A program made the position numbers and the translations under genes. The notes beneath the pieces were generated by a model. It did no database searches and was not told the DNA's origin. It worked only from the letters and a program-made list of their open reading frames with translations. From positions 1,798,001-1,862,000 of the forward strand of contig CM065881.1 in NCBI GenBank assembly GCA_033439255.1: DNA of 64,000 bases. Reading direction: 5' to 3'. Below are positions 1 through 64,000 of the stretch, in pieces. Within the stretch, counting starts at the first letter, position 1; each line of letters begins with the position of its first letter. Source of the stretch: Hericium rajendrae (lineage: Eukaryota > Basidiomycota > Agaricomycetes > Russulales > Hericiaceae).

Positions 1-2786
1 CCTAGTGGCCGTTGGTGGAGGAAGTCGTTGCCGCCGCGGTACGCTGGCTGCATGGAAGTGTACCAAGCGACAGTTGTATCCCCATACACATTGATATCTT
101 TGATCAGGGGATGCTCATCGAAAGTGTGGTGATTCTTCATCCACCACTTCATCACAGTTGGACGGAGCTTGGTCGGGAGTTTCTAAATTAACCTGTCAGC
201 TATTGTACTTAATATAACAAAAAAGAAAAGGTAACTTACGCCTTCCTCCTTGTATCCCGAGGCAACCTCATGGCCCACCCACTCGGCAATAAATGTCTGC
301 CACCTGGCCGACGAGTTGATGGCCCACAACCAATCAAGACCCTTCTTCATCCAACCAGGGTGCTTCTCCGATACCAAAGCCTCGAATGCAACCGGCGCGT
401 GCAAGGATGGTGATGCAGAGGACGACAAACTTGCCACTAACGTCGAGGCACCACCCTCTGCCAGATGTGGGGTTGGCGTTGGCGGCGTCATATGGTTGCC
501 CGTTGTAGTCACATCAGGAAGGTTGACAACTTTCTGATTGACCTGACAATTTCTAACCCTACTGACAGCTTCTGATTGACCTGATCCACCTGAAAGCAAT
601 CTTGAGAAGCAAATATCTGATCAGACTTTTACATTCAAGAAAAGACATTTATTGTCAGATATATAAGTTTTTAATCTCTAACTAATAGATATATCAAAAT
701 CTTTGATATCTGAAATTTTTGAAAATCTGAGAGTGTCTGATTTCAAATCTGAAGGTCAAATATCAGTCAGATGGATCAGACAGTGTCAGACACCATCAGA
801 TGCTCTCAGACAGTTGCAGATAATTTTCAGATATTTGACCTCCAGATTTGAAAAAAATCTCAGATCAGACACTCTCAGATTTAGAAAATTTCAGATATCA
901 GAAATTTTGTTATATCTATTAGTTAGAGATTACAAACTTATATATCTGACAATAAATGTCTTTACTTAAATGTAAAAGTTTGATCAGATATTTGCCTGTT
1001 AAGATTGCTTTCAGGTGGATCAGGTCAATCAGGAGCTGTCAGTAGGGTTAGAAATTATCAGGTCAATCAGAAAGTTGTCAACCTTCCTGATGCACCATGG
1101 CTGTTGGGGTTGTAGGTACCTCAGGCGATGCAGGATTGGGAGTCGTTGGCACCGAGGAAACTATGGTGGTCAGGGTATCGAAGAAAGAAGTCACCGAGGC
1201 AACAGAGATAGGACTCATGTTGGCTGGCGGAAGGGTACCCATCGTAGACAGAGGTGTCTGCGAGGTGAATAACGTAGACGAAGTGGCCGCAGAAACAGAG
1301 AGGGCAGGCACACACGCCAATGAGAGCGCCGTGAGCGATGTCGATAGAGGAGTGCCAGAGGAACCATGTGTCATAGTTGCTGATGGGACAGGTGAGGGGG
1401 CAGAGGCCCTGGACAGATGTGAATTAAGATGTGCAGATGTAGAAACAGCTGGCGAAGCCAACGACTGAGAGTCGATTTCCATTGGTGATGGAGAAACAGG
1501 TCCAGTTGGCGAGGGGACAGGCATCAGAGGCACAATTGGTGAGGACATTGGAGGCAGGGGAGCAACAGTAGATGAACAGCTGACGTTGGGCGTTGACGCC
1601 TCACTCGACAGATAAGAGGTGCAGCTACTATCGGGCAAGTCATCGCTGGTGACCGACGACGAACTACCCAACCCATCGGAGCCATCATCTGAACCAAATG
1701 CTACTCGAGCACACATCTCCGGGGCTAACAAAAAGGAGTCAGATGATGATAAAAAAGGGCCTTACAACAAAGGATACCTACAGTAACATCCACCAATGAA
1801 TTTCATGAACTCCGCCTCGACAGACTCTTGAAAGTTGGTCATGGACTCATCCCACTGTTGTTGGGTGGCAATGAGCTGTCCATTATGGACACTATATAGA
1901 ATCATCAATAAGGACTGACGATGAGATGACTGTGGTATACTTACATGAAGGCCGTAATCTGGCCGCCGAGCTTGGGGTTAGGACCGCCGACGAGAAACGT
2001 CCCCTTCCAACCGGTGTGGTGGTCGACAGATTGAAGCGCTTTCAGCAGAGTGTCTGGGAGTTTGTCGATCGCACTGCGAGTCGACACGTGTCAGTAAGGG
2101 ACAACAACGATGAAAAGAAACTGCCAAGTACGCCTGCAGCAACTCTTTGTGAGCTTGATCGACATCGTTGGAAAGCATCGGCGGGAGGCTGTAGTTGACA
2201 CGGAACTTCTCAACGGTATCGCGAACATCGAGGGGCTCTTCGTCATACATCGACTTTGCAACTTTCTTGTTGAAGGAGACGGGGAAGAAAGTGGTGGGGA
2301 CGGGAACAAGCCTGTTCCAGCGCCTATCACGCTCATCTCGGATCTTGTCGGCCCAGAACATCTTCATGTAAGCCTCGAGGGTCTGGAGCTGACACGTCGC
2401 CTTGGTCGATAAATCGATCAATCCTCGCTGATTGGTTCCGGTCGTCGACGACCGACAGTGGTTCCCAAACCAGTTGTAGACCTGCTGTCAGTTGACAATC
2501 AAGAAGTCAGACACGAGAATGGTAAGTAAGACCCAACACAATCACTCACTTCACGTCTGGCCTGTCGCACGGTCGCACACGCCACGTTGATGTCACCGTT
2601 CGCAAGGGCCAATGCATCGGCTTTGGGCTCGGGGAGTGGAAAGGCCGCAAAGTATTCAGTGTAGAGGCGGTCCCACCAGGCACGCTTGGCCGCCCAGTTC
2701 TCGATGGCATGAGCTTCGTTGTAGGCAGGAAGTTTGTTGGTCAGCCAAGTGGCCTCCGGGGGCTCAGCCCAACCCTTGCAACCCAT
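1..2786 (-). CDS. Ser/Pro-rich basidiomycete hypothetical protein, partial and split by a MITE
   Basis: A leftward multi-exon gene starting at the ATG at 2784-2786 and running off the left edge. The first exon (MGCKGWAEPPEATWLTNKLP) ends near 2552, where a GTGAGT donor opens an intron that closes near 2488; the next exon reads VYNWFGNHCRSS and continues to about 1978. A Ser/Pro-rich low-complexity stretch follows (1093-1731), then the segment around 250-510, then a 57-bp intron at 183-239 (GTAAG to TAG). The terminal block (WWMKNHHTF, VAWYTSMQPA) is incomplete. I recognise this as a recurrent agaricomycete hypothetical family of unknown function and assign no role. MITE1 (512-1092) sits in the coding sequence; the frames on its two sides agree once the insert and one target duplication are left out, so the gene was open there before insertion. 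With the insert it stops four codons into the element. Confidence 0.6.
512..1092. mobile_element. MITE1, 581-bp foldback copy
   Basis: Begins CATCAGGAAGGTTGACAACT and ends with its inverted complement. It is flanked by the dinucleotide CA on both sides (510-511 and 1093-1094), read as a 2-bp target duplication. Almost the whole element is a long imperfect inverted repeat of about 270 bp per arm, rich in TCTGA/TCAGA. The 581-bp copy at 48123 is the same element in the opposite orientation. The terminal pattern matches the Plavaka element at 34747-43621, so it is probably a non-autonomous Plavaka derivative (inference). Confidence 0.9.
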
Positions 2787-3157
2787 GATGAGGAAGATGA
2801 AGTAAACCTCAACGAGGCCATGAGCAGAAAGGAAGGAACGTCACGGTGGACAGCATGAAGGTGGGAAGAACAGGACACGTATTTATGTCGGTGAGTCTCT
2901 TACCTAAAACGTAGGCACGCACTAACCACATCCCTATCGCTAAACACCAAACACCCACGGGCAAGCACCCAATAATTCATGGAAGACACACCATCACACG
3001 TGGTTCGCTTCACCATCCCCCCTACCCAACTTACAGGCCGATCCTATCCACAGTGCATTTGCGACAGCATTTTTGCCCACGATTTGAGCAGACGGTGAGT
3101 TTCGTCTTGTGATCGTTTATACTGGCCTACTTATCTGCAAATCCAGCAGATCGACAA
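2787..3157. other. Divergent intergenic region
   Basis: About 370 bp between the leftward hypothetical gene and the rightward Cauli_VI-type gene. It should contain both promoters. I see no clear TATA box, repeat or small gene. Confidence 0.4.
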
Positions 3158-4138
3158 ATGGCATCGTCCCCAGACCCCCCCGACCGTCCCCCCGCATACA
3201 ATGCCAATGACGATCTTCTCAATATTGGATTTATCGAACTCGTTGACTCGTCCGATGAAGAGAATAGCCCCAATGGTCTTCCTACTCCAGTTACTGGGCC
3301 CTCGGATGGTGAATCATTCCGGCACACATATCACTCGATCCCTGCTTCGAGTGCCGTACCTCAGACACCTCCTAGACCATCTCAACACCAGCGAGCAGCA
3401 GAGACACTGCAAAGTGCACCGCCGGGGCAACACCCACGCCCTTATCGTGTTCATCGGCATCCTCATGTCGACTCCGTGACGGACAGACACACTCGTGCTT
3501 CTACCCCCTCGTCTACCCCAATTTGACCAGCCAGTCCCCGCTGCAGTGAGCATCGAACACTCAGCACGCGCCCATCGCCCATTGTACATCCCTCGCCCAG
3601 CGTACATCCCTCGCTTAGTGCCCATCCCTCGCTCAGCGCCCGTTCCTTGCCCAGCGCCCGTTCCTCACCTGGTGCGTGTCCAGCACCTCGTAATGCAACG
3701 TACGGAGCTGTTCCCACACCACCACCCACATATTGCAGCCACCAGTCGACGTCGCAAGGTTCTCGCACCAGGTCAAATACGACGTACATGGGAACAAGCG
3801 CAAGCAGCGACGCCTGCTCTACTGCGGATACTAGTCATGGCTGGACGACAACGGATGCCGATACACTAGACAATGATGGACGACATCTGATTTTCTATGA
3901 CGAGCGGCCTGATCAAAGGTGGTTTTATGTTGTTACAAAGGGCCATCGAATCGGCATCTGGCCGACTTGGTGAGCTATACCATATCTATCAAAATTGACC
4001 ATACTGACCAAGCGAACTAGGTTGGATATGTCACACTTCGTTCTTCGGGTGCCTGGAGCAGCATACAAGATGTACAAGATGAGAGCGGAGGCATTGGATG
4101 CGTGGTATGCGGCGGCCGCAATGAATGGAATTAGTGTT
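3158..4138 (+). pseudogene. Protein with RNase H1 N-terminal-like (Cauli_VI) domain, 3' end replaced by a MITE
   Basis: The ATG at 3158 opens MASSPDPPDRPPAYN, a Pro/Ser-rich leader, followed by a low-complexity tract with repeated HPSLSA-type units around 3580-3670. One frame is used throughout, broken only by an in-frame TGA at 3524-3526, which is either a nonsense change or inside an unrecognised intron. The domain starts near 3919 (WFYVVTKGHRIGIWPTW), is split by a 51-bp GT-AG intron (3970-4020), and continues as VPGAAYKMYKMRAEALDAW. The YVV-x-G-x(2)-G-I-W pattern followed by V-x-G-x(2)-YK-x(6)-EA is typical of the RNase H1 N-terminal/viroplasmin fold, which binds nucleic-acid hybrids in other proteins. 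MITE1 at 4139 truncates the gene and adds HQEG and a stop. Confidence 0.6.
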
Positions 4139-4339
4139 CATCAGGAAGGTTGACAACTTTCTGCTAGACCTGCGAGCAATCTGAGAGCATCTGAGAGCAT
4201 CTGATTGACCTGCAAATTTTCTGATCTTATCTGAGAGTGTCTGATTGACAAGATCAGAAAATCTGCAGGTCAATCAGATGCTCTCAGATGCTCTCAGATT
4301 GCTCGCAGGTCTAGCAGAAAGTTGTCAACCTTCCTGATG
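4139..4339. mobile_element. MITE1, 201-bp short copy
   Basis: Perfect CATCAGGAAGG / CCTTCCTGATG ends with TT duplicated on both flanks (4137-4138 and 4340-4341). The interior is a short palindrome with repeated CTGAGAGCATCTGA units. Probably an internal-deletion derivative of the 581-bp form. Confidence 0.88.
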
Positions 4340-4995
4340 TTATACGTCCCTAGTCCTTAGTACATACCTTGCAAATTGTCATTCAAATACATGCTATCTA
4401 TATGTTCTATGTGATATGCCTCTATGCTACATATTTGTGCTTAGTGTAGCGAAATACGCACATGCCAATAGCCTGAAGACACCGCGGTTCATTCCTGAAG
4501 GTAGCTGGGGTTAGGTTGGGTTAACAAGCTCGCAATAAGCCTCATTGCTTATGCTCTCGTGATCGGTCGAGGATACTGGTGTCTGACATGGTCTTTTGAG
4601 GTCAATCGTTACCTGAAATTCAGTATTGACAGAACAATGAGATAGTATGTGGCACACCTTGCATGGCAGATCGTCTAGAGCAATGGTGCGGGCGTGACTA
4701 GCCTAAGGTCCCAGTGCAACTTGCGCGTCATTAGCTTGCTTAGTACGGTCCGTTGTAAGTATTTCTCGATTTTCGCCTCATCTCGCCGATCAATTCTGAA
4801 CAAAAAAAGACACAGACAATGATTACATTCTTATGATAGCCTTTAGAAACTCTAGACATATATATCTATTCGACATACACTGTTCTAATGCTATGGATTG
4901 CATCTCGTGTATTTCGAGTGCATGACTGTGTCACAGAGTCACATCAGAATGAACACGCCAGCTCATGCCACCTGCCTCTCGTCTGCCCCTCCATC
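4340..4995. other. Intergenic stretch upstream of the KDZ gene
   Basis: About 650 bp with no convincing coding sequence or known repeat. It would contain the end of the disrupted Cauli_VI-type gene and the KDZ promoter. Nothing else is recognised. Confidence 0.4.
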
Positions 4996-6570
4996 ATGTC
5001 CCAGTGGCACAAGAAACCTCGTCTTCTCGTTGCTACTCCTTTCTTATCTTCGTCTTCCCAGTCTCTCCCTACACCTTCCCCTTCAGTTTCTGCAGCTCCC
5101 ATTTTTTCTGTCACCAATAACAACTGGAATGCTATCACTGCTCGTGCCAGCTCCATCACCATTCGACGACTAGCGAGCAGACGGTGCAGCCAGCAATCAA
5201 ATACGAGTATTATCACCCTAGCATCAAGTGCCTCTCTTCCGAATATCGCAGCTCGGACGGATCGTGTTGTTTCTGAGGTCGAGCATGTGGATACCGGTAC
5301 ATCTTTGTTGGAGGAGGTCAGTCCCACAGCACAACGGGACGTCAGTTCAATACCACGCCAGGAGACTGATTCGACACCGCACGACTCCAATGCCCTTAAA
5401 GATCCCAGCCACAATGCGAACTCGGTACGTTTTAAAATTTCTCGTTACTTCTAGATGCTAATGCATGCATATAGCAAAAGCTTCTCATGTGGCTTCCGTT
5501 CCATGACCAGTACCTCGATGAGCTACTCCGCCGCGACGGTCTAGGATCCAAAGCCATGCCGGGTATCTGTGGGTCGTGTAAGGAAGGCGATGCCAAATAC
5601 TGTTGTCTGGACTGTACCATGCCCGGTAGCATGTGTGCTGGCTGCATTGTGAACGACCACCAGCGGAACCCGTTGCATCAAATTGAGGTATGTACGTCAT
5701 TGTGATTGAATGGGGCCGAGCTAATGACACCTGTCTTCAGGGCTGAAATGGCATGTTTTTTGACAGAGTTTGGCTCAGCGAACTTGGTCTGCTTGTAGAA
5801 CTTGGTCATGCTGGCTCCAGCTGCCCTTCGCCTTCCCCCACCTCTCATCAGCTACTTGTCATGCACGTAAATGGGTTCCACGTCATCTCCTGCAAGTTCT
5901 GTCCTTGTTTTGAAGACTCGAGCGGTGTCCAACCATTTGTCCAGCTTCTTCGCACCAGCTGGTACCCAGCGACGACGTTGAGCCCATCCACTGCTTTTAC
6001 TTTTGATGTTCTAGACCTCTATCATGAAATGACGCTCCAGGGCAAACTCAATATCTACGACTTCTATATCGGCCTTGAGCATCTAACGGACAATACTAGC
6101 CTCAATAAGCCTGGTGTAAGTATATGTGCTTATATCTGTTGTCGAAGGATACTGACCCTCACGTAGTCATGCTATAAACAGTTTGCTATTGCTGTGCGAG
6201 AATGGCACCATCTCCTTATGCTCAAGCACGCCAGACGTGGCCATGACCCGGCGGGCATGGTAGCAACCGTGCCTGGTTCTCTCGTAGTCGAATGTCTAGC
6301 ATGCATGCGCCCAGGTCACAATCTTCCCAACAATTGGAAGGATGCATCTGAAGACAAACAGTATGTCATTTCTTTTCTAATTTGGGATGATGGCAGTAAT
6401 TGCTTCGCAGGTGGTTATACCAGGATATGGTGTCGCTTGATGCGAACTTCAAAATGAAATTAAAAGACCACGGGCTCCAGGATATCGAACTGGCACCTGG
6501 TTGGACTTTTTTCGTGGAAGAAACAGCATATCAGAAAGTGCTCGCCTCGCATGTTGAACTATTGGAGGCA
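4996..6570 (+). pseudogene. KDZ transposase with CxC2 cysteine cluster, truncated
   Basis: Start ATG at 4996 (MSQWHKKPRL). Five exons with GT-AG introns: 4996-5424, 5475-5687, 5741-6115, 6167-6360 and 6411-6570. Exon 2 carries a Cys/His cluster (CGSCKEGDAKYCCLDC then CAGC, H, H) matching the CxC2 module found on KDZ (Kyakuja-Dileera-Zisupton) transposases. Exons 3-5 carry family hallmarks: NGMFFDRVWL, FDVLDLYHEMTLQGK, VECLACMRPGHNLP and SLDANFKMK, the last holding the first catalytic Asp of the RNase H-like core. An in-frame TGA at 5744-5746 lies where the family usually has Trp, a G-to-A type change. MITE1 at 6571 cuts the protein just after YQKVLASHVELLEA, so most of the catalytic domain is absent. 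The function would be DNA transposition in the nucleus; this copy is dead. Confidence 0.85.
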
Positions 6571-6860
6571 CATCAGGAAGGTTGACAACTTTCTGCTAGA
6601 CCTGAGAGCAATCTGAGAGTGTCTGACAACATCTGATTGACCTGTGGCAAGTAAAATCAGATGGATCAGACAGTGTCAGACACCTTCAGGTGCTCGCAGG
6701 TCTGGCAGACAATTTTCAGACATTTGACCTCCAGACTACTAGCAGTTTGTGTTCAGATCAGCTATCTGCAATCAGAATTGCTTTCTGCAATCAGAAATGC
6801 TTTCTGATTGCAGATTCATTCTTTTTTTCAGACATTTCAGAAATTTTATTCTGGTCAGAT
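6571..6860. mobile_element. MITE1, truncated copy
   Basis: Starts CATCAGGAAGGTTGACAACT, preceded by CA (6569-6570). The right end is missing because a Helitron-type element begins at 6861 after the T at 6860. The interior has the usual TCTGA/TCAGA density. Confidence 0.8.
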
Positions 6861-6929
6861 TACGATTCCTTAGAATCGTTTACTCTATACCGGCTTTTCC
6901 TATCGAAAATGACACCAAAACAATGACCA

Positions 6930-7008
6930 TCCCCATTTGGCAGTTGGCTTATATAATCACAAGTCAACAATCTGACGAGTTTGCAGGTTCAATTCCAGTT
7001 CAACCTTG
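6930..7008 (+). promoter_or_regulatory. tRNA-like module with box B in a Helitron head
   Basis: A TTGGCAGTTGGCTTA stretch resembling a Pol III box A is followed about 45 bp later by GGTTCAATTCC (6986-6996), a good box B, within a tail resembling the T-arm of a tRNA. The same module recurs about 70-130 bp inside every family A head in the window. Whether it is transcribed is unknown. Confidence 0.5.
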
Positions 7009-7844
7009 AATTCTTTTCTTTCATTTTACAATCAACATATCTCACTGTTACTGTTCACAATCATTATATAGAACATTTATATCTCATTATGATTTCTTGG
7101 AATCATTTACTCTAACTAATTTCTCATATAAAGTGAGGTTATAAGTTTGATTCTGCCAATTGCCATTCTTATAATTTTGGATATTTCTTAGAGATGTTCA
7201 GTCTTTCAAATCTAACTAAATCATTGTTAGACTATATGCATATTTAAATCAATGCTAGTCATATTAGGACCAGAAGTTCTCAGTATGAAAAAGTGCAAAC
7301 TTGTTACAAGATAGTGAATAAATGTACTTCATAGTAAAGTCTGTATCTTTTTATTGATGTAAGTGAGTGTGATATATGGTAATATAATGAGAGCAAATTT
7401 TACCTCCTCAGAACATCTGTTTTCATAACAATAGGTCCAGAAATGACTGAGATATGAGCAAATCACTTCAAAAGATATCCTTGAGAAGGAGATCATAGTG
7501 ATTGCATTGTAGTGGAGCAATGAGTGGTGCTATTTACACGCTAAAGATACCGTTGGAAAGGTCTGATTTGCACCTTTCCAACGGCATATTATACAAGACG
7601 ATCGGATAAGTATTGAGAAAACGCGGTAGCGATTACTGAAGGGTTGGTATTAGAGGTAGGGGCAAACTTGTTGAGGCCATATCTTTTTATCGACTCATCC
7701 AATTGTAGTGTACCTAGTGTTGTTGAAAAGGTATAATGGAGATCTTTCTGACGCAATCAAGGGACCGATGATATCTCCAGTACTTAAGGAGGTACACTCG
7801 AATTATCACAAAACCTCTTATTTGCCTATTTTCAAGGTCTTACA

Positions 7845-7934
7845 TAATCTGCAGCACGGGCAAAATGACATACTCCCGTCCCATGACATCATGAGGGGGA
7901 CGGGAGTACGTCATTTTGCCCGTGCTGCGGATTA
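7845..7934. repeat. Long hairpin 1 of family B Helitrons
   Basis: Inverted repeat with arms of about 36 bp (TAATCTGCAGCACGGGC... and its complement) around a short loop containing ATGACATCATG. The same 90-bp hairpin occurs at 22958-23047, 54511-54600 and 58006-58095, always in family B, and a diverged copy lies at 51768-51849 outside any recognised Helitron. Confidence 0.85.
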
Positions 7935-8252
7935 CATAAGCAATTTATAAGCAGGAAAAAATCGAAAAAATCATTCAAGTCTAGGGGCAAATCATCAAAT
8001 CATCTGAGAATAGGCACATACTGAGTAGTATAAAAAATCAGTAAAAATCGTGTTAATATGGCCATTGATAGTACTATTTAGAAACACTTGAGTTTATGTT
8101 TATAGCTAGAGAATTGACAGAGATATAGCCAAATTACTGATTCAGACCCCTAGAAGGCAAAAATAAAATCAATCTAGACAACATACAACAGTTGACAGAC
8201 CTTCAAAGGCCACACTTATGTACTTCATAAATGTAAACACAATTAATGAGAA

Positions 8253-8298
8253 GTCACGTGCAACAGCGAGCCTGACCGAGCTCGCTGTTGCACGTGAC
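8253..8298. repeat. Hairpin 2 of family B Helitrons
   Basis: Perfect inverted repeat GTCACGTGCAACAGCGAG against CTCGCTGTTGCACGTGAC with a 10-nt spacer. It is repeated near 23369, 54919 and 58414 in the other family B copies with single-base changes. The arms contain the CACGTG E-box palindrome. Confidence 0.85.
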
Positions 8299-8460
8299 CA
8301 TTATTTTGTCATTAGTTCAACTCTTGCTGGTAGCAAAGTTTAAAAATAAGAGATAAGTGTAAAACAATATACTTTGAAGATGGAGATCTTTGCAGTATGA
8401 CAATACTAGTATATTCAATTCTCTGTTATCTTATTAATTCTGTGAGCATAACACTACAAA

Positions 8461-8861
8461 CATCAGGAACCTCCAAAACTTTCTGATGGATCCTGCAGAG
8501 TCTGATCAACTGCAAGATCTGATTCAGCTGCAGGCTCTAATTAGAGGACAATTTTTGATCAGAGATTTTATATTTTGAAGTCAATAACTATTGGCAGATA
8601 TAGTAGTCATCCAACTCTAATCATTGGATGCAACAAAGTTTTCAATATCTAAAATTTATATGAATCTGATCAGTTCTGATCAGTCTGCAAGCATTCTGCA
8701 TTGATACTTTTTTGAATCTTGAGGTCAAATATTCTGCAGCTAGCTGAGAGTAGCTGATGCTGTCTGAGAGTGTCTGATGTGTCTGATGCAACTGCTGCAG
8801 GTCATGCAGACACTGTCAGATGCCTCGCAGGTCAAACAGAAAGTTTTGAAGGTTCCTGATG
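8461..8861. mobile_element. MITE2, 401-bp copy nested in a Helitron
   Basis: Ends CATCAGGAACCTCCAAAACT and AGTTTTGAAGGTTCCTGATG. AA is duplicated on both flanks (8459-8460 and 8862-8863). The empty site ACTACAAAGTTAG is preserved in the MITE-free family B copies (near 58613), which proves the borders. Confidence 0.92.
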
Positions 8862-8993
8862 AAGTTAGAACAATTTAAAAGGAATCGTATTGCCATGCAG
8901 AGCATCGGCCCTTTTCCCCCAAGTATACTTGGGAGGAGAGGGCCGATGCTTTGCATGGCAAGACGATTCCTTTTTTATTTATTTATTTAGTCA

Positions 8994-11900
8994 TTAAGGT
9001 GCATAAATAAGTAAACTTGCTTCTCGCTCTTTTGCATAATGCAAATTATCAAAACCTGACAGCATACCTTCAAACTCACATTGTCTACCAGTAGTTACTC
9101 CATCATAGTACCAGATCCTTTTTTCTTTGTCAATAATTCTTGCAGTAAAATGAACATCTCCAAAATACACTATAGCCACCAGTTTGAATGATGTCTTTTC
9201 ATTATTTGTGTGATGCTTCATGGTAAATGAGTGATTTATTTTTATATTATGATAGTCCACTTCTATAGCTATCAATGGTGGACTGTTGTTGGTAAAAACA
9301 GTAGTAGTATGAAGTGCACTATTGCACTGAGGGCATTTTTTCATACTAATTCCATTCATAATTTTTCCTAATTCACTAGCAGTATTTGAGTCTGCAGACA
9401 AGCTAGGAATATGCCATACAAGATTATGAACATTTTCAGTCACAGAATACTCACAACATGTAAAATTGTCTTCTACATATCCTACATCTGTTTGACATGC
9501 AAGTATAACAGAGGTTAACTCTCTGATATCAGTTCCCACTCCTTGTGTATTAGGAAATTTGATAGGGTCAAATTGTGTGAGCAAAGCTCTAACATTTTTT
9601 CTTACTAACTCAAAGTCAGAATGTTCCAAGTGAGTCCATTCATTATTCAATGTACTACAGTAATTGTTCAAATTTGCTAAGTGATCTTCCCAAAGATCTC
9701 TTTTTGTCCTAAAAATATGATAAAGGATGGTAAACAATGTATCATATGCACAGCTCCAAGTTTGACCACACCATTTCAATCCAATAGTAGGAGAAGAAAC
9801 TTTTACCTTTGAAGTACCACTTGTTTTTTGTTTTTTTATCTTTCTTTTATCAGCAGCTTCTTTACTAACCTGATCTAATGCTTTTGTTCCATTTGCCGTA
9901 TCAAAGCTATCTGGCTTCTCTTCAAATGTTACAAGCTTTCTTTTCTTAAGATTATCAGGCTCCTTTATACTATTTTTATTAATTGTATTAGTCTTTTGTT
10001 TGACTAAAATTGTCCATTCTGCATTCTTTGTGTTATGAAGAAGTTCAAAAGGATCTGATTTTGTCCATTTGAGTGGAGCAGGCACATTTGGTGGGACATA
10101 GTCAACTCCTTTCCACATTTGATACTGCTGGATGCGAGCTGCTCTAGTAGGAGCATCAATGATTGCAGGAAGTTTCTTGTAATATTGAAGACAAGTTATT
10201 TCATCTAATAGCTCAAGCTCTCTAAATTCTGATCTTAGATATCCAGGGAGTCTTCCTTTAATTTTATCAGTATTAAATTGCTGAAGAATAGCTGTTCCGG
10301 CAATACTTGAGCTTCGTGAGAGAGCAGTATAGACTCCTCTTTGGTCCTTACAATTTTGAATATCAACAACATTGAATGGTCGTGTTCTTTCTTGAGAAGC
10401 ATAGTCTGTCATTGAAAAGTTAGGTAGGATGGGAATCTGAGATCTACTAATCCATATTTCTTTGTCATTAGGCATAAAGCATTTGATTTTCTCTTCAACT
10501 CTGGAGATAGGAACAACATTAAGAGGCAGTCCTGTGAGTTGGACTGGCTTGGGTGCACAAGTCAATCTCACAAAGACTACGTCTAACACAAGCTTGTCAT
10601 CAATACCAGTATGACACTTCCATCCTACAACCACACCTTCAGCTCCATTGGTAACACACATCTCAGTTGCTTCATTATGTTTGAGCATGACAGGCATTCT
10701 TATACACAACGATAGTTTCCCTGCATAGTGTTTAGTCATAGATGGAATTAACTCCCATAGTTTTCTTTGCAAGGTAATGTGAATTTGATTGTTTGCTCTT
10801 ATAGGATCACTATACATATTTTTTTTCTTTTTACTTGACAAAGATTCATCAACCTTATGCCATCTATCTATAGAGTAAAAGTGTACAAGTTTTTGACCGA
10901 ACTCCATTCCACATCGAATTGTTCCTGCTTTATTAATTTCATCTCTCTGAATGTTGAATGATGTAATAATAGATACATTTCGAAATTGAGGATCTGCAAT
11001 GTTGGGTCTATTGGCCCCAGGTCCTGTAATTCTAGATCTAAGAAGGTTGATATCATCTTCTGTACAATATTTGTATCTCATATTTTCTAAAGCTCTTCTA
11101 AATCTAGCATCATCAGGTGTCTGTGTTTTTTGACGCATATTCTGTCTTAAAATTACTACAGTCACAAACTGATGCCATAATGCTTTTCCTAAACAAGCCT
11201 TTTGTTTTAAATGAGAATGAGTGGTGTGAATTATGGTATCTACATCCTGACTGTACAAGGCACTATTAGCAGGAGGAGGTAGTTGAGCAAAGTCACCAGC
11301 AAGAATGATGTTCACACCTCCAAAAGGTTGATCTTCTACTTTGAGTGCACTGCTCATTTGGGCACTGATATTGTACAAACTATTGCAATCTACCATAGAC
11401 ACCTCATCTAGAAAGATATATTGAACATGTTGGAGCCTGGTATGGATGTCAGCTAAAGTAGATACACCTTTGCCTCCTTCTGGTTGGAATTTATTGATAG
11501 CCAACATAGAATGATATGTTGATCCTCCTATCAAAGCTGCAGCAGCTCCTGTGGGTGCCATGATTAGAAATTTGTAAGACTCTTGTCTCTGCTCAAAAAA
11601 TCTGGTCATAGCTTTGATGACTTGTGACTTGCCAGTGCCAGCCATACCCCCTAAATACATTTTGAGCTGCTCAGACTGTGGAGTCACAGCATGATTTGTA
11701 ATAATTTTAAATGCTCTTGATTGCTCAACATTTAGTGTGAATGTCTTAGCTATTTCATCAATGTTTAATCTATCCTCTGGATTTTTCGGATGATAATTGT
11801 AATCTAAATATGCTCTACTCACTAACTTGACTTCATTTATATTATAAGGATCTCTATAGGAAGTATCATTATTCTTTTCTGCATTGCTAGCTTCAAGATC

Positions 11901-14900
11901 TCTTTTGGCCAAGATAATATCTTTTTCTCGTGCTAGAGTTGCTTTCCATTCTCTTTGAGACTTGGATAACATGACATTCTCATCAACAGCATTTTCTGTC
12001 TGCTCTATTTTACTTGGATTTAACCATCCAGTACCTTGAATAAGTTTATGCATCTCATACATATCTGCCAGTCTTTTTTGTTGTTTTTTGCCTATATCAT
12101 CCCATTCTTCTTGAAGCTTTTCAGTCAGACTATCTACATCCCAGTTGGCAGTTGCTTCATCTTCATCATGTTGGCCATCAAGCTCATGCTGGAATGTGGC
12201 AAAGATTTTATCACCAAAACTGTTGTTCTGTTCTTGTTGTTTTCTTTGCGCAGAAAAGTCATCTCTAGCATCATTGCATTCATATTTGATTTGAAAAAAA
12301 TCCATCACCTGCTTTTGTCGAGAAGTAAACTTATATTTGTCAAAAGCATCATCCCATGACTGTTCTTTGTTCTTGAGATCAAGACCAGATCTCCAAGGCT
12401 TAAATAGTGTAAGCATAGTCTGACAATATTCTTCTCTATTGCCTTTATCTCTTCTAGGCAAAGAACCACCTGTGAAATTTGGAACTTTGATATTCTCTTC
12501 CTTTAGTTTGTGTATGTAATGAGTCTTGAGTTGAGGATGTGGCTCAATAAATAGCTTTTTTGGCACAATTCTCTTCTTTGTGTTGTATTGATTATTTTTT
12601 GGATTGTAATCCTCATCATTTGGATCATCATACTCATCTTCTTCCTCTTCCTCTTCTTCTTTCTCATTATCTTCTTGATAACTTGGCTCTCTATCTAAAT
12701 TGTTTTCTTCTTCAACTTGAGTAAAAGCATCATTTTCATCAACTATCTTCATTTCATTTTCTTCCAGTTCATCAGTCTCAATATTCTTCATGATCACATC
12801 TACAATATCTTTTGATGTACTTGTCTTTTTACTAATATCTGATTTCTGATCCAAGTGTGACTTTGATTTTTTCAATCCACTTAAAGATCTTTTCTCATAC
12901 CGACAGATCCAATCATACAAAGTTACATCTACTAGCTCCTTTGACCTATACATATAATCCAGAATTGGAGACAAACCTACTAACTTTCCTTGAATTTCAT
13001 TTACTATGACTTTGTCAGGAACATTCTCATGAAAGTCATCAATTTGATTCCAGTCTTGGCTAACTTGTTTGACATAAGTACTCCAGAAGAAAACTTTGAA
13101 CAAGTGACTTGTATAATGATCTGGATGAGACAAGAGATACATACATGCCATAGGAGATCCCATTTCTAACTTTACAGTTAACGAGTTGACTATCTGAACT
13201 ATCAACTTTCTTGCTTTTTCTTGTCTAGAACTATCACCACCAATATAAGTAGTGTTTCTATCAAACACACTACGAATAGCTTGAAACATGACATGTGTAT
13301 TCAGAGGTGATTTAGTAATGTAGTCAGTAATATATGCAACAATAGACTTAATGGCAGTTCCTGAAAGCATACTAGTTACATCTGTATTGCATCCCAAAAG
13401 ATATGTTAAAGGTGTGGAAAATGTGTTAAGCATGGCCTCTCCTTTTTTCATGATAATGCTACCACTGTCCTTGTCTATTAAAGAAGCTAGATATGTGTCT
13501 CTTGGAAAACGAGCTTTGCAACTATCATATTTTTTATTCTTGCAACCTCCTCTATCACAACTGTGAACATTAGATAAATATAAAAGTTCATTGACTCTCT
13601 TTTTAAAATGTGTCCACCATGAACAGGTTTCTTGGCAATTGCTGCAATCAGTTATATATTCATTGTTATCATGCTCAACTTCAAAACTTGGTACTAAAGG
13701 TGCATCACCTTTTTTTACATGTATTTTGCATGGTTTGGGTGGAGCTTCTGGTAAGACTTGAGTTGGCTCAACATAGTTGATATCCTTTTTTACTTGTTGT
13801 ATCATGTCATTTTCTACTTTTGCCATAGTACTATCTATAAATTCTCCTTGATGACAACTTTCTAAATATTTAATCATCTCCTTTTGAAACTCTGAAGTAG
13901 GATCTAAAATTCTATCTCTAATTTCCTGAGGTGACAAACAACCTTGAATCCAGATCATAGTATGCAGATGGAGGCTTAGACGACCTTGTTGTTCTACAGT
14001 TCCATAGTATCCAGCAGTCTTACCATACAATCCTCTTCTTTTGTCATTGAATCTCAATACATGTTTGATAAACAAGTCCACCATGAGTTTGAAAAACCTG
14101 GCACCTGCTACAGGATTGCTAGCAATAAGACGAAACTGCTCATCCTTCTCATAAAGCTTTGGATAGAATCTCATGTCTTTGTCAGCAAAATACAAACAGA
14201 TAGGATGTTTAAGATCTGCTGGTGCAAATGTAATAAACCAAGAAGGGGCACTCAAATATGATATAAGAGACCAGATCTCATTTCTCATATATTTACGACC
14301 TGTCTTTGAATCTTGCACATGATGAGCAACATGGTCCAAATCATTGATGATTTGATAACAAAGTTTTTCCTCATCTGTCTCTGGCTGTACTCTTTCTCCA
14401 TCAGCCAATCTATCTATAAGTTGACTTAAAACTTCTGGATTTACTGACATGAGTCTATCTGCTATATTGGAAAAATTGGCTTTTTTAGCCAAAAGGTAAC
14501 CACCTGTTGTACTCTCTTTAATTTGATCATGATTGATACAAACCAAGGGAAACATAGCCTCATATTGAAATCTTTTGTCATGATACATCAATAGATCACC
14601 TTTTCTTGCATGATCAGATATTTTTACACTGCCATTGCTATTGCCAACACCTCCTAGGCCATATGGAAACAGCCATGAAAATATTTGAGGATAAAGCTGA
14701 GAATTGTTATATATTGACTCTGGATTTGCAGCTTGTCCAATGCCTAAAGCTCTGTTGTTTTTGCCTCTCATATGTTGTAAAGCAATTGCTCTCAGCTGTT
14801 GAGTAGTCTTTTTGTCCAAATCTCCACCTATCAAACCATGTACAATAAAAGGACATTTTCCAGACTCTACACCTTGAAGAGGTCCATCAGATACTGACAT

Positions 14901-15077
14901 CATTCCAGGCTCAATAGCATCATCTGAAATTTTGCACTCTACAACTACAGGAGGAATGTCTTCAGGATAGCTATTGAGATTCTCATAAGATATATCCAAG
15001 TCAGCATAATCAATATGATTAAGCTTAAGCCATTCTAAAGCATGAGCAACTTTATTTCTCTGAACCAAAAGAGGAGT
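8994..15077 (-). CDS. Helitron RepHel protein: HUH Rep, Pif1-like helicase, USP-like cysteine peptidase
   Basis: About 2,027 residues from the in-frame TAG at 15078-15080 to the stop at 8994; numbering below starts at the TTG at 15068. Helitron_like_N/Rep spans about 180-590, with the HUH motif SLHLHT (H367, H369) and the two-tyrosine motif AYITDYITK (Y579, Y583) for rolling-circle nicking and strand transfer. An acidic linker lies at 768-820. The SF1 Pif1-like helicase has Walker A GMAGTGKS (1141-1148), DEVSM (1221), GDFAQLPPP (1258) and LRQNMRQ (1307). Motif V reads YASQERTR where Gly is normal after Gln. Motif VI has TALSRSSS. The C-terminal block, about 1760-2024, looks like a USP-type peptidase: WSCAYDTLF (C1773), CPQC (1912-1915), DVHFTARI (H1973) and WYYDG (D1989). 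An internal ATG is not the natural start; the protein continues upstream. Confidence 0.88.
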   Translation of the reverse strand, partial: TPLLVQRNKVAHALEWLKLNHIDYADLDISYENLNSYPEDIPPVVVECKISDDAIEPGMMSVSDGPLQGVESGKCPFIVHGLIGGDLDKKTTQQLRAIALQHMRGKNNRALGIGQAANPESIYNNSQLYPQIFSWLFPYGLGGVGNSNGSVKISDHARKGDLLMYHDKRFQYEAMFPLVCINHDQIKESTTGGYLLAKKANFSNIADRLMSVNPEVLSQLIDRLADGERVQPETDEEKLCYQIINDLDHVAHHVQDSKTGRKYMRNEIWSLISYLSAPSWFITFAPADLKHPICLYFADKDMRFYPKLYEKDEQFRLIASNPVAGARFFKLMVDLFIKHVLRFNDKRRGLYGKTAGYYGTVEQQGRLSLHLHTMIWIQGCLSPQEIRDRILDPTSEFQKEMIKYLESCHQGEFIDSTMAKVENDMIQQVKKDINYVEPTQVLPEAPPKPCKIHVKKGDAPLVPSFEVEHDNNEYITDCSNCQETCSWWTHFKKRVNELLYLSNVHSCDRGGCKNKKYDSCKARFPRDTYLASLIDKDSGSIIMKKGEAMLNTFSTPLTYLLGCNTDVTSMLSGTAIKSIVAYITDYITKSPLNTHVMFQAIRSVFDRNTTYIGGDSSRQEKARKLIVQIVNSLTVKLEMGSPMACMYLLSHPDHYTSHLFKVFFWSTYVKQVSQDWNQIDDFHENVPDKVIVNEIQGKLVGLSPILDYMYRSKELVDVTLYDWICRYEKRSLSGLKKSKSHLDQKSDISKKTSTSKDIVDVIMKNIETDELEENEMKIVDENDAFTQVEEENNLDREPSYQEDNEKEEEEEEEDEYDDPNDEDYNPKNNQYNTKKRIVPKKLFIEPHPQLKTHYIHKLKEENIKVPNFTGGSLPRRDKGNREEYCQTMLTLFKPWRSGLDLKNKEQSWDDAFDKYKFTSRQKQVMDFFQIKYECNDARDDFSAQRKQQEQNNSFGDKIFATFQHELDGQHDEDEATANWDVDSLTEKLQEEWDDIGKKQQKRLADMYEMHKLIQGTGWLNPSKIEQTENAVDENVMLSKSQREWKATLAREKDIILAKRDLEASNAEKNNDTSYRDPYNINEVKLVSRAYLDYNYHPKNPEDRLNIDEIAKTFTLNVEQSRAFKIITNHAVTPQSEQLKMYLGGMAGTGKSQVIKAMTRFFEQRQESYKFLIMAPTGAAAALIGGSTYHSMLAINKFQPEGGKGVSTLADIHTRLQHVQYIFLDEVSMVDCNSLYNISAQMSSALKVEDQPFGGVNIILAGDFAQLPPPANSALYSQDVDTIIHTTHSHLKQKACLGKALWHQFVTVVILRQNMRQKTQTPDDARFRRALENMRYKYCTEDDINLLRSRITGPGANRPNIADPQFRNVSIITSFNIQRDEINKAGTIRCGMEFGQKLVHFYSIDRWHKVDESLSSKKKKNMYSDPIRANNQIHITLQRKLWELIPSMTKHYAGKLSLCIRMPVMLKHNEATEMCVTNGAEGVVVGWKCHTGIDDKLVLDVVFVRLTCAPKPVQLTGLPLNVVPISRVEEKIKCFMPNDKEIWISRSQIPILPNFSMTDYASQERTRPFNVVDIQNCKDQRGVYTALSRSSSIAGTAILQQFNTDKIKGRLPGYLRSEFRELELLDEITCLQYYKKLPAIIDAPTRAARIQQYQMWKGVDYVPPNVPAPLKWTKSDPFELLHNTKNAEWTILVKQKTNTINKNSIKEPDNLKKRKLVTFEEKPDSFDTANGTKALDQVSKEAADKRKIKKQKTSGTSKVKVSSPTIGLKWCGQTWSCAYDTLFTILYHIFRTKRDLWEDHLANLNNYCSTLNNEWTHLEHSDFELVRKNVRALLTQFDPIKFPNTQGVGTDIRELTSVILACQTDVGYVEDNFTCCEYSVTENVHNLVWHIPSLSADSNTASELGKIMNGISMKKCPQCNSALHTTTVFTNNSPPLIAIEVDYHNIKINHSFTMKHHTNNEKTSFKLVAIVYFGDVHFTARIIDKEKRIWYYDGVTTGRQCEFEGMLSGFDNLHYAKEREASLLIYAP

Positions 15078-16403
15078 CTACTTAAATTCTTTTTCAGTAG
15101 GCTGAGTTTGACCTATATAAACAAATGCCATAACTTCATCCAATTCATCAAGGCTAGGTGGAAGCTTTGCATATATCTTAGGCATGGGAGTGGAGAAAAA
15201 AACTGCATTTGCAGACATTTTGTATAAGCCAGACTTGTGCACACGCACAATGCATCGGTTGTGACACACCCTTGAGATAAGCATCTTTTCTGTCCAACTG
15301 AGATCCTGTAGCTGCTCTGGAATTTCACCTATCCAATTGCCATTGATTAGAGCATGTTTTGGTATCTTTTTCTTTTTTAACTCTTGAAGACAAGTATTGC
15401 AGATGCTTTTTGAGTGTTTATCAAGTAATGGTCCTTTACAAGATTGTATTATATCTGATGAGTTGTATCTTTCCTGTCTTGCAATGAAAGTATTGTCAGT
15501 TTCAAGGATAGATAAGTCTAAATCATGTTCAGACATATCTGTCAGATGTTGAAGTGAAGTCAAAAGACCACAGACACTACATAAGCTCTCCAATATCATA
15601 TTTGGTTGTATATCATTACAGTATTCAGAAACAATATTTTCAATCAGTTTTTTTGAAGGAGGTTTTGGAGGAAAGGATTGTTCATTTGGCTGTATAATTT
15701 TTTTATGTTGTTTATATCTTTTACGTTTTATATTATTCTTATTTTCAACAAGTTTAAATAATGTAAAATGTTCTTTACAACTTTTTTCCTTACAGCTATG
15801 ATTGCTTAATTTATTTTGCAAGTCTTGCAACATATTTCGATCATTTGCTTGTATCTTATGTTGATGACATACATTAATAATAGCACGTTTTGGGAGTTTA
15901 GCTAGTTTGGAAATTGGAATGGTAGTTACAATCATATCATTAGCTACTGGTACTAAATCTTGACTATGAGAAACAAAATTCCAAGATGTGTTTTTATGAA
16001 ATACAACATCTCCTTGTATAAAATTAGAGATTTCATTGTATGACCAAGTTATATTTGGAGCAAAACCTCCTAACATTTGTGGCTTTTTGGTATTTATTGA
16101 CAACAAGATATTACTTTTCATACTATCTTGTGTGTTGTATGATATACTATCTTTATAAGATGATATCCATCCAATAAGGAAGGACTTTTGTCTGCTCAAT
16201 TTGGCTTCGGTTATGCATAATAGCAATATTAAAACTAAGCACGTCATAACATGTATTTTTTGTAGTGCGAGCGCCTTGGCCCAATTATTTGTACACTTTG
16301 ATACAGGCACTTTGGCCAATGTTAGCTGCACATAGCAACTGGAGTGGCCCTTATCTAAATATATCATCAAAAAACTCACCACAAATATAGCAAATAATAG
16401 CAC
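15078..16403 (-). CDS. Helitron N-terminal region with DUF6570
   Basis: 441 codons in the same frame as the RepHel block, ending at a TAG (15078-15080) after PTEKEFK. The DUF6570 signature is clear: CNTCLQELKKKKIPKHALIN, then GNWIGEIPEQLQDLSWTEK and ISRVCHNRCIVRV, a segment normally fused directly to the Helitron Rep domain. A Cys pair (CSVC) and a basic stretch precede it. The first roughly 60 residues are hydrophobic and may be non-coding, so the true start is uncertain. The single in-frame stop separates this part from the catalytic part, so this copy either relies on read-through or re-initiation or is inactive. Confidence 0.75.
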   Translation of the reverse strand: MLLFAIFVVSFLMIYLDKGHSSCYVQLTLAKVPVSKCTNNWAKALALQKIHVMTCLVLILLLCITEAKLSRQKSFLIGWISSYKDSISYNTQDSMKSNILLSINTKKPQMLGGFAPNITWSYNEISNFIQGDVVFHKNTSWNFVSHSQDLVPVANDMIVTTIPISKLAKLPKRAIINVCHQHKIQANDRNMLQDLQNKLSNHSCKEKSCKEHFTLFKLVENKNNIKRKRYKQHKKIIQPNEQSFPPKPPSKKLIENIVSEYCNDIQPNMILESLCSVCGLLTSLQHLTDMSEHDLDLSILETDNTFIARQERYNSSDIIQSCKGPLLDKHSKSICNTCLQELKKKKIPKHALINGNWIGEIPEQLQDLSWTEKMLISRVCHNRCIVRVHKSGLYKMSANAVFFSTPMPKIYAKLPPSLDELDEVMAFVYIGQTQPTEKEFK

Positions 16404-16443
16404 TAAGGCAATGGTCTAAGCAAGGGTCTCTACCTCGTTTATG

Positions 16444-16473
16444 GGATTCTATCGCTCAATAGCGATAGAATCC
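16444..16473. promoter_or_regulatory. Terminal hairpin at the probable Helitron 5' end
   Basis: Perfect 13-bp stem (GGATTCTATCGCT and its complement) with loop CAAT, just outside the first Helitron codons. It is analogous to the ACGATTC-CTTA-GAATCGT hairpin starting all non-autonomous relatives here, and probably part of the transposition end. Confidence 0.6.
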
Positions 16474-17350
16474 AATTGATTTTTTTTTCAATCACCCGTA
16501 ATGATGCATAATTACGATTCCTTAGAATCGTTTACTCTATACTGCCTTTTCATAGTGAAAACGACACCAAAACGATGACTATGCCCATTAGGCAGTTGGC
16601 TTATATAATCACACATCTTCAATCTAATGAGTTTGCAGGTTCAACTCCAGCTCTGGCCAAACTTTGTTGATTTAATGTAACTTGATCAGTTCTTGATCAA
16701 TTCACCTGTTCTCAAATGCATCTGGATCTGCTCATTTATTGCTTTCTGACAGTATTTTTTGCATCCTGATCTGTGCAGAACTCATAGAATGCAATGAATT
16801 TCTACATTTTCCCTCTATGACACTTGAACTTGAGCTAACTCAGTCCATTCTCCACTGATTTACTTGTTTTTAAATGCGTCTGAATCTACTCACTTATAGC
16901 TTTGCTATCATATTTTATGCATCCAAATCGGTTAAGAACTTGCAGAATGCAAAGTGTTTCATTTTTTCCTCTTCTAAAATGCTTGAACCCTAGCTAACTA
17001 GGTCAATTTCCAACCGATTTACTCGTTCTAAAGTGCATCAGAATCTACTTATTGATAGCTTTCTTACGGTACCTCATGCGTCAGGATCAATGCAAAACTC
17101 GCAGAATGCGAATTGTTTCTGCATTTTCCCCCTAGAATGCTTGAACTCCAGCTAACTTAATCAGTACTCAGCCGATTCACTTGTTCTCAAATGCATCCTA
17201 ATATATCAGAAAGCCGGTCTCCAACACAATTTACTGCTCACAGAAAGATACAGCCACTAAAATAATACACAGCAAACAAATGTACATACTGTTTATTGAT
17301 AAAATGAGCAAAACACTGCAATTTATCGGTAGCAGTGGGTCCTGAGACTC

Positions 17351-17751
17351 CATCAGGAACCTTCAAAACTTTCTGTTTGACCTGCGAGACATCTGACAGT
17401 GTCTGCATGACCTGCAGCAGTTGCATCAGACACATCAGATACTCTCAGACAACATCAGCTACTCTCAGCTAGCTGCAGAATATTTGACCTCAAGATTCAA
17501 AAAAGTATCAATGCAGAATGCTCGCAGACTGATCAGAACTGATCAGATTTATATAAATTTTAGATATTGAAAACTTTGTTGCATCTAATGATTAGAGTTG
17601 GATGACTACTATATCTGTCAATAGTTATTGATTTCAAAATATAAAAGCTCTGATCAGAAATTGATCTCTAATTAGAGCCTGCAGCTGGATCAGGTCTTGC
17701 AGTTGATCAGACTCTGCAGGGTCCATCAGAAAGTTTTGAAGGTTCCTGATG
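17351..17751. mobile_element. MITE2, 401-bp copy
   Basis: CATCAGGAACCTTCAAAACT ends with TC duplicated on both flanks (17349-17350 and 17752-17753). It has the same length as the three other MITE2 copies and lies in the opposite orientation to the copy at 8461. Confidence 0.9.
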
Positions 17752-17770
17752 TCGGTCATGTGATCCTACA

Positions 17771-18556
17771 AGACCTTGTGCGGCCGAACAAGGTCTTAGC
17801 ACCCGCTTACATAAGCATAAATCGCCTAGAGAGCCAATACACTGTATACAGTGATTGCTTTATAGCTCTGCAACGAAGCAATCAATCGACAAACGGTAAA
17901 TTGTGTTTAGATACCTTCAATTACATCTTTCCAACCCAATTTAGAATATGAAAATCGGATCACTGTAAGCAGAGATATTTTTCGATTTATGTGCCACATC
18001 AGCAAAACAGTATTGTCTCCTATCTCAACAACAAGTGGTGCTATAATGTTGTAAACTATATTGTTAGAAAGCTACTGTAAATACAATTTCAATAAGCCCT
18101 CATACATCATGATTGATGCAGTATCAGCAGAGCTATAAAGCAATTAGTCTGCCACATCATCACGGACATATAGTTCAATAGATCAGCATTTTGCCATGCT
18201 ATCTTGCTGTTTATGGCACTATTCTAAAGCTATTCTAAATCTGATTCCAACAAGCTTTCACTCATTCTGATTCATGTGGTATTGAGAGGGCCATGGTGCA
18301 ATCTCTATGCCACATCATCAGAAGAGATCCAGAAAGTTGGTGATGGCCCTACACCATCATTGGACACCTCAGCCGCAACTCGCTGCAGATGGGAACTGGG
18401 CGTGTCCAAGCCTTGTAGTCAGTGTGCACTACTGGTAGTATCACACTGACTTCAAAGCTATCTGAAGAAAAGAAGAGAAAGCAGAGAGCGCAACATCAAC
18501 TACTGCTGACATAAGCTAAGCACAGCCACCAGACCTTGTGCGGCCGAACAAGGTCT
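17771..18556. repeat. Duplicated hairpin pair in the family A tail
   Basis: The 26-nt hairpin AGACCTTGT-GCGGCCGA-ACAAGGTCT occurs identically at 17771-17796 and 18531-18556, near the two ends of an 800-bp non-coding segment whose outer flanks (TCATGTGATC and GATCACGTGA) are also inverted. A reversed, diverged partner lies near 58940. It may be a separate TIR element captured in family A. Confidence 0.55.
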
Positions 18557-18673
18557 GCTATTGATCACGTGATTGGCCATTAGCTTTGTTCAACAATACA
18601 ATGTTTGATATTGATCATATATTCAATCTTGAATCTTGTTTGATTAGACATACAACTAGACTACTACTATAAT

Positions 18674-18838
18674 TACAATTCCTTAGAATCATTTACTCTA
18701 TACTGCCTTTTCATAGGGAAAACGACATGCAAACGATGACTATGCCCATTAGACAGTTGGCTTATATAACCACATATCTTCAATATGATGACTCGGAGTC
18801 TGCAGGTTCAATTCCAGCTTTGGCTGGACTTTTTCTTT
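18674..18838 (+). mobile_element. Family A head fragment
   Basis: Starts TACAATTCCTTAGAATCA and carries the tRNA-like module with GGTTCAATTCC, then is cut off by the start of the hAT sequence. Confidence 0.65.
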
Positions 18839-18881
18839 TACACTTAGTGAATGACATGGGTAACCCTTGGGTCTCTGAGGA

Positions 18882-18990
18882 TGTACCCATACCCATACCC
18901 ACTAATACCCATACCCATAGCATGGGTATGGGTTTTCATGGGTATGGGTATGGGTCAATCATGGGTTTTTGTGGGTACAAATCACCCATG
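18882..18990. repeat. CCCATA/TGGGTA simple repeat with inverted halves
   Basis: About 110 bp of ACCCAT units turning into ATGGGT units, forming an imperfect palindrome next to the left end of the hAT remnant. It probably forms part of the hAT subterminal region. It is not a telomere: the unit is variable and internal. Confidence 0.7.
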
Positions 18991-20959
18991 GGTTGCTAGT
19001 AAAAAATCATAATATTTGGCTATCTAGCCAGGTTCTATAGCTTTAGCACATGTACTACTTAGACTGTGATATTATCCCATCTATCTTCCATCTTGTAATC
19101 TTCCAAGGGATCACCATCTTCAACATCTGAGAGCTCTGCAACTTTAAGTACATCCTTGTCACAGATTAGCCCTAGGAGACTCCAGTCACCAAGGCACAAC
19201 AGTGCTCGAGTGGTCTGCGCAGATAGACGGTTGCGAATATGTGACAGAAGCAAGCGCCCACAGCTGAAGATGCGCTTGACACCAACAGAGGTTGCTGCAA
19301 GAAGTCATATTTAGTAAATGCTGAATGCAGGCTGAAATACTCACCAGGGATTGACAAGTAGTCTATTGCCATGTGCGATAGACGAGGATACTCAGCGATA
19401 TGTTTCGGATGGTTCCACCAAGCCAAAGCATCAGGGATAGGCTTAGGATCGGTACTGAGGTAGCGATCAAGCTTGCTGCATGCATCATTCTGTTTGGGTG
19501 CATTGAGCGACAGAATGTTGTCGAACATGTTCTGCGACTGCATGGCCTGCATCCAACAGTAAACATAAGTAGCAAGAACGGGAGTAGTTAATAAATGAGA
19601 CTTACTGTGTCCACCACCTCCTCAATGGTATCATCCTGATTGCTCTCGTCAGCGTCTACTGCATGCAATGAGTAGGAACGTTCGAATTCTTCAGATAGGA
19701 CATCGCACGCGGTGTTGATCCACTCCTGTTCCCAGCGCGTGGTCTTGAAATAAGTCAATTTGTGATGAGGATGGAGGACTGTTACATAGTCGTAAGATCA
19801 GATAGTAAACACATTAGAGAACAAGATGACTTACTCATGGCAATTCGATAGACCTCAGACATGTCCGTCAGGGTATAATACCTGTTCAATGTATGTTTCG
19901 CCATGTTGAGGGATGCACGGATTGCACAATGATACTTGAGATCGTGGGCATCAGTCGTGAAGTGGTGGTCTATGTGGTCCATAGCAGGTATAACAGTGGC
20001 TAAGTTGGGGGTTCCTCGAGAGAAAAATAGCATAGCATCTTTGAGTATCTACAAAAGACGAATAAGCATTGAACAATGAATATCGATCGTTGAATGCCAC
20101 ATGTCAAGTCACATGACACTTACATGCAGCATGTCACAGAGTTGCTGCACTATGTTCCACTCTTGCACAGATAGCTCGAACTTATCAAGACCGAGCTTTG
20201 TATCTCCAAGGATACTACACAATGCACGTTGATATTTGAGGGCGAAGTTGAGCATGTTGTAAGTGGAGTTTCACCGGGTCGAGACGTCCCATGGCATGAC
20301 TTGTTCTTTCATTTTCAGGTCAGCAAGCATCTGCTTCCATGCAGGGAGCAGAAGCATCATCAAATGCATGATCTTGAAGGCAATTTTGCATAGCTGGGCA
20401 CGATGAGAAGGTTAGAGGGTCTACAGGTGAGCAGATATCATGCTTACCTTCACCAATACCAGTCTAACAGGCTGTACACTCTTTATCAGCTCATTCTGCT
20501 CATTCTCGTCCAGCTCGGCAACCTCGTTGACCCATCCGTCTTCGTCATCCAGCTCGATGTTTCTGTTCACCGCAGCCTCTTCGACCCGCACCTGCATTTC
20601 CTCCATTTCAATATCCTCTGCAAGCTCCTTGACTTCCTCGTTGCTCGCTTCGCAAGGCTCTTCGCCACAAGGTTTATGATGTGCATGAAGCACCTCGTCC
20701 TGCTTGCATCACCGGAAAACTTAGATATGAGTCTCTCTAACTCTTCCACCATCGTGTCGTTTGAGCTCGCATTATCACAGGTTACACTCAAGATCTATTG
20801 TTCAAAGGTGAGTGCTGATGTCATTTTAATGTGCCCGATGCACTGACCTTGTCTGAGATACCAAATTCTTCCAGTATGTTTGCGAAAACTTTCGCAAGGT
20901 TCAAGCCTGAATGTGACTGCAGGCGGTAACTGTATTAGCAGTGCCCGGGGCATTCACAA

Positions 20960-21360
20960 CATCAGGAACCTTCAAAACTTTCTGATGGACCCTGCAGAGT
21001 CTGATCAACTGCAAGACCTGATCCAGCTGCAAGCTCTAATTAGAGATCAATTTCTGATCAGAGCTTTTATATTTTGAAATCAATAACTATTGACAGATAT
21101 AGTAGTCATCCAACTCTAATCATTAGATGCAACAAACTTTTCAATATCTAAAATTTACATAAATCTGATCAGTTCTGATCAATCTGTGAGCATTCTGCAT
21201 TGATACTTTTTTGAATCTTGAGGTCAAATATTCTGCAGCTAGCTGAGAGTAGCTGATATTGTCTGAGAGTATCTGATGTGTCTGATGCAACTGCTGCAGG
21301 TCATGCAGACACTGTCAGATGTCTCGCAGGTCAAACAGAAAGTTTTGAAGGTTCCTGATG
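20960..21360. mobile_element. MITE2, 401-bp copy inside the hAT remnant
   Basis: Ends CATCAGGAACC and GGTTCCTGATG with AA duplicated at 20958-20959 and 21361-21362. Same length as the other three copies. Confidence 0.92.
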
Positions 21361-21539
21361 AAGTTAATGCTAAGTACTTACCTCTGCTACCTCCACAAAG
21401 TCCAACAGGATACTAATTGCTTCACCATCTAGCATTAAATGCATGGACAATGCTATGAAAGCTCGGTGGTTAGGTGAGCTCCAGGCATCTGTGGCAAAAT
21501 TAAGGTCGCCCTCATACATCAGTAGACTTGACCATTTTT

Positions 21540-22145
21540 CTGAGTGGCTGAAAATGATCTGAATGGGTCTGAATGGGTCTGAATAGGGCATTTTCAGACA
21601 TTTAGATGTTAAGATATTTAGTTTTTTTTTAAAAACTCAGATAATCTTAGATTAGAACTGTCTGAATAAAGATTTTTTATATGAATTCAGATTTTTATTC
21701 CTAATTCAGATTATTTTCAGATTTCAGATTGTGATTTAGAGATTGATAGCAAATTCAGATTACAATTAGACTTAAGTCATATTTCTGTTACAAAGTCAGA
21801 CATAGATTTAGATCATAACAAAACTTTCAGTTCAGATTTTTCATTCAGTTCAAATTATTTTTTCAGTTTAGAAGTTAGATTCAGGTTCAGATATTCAGAC
21901 TCAGATATAATTTCAGATTGAGATTTTGCTTTTCAGACTCAGACTCAGATCAGACCAGTTTTAGATTCAGTTTAAATTTTGCTTTTCAGACTCCAATTCA
22001 GATTAGATCAGTTTCAGATTCAGTTCAGATACTCAGGTTCAGAATCAGTTCAGATAGTTAGATTCAAACTTAGATCATCAGTTCAGATTCAGTTCAGATA
22101 GTCAATTCAGAGTTAGACTTAGACAATGAGTAAGATTCAGATAAT
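21540..22145. repeat. TCAGATT-rich degenerate repeat
   Basis: About 600 bp made almost entirely of variants of TCAGATTCAGTT and TTTCAGA. The same motif dominates the subterminal DNA of the Plavaka element and its MITEs, so this may be a decayed end of a related element. It separates the hAT remnant from the Helitron at 22146. Confidence 0.65.
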
Positions 22146-23633
22146 TACGATTCCTTAGAATCGTTTACTCTAACCTGCTTTTCAACTCAAAAAAGATGAC
22201 ACCCAGCCAATGTAATGCCTTTTATAGTAATAATTTCTCACATCTTAAAGTAAGGTTGTAGGTTCGATTCTGACAATTGTCATTTTTGTGATTTTAAATG
22301 TTTCTTAGAGATATCAGTCTACTAAATAAATTCAATTAGTGTTAAACTATATGCATATGTAAATCAATGCTAGTCTTATCACAACTGAAAGATTTTAGTA
22401 TAAGAAAGTGCAAACTTGTTGAGATAACAGATAAACATATTTAATAGGATATTCTGCACCTTGTCATTGATGTAAGTTAGTATGGTCTATGATAATATGA
22501 TAAAGGCAGATGTTACCTAGTCAGAACATTTTTTTTCATGAGAATAGGTTCAGAAATGACTGAGATATGAGCAGATCACTTCAAAAGATACCTTTGAGAA
22601 GAAGATCATAGTGATTGCATCGTAGCGGAGCAATGAGTGGTGCTATTTACACGCTAAAGATACCATTGGAAAGGTCTGATTCGTATCTTTCCAACGGCAT
22701 ATTATACAAGATGATCGGATATGTATTGAGAAAACGCGGTAGCGATTACTGAAGGGTTGGTATTAGAGGTAGGGGCAAACTTGTTGAGGCCATATCTTTT
22801 TATTGACTCATCCAATTGTAATGTACCTAGCATCATTTGAAAGGTATAATAAAGAGCTTTCTGATTCAATAAAGGGACCGGCGATATCTTCAGTACTTAA
22901 GGAGGTACACTCAAATTATCGCAAAACCTCCTATTTGACTATTTTCAAGGTTTTACATAATCCGCAGCATGGGCAAAATGACATACTCCCGTCCCATGAC
23001 ATCATGAGGGGGACGGGAGTACGTCATTTTGCCCGTGCTGTGGATTACATAAGCGATTTATAAGCAGGAAAAAATCGAAAAAATCATTCAAGTCTAGGGG
23101 CAAATCATCAAATCATCTGAGAATAGGCACATACTGAGTAGCATAAAAAATCAGTAAAAATCGTGTTAATATGGCCATCAATAGTACTATTCAGAAACAC
23201 TTGAGTTGATGTTTATAGCTGGAGAATTGACAGAGATATAGCCAACTTACTGATTCAGACCCCTAGAAGGCAAAAATAAAATCAATCTAGGCAACATACA
23301 ACAGTTGACAGACTTTCAAAGGCCACACTTATGTACTTCATAAATGTAAACACAATTAATGAGAAGTCACATGCAACAGCGAGCCTGACCGGGCTCGCTG
23401 TTGCACGTGACCATTATTTTGTCATTAGTTCAACTCTTGCTGGTAGCAAAGTTTAAAAATAAGAGATAAGTGTAAAACAATATACTTTGAAGATAGAGAT
23501 CTTTGCAGCATTACAATACTAGTATATTCAATTCTCTGTTATCTTATTAATTCTGTGAGAATAACACTACAAAGTTAGAACAATTTAAAAAGAATCGTAT
23601 TGCCATGCAGAGCATCGGCCCTCTTCCCCCAAG
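22146..23633 (+). mobile_element. Non-autonomous Helitron, family B, 1,488 bp
   Basis: TACGATTCCTTAGAATCGT start after T; CCCCCCAAG end before T. It contains a box-B-like GGTTCGATTC near 22261, hairpin 1 (22958-23047) and hairpin 2 (about 23369-23414). It has no MITE, so it preserves the empty MITE2 site. The copy at 57194-58681 has exactly the same length. No protein is encoded. Confidence 0.88.
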
Positions 23634-23708
23634 TTAAAAAGATATATTTGAGTCCTAATATAAAAGTCAAAACAAAGATTTTAGAATTCCAACGCTTTTA
23701 CTAATATA

Positions 23709-24822
23709 TTAATCCTCCTTTTCGCGAGCAAGCAAGTAGACGCCCTGGATGTTAAGACTAAGGTTGGAGAAATCGCCTTTCATCCAATGGGATGTGGTAT
23801 GAATAATCGCAACTACATCTCCAGCATGCAAATCATCCTGAATCACCTTGACCTCAGAATGCGTATGAGCTTTACCGAACAAAAGAGATGGATCTCCTCG
23901 GTCAACAGATCCTCCATCACCAATACGCTTGTAAAGTGCAGTGCAGTCCCACACTGGAACTGTATAACAAAAAGACAAAGTTAGTTGATGAAAACAACAA
24001 GATAGACACACTTACCATCATAGGACACCGGAATGGCTCTCTTACTCATTCCTTTGATCCCCATCTTGAATGTGGCATCGGTCCCTGTAGCCTGAGAAGC
24101 TGGGCTAACATTGGACCACTTGTCTCGTGACTTGGAAGACAGAGTGGCCAACTCCTTGGAGCCTAATGTATAGTTACACTTAGTATTTCAGGTTGATAAA
24201 GATAATGTGCAAAACTTGCCGGATGACCGAGATTTCTTTTTGGAGGAAGAAGGTGCAACCGGACTCATCGCAGTTGAAAAAGGAAGCGCATTGTCCATGC
24301 AGTATATGCTTAGCTTGGACTTCTGAAAGATCAGGCCATAGAATGCCAAAGCCCTTTCCCATTCCATGCTCAAGGGAGAGACATAGAGCTCTTTGATCTG
24401 ACGTCCATCTAAAATAAGATAGTCATATTGCATACAAGAGATGATAACAATAAAGGACGTACTGCTTTCCAGCACCCGTGCATTGGCTAGATGAGAATCT
24501 ACAACAAATCCGACGGTGAGACACAAGGCTATGCTTTTATTTCTGTCCTTGAATGCAATAGCATGACCAGTGCCTAAAGGCATAGCAACAAAGTCACTTG
24601 GATCTGCACGAGAGGGATTCATCAAATTCAAAGATCGGTTCTCCTGGAATGTGATAATCTGAAGGAGATAGCTGTGCACATACACTATTAATATATTGTA
24701 CGATGAAATGAGTTGAACAATAAACTTACTCGAGTGTAATGTTACCGTAGGCATCATCTGTCAGACGACTAACTGCGTAGGTCATGACATCTACACTGCC
24801 ACCAATCAGACTAGTAGATGTG
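23709..24822 (-). pseudogene. Hypothetical protein, C-terminal part
   Basis: A leftward gene, stop near 23709. Exons can be followed by GT-AG introns of about 50-60 bp: a first visible exon ending NITLE, then NRSLNLMNPSRADPSDFVAM, then LYVSPLSMEWERALAFYGLI, a Lys/Ser linker, and finally VWDCTALYKRIGDGGSVDRG with SNLSLNIQGVYLLAREKED. The SFNIQ-type ending is familiar from agaricomycete hypothetical proteins near transposons; I cannot assign a function. The 5' part is missing: a family A head at 24883 interrupts the intron immediately upstream. Confidence 0.6.
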
Positions 24823-24882
24823 CTATAAGAAAAAAGAGTCGTAAGTCATTCTGAAAAGCTTACAACAAAAATCAAGCGTACT

Positions 24883-25480
24883 TACGATTCCTTAGAATCG
24901 TTTACTCTATACCGGCTTTTCCTATCGAAAACGACACCAAAACGATGACCATCCCCATTTGGCAGTTGGCTTATGTAATTGCAAGATCATCAATCTGACG
25001 AGTTTGCAGGTTCAATTCCAGCTCTGGCCTGACTTTTTCTTTTATGCTTTGTTTTATTTACTATAACTCGGTGAGTTCTTGACCAATTCACTTGTTCTAA
25101 AATGTGTCAGAATTTACTCATTCATCATTTTTTAACCTATTCTATGCATCTTGATCCATGCAAAACTTGCAGAATGTAAAGCGCTCTCGCATTTTGCCCT
25201 TAGTGTACTTGATTTAAAGGTATCACTTAAGTATCACTTAAGTGAGTCTTTTGTGGGCTAACTCTCCTCTCTCTTCTGATTGTCAACTCAAGGGTTTCCT
25301 CTTGCAGTCGACAGCTTGGTTTAGCTAATGTTTGATATGTGTAGACCTTTCTGCAATGGCTTGATCCTTGCTAGCCAGCTGCAGCTGATATTTGTCATCC
25401 TTGTCAAAAGGGTTCTCTTTTTAACAGCAAACTTTCTCATTTGATCATTTGATCATAAACCACTAGTTAGCTCTCCACAT
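24883..25480 (+). mobile_element. Family A fragment inserted in a gene intron
   Basis: Starts TACGATTCCTTAGAATCGT after T (24882), carries the tRNA-like module and the beginning of the tandem region. The right border is unclear; similarity fades around 25200-25480. Confidence 0.6.
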
Positions 25481-25683
25481 CTATCTGTGTCAGACATGTA
25501 GCATTCCTAGCATTATATAATGAGAAAGTGAGAATGAAGTAGATGATCCGCCCAATGAATTCAAAAAACTAACTATATTGTGCATCATCACTCTCTTATA
25601 CTCTATCTTAGTGAAAAATAAAAGAGAAGTCAATAAACTCTGCTTTCCTGCCATACAATCATTTCTACTATAGAGTAATATCA

Positions 25684-26430
25684 CTATTTGTGACGAGTCT
25701 TCTTGGATGGCTGACTTGAATCCTGATCTCCCATCTTTCTCTTTTCTAGCTCTTCTTCTGCTATGCCCCCACCTATAGTCTCCCAAACTGCCAACGATGA
25801 TTCAAAGTGAGTTTCCACCCAGCGAGGACTCTCATAGTCATCAGCCTTCTTCCATACAGGTCTTGATTCATCTCCAACATAAGGCTGTAGGCTTTCAGAA
25901 AGGTCAGCATCTTTATCCAACCACCACTCATCCATTTCCTCTTGAATATTCAGCTTCTTGCTCCAGAACTTGTTCAGATCAGAGCAGAGAGAGGTGTACA
26001 GATCAGAAGAGGACCTTCTTGGGCCAATAGCTTGAAGAAGATCTGGCCTGATCTCAATCTGCTCACTATAGTGGATCCAAGCTTGAGCAACATCTCTGCT
26101 GATGCTAGTAAAAAATTTCAGAGGATAGGCCCACTCCTCCTGACAACCTTCACTGAGGTAGTGCTTCATCATCTTTGTCAAAGCCAGTCCATTGATAATT
26201 TTGTGAGCTTGAGCTGTAGCATCAGGTCGAGGCACAAGATTCTTGACAGCTGATAAGGTTGGTGCAAAGATGACAGCATGTGCAGCTGCCAAAAAGATGT
26301 GCATCCCTTGAACTGTGTTGATGTCTGGGTATTGAGCTACAATATAATTAGACAGAATATTAAAGATAAATGTAAAATATGACTCACCACCAGAAGAGGG
26401 ATGGTCTAAAAGATAAGCCCACCAAGCCAT
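25684..26430 (-). pseudogene. Hypothetical protein fragment, transposon-neighbour family
   Basis: A leftward reading frame with one GT-AG intron near 26338-26392 (donor GTGAGT, acceptor TTGTAG). Readable segments: MAWWAYLLDHPSSGG, then NTVQGMHIFLAAAHAVIFAP, HYLSEGCQEEWAYPLKFF and an acidic/basic tail ending SKKTRHK. The basic tail suggests a nuclear protein. Upstream of 26430 the frame soon meets a stop where TATAGC-rich repeat DNA begins, so the 5' end has been replaced. No known domain is recognised. Confidence 0.55.
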
Positions 26431-26454
26431 AAAATCAGCTAGTATAGGATGTAT

Positions 26455-26856
26455 TTAACACCTCATGCTATAGGGCCTATCATAGCTCCCCATAGCTCTT
26501 CATAGCTAGACAGTTCTGCCTCATAGCCTCTATAGCTCACTGATAGGGCCCATAATGGGACTTGCTGCTATATAAAAATCCTTTTTCTCAGATGAAGAGG
26601 GGTGATGCTTCATATAACAAGATGATTTTTTTTTCAATTGTGAGTTATATTTAGAACAGTGCATAAATGAGTTAAGTCTCACTGGTCAGATTGATTATAA
26701 ATTGTGGCCCAACTACATAGCAACTATAGCACTATGAAACTAGGCATAGCATTGGCTGGCAGCTATGTAGATTTTACATTTTTGAGATGGCTGCACATCT
26801 ATGCTCACATATGCTGCTATACTGTTAAGTTATATATACTACATAACACTATTATC
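26455..26856. repeat. TATAGC-rich element
   Basis: About 400 bp of recurrent CTATAGC/GCTATAG words (CATAGCTCCCCATAGCTC, TATAGCACTATG). The same composition, with the shared phrase TGATAGGGCC, occurs at the right edge of the window (63886 onward). Clear terminal repeats were not resolved. Confidence 0.55.
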
Positions 26857-27463
26857 AGAGTCATATAGGGTTCAACATGAGTGCACTTGTGAGTGACCCA
26901 GATCTGAACCCATAGGTATTCAACATGGCAGCAAGGCTGACCTGGATCCGGACGAGTTTGCACCACCAGGTGATCCAGAGCTGCAGGTCAGGTACCTGTG
27001 ACATCACAGGTCACTCACAGGTCAGTTGCTCTTACTACTTGTCACAACCTCCCATCTTCTCCTCTTTGCAATTTCTTTCAACTCGAAGGCAAAGAGGGCT
27101 ATGTAGGTCTCGGAAGGGCTTCAGGTGCATCAATAAAACTCTATTTCACTGCATTTGTACTAATCTTGTAAGTCTCACTTGATAATGAGTGAGACGTCAT
27201 CATCTTTCATTTTCAGTTTGCCTTGGACACTCCATGACCCCCTCTGCCTCTTCAACGCCCTGCATTCCCTCCATGCACCATCTCCATGTTGTGCCTAACA
27301 TGACATCTCATATTTCTTGTCCGTGACCTTCCTTATGTCTGTTAGCCCCACACACTTGCATCCCTACACATCCACCACATGTGGAGGTTCCCATGAATTT
27401 GTGCATGACCAAGACCAGGTGCATGCACTCTCAGTACCCACACACATGGCGTCAAGAGCCATG

Positions 27464-27685
27464 CATCAGAAACTCTACAAACTATCTTATTGTGTCTTAT
27501 AAAATCTGATTGAAATCTGGAGAAACTGGTAGCAACATTCAGATTCATCAGATAGTCAGACATCTAAGACGGGTGTCATCTATCAGAAATAATCAGAAAT
27601 AACTTATAAGATTTCAGATTTATAAGAACAATCAGATACAATCAGATACATCAGACACAGCAGAAAGTTTGTAGGGTTTCTGATG
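27464..27685. mobile_element. MITE3, 222-bp copy
   Basis: Ends CATCAGAAACTCTACAAACT and AGTTTGTAGGGTTTCTGATG, flanked by TG on both sides (27462-27463 and 27686-27687). Its ends are the closest match in the window to the Plavaka element termini at 34747 and 43621. Confidence 0.85.
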
Positions 27686-27689
27686 TGAG

Positions 27690-28560
27690 GTCCTATAAGA
27701 TGAGCATCAAGTCTCGCTGTCACGTAACAAGATTTGATAATGCATAGTGTGGCCGTGTACTGCGCCGACTGCTCTTGCATGCCTATACACACAGCGCTGC
27801 ATGACAGCTCCAGCGCAATGCTGTGAGTGTGTGTTCATGCTGGCTTGTGGCTACATTGTTGCACTTACAGCATGCATGTCGGCATAGGGGCTCTCACATG
27901 GTCTCATCACCTGTAGGAAGACATGCATGCCAGTGCATGCATGTGCATGTCACGTGTGGCCCCACTCACCTGTACGCTTGCTGTATATTGTGAGCAGGCC
28001 CACGGCAGCAGCCCAATGCTTTGAACCATTTTTCCATGTGTAGCCATCACATCTTGTGTCAGTCCCTACTGTGTGCCCCTCATCCTGTGCGTGTCCAGCA
28101 CATTGCCCAGTCGTTATGCCATTCGATGGCTTGGTTGCATCCATCATGAGCAGCATGCCAACATGTCACATACAGCTGAACATCCTGCATGGTTTTTCGA
28201 CTCCACGTGCACCCAAGCATCCCACCCACCCATCGTGCAGCCCCAGCACCTTGCGTATCATGTGTACGTGGCCCCATGCAGCTGCACCTGTGCATCTGCA
28301 TCTGTGCATGGTTTGCTAGCACACCTGTCAGCATGGAGGCAGCCGAGTCAGTGTGCATGCTCTCAATAGGGCTATAGTAATGTGTGTGACTAGCATGCAT
28401 GGCAACAGTAATCAAGCGGGGTGGTGGTGGTAATCCAAGGGAGCGATATCATGTAATGTAGATTAGACAATCCATATATGTACTGCATGTAGTATAGTAA
28501 TGATATATTGTTTCACAAATAAATACTTGAGTATGGGTTACTCGCGGGTTACTCGCAGGT
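27690..28560. other. Non-coding TGCATG-rich DNA
   Basis: GC-richer than the surroundings, with many GCATGC/TGCATG words and CACGTG sites. Overlapping open frames on both strands have no domain and no intron pattern. A similar composition occurs at 59400-59820. Confidence 0.45.
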
Positions 28561-28899
28561 TGGTGAACTTTAGTAAAAGCTTGACCTGAATCTGAACAGG
28601 TCTCAGCCACCAGGTGATCTGGATCTGCAGGTCAAAAACTTGCAGGTAAATTTTGCAGATATACCTGTATTGATCCACAGGTGACTCTGACTTGTATCGA
28701 ACCTTAGAGTCATAGCATCATTGGTTGAAAGTTTAGTACAAAGAAAACTCATTTTTTGGACATACAAAATTGATTTTTTTAAACATTTAATTCAATGTTT
28801 TTGAGTGTAAAAGTTGATTCCACATGTAATATATCAATACACATAAGTTTTACCTGTCAAGCATTAAACACATTTATTATAAATCCAAGCACAAGAAAA

Positions 28900-30134
28900 A
28901 ACAAAATGACCAGAGGTGGAATTGAACCTGAGCAAACACCTTAACAGCCGTTAAGGCATTGCTTACATAAGCAAAACTCGGTTTTGAAGTGCAACATCTC
29001 CCTGCTAGCCTTTTCTTCAGACAGTTGTTGAAGCCAGTGGTCCCTCTACCAGTGGCTGTAACACTTTCAGACTACTTCTCCTCTCCTCGATGTGGGTGGG
29101 TGGAGAGGATGTCTACCTGATGGCTGTAGTGGTCGTCCTGTATGTATCTCACTTGCTGATGTGGCAGACTAATTTCATTTTAGCTCTATCAATACTGCAC
29201 CAATGAAGATGAATGAGGACTCATTGAAAGCAGATTTATAGCTGCTTTTAGATGATATCTTGTGAGTCATAATAGCATCACTGGTTACCAAGATATAGGG
29301 GTATGACTGATTGATGATGTGGCAGATATACTGGATCATATCTTCACTTTCTGTGATCTGATTTTGCATTCTAAATTGCTTTGCAAAGCTGCTATATAGT
29401 ATGTTCCAACCTAGATTACGGCTTGTTGATTGATTCATTTGTTGCAGAGCTATGAGACAGTCATTGTTTACAGTAGGCTAGCTCCTGGATGCATGTTTTG
29501 CTTATGTAAGCAGGCACTCATACTTTATTCAGCTGCATAAGATCCTGTGGGATCACATCATTGAGAGTCTCAGAACCCAGTGCCACTGATAAATTGCATT
29601 TTTGGCTCATTTAAGTAATAAACAGTATCTAACTTTGTTTGCTATATATCTCTTTACTGGCTCTGTCTTTCCATAAGCAGTAAATTGTATTGGAGACTAG
29701 TTTTCTGATAGATCTAGACAAACTTGAGAACAAGTGAATCAGCAGAGAACTGATCAGTTTAGCTAGAATTCAAACATTTAGGAGGGGAAACAAAGAAATG
29801 CTTCACATTCTGCGAGTTCTTGACCAATCTAGATGCATGAAATATGGCTGAAAAGCTATAAATAAGTGGATCTATACGCACTTGAGAACGAGTAAATCGG
29901 AGGAGAATTGGCTAAGTTAGCTCAAGTTCAAATATTGCAGGGGGAAAATGTAAGAATTCATTGCACTCTGTGAGTTCTGCATGGATCAGGATGCAAGAAA
30001 TACTATCAGAAAGCAATAAATGAGTAGATCTAGACACATTTGAGAACAGGTGAATTGGTTGAGAACTGATCAAGTTACATTAAATCAAGTGTAAATAAAA
30101 GTCTGACCAGACCTGGAGTTGAACCTGCAACCTC
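28900..30134 (-). mobile_element. Family A copy, reversed, 5' end broken
   Basis: Colinear, in reverse, with 16640-18520: tRNA-like box B complement near 30118, tandem units at 29700-30060, then the tail with GCTTACATAAGC-type palindromes. A second tRNA-like box B complement lies at 28928-28938. It lacks the MITE2 found in the 16513 copy. Confidence 0.6.
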
Positions 30135-30137
30135 TTA

Positions 30138-30497
30138 CACTGTGGGAAAAATGTCATGTACCTATCAGTCACATGATGAGATCATAGCAATATAGTGAAC
30201 AACTACTCCAGCAAGAGCTCAGTAAGTCAATAATGATCAAAATATCTATATCCTCTGCAATGATCTTGACATGAGCATGTATGATACATGGTGATTGCAT
30301 AGTGATCACATGCATGTTCATCATATAACCTGTAGGCACATTGCTATGTGAGCAGATAGCAAATGATAATATCAACAATGAGAGCATGGATGTTTTTATC
30401 TTTATTCACTCATTGAGCTCTTGTTGGAGTAGTTGTTCACTGTACTGCTATGACCTAATCATGTGACCAATAGATACATGACATCTTCCCCACAGTG
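30138..30497. mobile_element. PIF/Harbinger-like MITE, 360 bp
   Basis: Terminal inverted repeats of about 95 bp beginning CACTGTGGG (left) and, as complement, CACTGTGGGGAAGATGTC (right). TTA is repeated on both flanks (30135-30137 and 30498-30500), the TWA-type 3-bp duplication expected for PIF/Harbinger. Non-coding. It is inserted at the boundary of two reversed family A copies. Confidence 0.8.
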
Positions 30498-30504
30498 TTA
30501 ACAG

Positions 30505-31312
30505 TTGTTAACAGGTAGACCACATGATTGTCTAACTTTGTTTGCTGTATATTTTTTTTACTGGCTTTATCTTTTTGTAAGTAGTAAATTGTTTTGAAGA
30601 CTGGCTTTCTAATAGATCCAGATGCACTTGAGAACGAGTAAATCGGTGGAGAATTGGCCAAGTTAGCTAAGATTCAAACATTTTAGGGGGGAAACAAAGA
30701 AATGCTTCGCATTCTGCGAGTTCTTAACCGATCCAGACGCATGAAGAATGGCTAGAAAGCGATAAATAGGTAGATTTAGACGCACTTGAGAACGAGTAAA
30801 TCGGTGGAGAATTGGCCAAGTTAGCTAAGATTCAAACATTTTAGGGGGGGAAACAAAGAAATGCTTCGCATTCTGCGAGTTCTTAACCGATCCAGATGCA
30901 TGAAGAATGGCTAGAAAGCTATAAATGAGTAGATTTAGACGCACTTGAGAACGAGTAAATCGGTTGAGAATTGACTAAGGTAGCTTAAGTTTAAGTATTG
31001 CAGAGGGAAATGTAGGAACTCATTGCACTCTGTGAGTTCTATACAGATCAGGATGCAAAAACTACTACCAGAAAGCAATAAATGAGTAGATCCAGATGCA
31101 TTTGAGAACAGGTGAATTGGTTGAGAATTGATCAAGTTACATTAAATCAAGTGTAAATAAAAGTCCAGCCTGACCTGGAGTTGAACCTGCAAACTCATCA
31201 GATCAGTGATCTTGCAATTAGATAAGCTGACTGCCAAATGGGGGTAGTGGTCGTTTTGGTGTCGTTTTCGATAGGAAAACCTGGTATAGAGTAAACGATT
31301 CTAAGGAATCGT
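30505..31312 (-). mobile_element. Family A copy, reversed, with intact head
   Basis: Complement of the TACGATTCCTTAGAATCGT head ends near 31311. Box B complement (GTTGAACCTGCAA) lies near 31182. Contains tandem units at 30580-31110. It is inserted directly into a Helitron coding region, whose remainder starts at 31313. Confidence 0.7.
30580..31110. repeat. About 159-bp tandem repeat in family A
   Basis: The phrase GCACTTGAGAACGAGTAAAT recurs near 30624, 30783 and 30941, giving a unit of about 159 bp. Two of the units are almost identical and a diverged fourth follows. The same array in the forward copies (16670-17200) is more decayed. Confidence 0.75.
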
Positions 31313-33168
31313 AATTACCTTGCAAAGAAAACTACTAATGGGAGTTAATTTCATCTATGACTAAACACTATGCAGGAAAATTATCTTTATGTATAGGAAT
31401 GCCTGTCATGCTCAAACACAATGAAGCAACTGAGATGTGTGTTACCAATGGAGCTGAAGGTGTGGTCGTAGGATGGAAGTGTCATACTGGTATTGATGAT
31501 AAGCTTGTGTTAGATGTAGTCTTTGTGAGATTGACTTGTGCACCTAAGCCAGTGCAACTCACAGGGCTGCCTCTTAATGTTGTTCCTATCTCCAGAGTTG
31601 AAGAGAAAATCAAATGCTTTATGCCCAATGATAAAGAAATATGGATTAGTAGATCTCAGATTCCCATCCTACCTAACTTTTCAATGACAGACTATGCTTC
31701 TCAAGGAAGAACACGACTATTCAATGTTGTTGATATTCAAAATTGTAAGGACCAAAGAGGAGTCTATACTGCTCTCTCAGGAAGCTCAAGTATTGCTGGA
31801 ACAGCCATTCTTCAGCAGTTTAATACTGACAAAATTAAAGGAAGACTCCCTGGATATCTAAGATCAGAATTTAGAGAGCTTGAGCTATTAGATGAAATAA
31901 CTTGTCTTCAATATTACAAGAAACTTCCTGCAATCATTGATGCTCCTACTAGAGCAGCTCGCATCCAGCAGTATCAAATGTGGAAAGGAGTTGACTATGT
32001 CCCACCAAATGTGCCTGCTCCACTCAAATGGACAAAATCAGATCCTTTTGAACTTCTTCATAACACAAAGAATGCAGAATGGACAATTTTAGTCAAACAA
32101 AAGACTAATACAATTAATAAAAATAGTATAAAGGAGCCTGATAATCTTAAGAAAAGAAAGCTTGTAACATTTGAAGAGAAGCCAGATAGCTTTGATACGG
32201 CAAATGGAACAAAAGCATTAGATCAGGTTAGTAAAGAAGCTGCTGATAAAAGAAAGATAAAAAAACAAAAAACCAGTGGTACTTCAAAGGTAAAAGTTTC
32301 TTCTCCTACTATTGGATTGAAATGGTGTGGTCAAACTTGGAGCTGTGCATATGATACATTGTTTACCATCCTTTATCATATTTTTAGGACAAAAAGAGAT
32401 CTTTGGGAAGATCACTTAGCAAATTTGAACAATTACTGTAGTACATTGAATAATGAATGGACTCACTTGGAACATTCTGACTTTGAGTTAGTAAGAAAAA
32501 ATGTTAGAGCTTTGCTCACACAATTTGACCCTATCAAATTTCCTAATACACAAGGAGTGGGAACTGATATCAGAGAGTTAACCTCTGTTATACTTGCATG
32601 TCAAACAGATGTAGGATACGTAGAAGACAATTGTACATCTTGTGAGTATTCTGTGACTGAAAATGTTCATAATCTTGTATGGCATATTTCTAGCTTGTCT
32701 GCAGACTCAAATACTGCGAGTGAATTAGGAAAAATTATGAATGGAATTAGTATGAAAAAATGCCCTCAGTGCAATAGTGCACTTCATACTACTACTGTTT
32801 TTACCAACAACAGTCCACCATTGATAGCAGTAGAACTTGACTATCACAACATTAAAATAAATCACTCATTTACCATGAAGCATCATACAAATAATGAAAA
32901 GACATCATTCAAACTGGTGGCTATAGTGTATTTTGGAGATGTTCATTTTACTGCAAGAATTATTGACAAAGGAAAAAGAATCTGGTACTATGATGGAGTA
33001 ACTACTGGTAGGCAATGTGAGTTTGAAGGTATGCTGTCAGGTTTTGATAATTTGCATTATGCAAAAGAGCGAGAAGCAAGTTTACTTATTTATGCACCTT
33101 AATGACTAAATAAATAAATAAAAAAGGAATCGTCTTGCCGTGCGAAGCATCAGCCCTCTCCCTCCAAG
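31313..33168 (+). mobile_element. Helitron 3' fragment, second copy
   Basis: Matches the 3' quarter of the Helitron at 8928-16474 nearly base for base. It begins mid-gene where a family A head has inserted and ends at the normal 3' terminus (GGAATCGTCTTGCC, stem-loop, CCTCCAAG then T at 33169). Confidence 0.85.
31357..33102 (+). pseudogene. Helitron helicase C-terminus plus USP-like peptidase, 5'-truncated
   Basis: 581 codons corresponding to residues 1444-2024 of the larger copy, with about 10 amino-acid differences by eye. Motif V here is the normal YASQGRTR, but the motif VI arginine is changed (TALSGSSS). The peptidase part keeps the candidate Cys (WSCAYDTLF), His (DVHFTARI) and Asp (WYYDG), and has a clean CxxC...CxxC pair (CTSC and CPQC), whereas the larger copy reads FTCC at the first site. 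The Rep and Walker regions are absent, so it cannot transpose alone. The ATG used by the open frame is an internal Met, not a real start. Confidence 0.85.
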
Positions 33169-33171
33169 TTT

Positions 33172-34180
33172 AGAGGTGGAAGTTGTTTGTAAAACATTGT
33201 CATAAGGGGATCAATCAACGTAGCAATGGTGACATTGCAGCCCTCTGGAATTCTGAAAGAAGAATGATTTAGTATTCCGATAGATGTGACAATAACATAC
33301 AGATTGTCGTCCATCACGTCCAAGTCAATGTTGTCTTGATTCTCTTTGTTTTCATCTGTGCTCTTCTGCACGTCATCAGAAACCATTGCATCTGTAGCAT
33401 CAGCAGCTTCGTCGTCTAGAAAGACATCCTTTGATCTATAATGTGTAGGCAAATCAGCAATCATTCTACAGATAAAACTGTACAACATACGTCTTCTGAG
33501 GATTAACCTCCTTAATCGAAAATGGACTGCCAAGTACAATTATAAAGCTAAGCAAGCTTGGACTATGCATGTGAAGAATACAATAAAATCACGTACTCAT
33601 CATCCAATATCAAGGTATGCTCTTTTCTGCAAAGACAACAATATCAAGAAAGCAAATGTATGAAAAAAAACATATAAGTACTTCTCATTTATCTTCTGTT
33701 TCTTTGGGGCAGAAGCAGTCCCATTATTGTTAGTCATTTCTGATGTTTTGCGTAAGCGAAGAGGCTCTCTTATTCTTATGTTAATGCATATCTAAACAGT
33801 AAAAGATAAAAAAAACTCACCGATCTGCTTTAGCCATCCGTTTAAAATGTGTAGTCAATGGAGTCTGCAACTCTGGCCTACGCACAAAATAGTCAGAAAA
33901 GTATGAAACAAAATTCCAAAAAGATAAGTGTACTCTTCATCGGACTCGAACACTGGCTCTTCCAAAGCTCTCTTTCTACTGTCAATGGCATTAGCCCAAT
34001 CATATAATTGCACAAAATAAAGACATACGAGTTCATAGAACCTACTAGTGAGCTAGCCAGAGATGACGTCTGGCTGAGTCCCTTGGGAGCCGAAGGTTGA
34101 ACGGTCATCTTGGGCTTACGAACAGGGGTGGAAGGAAGAGCAAGGACCTTGTCCTTGTTGCTGCGAGACCGAGTATTCAT
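33172..34180 (-). pseudogene. Hypothetical nuclear protein, truncated by a Helitron
   Basis: Start ATG at 34178-34180 (MNTRSRSNKDKVLALPST). Several short exons with GT-AG introns follow: SRKRALEEPVFESDEEYTY, then LTTHFKRMAKADR, a short KKQKINEK exon, and an acidic exon with FLDDEAADATDAMVSDDVQK. The last visible exon (LYVIVTSIGILNHSSF) runs into the Helitron 3' end at 33168. The highly charged N-terminus with KRKR-like runs suggests nuclear localisation. No domain is recognised. MxTRSR starts are shared with the companion gene of the Plavaka element (39813), but I cannot show homology beyond that. Confidence 0.5.
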
Positions 34181-34746
34181 GATGAAAAAAGGTATTTGAA
34201 GAAGAGGATAATAGACATGCAATAAGACAAATGAAGTGCCAGCAAAGATGCAAAAGAACAGTAGGGTAGCAAATGCTGAGGCAAAGCGATTGAACTGCTC
34301 TCTTCTTATATAAAATGAGGATAGGAGTTTAGGGCAGGTGTAAATCTGACTTAGACCTCAAGTCATACTTTGTGAACGCACCGATGAATGATGCAATTGG
34401 AGATATTATGATAGAAAGCGTGCTTACATCTGAATTTGTGTAGTCACCTATCAAATCGGTCTGACAGATCTTTGGGGTATAGTGACGTGTCAAGTAGTAA
34501 CTGAATATCCAAAACAAATAAGAATTAGCAAGATGCAGAGCAAGATGAACAAGAAAATCGGAACCTGAGATCAACAAAATGCTTCAGCGTTGGCCCGAAG
34601 TATGGTAAAAACACGTATGTTCCTAGGATGTTTGTAGCCGACATTGGAAATGTAAAATATAGAATTTCAACTGGACAACAAAGTGTTAGGCATAACATAA
34701 AACCCACATTAAACCCGGATGGTTGATTTGGAAGCAATATGTTCTA
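34181..34746. other. Non-coding DNA left of the Plavaka insertion
   Basis: Probably the promoter side of the leftward gene. The last roughly 100 bp (AAGTGTTAGGCATAACAT ... GGAAGCAATATGTTC) are a partial unit of the tandem repeat that resumes at 43622. Confidence 0.55.
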
Positions 34747-34779
34747 CATCAGAAACCCTACAAACTTTCTGATTGTATC

Positions 34780-35130
34780 TGATTGGACCTGGCAGCAAGA
34801 TTCAGACAAGTCAGGCAGTCAGACAGGTGTAATCTTACAGATAAGATCAGATTTTATATCTGACTCCAGATTTCAAGTCTGACTTCAGATTTCAAGTCTA
34901 ACTCCAGATTTCAAGTCTGACTCCAGATTTTGTATCTGAATTCAGATTAAAGTCTGAATTCAGATTAAAGTCTGAATTCAGATTAAAGTCTGAATTCAGA
35001 TTTTAAGTCTGACTTCAGTTACAAGTCTGATATAAGGACTTAGTCTTGTGTAAGAATTTAGTCTTATATCAGAATTTAGTCTGATATAAGAAAGTAGTCT
35101 GGTATAAGAAATTGATCTGATATCAGACAT
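34780..35130. repeat. Left subterminal TCTGA array of the Plavaka element
   Basis: Tandem TTCAAGTCTGACTCCAGA and AAGTCTGAATTCAGATT units, then ATTTAGTCTGATATAAG units. Likely transposase-binding repeats by analogy with CACTA-type elements (inference). Confidence 0.7.
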
Positions 35131-35317
35131 CAATCTTGCATTATCCATTTGGCTCAAATCACACTCAAAGGAAGATAACTGCATCTCTAAATTTAGCAGA
35201 TTAAAAGATATAGTAAACTAAAAAGTGTGGTTAGAGACTCAAAAGGTAGGCATAAAGGTAGAGAGAAATGCATAAGAGATAACTGGAGTACTAAAGATAT
35301 CAAATGCAAAACAGGTC

Positions 35318-38300
35318 TCAATCACTAAAATTACCATTCTTGAGGGCAACACGCTGACGAGACCCTGGTGAACCCTCCACATTATTAGCTGTCTCATCCT
35401 CCTCAGGCAAGAACTCTGCCACTCTAGAGTATATCAGATGCCACTTAGCTCTATCGATGTCTTCACAGATGTTTGACCACTGTTTGGTTGGCATGTGCCA
35501 GCGCTTGGTTGCAAACCACCCCTCTGATCTCCACTTAAGCTTGGGATGGTCAGTAGATCCAAATAGCAGGTGGCGTGACAAGGCACGCTGAATCTAAGAC
35601 ATCATGAACAAAATGTCAATCAAATAAAATCAAACATACAGCACACATAGTCAAGGCCATAGCTCCGATAGGAGGCTGGTCTCGACGAAGATGGTTTGGG
35701 AGAATTATTGTCCCAACATGTGCTTTTGCAAATGTCCAAGCAACAACAGTCGACAGAAAAGCACCATGATATGTCTGAAAGAAACAATTAGATTACAAAC
35801 TATAAATAAGGAGAAACTTACTATATGACCATCAGATGCATTTTCAATCTTCTGATAGATAAAGGGGATGTGATCATCCCCCACTGTGTTCTTCAACCCG
35901 AGGCAGATTCGAGCAATGTCATCCCTCACTAAGCCCTCAGGATCATCTTCCATATCAGAAAATCGAGACATGAGATCGGCAACGGCCTCTACAGCCTCAA
36001 TGGCAAACCCACTCCGCCACTCATATGTGCATTGTAAAAGCTGTAGTACATCTGTTAGCGCAGTGATATGGGTATATACAAGAAACTTACTATCGCAAAC
36101 ACGGCCTCTTGCTTAGCCTCGAGCTTGTGTGGAATGTGGGGAAAAATCTTGTCCCAAAGTTGTTGAGCAGCATCAAGCAGATCACAAGTAAGCCATGGGT
36201 CAGACCGTGTACCCAGAAACTCCCGCCACATGTGAAGGTAATACTGTCCCCACTTCTCCAAACAACGTGGAGGCAAATCTGAGTTGTTGTATAATTTGCG
36301 TGGCTTGCGCGGACCATTTTCATCATCAGTGTCATCTTCCTCTGATAAGTTCAGGCCTTGTGCAGGCTCCAACGAGCTGGTGGAGTCCTGTTGACCAGTT
36401 GCAGACAAAGATCGAGGTGTTGGTATCATTATAGATTGTGGGGGGCCAGCATCACTTGCCGCGCGCGAACGCTGTGAAAACGTAAGTATATGCAACTAGC
36501 CATGAGTAAAAACGTACAAGGCAGATGGTGCACAAACATACCATAGAACGTGATGGCTCTGGAGTCTGTGGAGGTGCAAAGGGCTCGTCGTATACAATTG
36601 GGTTTATGCATACAGACTATGAAGGATATGTCAACATGATACTGGTAGCTCACATGGACTAATAAATACATACCTTCTTACTGCCAGTGGATGGCTGCCG
36701 TCTCGGAGAAGACCGCCTGTCGCTCGTACGAGCAGGTGTGACAGCACCCAGTTGACCATGGTGCTTGACACTCGTAAATGGGTTGATAACGCGCAAAGGG
36801 TGGCCCCCGGAGTTGACACCAGGCATGTTCGAGGTTTCAGGATGTTCGGTGGAGGCAGAATGTTGGCCTCGAGGCCCATCCAAGTCGACACCCAAAGGCG
36901 CACGATGTTCAACAATGACAGAGACAGCAGATTTGGGGTGTTGGAGGCCACCTGAGTCAAGATCGAGCCTCCTGGAGGCTGCACGGCCTGAAAAAGAGGC
37001 AGAGGGGGCAATATCAGGGCTTTTGCGGCCACCCAAGTCAGAATCGAGCCTCCCAGTGTTAAAATCAACCCCGCCGGAGGCTATGTGACGTTGAGGTGGG
37101 ACGGAAGGGGTGAGATCAATGTGCTGACGGCCATCCGAGTCGACATTGGGCTGCCAGGAGGTTGTACGGTGTCAAGGGGAGGCAGATGGGGCATAATCGG
37201 GCTGCTGGGGGTCATTGAAGGTGACACCATCCCTCCCGGAGGCTGCACGACGACTGGGAGAGGCGGAGGGAATGAGTTCGGACTGCTGGCGGTCATCCAA
37301 CTCGAAATCGTGCTGCCCGGAGGCTGCACGACGACCGGCGGAGGCAGAGGGAGCGAGTTCAGACTGCTGGGAGTCATCCGACTCGAAAGAGGCTGCACGA
37401 CGTCGAGGGATGGCAGAAGGGGCGAAATCGGGCTGCTGGGGCTCATTGAAGGCAATATCGTGCCTCCTGGGGGCTGCACGACGACCGGCGGAAGATGGCT
37501 GCCAGTGGTGGCCGTCCGACTCAAAATCATGCTGCCCGGAGGCTGCACGACGGCCGGCAGAGGCGGAGAGCCCAAGATCGGGTGGGGGCCCATCCAACTC
37601 GAAACCGTGCCTCCTGGAGGCTGCAAGACGATCCACGGAGCTGGAGGAAGCGAATTCGGGATGTTGATGGTTGTTCGACTCGAAATTGTGCTGCCCGGAG
37701 GCTGCACGATGACCGGCGGAGGCGGACGGTGCAAGTTCGGATCGCTGGCAGCCATCCGACTCGAAATCGTGCCTCCCAGAGGCTGTACGGCTTCGAGGGG
37801 AGGCGGAGGGGGCGAAATCGGACTGCTGAGGGCCATCGAAGGCGATATCGTGCCTCCCAGAGGCTCCATGACGACCTGCGGAGGCGGAAGATGCAAGTTC
37901 GGATTGCTGGCGGCCATCCGACTTGAAATCATGCTGCCCGGAGGCAGCACGACGGCTGACGGAGGCGGAAGGCCCAAGATCAGGGTGCTGGAGGACACGG
38001 GAGTCGAGATCGTGCCTCGCAGAGGCTGCACGGTCAGCAGAACGTACTGGTGGGTATCCCTCATCACTGTTGTATCGTACCTGTGCGAGGCTCTAATGAT
38101 GTAGGTGTGATAAGTAGTTTGAATACAAAAAATGAGAACATTACGCACCTTTCCAGACCAGATTTGAGGCTCCTCAGACCCCTCACGATCTGGCCGTTCC
38201 TCTATGAAGTCGTCAAAGAACTTAAATGACGTGCCCGCATAGCCATCGATACTGTCTTCACCCTGAGGCTCAGCCTCCAAGCGAGTCTTGCTGTCCCACG

Positions 38301-39813
38301 TTGAACGAAGTCCCGACTTCTTATTGCTTTTTGAAGGCGGTTGGTCGGACCTCGGAGCGAAACGTCGAGTGATGCGAAATGGAGGTACATTGGAGGTTAA
38401 CGAAAGGAGGAGAGAATGGGCGAGCATCGAGAAACGATGCAGAAGGTCGAGATGAAAAGGATAATAGACGCCAGTAAGTACAAGCGCCGAACAATCGAAC
38501 AATCGAGTGAAAACTTACTGATGAGATAAGGCAATCGAGGCAGCATGCTGCTCTCGCACCAACGCCCGCATCTTGATCTTCTTTGCCTTGCGTCCTCCAC
38601 CTTGATTGCTTGTCTTTCCGCCCTTGTTCGTGTTCTGACCCTTTTGCTCAGGGCCCAGAATCTTGATTTCCTCGTCTTTTTGCCATTGTTTTTGCTTTCC
38701 CTTTCTCTTCTTCCTCTTCAAGGCTTCGCTCTCGCTTACGTCGCTCATTTGGACATCGGAATCTTCATCGCCGCACGTTTGTGGGTGGTAATTCGAGTCG
38801 TTGCCCGAGTTACTGTCTGAGATTGCAGAGACAGTGATCCTAGGTGAGTTTGATAACCCTGTAGATATCGAGCCTAACAACTTACCTTCCTCCGATCTCT
38901 GTGCTTTGTAGTTCCTTGCCTCCTCTTCCAGTCGACCTTGGCGCCGTTTCTTGGTGGCCTTCGACTTCGGCACAAAGTCCCCATCCATTCCAACTTCCTG
39001 CTCACTTCGCTGCTCGTCGGCCATCTCAGTCTCAGCGTCTTAGCTGCCCGAATCAAGATTCTTGCGATGTACCTCGATCTCCATATCATCTTCACCTCCC
39101 GCATCGTCGTCTATCGCACTCTCCAACTTTTGCAAGTCCTTATTGATCACAGTCTTCGTGACTGCATATCTGTGTAAGTCATCTACATTTTAAAATCCAG
39201 CGTAAGACTTACCTTTATCTACGTCCATAGCTTGCGAATCATCCTCATCAACTTCATCAACCTCATCGTATGCACGCGTACGTGCTGCTGTGCTCTTCGT
39301 CTTGGAAGACGAGGCCCTCCCTGGTTGTTGTCAAGAGGTCAGTACATGGCCGTTCGCTTTTGATAACCGTGATACTAACCTTTTTGTATCATTGAACTCC
39401 CTCCGTGTGCCTTCGCGTTGTCTTTCCTGCCATGCTGACCCACCGATAATGACTTCGGGCATCATTCTTGGATGCTGCTTTGACTTGATGGCTACGGCGG
39501 CATCAGCTGCACGTTTTGTCACCTCGAATTGCGATATCTGCCAAGCGGTAGCTTGACGTCGAGTGTGCTGCTCAGCTTCGTTGCGAGCCCACGTCTGTGC
39601 TGCAATTTCAGCCTTCTTGATAGGCCTGGGTTTCGGCTTTGGTTTCTGAGTCAGGGGTGGTGCTGGGTCAGCCTGACCATCGGAGGACAACTGAGCTTTC
39701 GCCTTCTTGACCGGCGCGGACTTCTTCTTTGGGGACTTCGGGAGCTCTTCATTATTGGAGGACAACCCCGCATCACTGTGAGTCCGCTTCTTATCCCTTG
39801 ACCTAGTTATCAT
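35318..39813 (-). CDS. Plavaka companion gene, multi-exon, function unknown
   Basis: Leftward coding segments inside the Plavaka borders. First exon from 39813: MITRSRDKKRTHSDAGLS, Lys/Pro-rich. Then acidic DEVDEVDEDDSQAMDVD, a block from 39024 (MADEQRSEQEVGMDGDFVP) with Lys/Arg-rich KKRKGKQKQ, a repeat region (37040-38060), and a folded-looking C-terminal part: CLEKWGQYYLHMWREFLG (36230-36290), WRSGFAIEAVEAVADLMSRF (about 35960-36020), YHGAFLSTVVAWTFAKAHVG, and WKWRSEGW-like LKWRSEGWFATKRWHMP (35480-35540). Exon limits and whether this is one gene or two are not resolved; one junction near 39040 has an in-frame stop. The charged N-terminus suggests a nuclear DNA-associated protein. I know no domain for it. 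Its place inside the transposon implies an element-encoded accessory role. Confidence 0.5.
37040..38060 (-). repeat. Coding minisatellite, 27-residue unit
   Basis: About 11-12 units of roughly 81 bp (some shortened to about 69-70 bp), recognised by recurrent GGAGGCTGCACGACG on the plus strand. In the companion-gene frame each reads like SASAGRRAASGQHDFELDDR. Spacing in multiples of three keeps the frame open. Most spacings fall at 80-82 bp. Confidence 0.8.
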
Positions 39814-40119
39814 AATGATAGAGTGTGTAGATTAGTAACAGGAGCAAAGAAGTGTACGACGTAGCCTGTTGAGTGTCGTATGGGCAGAGACGAAGAGTGA
39901 CACCTTTGTCACAGTACTACGCGTGTGTCAAGTTCTGCGCAGCACAACCAAACATCTTCTGCCACTCCGGACTTGGGCGCACAGCTCTCTTGGGCACGCG
40001 CACATTACTGGACTGCTAGTACCTTGTGTTTGTGAAGGCTTACAATAATATAATCTAGTATCAACAAGTTGCTGGCAGCCTACTACTTCAAGTTAACTAG
40101 GTGACTTGTGCATAGTATT

Positions 40120-43066
40120 ATGGCTAGCTCGAGATCTCGCACGAGTTCACACAAGGCTCGAAGCTATGCCTGCCCAGTACCAACTAGTTGGCGTTGTCGT
40201 CAGGGCTTTGTGACTCTAAGGGGACTAACACAACATATTCATGCTGCTCATCCATCATATAATTCTTCTGGGTCATCTCAGACAAATGTGTTCAGTCAGC
40301 CTTATGATCCCTTTGTGCCCAATATTGCAGACACCATTATTGGATCAGATAATGAATCTGGATCTGCTCATTCTTATGAGAGTACTTCCAATGGTCCAAA
40401 GTCATATACTCATCCAATTCTTGATGGTCAGCCTTGTGATGCTCAGGGTGCTGATATTGATGCAAGCATATCACCTGATGATCTTGAAAAAAAATCTTCT
40501 AATGACTGGTCTCCATTTCGTGATCGAGTCCAATATACTGTTGCAGATTTGCTCTTTCGTCGAGGACAGACATCTCAGGATTTTACAAATGACTTAATGG
40601 ATGCATGGGCTGCAGATCATAGCAATAATGCTCCACCTTTTGCCAATCAGAAGGAGATGTTAAAAATCATAGATGCTATTGAGCTTGGTGATGCACCCTG
40701 GCTGCATTTTACTATAACATATGTTGGTGCTATACCTGAAGAGGATCCTCCTGCATGGATGCTTGCAGAGTATGATGTGTGGTATCGGAATCCAAAATGT
40801 GTGATCCAGAATCAATTATCCAATCCTGATTTCAAAGATGAGATTGATTATGCTCCACGGAAAGAATATAATGCCAAAGGCAAGAGAGAATGGTCAGATT
40901 TTATGACAGGAAATTGGGCATGGCGTCAAGCAGATAAAATTGCAGAAGATCCTGAGACTCATGGATCTATGTTTGTACCTGTTATTTTGGGCAGTGATAA
41001 AACAATAGTATCAGTGGCTACAGGTCATACAGAATACTATCCACTTTATGCATCTATTGGAAATGTGCATAATAATGTTCGGCGTGCACATCGTGAAGCT
41101 GTTAGCATACTTGGATTTTTAGCAATTGGAAAAACAGATAAACAGCATCAAAATAGTGTTCCTTTTCAAAAATTTAGAAGACATCTTATGCATGAGTCAC
41201 TTAAAGTTATCTTGGAACATTTACGCCCAGGAATGTCCAAACCAGAAATTGTTTGCTGTGCTGATGGACATTTTCGAAGAGTGATTTATGGAATTGGTCC
41301 ATATATTGCAGATTATCCTGAACAGTGTCTAATGTGTGGAATTGTTCAAAACTGGTGTCCACACTGTACATGTTTACCTAAGGATTTGGATACTGGTGAT
41401 GGTTTTCCACGATCACATGAATATACCTGTGTATTAATAGAAGCTAAGCTAACCAACAAAGAATTGTGGGAAGAATACAGTATTGTGGCAGACTTTATGG
41501 TATGTAATTAACATTGTTTTGAATGTTTATTTGAGTCTAATTTAAATCTTTCTTTTTAGCCATTTACACATTCTTTTCCTCGTGCAGATATTCATGAACT
41601 TATATCTCTGGACTTGCTTCATCAGCTTATTAAGGGAACATTTAAAGATCACTTGGTGACTTGGATTCTTGAATATCTTGAACTTCTTCATGGACCAACT
41701 CAGGCAGCTATAATTATGGCAGATATTGATCGAAGAATTGCTGCTGTACCTTCATTTCCAGGACTACGTCAATTTCCTGATGGTCGTAACTTTAAACAAT
41801 GGACAGGAGATGATTCCAAAGCTCTGATGAAAGTATTCTTGCCAGCAATTGAGGGTCATGTGCCTTCACAAATGGTCCGGACAATTCGTGCATTTTTAGA
41901 TTTTTGTTATCTTGCTCGAAGATCAATGATAGATGAGAATACTTTGGATGCCATGGATATTGCTCTTGAAACATTTCATAGAGAACGTAAAATCTTTGAA
42001 GTAGTAGGTGTACGCTTGGAAGGAATATCACTTCCAAGGCAACATTCTTTGCAACATGATCGTCACTTGATTGAGGAATTTGCAGTTCCAAATGGACTTT
42101 GCACCTCTATTACAGAATCCAAACATATAAAGGCTGTTAAAGAGCCTTGGAGAAGATCTAGTGGCTATAATGCTTTGGGACAAATGTTACTTACAAATCA
42201 GAGACTTGATAAACTTAATGCTTGTACACAGAATTTCATAAAATGTGGCATGTTAGATAGACCTTTAGGTTCAGTTCAAACTGAGAGTTTGGAGACTTCA
42301 AAACAAGCACGCACATTTTTTAATGGAAATTAATAAAGTTTTACTGAGTGACAACTTTGGTCAAGAGATTGAAATTGGTGTCAAACTTGCAAAAACACAT
42401 GCACGAAAATATCCTCGAACACTTGACCAAATTGCTGCATTTATTGGCAGGCCAAATCTACCTGATTATATTCGTCAGTTTTTGTTTGATCAAAAAAATG
42501 TGACTTCTGATTATACATCATTAAATGTTGATATCTCAAAATGTCCATTAGCTCCAGAAAAATTGAATATCTATCACTCTGCAATGGCTACATATTATAC
42601 ACCTAGTGATCCATCAGATGTGAAGGGCATTCATTGTCATCGCATTCGATCAGCACGAGACTGGTATGGAAAAGGCTTTTCTCGTCAAGACTGTGTCTTT
42701 ATCAAAAATGATCCTACTTTACCTGGAATGAGAGGACTCTATGTTGGCCAAGTCTTGCTATTTTTTTCATTTGATGATGAAGAAATCACTTATTCATGTG
42801 CATTGATCCAATGGTTTGTAACTGTTGGTGATGAACCTGATGAAGATACAGGGATGTGGATGGTTGAAAAAGAAGTAGATGATGATGGAGAATATGTGTG
42901 TTCAGTGATACATACTGACTGTATTCTAAGAAGTGCTCATTTGATTGGTGTTTCTGGTGAAGAGTTTCTTCCTTCTAAATTTAAACATATTCACTCTCTT
43001 GATGCCTTTGCTTCTTTTTATGTTAACAAATATTCTGATTATCATGCTTTTGAAATTGCTTTCTGA
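40120..43066 (+). CDS. Plavaka transposase
   Basis: ATG at 40120 (MASSRSRTSSHKARSYACP). Exon 1, 40120-41499; 60-bp intron 41500-41559 (GTATGT...TTTTAG); exon 2 from 41560. The N-terminus has a C2H2-like zinc finger (C...RC...LTQHIHAAH). The RNase H-like catalytic region includes PVILGSDKTIVSVATGH (Asp about residue 293), the diagnostic YASIGNVHNNVRRAHREAV, VCCADGHFRRVIYGIG (Asp about residue 382) and a Cys cluster (CLMCGIVQNWCPHCTCLPKD). Exon 2 continues PFTHSFPRADIHELISLD, LIKGTFKDHLVTWILEYL and ESKHIKAVKEPWRRSSGYN. The C-terminal part (42323-43066) has GMRGLYVGQVLLFFSF, DTGMWMV and ASFYVNKYSDYHAFEIAF. A frame change occurs around 42315-42330, next to a T-run, so the last part is not joined in the plain reading. 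Function: cut-and-paste transposition in the nucleus. Confidence 0.88.
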
Positions 43067-43189
43067 CCTTTTTATACTAGTAAAATACAACTTCCTGTAT
43101 TTAATATTCAAAGTTGTTACTGATTATCATTTTTATAGTATCCACAGTAGTAAACTAACTTATGACTATCCATACTAGTAATTTTGTTT

Positions 43190-43610
43190 GATCTGATATT
43201 CAGGTAAGATCTGACCATAAGTATAGATCTGAGAAGTACAAATATATATGATTGACCTGAAGAGATTACACCTGTCTGACTTGTCTGACAGTAGAAAATC
43301 TGAAGAATATACAAAATCTGATTGTATCTGAGAAAATTACACCTGTCTGATCTGTCTGACAATTAAAAGTCTGAAGAATATTCAAAATCTGATTGTGTCT
43401 GTAAGATTACACCTGTCTGATTTGTCTGACAGCAAAAAATCTGAAGAATATATAAAATCTGACAGTATCTGAGTATGATTCTATATCTGATGAAATCTGA
43501 CTCTGTCTGACTTGTCTGTAGGCTATTGTAGTCAGAAAATACTAAATTTTCAGATTTATAAGGTGATCAGACAGAAAAAGATAAAATCAGACTAAGCAGA
43601 AAGTTTGTAA
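43190..43610. repeat. Right subterminal direct repeats of the Plavaka element
   Basis: Three near-identical units of about 75-80 bp containing ATTACACCTGTCTGA followed by TGTCTGACAG and AAAATCTGAAGAATAT (from about 43250, 43335 and 43405), then TCTGA-rich DNA to the terminus. Candidate binding sites for the transposase. Confidence 0.75.
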
Positions 43611-43621
43611 GTTTTCTGATG

Positions 43622-44150
43622 TAGGTAAGATCTGCAAAGTAGCTGAGCCTTAAGCGAGCTTAAGAAAAAATGACACGTACCATTGGACCTGAAGCTTTGG
43701 AACAAACATAAAACACAGGATGCCTATTGGATCGGAAGAATGACAACTCGCAATGAAATTCCAAGAGAGCAATTGAAAAAAGCAGGGGGCAAAGTGCTAG
43801 GCATAGCATGAAACTGTTGACGGTTGATTCGGAAGCAATATGTTCTAAGCGAGATCTGCAAAGTAGCTGAACATTCAGCCAGCTTGAGGAATGATGACAC
43901 GTATCATGGGACCTGAAGCTTCGGAACAAACATAAAACACAGGATGCCCATTGGACCGGAAGAGTGACAACCAGCAATGAAATTCCAAGAGAGTGATTGA
44001 AAGAAGCAGTGAGCAAAGTGCTAGGCATAACATGAAGCCATTGACCGTTGATTCAGAAGCAATATGTTCTAAGCGAGATCTTCCGAGTAGCCAAGCCTTG
44101 ACCGGACTTAAGCGGAGATGACACCAAGAAACCTGGATCACGGAGGATCA
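43622..44150. repeat. About 222-bp tandem repeat carrying the Plavaka target site
   Basis: AAGCAATATGTTCTAAGCGAGATCT recurs near 43840 and 44060 (shown here in part: ATATGTTCTAAGCGAGATC). Two full units and one partial follow the transposon, and another partial precedes it (to 34746). Units share GACCTGAAGC, AACATAAAACACAGGATGCC and CAAAGTGCTAGGCATA. No coding signal is convincing. Confidence 0.75.
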
Positions 44151-44430
44151 TTAAAATTGAAATTGTTGGATCGTAATCTTGATACATTTGAAAATAAGCC
44201 TGCACCTTATTACATTCACAAAGAACATAGATCAGATTGTGCTGCTATGAATCTAAACGATCTTGTTGTTAATGCTGACCAATAGAAAAAACAGAGTCAG
44301 AATCAGACCACATCGTAATTTTGAATGCTCCGGTCTATCCTTTGCAGTTCTGCCGTCCTATCCTATCTTTCTTCTTTTTCCCCCTCTAAGGATTGTTTTC
44401 ATTATCCATACGTTCTACGCATCATTTAAG

Positions 44431-45681
44431 ATGTCTCTACCTTTGATTGAGTTTTTAGATAAGCCAGATTGCCGTAAGTGATTAGTGTTTTGTCTCTGTA
44501 TGGTTTGTCGAATGAATATGTAGGAGCACATCTTATGAAGATCAGTGATGATGCTGTAAAGCAGTTACCACGTCATCTTCAACTCAGCAATATGTCTGAT
44601 GTGTGTATTCATACCTTACTATTGTTGGGATTCAGCTAACTAGCTTTGTTAGATGAAGTTCTTGAGAGAGAACTATGTCGCACATAAAGCCGTAGATGGA
44701 TCTGCAAAGGTTGTGTTGCGAAACTCGGATCTTGATGCAGAGATGGAGGAAGCCATCTGGGAAGGACAAGGTGTCTTGTTAGACTATGACTTGCCACCAA
44801 TTTTGGATCGCAACAGGTGTGTTATTATCTGCTTTTGTCGTCTTTCTCTTTGCTTAAAAACATATGACAGTCTACCTACGAAGATCATTTGGGTGAAACA
44901 GAGCATTCGCCTACTAGGAATAGGATCTCCTCTCTTTGATCAATCAGTTGCCGGTGTTGCAGCTATCCATCGTCTCATAGATAGCATCTATTCTGTGAAG
45001 GGTCTCAGACCATGGGTTCCTGATCAAGTTGAGAGTCATGCAAGCCTTAGCTTTGCCAACCGTTACGTCACTCCTCTCTCACTTGTCAACGGCTCAAGTC
45101 CTGTATCCTTTGGGGACGTCGTGGATCCACAAGGCCTCTTGCTACTGGCCACATCTACTGCAGGTGCTCATCTTGATGATAATAAGGTTGAGTACTATGA
45201 AAGAAAGTGGAACAGCACGTACGTCAACTCTATGCCGACTCTTGCATTGTATTTTACTAATGTTAAAACCTCTAGATCTTCTGATTATCACTATATCACC
45301 ATTGATCCAGCTATCATTCGACCTGGTCAGATTGTTCAGGTGCAAGTGTCTTTTGTTACAGTACCTCTGTCTGGAAAAAAAGGGTTGTATCAGATGGCAT
45401 GCAAGTTGCGATCTGTAGCTATTCTTGATCGTCAATTGCAAGAGGTAAATTTGTTTGTATCTTTGTATAGATGACACTTACAGATAGATTGTTACTAGGC
45501 CTATGATATGCAAGCATACTCTATTGAGTTTCAGAAGAAGGCATCTCCTCCAAAGGTATTGAAAAGGTGCATTGGATATGTGGTCTCAGTTGACGCTATG
45601 TCAAGAGAGGTGAAGAAGACAAAGAGCACGGTCGTAGAAGGCTTAGAGGACACCTTTATGCAAGATTCTAGTTCTGCGTAG
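44431..45681 (+). CDS. Hypothetical protein, apparently intact six-exon gene
   Basis: ATG at 44431 (MSLPLIEFLDKPDC). GT-AG introns of about 50-60 bp follow: after the first short exon (GTAAGT near 44474), after QLSNMSD (near 44600-44652), after PPILDRN (44818-44872), near 45217-45275, and near 45445-45498. The last exon ends at TAG 45679-45681 (MQDSSSA). Readable segments: NYVAHKAVDGSAKVVLRNSD, KIIWVKQSIRLLGIGSPLFD, LRPWVPDQVESHASLSFANR, IIRPGQIVQVQVSFVTVPL and YQMACKLRSVAILDRQLQE. The G-Q-I-V-x-V-Q-x-S-F pattern resembles a recurrent agaricomycete hypothetical family; function unknown. No break is seen in any exon, unlike most of the window. It lies head to head with nothing and tail to tail with the leftward gene ending near 45805. 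Confidence 0.7.
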
Positions 45682-45804
45682 ATCAATATTGTTTGTCGTG
45701 AAGTGTTTTTTTTGGATTGTCTGTACACATGATACCTATTCAATATTTCATTCCATCCATCTGTCACGAGTTACTATAAGACAGATCAAATCAGAGTTGA
45801 TCAC

Positions 45805-48065
45805 TTATAAATATATAAGACATCTTACCAACTGCTCTAACCCAAAGTTCCACAGTCGAGATACTTTACATAAAGTATGTTCTAGCATAATAGGATCAAA
45901 CATCATCTTCTCTTTCTCTTCTATAGTCAGCCGTGCATCTAGAAAATGAAATAGCAAAACAAATGCATCTTTGATGACCATCTTGTTTTTCTCCTTAGGA
46001 TGGATCAATTGTAATTTTGCTAGGCCTTTCAGTGCTCCTGCTTGGATCTCTGATATAAGTTCACCCATATCATACTCTGATGGCATATCAATGACATCTG
46101 TATAAGCATAGTCTGCAGTGAGAAGATAAGCCACAAGTGGTCCAAAGCCATAGAACATGACTTCATTTGTTTTGGACTTTTTGTTTTTGATGCACTTGTA
46201 AAATGCTGCAAAGGAGCAATGTGCTGTTCTTTCCACCAAATTCTTCCATTCTATGTTTGCTGCCCTCCAATATTTCTCTGCATGTTCAACGCTACGCTGG
46301 GTTGGACAACCATAAGCTGTGGTGTCGCAGAAATAATTTGAGGATTTATTGGATTTAAGGCTGTCATAACAGGCTGACCAGTCTTCTAGGTCTGAAAACA
46401 TGGCTTTCTGATCCAAGACAAACTGGCAACCATAAGTGATGCCACGGAAGATCAGAGCACTGAAAAATCCAGCTTGAGAGTGAACATTTGTTGGCGAAAA
46501 AGGAGTATCATCTTCTCTCATCCTCACAAGGCTTGGTGCATGCTGACGAAAGGGAAGATAATGGTCAAGTCGTGTAGCCATTTTTGTAAGGAGGGCATGA
46601 TGTTCTGGAGGTGCACATTCTAGATCACCTGTAAAGGACAGCTCATTCTCCAAGGAACATCTATCCAGGAAGAATATAGCTGCATGCAGAAACTTTAAAC
46701 ATTTTGTGTAGCCAAGTGGAGGATGAGAAAATAGAGGAGGATGTGGTGAAGGGGAATGTCTCTCTTCAGACTGACTAGCAGTAGAGGGAATTGGCAAGGT
46801 CTCAATATGTTTACGAGCATCTTTGTTGAAACCAGAATATTGATCACAAACATCATTGATGGACATCAGGAGTTTATGCTCCTCGGTGTCTAGTATGACA
46901 ATAGCATGATGAGATAGCCAAGTTGAAAAATGTTGTAAATCATCTTGAGATACTGAGTGTCGTAGCTTTTTCTTTGCCACCATTGAACTAAATCCACAGA
47001 AGAGAACAAAAGTCTTTTCCAAGTAAAGAATCTCTATCCCTGTTTATCATGATGAGATATTATAAAATATTACTATTGATATATAAACATACCTGCAATA
47101 GAGACTAAATTCTGTACAAATACTGCTTGAGCAACAGCATGAGGAGAGACGGTTTGATCAGAATTTAACCATTGTCCTAAAGTCATTCGTAAAGATTGGT
47201 GAAGAAACTGTTTTCGAGGGCTAAAGTCAACAGAGCTGAGATCATTGCGACAAGGTGGGAGACAAATAACACTGGGCACAGTAGAAAGATTTGAAGTAAA
47301 ATGGGATGGTGTCAGAGTGATATTGTATGAATTAGTTGCATTAGCAGTAGCCAACAATATTCGCCCAAGCTTCACAATCCAGTTTTCTTCATCCTCAGCA
47401 TGGACATTCAAGACTTGATCTGCATAGTAGCTTGCAATATGATCAATCCATAGCCATGCTGTCATATGAGACATCATGACTATAAATTGATTGCAATGAG
47501 TGTCTAGAGATTGAAGTGCAATGTTATGAAGAAGATCAGAAATGTTTTGTAGGCCTTTCTGAACTGAAGGCAAAGGATCTAGACATCCAGGAGTGCATTT
47601 TTTAATAGCTGTTGCCATGTTGCTGAGGCTGATATGTGTAGATGGCCCCGAACATAACTAGAGGAGGATGCAGGAATGGAGTTCCTATGAGTAGAGAGTG
47701 CTTCCAAGTCATTTTTGAGTGATTCTACTGAAAAGTATTCTGCTCTTGATGTTAGACTCATATTGTTAACTAAAAAAAAAATTCTCCATACCTTTCCATC
47801 GTAAAATAGAAGAAAGCGGAATACCATCTCTATCATCAGATTCTTTTAAGGAAAGCATATCTTTAAAGCACTCTTGGCTCCAAGATAGGGTCTTCTCCAC
47901 ATTTGCAAGGCTTTTTTGTACTTGATCAGCACTGTTCTCCTCTTCTTGTTCATCTTCATTTTCCTGTTGTTCATCATCATGTTGTTCATCTTCATCTTGC
48001 CACTGATCTTCATCTGAAGCATCTCTCATTTCTTCATCTTCATCTTGGTCTTCATCTGATCTCAT
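45805..48065 (-). CDS. Hypothetical protein with acidic N-terminus
   Basis: A leftward gene starting at 48065 (MRSDEDQDEDEEMRDASDED). The first exon is extremely Asp/Glu-rich, then QVQKSLANVEKTLSWSQE. A middle part (47073-47618) reads VQKGLQNISDLLHNIALQSL, HMTAWLWIDHIASYYADQVL and LRMTLGQWLNSDQTVSPHAV. A large C-terminal exon (45805-47022) has LGYTKCLKFLHAAIFFLDRC, FFSALIFRGITYGCQFVLDQ, EVMFYGFGPLVAYLLTADYA and KDAFVLLFHFLDARLTIEEK. A GTAAGA donor near 45830 suggests one more small exon, so the exact C-terminus is open. No domain is recognised. It sits between the intact plus-strand gene and the candidate dioxygenase gene and may belong to the same accessory set. Confidence 0.6.
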
Positions 48066-48122
48066 ACTATGCTCAGTATGTAATAAATATGTTATATGTA
48101 ATTGTTAAAAACTAACATGCAT

Positions 48123-48703
48123 CATCAGGAAGGTTAACAACTTTCTGATTGACCTGACAGTTTCTAACCCTACTGACAGCTCCTGATTGACCTGATCCAC
48201 CTGAAAGCAATCTTAACAGGCAAATATCTGATCAAACTTTTACATTTAAGTAAAGACATTTATTGTCAGATATATAAGTTTGTAATCTCTAACTAATAGA
48301 TATAACAAAATCTCTGATATCTGAAATTTTCTAAATCTGAGAGTGTCTGATCTGAGATTTTTTTCAAATCTGGAGGTCAAATATCTGAAAATTATCTGCA
48401 ACTGTCTGAGAGCATCTGATGGTGTCTGACACTGTCTGATCCATCTGACTGATATTTGACCTCCAGATTTGAAATCAGACACTCTCAGATTTTCAAAAAT
48501 TTCAGATATCAAAGATTTTGATATATCTATTAGTTAGAGATTAAAAACTTATATATCTGACAATAAATGTCTTTTCTTGAATGTAAAAGTCTGATCAGAT
48601 ATTTGCTTCTCAAGATTGCTTTCAGGTGGATCAGGTCAATCAGAAGCTGTCAGTAGGGTTAGAAATTGTCAGGTCAATCAGAAAGTTGTCAACCTTCCTG
48701 ATG
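48123..48703. mobile_element. MITE1, 581-bp foldback copy, reverse orientation
   Basis: Ends CATCAGGAAGGTTAACAACT and AGTTGTCAACCTTCCTGATG with AT duplicated (48121-48122 and 48704-48705). Its left half equals the complement of the right half of the copy at 512-1092, showing opposite orientation. It lies at the very 3' end of the gene to the right, three codons before that gene's former stop. Confidence 0.9.
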
Positions 48704-51123
48704 ATAATTCACCCTATGGCACAATCTCTTGCTTCTTCGTATTCCTTCTTCATTGTCATCTTCTCTGGTCCTTTTCTTTCCTTTGTCTGATGTTTTTTGC
48801 TTATATGGAGAAATAAGTGCATCTGCTACCGATTGTATTTTCTTGTTTATGTTGGAACGTGTTTTCAAACTGCCAACAGAAAAGTGCTTAGGTTTGCGTA
48901 GTTTTGCTATTACAAAGATAAAATGTTGAGCAATTAGTCTTAGCTAATGCACCATAAGTTAATTACTACCTGGCTTAGATCTTGTATAGGCCTTTGTCTT
49001 TCCTATATAAAAGATAATTTAGTTGAATCTCATTTATATCAAAAAAATGTAAACACACCTCCCAAATAACTACCACCTAACACCTGAGACTCTAATGGAT
49101 TATCTGGATCAATGAATAGCTTTGGGAAAGACTTGTGATTGCTGGGCATAAGATTGTAGTTTTGAATTAACCATTCTTTCCATCTTTTCAGGACAAGATG
49201 TCTTGGATCTTCTACCACTTCTTGGCCATTTGTAGCAGATGGAACCACAGTGATAGGAATAGTATCAATGTTATTGATATGCACTGCAACTTGACCAGGT
49301 GCTAGAGCCCAAGTTTTTGCAACATATCGATGAGATGAATTTGAATCTGCTGATTTGATGCTAAAAGCAGAAACAAACTTGTCAACATCAATTTGAACCT
49401 ATAGAGTGAAATATCAATAATCAACAAAATAATCAAGTAAGAACAACAAACTTGAAGCTTGGGCCAGATCTGTGCACATATGAAAATACACAACAACAGA
49501 AGATGTCGTACAATAAAATCAAGTAAGGAGTCAGGCTGCATGATGATGTGTCCATCTCTAGCCCAGCTACCCTTGCCAGCATTGACGGGATTATCTGTAG
49601 TGTCACTTCTATCCTCTGGACTACATTTACAAAGATAAATCAATATATATAGCTTTAATATTACAAGTAGAACTCACTAATATCTAACCTCAGGACCTAA
49701 AGGTAAAAAGCCTTCCTTTGATGATTTTGAGGACCAAGCGCACAAAGGTAAGATGCCTTTCATATTATACAAGATATCGTTTGGATAACCAATAGCATTG
49801 AGGCGAACTGTAGTCTTCAAGGCCGATGTTGATGTTCCTAAAGGAGCCTTTGGAGAAGTACCACCATGCATAAGCAAGCCTGAAAAATAACAAGCCAAAG
49901 TATCCTCTAGCACGATGAAAACACCAAGCTCTAGCAAGTGAAAGCGACCAGGATCGTATCCATTTTTAGGATACTTGGAATGAGAAACCATAGCAGTAAA
50001 AGCTCCAAGGGCATCATATCCATCTTTATGTTTGCCACCATAATGACCAAGGATAGATGCAAGATCCACATCTATGTAGATATTAGTTTTGAATCTTTGT
50101 TATATTCATTTTAATTTTACTAACCTGCTTCAGAAGTAGTGGCATTTGAGATATTTACTTGCATGGCCTGGGTCATAAAATTGTCTGACGATCCAATTTT
50201 GGGAAAAGGATGCAAGTCTGCAAAAGACTGAACATAATTTTGTATACCTGGCAAGCATTTATAGCCCTCTGAAAACAAGCCAGTAGTTGCCTATACAGCT
50301 TTAGCCAAATTGATATCAGAAAGATCTTATAAACCTACATCCAATAGTTCTTTAGACATCTTCTGTGCATCTGTCAACTCTCCACCTTTCTCTAACTTGC
50401 CATTTTTTGAAGGCGCAAAAAGATGTGGTGGCTTTTGATGGGTTGGTCCAATCTGATATGTTCTACCGGATTTGTCTGGCAGGATACCAGTACGCTCAAA
50501 AGCAGTACCACCCATTAACGTTTTAGAATTTGAATCCCAAATAGGCATTGATGCTGTACTCTCCTCCTCTTCTCCAAGAGCATTTTTCAATGCCTGTTGC
50601 AAATGCTTCATTTTTTCTGAAGAGAAAAATTTTCTATCACATAAAGTTCTTGAATTAGTATAGTGATACCAAGCTAAAAAGTTTAAACAACATACCCTGC
50701 TATCATGGTTCCCTGAAAAAGATCCTTCTTGCCTGTCACATCTCCATCTTGTTGCGATCGTACAAACACCATGTCACCAGAATTCAACTGAATCAAGCCT
50801 GACAAATATTATTTCTATTAGTAGCTGTATAAAAATGTGAGCAAAATACTCACCAAATTTGTCTTTCATCTCTCTAAGGTACCCCGAGGTACTCCAACCC
50901 GAGCTGCATACTCCGCATTTTTCTGCTTGCCTGCTGAACTTGTATCCACTATGCACACATATGTTGTACCATCCTTGAATGTATTGTACAAAGGATCGTC
51001 GCTATTCAAAAAGTTCTTTGCATGCAGAGGATGATCTGGCTGTATGCCAATAGGAGGAAGTTCAGAATCTTGACCATGTAATTGTAATGATTTTAGATCA
51101 TTTGGTAGAGTTTGAGAAGTCAT
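48704..51123 (-). CDS. Candidate TET/JBP-like 2-oxoglutarate/Fe(II) dioxygenase
   Basis: A leftward multi-exon gene from 51123 (MTSQTLPNDLKSLQLHGQDS). Exons with GT-AG introns encode LIQLNSGDMVFVRSQQDGDV, SRTYQIGPTHQ-like GRTYQIGPTHQKPPHLFAPS, FSEGYKCLPGIQNYVQSFAD and TTSEA, then after a 53-bp intron (50072-50124) the core: GHYGGKHKDGYDALGAFTAM, YDPGRFHLLELGVFIVLE, CYFSGLLMHGGTSPKAPLG and TTVRLNAIGYP. The HxD (codons 50030-50022), a second His 54 residues later (49868-49866) and an Arg 21 residues after that (49805-49803) fit the Fe(II) and 2-oxoglutarate ligands. Later exons end in a basic tail (KKRTREDDNEEGIRRSKRL). The frame near 50885 is not cleanly resolved. If the assignment is right it would oxidise 5-methylpyrimidines in nuclear DNA. 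An unrelated dioxygenase-fold family is the main alternative. Confidence 0.55.
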
Positions 51124-51767
51124 AACTATATTTATTATAATTTATATCAATCCTAGTACTTGCAAACAATATGAGAGAAGTTGACTTACTATAGAAAAAA
51201 GCACTAAAAATGTCAAATTGAAATATTTTTATTGTTGTTGTTGAAAAGTAGCTATTTATTGCTCTATCTTTAGCTTTAGGCCCATATGGATAGACCAATT
51301 AGATTCACTCCAAAAAGAATCACTTAAAAAGAAGTACCTACCCCGTACCAAGCTGACCGAACTGCTCAAACCCCACAAAAAGCTCCAAAGATGCCACCAA
51401 TGTTAGGGGTCGACTCTTTGCTATTGAGACCTCTGTCTATAATAACATTAGCATATACATATACATATGATATAAGGAAAATATAGCTTACTATCAAGAT
51501 AAACGGCTAAAAGGAAGCACTCAGCTCTGACAGTATACCAAAAGTACTCAAAATGCCGGTGAATTGACAATCCACACTCGGATTGCTAAAGATAGTAGGT
51601 GTTATGATTTATTTTAGCCATTTTATACATCTATACAAAGATTATAAGAATAATTAGACTCACCGCTAAAGAAAACCACGAAGAAGACGAGATTTAAGCA
51701 CTGTTGTCGAGATGACAGGAAGAAGTAAGGAGCCTGGCAGCAAGCGCCCGCTAAGCGCCCGCAGCGT
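51124..51767. other. Upstream DNA with possible leftward exon fragments
   Basis: AT-rich DNA with short leftward open pieces near 51340-51440 and 51500-51590 bounded by plausible splice sites, but no recognisable protein. It may be the 5' untranslated or promoter region of the gene starting at 51123. Confidence 0.35.
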
Positions 51768-51849
51768 CCGCAGCACGGGCGAAATGACGTACTCCCGTCC
51801 CATGACATCACCAGGGGGACGGCAGTACGTCATTTTGCCCGTGCTGCAG
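51768..51849. repeat. Orphan copy of Helitron hairpin 1
   Basis: CCGCAGCACGGGCGAAATGA... with its inverted partner and the CATGACATCA loop, homologous to the 90-bp hairpins inside family B Helitrons. The Helitron ends are absent around it. Confidence 0.75.
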
Positions 51850-52015
51850 ATTACATAAGGCATCGTGATTTCCAGCGCAAGTCCTCTCTCTTGCTCTTTC
51901 TCTGGTAAGTACTTGTTCTTCTCGCAGAGTTGGGGCTTGGTGGAACATCGGGAGGGTTTGCGGAGCACTCAGGTGAGTAATAAAAGTTCTCATTTCAATC
52001 TATTTACTAATGATG

Positions 52016-52050
52016 AGCACCAACTCGCTCGTTTCGAGCGAGTTGGTGCT
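52016..52050. repeat. Perfect 16-bp hairpin with TTT loop
   Basis: AGCACCAACTCGCTCG, loop TTT, then the exact complement. It marks the left edge of a GC-rich block. Possible cruciform, terminator-like or element-end structure; no known family matched. Confidence 0.8.
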
Positions 52051-52149
52051 CGTTTGAATCCCATCCCTCCCCCCTCCCTCCGACCTCATCCATTGTCCCC
52101 CAGGGCTCGCGCGCCGGGCCCAACGGCCTGATTGAGGTCCAACGACCTC

Positions 52150-53275
52150 GCGAATGGCTCGACCGCACTCCGTTCTGGCCCAACGGCCTCACTTCCGGCC
52201 CCGGGGCTTCGAGCACTGCCCAGGGCAGTTGCAGCTGGCATTTTGCCAGCTGCGTAAGGTGCGTAGATCTTCCACATCATACAGATGCAGAAACATCGTC
52301 ATTTGGTGGCATTTTTGCATTTGCATGACCCGGGTCAGGTTCTGCACGGTGCGGGTAGCTCCCACATGCTGTGCAGGGCCAGAAATGTCACCTTTTGGTG
52401 ATGTTTCTGGCTGTGCATGACACGTTTCGTGTCCAGGACGTGTGGGTAGCACCCACACGTCGTACAGGCCCTAAATCGCAACCGTTTGGTCGCGTTTTTG
52501 GGTCTGTACGACCCAGACTTCTTGTGCACGGTGCGAGTACCTCCTGCATGCCATGCAGGGCCAGAAACGTCACTGTTCGGTGACATTTCTGGCTGTGCAC
52601 GACACGTTTCATGTCCAGGGCATGTGGGTAGCACCCACACGTCGTACAGGCCCTAAATTGCGACCGTTTGGTCGCGTTTTTGGGTCTGTACGACCCGGAC
52701 TTCTTGTGCATGGTGCGGGTAGCTCCCGCATGCCGTGCAGGGCCAGAAACGTCACCGTTGGTGACGTTTCTAGCCCTGTGCAACAGGTTCATGTCTGGGA
52801 CGTGTGGGTAACACCCACACATCGTACAGACCCTAAATTGTGACCGTTTGGTCGCAATTTTGGGTCCGTACGACCCGGACTTGTTCTCCATGGTACAGGG
52901 ATAGAAATGTCACCGTTCCGTGATGTTTCTAGTCCTGTACGAGATGCTTTGTGTCCGGGGCGTGTGGGTAGCACCCACACGTCATATGGACCCAAAATTG
53001 CGGCCATTTGCCGCCATTTTGGGTTCATATGACCTGGACTTGTTCTGCATGATGCAGGACTGGAAACGTCACCGTTCGGTGACATTTCTAGCCCTGTACG
53101 AGAGGGTTTGCATCCAGGGCATGTGGGTAGTACCCACACGTCGTGCTGGCCCAAAATTGCGACCGTTTGGTCGTGATTTTGGGTCAGACTTCTGATGCTG
53201 GTGTGAGTATGCCCCACACGTCGTGCAGCTCGAAATCGTGACCGTTTGGTCTCGATTTCGAGTCTGTACGTTTCA
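52150..53275. repeat. GC-rich array of tandem hairpins
   Basis: About 1.1 kb built of alternating palindromes. The landmark ACCCACACGTCGTACAGGCC recurs near 52458 and 52636 and in diverged form near 52814, 52973, 53134 and 53213, so the unit shortens from about 178 to about 160 and then 80 bp. Each unit holds two hairpins, for example AAATTGCGACCG-TTTGG-TCGCGTTTTTGGG and CCAGAAACGTCACCG-TTCGG-TGACATTTCTGG. Open frames across it exist on both strands and are a by-product of its composition. The right end is interrupted by MITE1. Confidence 0.85.
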
Positions 53276-53276
53276 A

Positions 53277-53526
53277 CATCAGGAAGGTTGACAACTTTCT
53301 GATTGACCTGACAATTTCTAACCCTACTGATAGCTTCTGATTGACCTGATCCACCTGAAAGCAATCTTGAGAAGCAAATATCTGATCAGACTTTTACATT
53401 CAAGAAAAGACATTTCTTGTCAGATATATAAGTTTTTAATCTCTAACTAATAGATATATCAAAATCTTTGATATCTGAAATTTTTGAAAATCTGAGAGTG
53501 TCTGATTTCAAATCTGGAGGTCAAAT
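53277..53526. mobile_element. MITE1, truncated copy
   Basis: First 250 bp of the 581-bp form, cut at AAAT by the Helitron beginning at 53527. The right part of the MITE is not found beyond the Helitron. Confidence 0.85.
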
Positions 53527-55588
53527 TACGATTCCTTAGAATCGTTTACTCTATACCGGCTTTTCCTATCGAAAACGACACCAAAACGATGACCATCCCC
53601 ATTTGGCAGTTGGCTTATATAATCACAAGTCAACAATCTGACGAGTTTGCAGGTTCAATTCCAGTTCAACCTTGAATTCTTTTCTTTCATTTTACAATCA
53701 ACATATCTCACTGTTACTGTTCACAATCATTATATAGAACATTTATATCTCATTATGATTTCTTGGAATCATTTACTCTAACTAATTTCTCATATAAAGT
53801 GAGGTTATAAGTTTGATTCTGCCAATTGCCATTCTTATAATTTTGGATATTTCTTAGAGATGTTCAGTCTTTCAAATCTAACTAAATCATTGTTAGACTA
53901 TATGCATATTTAAATCAATGCTAGTCATATTAGGACCAGAAGTTCTCAGTATGAAAAAGTGCAAACTTGTTACAAGATAGTGAATAAATGTACTTCATAG
54001 TAAAGTCTGTATCTTTTTATTGATGTAAGTGAGTGTGATATATGGTAATATAATGAGAGCAAATTTTACCTCCTCAGAACATCTGTTTTCATAACAATAG
54101 GTCCAGAAATGACTGAGATATGAGCAAATCACTTCAAAAGATATCCTTGAGAAGGAGATCATAGTGATTGCATTGTAGTGGAGCAATGAGTGGTGCTATA
54201 TACACGCTAAAGATACCGTTGGAAAGGTCTGATTTGCACCTTTCCAACGGCATATTATATAAGACGATCGGATAAGTATTGAGAAAACGCGGTAGCGATT
54301 ACTGAAGGGTTGGTATTAGAGGTAGGGGCAAACTTGTTGAGGCCATATCTTTTTATCGACTCATCCAATTGTAGTGTACCTAGTGTTGTTGAAAAGGCAT
54401 AATGGAGATCTTTCTGACGCAATCAAGGGACCGATGATATCTCCAGTACTTAAGGAGGTACACTCGAATTATCACAAAACCTCCTATTTGCCTATTTTCA
54501 AGGTCTTACATAATCCGCAGCACGGGCAAAATGACATACTCCCATCCCATGACATCATGAGGGGGACGGGAGTACGTCATTTTGCCCGTGCTGCGGATTA
54601 CATAAGCAATTTATAAGCAGGAAAAAATCGAAAAAATCATTCAAGTCTAGGGCAAATCATCAGATCATCTGAGAATAGACACATACTGAGTAGTATAAAA
54701 AATCAGTAAAAATCGTGTTAATATGGCCATCAATAGTACTATTCAGAAACACTTGAGTTGATGTTTATAGCTGGAGAATTGACAGAGATATAGCCAACTT
54801 ACTGATTCAGACCCCTAGAAGGCAAAAATAAAATCAATCTAGACAACATACAACAGTTGACAGACCTTCAAAGGCCACACTTATGTACTTCATAAATGTA
54901 AACACAATTAATGAGAAGTCACGTGCAACAGCAAGCCTGACCGAGCTCGCTGTTGCACGTGACCATTATTTTGTCATTAGTTCAACTCTTGCTGGTAGCA
55001 AAGTTTAAAAATAAGAGATAAGTGTAAAACAATATACTTTGAAGATGGAGATCTTTGCAGTATGACAATACTAGTATATTCAATTCTCTGTTATCTTATT
55101 AATTCTGTGAGCATAACACTACAAACATCAGGAACCTCCAAAACTTTCTGATGGATCCTGCAGAGTCTGATCAACTGCAAGATCTGATTCAGCTGCAGGC
55201 TCTAATTAGAGGACAATTTTTGATCAGAGATTTTATATTTTGAAGTCAATAACTATTGGCAGATATAGTAGTCATCCAACTCTAATCATTGGATGCAACA
55301 AAGTTTTCAATATCTAAAATTTATATGAATCTGATCAGTTCTGATCAGTCTGCAAGCATTCTGCATTGATACTTTTTTGAATCTTGAGGTCAAATATTCT
55401 GCAGCTAGCTGAGAGTAGCTGATGCTGTCTGAGAGTGTCTGATGTGTCTGATGCAACTGCTGCAGATCATGCAGACACTGTCAGATGCCTCGCAGGTCAA
55501 ACAGAAAGTTTTGAAGGTTCCTGATGAAGTTAGAACAATTTAAAAGGAATCGTATTGCCGTGCAGAGCATCGGCCCTCTTCCTCCAAG
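53527..55588 (+). mobile_element. Non-autonomous Helitron, second copy of the family A/B composite with nested MITE2
   Basis: Near-identical to 6861-8923, including the family A head, the internal family B head (near 53753), hairpins 1 and 2, and MITE2 at 55126-55526 with AA duplicates. It ends CCTCCAAG before T. The composite therefore moved, or was duplicated, as one unit after MITE2 entered it. Confidence 0.85.
55126..55526. mobile_element. MITE2, 401-bp copy nested in a Helitron
   Basis: Same position inside its host element as the copy at 8461-8861. AA duplicated at 55124-55125 and 55527-55528. Confidence 0.92.
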
Positions 55589-55671
55589 TTCTGTGAGAAT
55601 AACACTACAAAGTTAGAACAATTCAAAAGGAATTGTATTGTCATGCAGAGCATCGGCCCTCTTGCCCCAAG
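55589..55671 (+). mobile_element. Tail of an older family B Helitron
   Basis: 83 bp reading TTCTGTGAGAATAACACTAC through the 3' stem-loop to GCCCCAAG before T. It is a partial second 3' end directly after the first, as left when one Helitron inserts between two T residues near the 3' end of another. Confidence 0.75.
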
Positions 55672-57193
55672 TAAAAGAAGACATTAGTATTAGAACATAA
55701 CAAAGATAACATATCAGAGCTTACCTTACTAACAAAAAAGCAAAAACTTACAATACAATTTGCAAACATCAATATAAGACATAACAGAGCTTACCAAGTA
55801 TTTATACGAAAGTACTGTAACCAGTAATGAAGGCATTAGCATAAGACAAAAGACAAAGGATAAAAACTTACCTTAATATAAGTAGCAGCATACAAGCAAG
55901 CATTAACAATGAGCAAGTAAGTATCAATGACAAGTGAGGAAGGAGTGCTGATGAAATGATGATGTGGCAAAGGATTGTGAGGGTTAAAGAGCAAGAGAGA
56001 TCATACATCGTGCAAGCCTTATATACGAATCCCAGGCAAAGCTGAGAATCATGGCTGCTGGATGTTGCCGGGTGCCACGTCAGAGACTAAGTGCTAGATT
56101 TTGATATCTTAACTTTGCTGTCCAGTAGTATACCGTATTCTTGCTAACAATGTAGCTCATTTATTGTACTTAGATACATGATACATAGTTTCTTTCTTTT
56201 TCTCATATTTCTAGCTATTTTAATTGATTTGTTGTGACTTTTTGTGCATTTAGTGACCAAAGCACTAAGTTGATACATTGAGACTTCATTTTTCTCATCT
56301 ACTCTCTCTTACTCTCTCCCACTCCTCCATGTTTCCTTCCTCCCTCTCTTTTCTTCCATGCTCTCTCAATTATCGACTTGGCCAAGGTGAATTGCAGTGG
56401 ATGAAGAGAGCTTCAAGTGAGAAAAACAAGTCCTCTTGTTATTTTTTTGTACTAATCAAGAGGGTATTGTTCGAGAATGAGTGATACTCTCAATTTTCAA
56501 CTTGGTGGAAGAGAGTCCAACCACTCAGCGGATGACTTGGAGATACCCATTGAGCCTTGCAGCCAACATAACAAGCATGCAAGATGTAAAGCTCATGAAG
56601 AAGTAAGACTTTACTGCTAGTGCTTCAAAACCAAAATTTTGATTATATAATCAGTCTTCAAAACCATAAATTTATAGGCATTTCTGTACTTATAGTATAT
56701 TATAAGAGTAGACATTGTACTAATGTTAATTGCTCATTGATTATATTATTTTCAGTATTAAAAAATATCGAAAAAGTCTGGCATGAACTGGAATTGAACT
56801 TGCAAACTCAAGAGAACTTACACTTCACCACCAAGTTTTGATTATGTAATCATCACATGATCACCACTATGGTGAAGTGCTCATATGATCACAACCATGG
56901 TACAGCTGTATCATGATGAAGTGCTGCTACATTGGAGCTCATATTAAGACTGAATCTTTCAACAGTCATTAAATGATTTGCTCACATAGTATATTGCTAT
57001 ATAGTATATATACTTATTGTATGTACTCAATGTATACAAAAAATGATTGAGCAATATAGATCACAAAGCCAAGTTTTTAATCATTTAATCAAGTCTCAGA
57101 GTGTCTTTGTCATGTAACAACTATATTTATATTATGATCTATATCTAAGCTTGTTTATCAGATTATCAATAGTAGTACTATTAGATATGAAAT
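55672..57193. other. AT-rich non-coding DNA with one tRNA-like remnant
   Basis: No convincing gene in about 1.5 kb. A reversed tRNA-like box B (complement of GCAAGTTCAATTCCAGTTC) lies near 56785-56805, probably a decayed family A head or SINE. A pyrimidine-rich stretch at 56290-56350 is low complexity. Confidence 0.45.
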
Positions 57194-58681
57194 TACGATT
57201 CCTTAGAATCGTTTACTCTAACCCGCTTTTCAACTCAAAAAAGATGACACCCAGCCAATGTAATGCCTTTTATAGTAATAATTTCTCACATCTTAAAGTA
57301 AGGTTGTAGGTTCGATTCTGGCAATTGTCATTTTTGTGGTTTTAAATGTTTCTTAGAGATATCAGTCTACTAAATAAATTCAATTAGTGTTAAACTATAT
57401 GCATATGTAAATCAATGCTAGTCTTATTAGAACTGAAAGATTTTAGTATAAGAAAGTGCAAACTTGTTGAGATAACAGATAAACATATTTAATAGGATAT
57501 TCTGCACCTCGTCATTGATGTAAGTTAGTATGGTCTATGATAATATGATAAAGGCAGATGTTACCTAGTCAGAACATTTTTTTTCATGAGAATAGGTTCA
57601 GAAATGACTGAGATATGAGCAGATCACTTCAAAAGATACCTTTGAGGAGAAGATCATAGTGATTGCATCGTAGCGGAGCAATGAGTGGTGCTATTTACAC
57701 GCTAAAGATACCATTGGAAAGGTCTGATTCGTATCTTTCCAACGGCATATTATACAAGATGATCGGATATGTATTGAGAAAACGCAGTAGCGATTACTGA
57801 AGGGTTGGTATTAGAGGTAGGGGCAAACTTGTTGAGGCCATACCTTTTTATCGACTCATCCAATTGTAATGTACCTAGCATCATTTGAAAGGTATAATAA
57901 AGGGCTTTCTGACTCAATAAAGGGACCGGCGATATCTTCAGTACTTAAGGAGGTACACTCGAATTATCACAAAACCTCCTATTTGCCTATTTTCAAGGTC
58001 TTACATAATCCGCAGCACGGGCAAAATGACATACTCCTGTCCCATGACATCATGAGGGGGACGGGAGTACGTCATTTTGCCCGTGCTGCGGATTACATAA
58101 GCAATTTATAAGCAGGAAAAAATCGAAAAAATCATTCAAGTCTAGGGGCAAATCATCAAATCATCTGAGAATAGACACATACTGAGTAGCATAAAAAATC
58201 AGTAAAAATCGTGTTAATATGGCCATCAATAGTACTATTCAGAAACACTTGAGTTGATGTTTATAGCTGGAGAATTGACAGAGATATAGCCAACTTACTG
58301 ATTCAGACCCCTAGAAGGCAAAAATAAAATCAATCTAGGCAACATACAACAGTTGACAGACTTTCAAAGGCCACACTTATGTACTTCATAAATGTAAACA
58401 CAATTTTTGAGAAGTCACGTGCAACAGTGAGCCTGACCGGGCTCGCTGTTACACGTGACCATTATTTTGTCATTAGTTCAACTCTTGCTGGTAGCAAAGT
58501 TTAAAAATAAGAGATAAGTGTAAAACAATATACTTTGAAGATAGAGATCTTTGCAGCATTACAATACTAGTATATTCAATTCTCTGTTATCTTATTAATT
58601 CTGTGAGAATAACACTACAAAGTTAGAACAATTTAAAAGGTATCGTATTGTCGTGCAGAGCATCGGCCCTCTTCCCCCAAG
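57194..58681 (+). mobile_element. Non-autonomous Helitron, family B, 1,488 bp
   Basis: TACGATTCCTTAGAATCGT after T; CCCCCAAG before T. Same length and structure as 22146-23633, with hairpin 1 at 58006-58095 and a slightly mismatched hairpin 2 near 58414. No MITE. Confidence 0.88.
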
Positions 58682-58689
58682 TAAAGTGT

Positions 58690-58847
58690 AAAGAGAGTCA
58701 GACTTGAACTGAAATTGAACTTGCAAACTTGTCAGATTGAATATGTATGATTATATAAGCCAACTGTTTAATGGGCATAGTCATCAATTGCGTGTTGTTT
58801 TTACTATGAAATGGCAGTATAGAGTAAATGATTCTAAGGAATCATAA
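58690..58847 (-). mobile_element. Family A head, reversed
   Basis: Complement of TATGATTCCTTAGAATCA ends near 58845; box B complement lies near 58715. Only the head is present. Confidence 0.6.
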
Positions 58848-58915
58848 TATATACTTGTATAATAAATACTTGTAGTATCAATGTCAGATACTGTACAGTT
58901 GAAGACAGCTAATAG

Positions 58916-59318
58916 CCAATTATGTGATCAGTAGCAGATCTTGTTTGGTTGCACAAGGTCTGATGGCTGTGCTTAGCTTATGTCAGCAGTAGTTGATGTT
59001 ACACTCTCTGCTCTTGGTTCTTTTCTTTAGATAGCTTTGAAGTCAGTGTGATACTATTAGTAGTGCACACTGACTACAAGGCTTGGACATGCCCAGTCCC
59101 CATCTACAGCGAGTTGCAGCTGAGATGTCCAATGATGGTGTAGGGCTATCACCAACTTTCTGGATCTCTTCTGATGATGTGGCATAAAGATTGCACCATG
59201 GCTCTCTCAATACCACATAAATCAAAATGAGTAAAAGCTTGTTAGAATCAGATTTAGAATAGCTTTAGGATAGTGCTATGAACAGCAAGATAACATGGCA
59301 AAATGCTGACCTATAGGA
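58916..59318 (-). mobile_element. Family A tail, reversed and truncated
   Basis: Reverse match to 18180-18580, including TGTGCACAAGGTCTG hairpin remnants and TCAGTGTGATACTA. It is cut at 59318 by a Helitron 3' end. Confidence 0.6.
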
Positions 59319-59400
59319 CTTGGGGAAAGAGGGCCAATGCTGTGCATGGCAAAACGATTCCTTTTTTTATTATTAATGAAGGTATATAAATTACCTCACA
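59319..59400 (-). mobile_element. Helitron 3' end fragment
   Basis: Complement shows AAACGATTCC-type subterminal repeat, ATGCACAGCAT stem-loop and TTTCCCCAAG end. Followed to the right by TTTTTTATT and ATTAATGAAGG as in the coding Helitron 3' region, then similarity stops. Confidence 0.65.
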
Positions 59401-60239
59401 CATAGATCAGACACACCATGCCCTGCCTCTGATGTCTTATGCATGGGCTCAGATGCTACACATGCTAGCATATGTATGGCTGATAAATGGTCATAGCTAT
59501 GCACAAGCACATCAGTTAGCACACCTGTGTAGGCATGTCATGTACCTGTACCTCATGCCTTATACTTGGCATGTAGCATTGTGCTGGGGCCAGTGCCTCG
59601 TGCATGCCTGCTACACCTCATGCCAGCCCACTGTGCCTCATGTTCACTGGCCACACCCTATGCTGGTTCACCACATCTCGATGTACCTTGTGGATGGGCC
59701 AGTGACAGCTCAGAGATAGCTACAGCTGAATGTGAGCATGTCAGTCAGCACAACCATATACACACATTGTGTGTTGCTATGTATAGGTGTGTCACTTGCC
59801 TGTACCTTTGTTGAGATCGAGGCAAATGCCCATTACCAAAGCACACTAAGTGTGATTTTCATCTTATCTCATTCCTTACCTTTAGATTAGATGTTTCAGG
59901 CCTGGAGCCCAGATCGATTATGTACACTACTGTACAGTTGCTTTCAGCCCCTCGTGCTGTTGATGTAGGCACAAGTTTGCAGGATGTTTACCTCAGTGAA
60001 TTCTTCTATCACTGAGGTATGTGATCTATGCTTCTTTCATTGATTATTAATGTACTTACTCCATGGGCAGTCCTGACTGCTCGGTATCATTCTAGGTACA
60101 TAATCAATGTAGTGAATTCTTCTATCACTGAGTCCTGACTGCTCAGTATCATTTTAGATACCTCCCATACCCTGGTTCTTCTAAGAGGTTATGGGCCCTG
60201 GTCCTGAATCAATGTTGCTCAACAACTCATTCAACCTTT
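59401..60239. other. Non-coding DNA, possible LTR of the copia relic
   Basis: 59401-59820 is TGCATG-rich like 27690-28560. 59820-60200 precedes a GGTTATGGGCCC-type phrase that in fungal copia elements lies by the primer-binding site, so the left LTR may be here. I could not match it to a right LTR inside the window. Confidence 0.4.
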
Positions 60240-61566
60240 ACACTGTCCCGAAGCTCACAGCCAATGGCTCGAACTAGGTGATGTACAAAACCTGCATTGT
60301 GACCATGATCGGAGTGAAAGGTTTGATGCACCATCTGAGAGGCACCGCCAAGGAACCAAAGGAACCATTGACATCACTCGATAAAGACAAAAAGGATGTT
60401 GGAGCAGGCCAAAGGGACACGACGCAAGCCCTGGGATAGTGGCAGGATGAGGAATGTGCTACCACATGCTATCTCTGATCTATCTCTATGCTGACTAATC
60501 CTCTGCCTCTAGCGGTGCTACCACGTGATCTATGCCTCTCAGACCCCCTGATCTCCCACTCCAATGTCAATCTGATGACCAAGCAACTGAATGATTACAA
60601 AGAAAAGTGGGACAAGTGGCTCCAACAGGAATACACCATCAAACAACAGATCTTCTTGATGATCACCAAATCACTCCTTTCATGCATGCAAGATCTTGAT
60701 CGTGCACACAAAGTATGGTCTGCCATACTTGTAATGAATACAAGGGCAAGACCAAAATGATCCAAATCAATCTCTGGTGATGGCTCCAGGAGACACGTTG
60801 TCAACTCAGCAGCGACGTTCATGAGCACTTCAATTTGTTGCTTTGCATGAAGGAAGAATTAGCAGGCATGGGGGCTAAACTAATTGACACCAATTTCACT
60901 GTCATAATTTTATCCTTGCTCCCCACTGACTACAATCCTGTCCTCTCAGCAATGCTCTCAGCTGCTTGTATCACTGGAAAGACCATCCTGCCAATGATTA
61001 TCATTTCTCACGTCGATGAGGAATTTGATCACCATGTAATCAAGGCCCAGCTCAACAAGGTTGATACAGTGCTCATCGTGGGATCCGATCCAAAGAAGCA
61101 TGGCACTAGCCAAGGCATGTGTGGCAACAGCAATGGCAGCAGCTCTGGCACGAAGAACAATGTCAAGTGCTTGAACTGCAGACACCATTTTCACAGCACC
61201 GCTGATTGCTGACAGAAAGAAGGCAGAAAGGAGGGGCAGGGATCCAATAGGAAGGACAAGAGCAGCAGGAAAGACAAGGACAGCAATGGGAAAGGTACAG
61301 CAAATGTGGCTGCCACCCTCGAGACCCATTTTGCTTTCTCAGCACTAGCTGCCATGGTTCCCGACTCGGCGCTGATGCAATGCATTGACATCAGCACCAG
61401 TCACCACTACTCCTCTTTCTGATCAGAATTCTTGAACTTCCATCAGATTGCACCTAAACCGATCATCACCGCTGACAAGCATGTCTTCTTCATGACAGGC
61501 TGCGATGATGTAATTATTACCTTCCCAAATGATGACACAGTCACCAGGATCACCCTGAAGGATGTA

Positions 61567-61976
61567 CTATACCATTTCGATCATAGGCTCATGGGGGTTG
61601 AGCTGTGACTGAGAACTTAGTAGGCTCATTTGGTCTCTTAGGCTCACAATGGGCTGTGACCCATGACCAAAATAAAATAGGCTCACTCATCCCTTATGTT
61701 TTCGGGGATTTGCAGGCTCATATGCTTGAAGACATCTCATATTATCTTGTTGTAAATGCTCAGACAGCTTGAACATGTAATGAGATGATTTTAGCCCTCC
61801 ACAAAAGTCTTGCATTACACCGAGAAAATTTTGATTTTAATTTAATTATAATCAAAATTTGGTCACAGATATCAATGAGGCTCATCAGACCTTGTGACCA
61901 GTGACAAAGTGGTGATTAGGCATAGCTCAAGGGTCCCTGTGACCTGTGACATGAGCTTACGATCAAAATGGTACAG
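61567..61976. mobile_element. TA-flanked MITE, 410 bp, inside the copia fossil
   Basis: Ends CTATACCATTTCGATCATAG and, as complement, CTGTACCATTTTGATCGTAA, with TA on both sides (61565-61566 and 61977-61978). The interior is rich in TAGGCTCA and GTGACC words. TA duplication suggests a Tc1/mariner-type mover, although the family is not recognised. Confidence 0.75.
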
Positions 61977-62246
61977 TACTGTACACGCTGAGCATAGCGT
62001 TTATCCTGATTTCAATCAGCCGTATTAACGCATTGGGCTTTTCGACAATGTTTTGTGATGGACATTGTCAGATTTGCAGTCCCACCAGACAAACCATCAC
62101 ATGCATCCTGCATGACAACAACCTCTACAAATTTACTAGTCCTGCAGATGCACTCGCACATGTGCTAGCTTCCATTGTGGCCATCGATGACCATAGTGCC
62201 AATCTCATGCTGTCCGCTGCTGACCTTCATCGCCAGCTAGGCCATA

Positions 62247-62635
62247 CTGTACCATTTCGAACGGTTCACCACCCCCTTGTGACTGTGACCGGCCTGGTGA
62301 ATATTTTCATTCGCCAGCCCCAGCATGTGACCGCGACAGACGAAAATTTTCACCAGAAGGTGTATTTCACCAGGCCAAAAGCACACCTCTAAGATGCCAA
62401 TTTGTATAATTGAAAGGGTCAATGGAACCAGTGAAGCTAGAAATGCAGATATTGTGGGCAATCCTCCATCAAATGTACTCTCAAGCACTACAGGTACCCA
62501 AACCCCCAAATCAGACCGACTGTCACACGTAAAACCAATTTGCCACCGGCCCTTGTGACACGCACCATGGGTCAAATTTCGCCTCACCACGGACCCTTGT
62601 GACGTGTGACCGGCGAACCGTTCGAAATGGTACAG
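62247..62635. mobile_element. TA-flanked MITE, 389 bp, inside the copia fossil
   Basis: CTGTACCATTTCGAACGGTT ends with exact inverted partner; TA at 62245-62246 and 62636-62637. It shares CTRTACCATTT ends with the 410-bp element but differs inside. Confidence 0.78.
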
Positions 62636-63885
62636 TATGTCAATTGATGCTGCAAAGTCTCTAATCAAGCATGGTACAATCACTGGCATTAATCTCAATG
62701 ATCTGATCCAGGAGATGGAACTCTGCCGAGCTTGTGTCCAAGCAAAAATCTGGCATGTGCCATTTCCAAAAGAATGCACGTGGCCTCGATCGACAATCTA
62801 TGGCAAACTTGTATTGTCTGATCTATTTGGCCCTGCTCACATTGCATCCCTTGTCGGACATTGGTACGCTATGACATTATTGGACGATGCAACCTATGAG
62901 GTCCTCATCTCATTCCTCCAGCACAAGAGCGAAGCTTTCGACAAATATGTAAACTACGAGAAATTTGTCCAAGTTCATTGGGGGGTCTCTGTAATACAGA
63001 CTTTCTGTTCTGACTGAGGTGGCAAGTACATCAGCCTCACATTCGAAGATCATCTTGTGAAGCAAGGCACACATCATGAAAAGACAGTCCATGACTCATC
63101 TTCACAGAATGGTGCTGCAGAACATTTTTTTCTGCATGAGCGTCACATGCACGCTCGCAATGCTATTGGCCGTGGGACTCCCTAAATTCCTCTGGGCCAC
63201 TGTGATGCAACATGCCATGTGGCTTTGGAACTGCACCAGGGGAAAGATCACTGGCAACCAAACCCGATATGAATGGGCATTCAGCAAGAAACCAGACCTG
63301 TTGGACCTGCATGAATGGGAATGCCCCATCTGGGTCTGCATTGAGAACTGACAGAAGCTTGATGAATGTGCTAACAAAGGCAAGTTCGTCAGCTACAGCA
63401 GCAAGAGCAAAGGAATATTAGTATATTGGCCCTGCAAGCACTCGATCACTGTCAAGTGCAATGTCATTTGGGATGACGCTGCACTGCTGCCGATGACTGA
63501 CATGCCCGCGGATGATTAGCTAATTGAACTTTTTGATGATCGTGCTCCAGAGGAGTGGGTTGTCATTGACGGGGACGATGCTGCACTGAGAGATACCCCT
63601 ATGACAGACCATACTGTCCCTGAGGCTGACCAACTGCCTCCAGACCACATGTCGCCAACCATCGCAGAGCAAGCCCTACACGACGTGTCAGCTGACACTC
63701 TGCCTAATGTGATGAATGTGCCTGCAACTTGCCAGAGTGAGCGCCCACCCACGATAGGACATGCCACCGCACTACAGATCTCATTGCCAGTGCGTACGCA
63801 CAGTGAACCACCAACTGTGCTGGATGCATCTCGAGCACAGTGCATATTGTACCTTCTTGCATCTGAGAAATTTAACAGTGATATA

Positions 63886-64000
63886 TAGCACTATGTAGCC
63901 TATATAGCTCTGATAGGGCCATAGCAGTCTCCTTTTCTACATAGCACTCTATAGCAGCAAGACAATCTATATAAAGCTATCATAGCACTCTATAGTAGTA
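63886..64000. repeat. TATAGC-rich element, continuing past the window
   Basis: TATAGCACTATGTAGCC and repeated CATAGCACTCTATAG words replace the copia sequence abruptly after 63885. Related in composition and phrase to 26455-26856. Confidence 0.55.

Follow-up and report, generated by a model that had tools for sequence, protein, structure and literature searches.

On the minus strand of the window, by which we mean the whole 64-kb stretch of Hericium rajendrae DNA that was analysed, lies a nine-exon gene that runs from 51123 to 48689 and can be read without interruption through 652 codons, giving a protein of 652 amino acids. Its central exon carries the residues of an HxD...H...R motif, its last two exons encode a basic tail, and its 3' end runs into a small palindromic transposable element. 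Below, we describe the gene model and its surroundings, and then weigh what kind of protein the gene may encode.

Structure of the motif-bearing gene

All eight introns of the model are of the GT-AG type, measure 48-84 nt and are matched in every phase. An earlier note had placed an exon at 49677-50069 and given no strand; this exon is real and belongs to the minus strand, where the motif-bearing open stretch at 49680-50099 corresponds to exon 5, with splice-site limits of 50071-49678, while the plus-strand reading of 49677-50069 contains 11 stops. By itself an open stretch of 140 codons is not rare, as 11 were encountered in 30 simulated 10.3-kb sequences. For the exons scored, the frame used in the model is the sole stop-free sense frame in seven of eight (exon 6 has a second open one) and has the highest codon-usage score in all eight; codon usage was trained on the Helitron and Plavaka ORFs of the window, and exon 8 (33 nt) was excluded from the scoring. 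Together, the matched-phase GT-AG introns, the uninterrupted 652-codon reading, and the frame and codon-usage scores of the exons support the conclusion that the gene is real. No second copy of it was found within the 64-kb window.

The exons, all on the minus strand, were compared with those of an automatically generated exon chain. Exon 1 (50883-51123) opens with an ATG at 51123 and ends at a donor, GTACCT, that is off the usual consensus; a better donor, GTGAGT, lies 29 nt downstream but breaks the frame. A frameshifted version of exon 1 was also considered and dropped, as the GTACCT donor gives an open reading without a frameshift. Exon 2 (50696-50798) has GT-AG borders and matched phase, and is given other limits by the automatic chain, while exon 3 (50339-50633) agrees with the chain in its 3' end and frame but differs in its 5' end. 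Because the automatic chain set different limits in this part of the gene, the first ~115 residues of the protein are uncertain. Exons 4 (50125-50290), 5 (49678-50071), 6 (49452-49620), 7 (49059-49398) and 9 (48689-48906) are the same in the chain, which ends exon 8 (48970-49002) at 48967, three bases longer. The basic tail suspected in the earlier note is borne out: it begins in exon 8, continues through exon 9 and comprises 83 amino acids with a pI of 10.5 and 24 lysines and arginines versus 8 aspartates and glutamates.

Transposons and neighbouring genes

The surroundings are dense in transposons, with at least five classes in the window (Plavaka, Helitron, a trace of KDZ, Copia-type and hAT). 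The presence of a Plavaka transposase (40105-42333) is, judging by its profile match, certain (Pfam E 1.2e-107, with the C-terminal part also matched). It is contained in a complete-looking element on the plus strand (34747-43621), which has PlavakaB-like ends, CATCAGAAACCC at 34747 and TTTTCTGATG ending at 43621, with 22 of the 24 terminal bases alike and TA on both sides. These ends and the 2-bp duplication agree with those given for PlavakaB in PMC12730594. The element also contains further ORFs and, upstream of the transposase, an 81-bp GC-rich tandem array (37235-38032). The nine-exon gene (48689-51123) lies outside this element, 5 kb beyond its end at 43621. KDZ-associated domains (CxC2/CxC1) were detected in one ORF (5747-6163; CxC2 E 3.9e-37), apparently a fragment, which is ~43 kb from the gene; the Pfam scan covered 46 of the 145 window ORFs of at least 80 aa, and there was no other KDZ signal among the 46 scanned. 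The description of the gene as sitting beside KDZ and Plavaka elements does not hold up: a Plavaka element is present but stops 5 kb before the gene, and the one KDZ trace among the scanned ORFs is distant. The Plavaka element, the KDZ-associated domain and the shortness of the introns point to a fungal host.

A palindromic MITE (48123-48703) has inserted where the gene ends; it has Plavaka-type ends (CATCAGG...CCTGATG) and is flanked on both sides by AT, its target-site duplication. The final codons of exon 9 and the stop codon fall within this MITE and are thus derived from it. Palindromic MITEs with Plavaka-type ends occur at 512-1092, 4139-4339 and 53277-53526 as well. The copy at 512-1092 is 99% identical to the one at 48123-48703 and in opposite orientation, while that at 53277-53526 is only half a copy and breaks off close to a repeat insertion (53519-55589). 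Three palindromic elements, the MITE at 48123-48703 being one, have CATCAGGAAGG at both ends and 2-bp duplications of CA, TT and AT. Elsewhere in the window are a Helitron (8994-16415; Helitron_like_N, PIF1 and DUF6570) with a partial copy at 31314-33172 that is 97% identical, a Copia-type gag (60781-61209) and a hAT dimerisation domain (19175-19621). A tandem array of ~91/182/159-bp GC-rich units with short inverted repeats (52343-53185) lies upstream of the gene.

The interval between the Plavaka element and the motif-bearing gene (44431-48065) is occupied by two convergent genes with no assigned family. The nearer one (45805-48065, minus strand) was modelled by the automatic chain with four exons, and none of its four ORFs scanned matched a Pfam family. 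The second (44431-45681, plus strand) had its end set by eye, the automatic chain extending it to 45890, and its longest ORF matched no Pfam family. A comparison of 38.0-40.1 kb on the left with 43.05-53.6 kb on the right, using four end motifs, revealed no ends of a unit enclosing the gene and these two neighbours, nor did the general repeat listings of the window.

The HxD...H...R motif and its comparison with Tet proteins

In a single open stretch, exon 5 encodes GGKHKDGYD, then FSGLLMHGGT and then an arginine. The HKD occupies residues 283-285, the distal histidine is residue 337 (54 after His283) and the arginine is residue 358 (21 after His337); the residues and spacings of the earlier note were thus all recovered within 49680-50099. 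An HxD...H...R arrangement is common to the whole superfamily of 2-oxoglutarate/Fe(II) oxygenases. The bare motif is weak evidence, because, at loose spacing, 366 of 20000 shuffled versions of the exon (1.8%) contain it, as do 5 of the 190 window ORFs of at least 70 aa, a Helitron ORF included.

A more informative comparison draws on further active-site residues that PMC11040006 names for CcTet and other Tets. Matched by offset, the window protein agrees at five of eight such positions, as does NgTet1 (the Naegleria Tet-like dioxygenase, PDB 4lt5/5cg8), a figure that is a guide and no test because the eight criteria were fixed after the residues had been inspected, two of them (HxD+13 and distal His+2) were relaxed to accept residues of a similar kind, and counting by plain offset is crude, PMC11040006 pairing CcTet Asp337 with NgTet1 Ser238, at +9 and not +11. 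Read in the same way, 5000 motif-bearing shuffles include 21 with at least five matches, and the other four ORFs of the window that carry the motif score 0, 0, 3 and 4. At HxD+5, where according to that source the residue contacts N4 of 5-methylcytosine (5mC) and hTet2 has Asn1387, the window protein has an aspartate, matching Asp234 of NgTet1 and Asp350 of CMD1. Likewise, its threonine at HxD+11 resembles hTet2 Thr1393 and its tyrosine at Arg+6 resembles hTet2 Tyr1902 (PMC11040006). The three positions that do not match are the glycines at HxD-3 and at distal His+2 and the asparagine at Arg+8.

Compared directly, the window protein and NgTet1 share HKDxxD at the first metal ligands, a distal histidine some 50 residues on (54 residues in the former, 50 in the latter) and an aromatic residue at Arg+6. 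They differ in the distance from the distal histidine to the arginine (21 versus 10), in the residue at Arg+8 (Asn versus His) and in the HGGT context of the window protein, which NgTet1 does not share. PMC12730594 describes TET/JBP genes carried by fungal DNA transposons of 11 lineages and sorts them into PU, AG and PE types, the PE type belonging to transposons of Pezizomycetes and Agaricales that include Plavaka. CcTet and the AG type, found on Kyakuja and Zisupton transposons, have the HxD, distal His and Arg in common with the window protein (PMC11040006, PMC12730594). The two histidines of CcTet (326 and 376) are 50 apart, and its His-Arg distance is 9 compared with 21 here. Where CcTet has Gly331 and Asp337, positions at which the AG type is described as having Gly/Ser and Asp, the window protein has Asp and Thr, as counted by offset from HxD without a trustworthy alignment. 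The PE type resembles the window gene in its transposon-rich setting and in being too divergent for ordinary profiles, but is reported in PMC12730594 to have HxE, whereas the window protein has HKD, which by that criterion sets it apart from the PE type, and its gene lies outside the Plavaka element. Members of the PU type, from transposons of rust fungi, share the HxD metal motif (PMC12730594).

Profile searches returned no 2-oxoglutarate dioxygenase. Against Pfam, the exon matched no family at E<=10 apart from an unrelated one at 0.22, and a 494-aa spliced part of the protein matched none at E<=10; the full 652-aa protein matched no family in NCBIfam or PHROGs; and searches of the PDB yielded nothing for the exon and, for the 494 aa, myosin only (E 0.7). 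Formally, this outcome goes against the earlier note. It decides little, because in a control search NgTet1 itself reached only E=0.087 against the Pfam Tet_JBP profile (PF12851), below the cut-off, so that the method would miss a distant Tet. Alignments to NgTet1 by Smith-Waterman (1000 shuffles each), by anchoring (20000) and by hhalign (20) were no better than those of shuffled sequences; in the anchored alignment, the exon was the top scorer among the five motif-bearing ORFs. The clustering of the H, D, H and R residues that structure prediction was meant to reveal could not be read from an AlphaFold model of exon 5 alone, which had a pLDDT of 35.7 and a useless fold, a failure we ascribe to the lack of detected relatives and the single sequence used as input. 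Within this very low-confidence model, two strands run into the distal histidine. An equally useless prediction was obtained for the neighbouring gene's long exon (pLDDT 39.5).

Searches for relatives gave no confirmed match in viral contigs to exon 5, exon 7 or the neighbouring gene's long exon, and none in genome contigs to exon 5. With tblastn, exon 5 found nothing in phages and two matches in plasmids (E 3 and 6). Matches to FSGLxxHGGTxP in two contigs of the viral collection were rejected as chance, having in-frame stops upstream and tblastn values no better than E 1.9. NgTet1 as a query found nothing in the viral contigs, and the PF12851 profile had no match in one plasmid record or 14 control genomes. 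Proteins of Agaricomycetes in which HGGTPP...AP is followed by a block containing DG may belong to one family with the window gene, and the neighbouring gene may have relatives in these fungi too; no conclusion here draws on this.

A putative oxygenase and its likely substrate

We propose that the gene product is a 2-oxoglutarate/Fe(II)-dependent oxygenase whose substrate is most likely 5-methylcytosine in DNA, and assign this reading a probability of about 0.5. A 2-oxoglutarate/Fe(II) oxygenase is the most likely identity of the protein, and it is perhaps TET/JBP-like. The TET/JBP label itself is neither confirmed nor refuted by the profile and structure tests, and the family assignment is unproven: of the earlier proposal of a TET/JBP-type oxidase, the HxD...H...R residues and some fits to a 5mC pocket stand, while profile and structure support did not emerge from these low-power tests. 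In such an enzyme, the iron ligands would be His283, Asp285 and His337, and Arg358 would bind the carboxylate of 2-oxoglutarate. The 5-methylcytosine would be flipped into the pocket, where Asp288 would contact the base and Tyr364 would stack on it. The basic C-terminal tail may keep the enzyme on DNA or chromatin, or may direct nuclear import. Oxidation of 5mC would then weaken silencing by cytosine methylation around the transposons.

The base composition of the region bears on whether such a substrate exists there. The ratio of observed to expected CpG has values of 0.30 in the gene, 0.23 in the adjacent gene, 0.36 in the Plavaka transposase and 0.14 in the Helitron; GpC in these stretches stands at 1.1-1.2, and TpG/CpA is raised. 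This depletion is uneven, the ratio being 0.53 for the second neighbour, 0.68 for the whole Plavaka element, 0.91 for the tandem array and 0.51 for the whole window. Depletion of CpG without loss of GpC is expected where CpG is methylated and mutating, so the region may well contain the substrate proposed here.

A rival explanation is an oxygenase of another branch, that is, a protein, RNA or small-molecule hydroxylase from a fungal accessory family with no action on DNA. In its favour are a motif common to the whole superfamily, no TET-specific profile match, and a 21-residue Arg spacing and HGGT context that differ from NgTet1. Against it stand the fit of the Asp at +5, the Thr at +11 and the Tyr at Arg+6 to the Tets and the basic tail, both of them no more than suggestive; we consider this explanation rather unlikely. 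It is unlikely that the four residues fell into this arrangement by chance in a protein of another kind and that the gene product is no oxygenase at all: the fit at the active-site positions is as good as that of NgTet1, and two strands lead into the distal histidine in the very low-confidence model, to be set against the frequency of the motif in shuffles (1.8%) and ORFs (5/190) and the lack of any alignment signal with NgTet1.

It is also improbable, in our estimate, that the gene is the decayed remnant of a former enzyme of this kind, a scenario compatible with the other readings, so that the odds do not sum to one. The poor GTACCT donor of intron 1, with a better GTGAGT that breaks the frame, and the stop codon supplied by the MITE would be in keeping with decay, whereas the model is open in full, the catalytic exon is uninterrupted and has coding-like codon usage, and only the last few codons have been replaced by the MITE. 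A bolder version of the preferred reading, an oxygenase acting on 5mC, would place the gene in a further fungal TET/JBP-like lineage beside PU, AG and PE, carried with the two unassigned genes outside the Plavaka element. We regard this extension as doubtful; such a lineage would combine a conventional 5mC pocket (HxDxxD, Thr at +11, Tyr after the Arg) with a long insert separating the distal His from the Arg, and with a basic tail.

That TET/JBP genes are carried by fungal transposons is already in print (PMC12730594). At its strongest, the case made here is therefore for a further member or branch of a known kind of enzyme, with no new principle involved, and we make no claim that the family itself is undescribed. 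If its product does oxidise 5mC, the gene would be a further case of selfish fungal DNA carrying its own anti-silencing enzymes, and would provide an HxDxxD example that departs from the pocket of CcTet.
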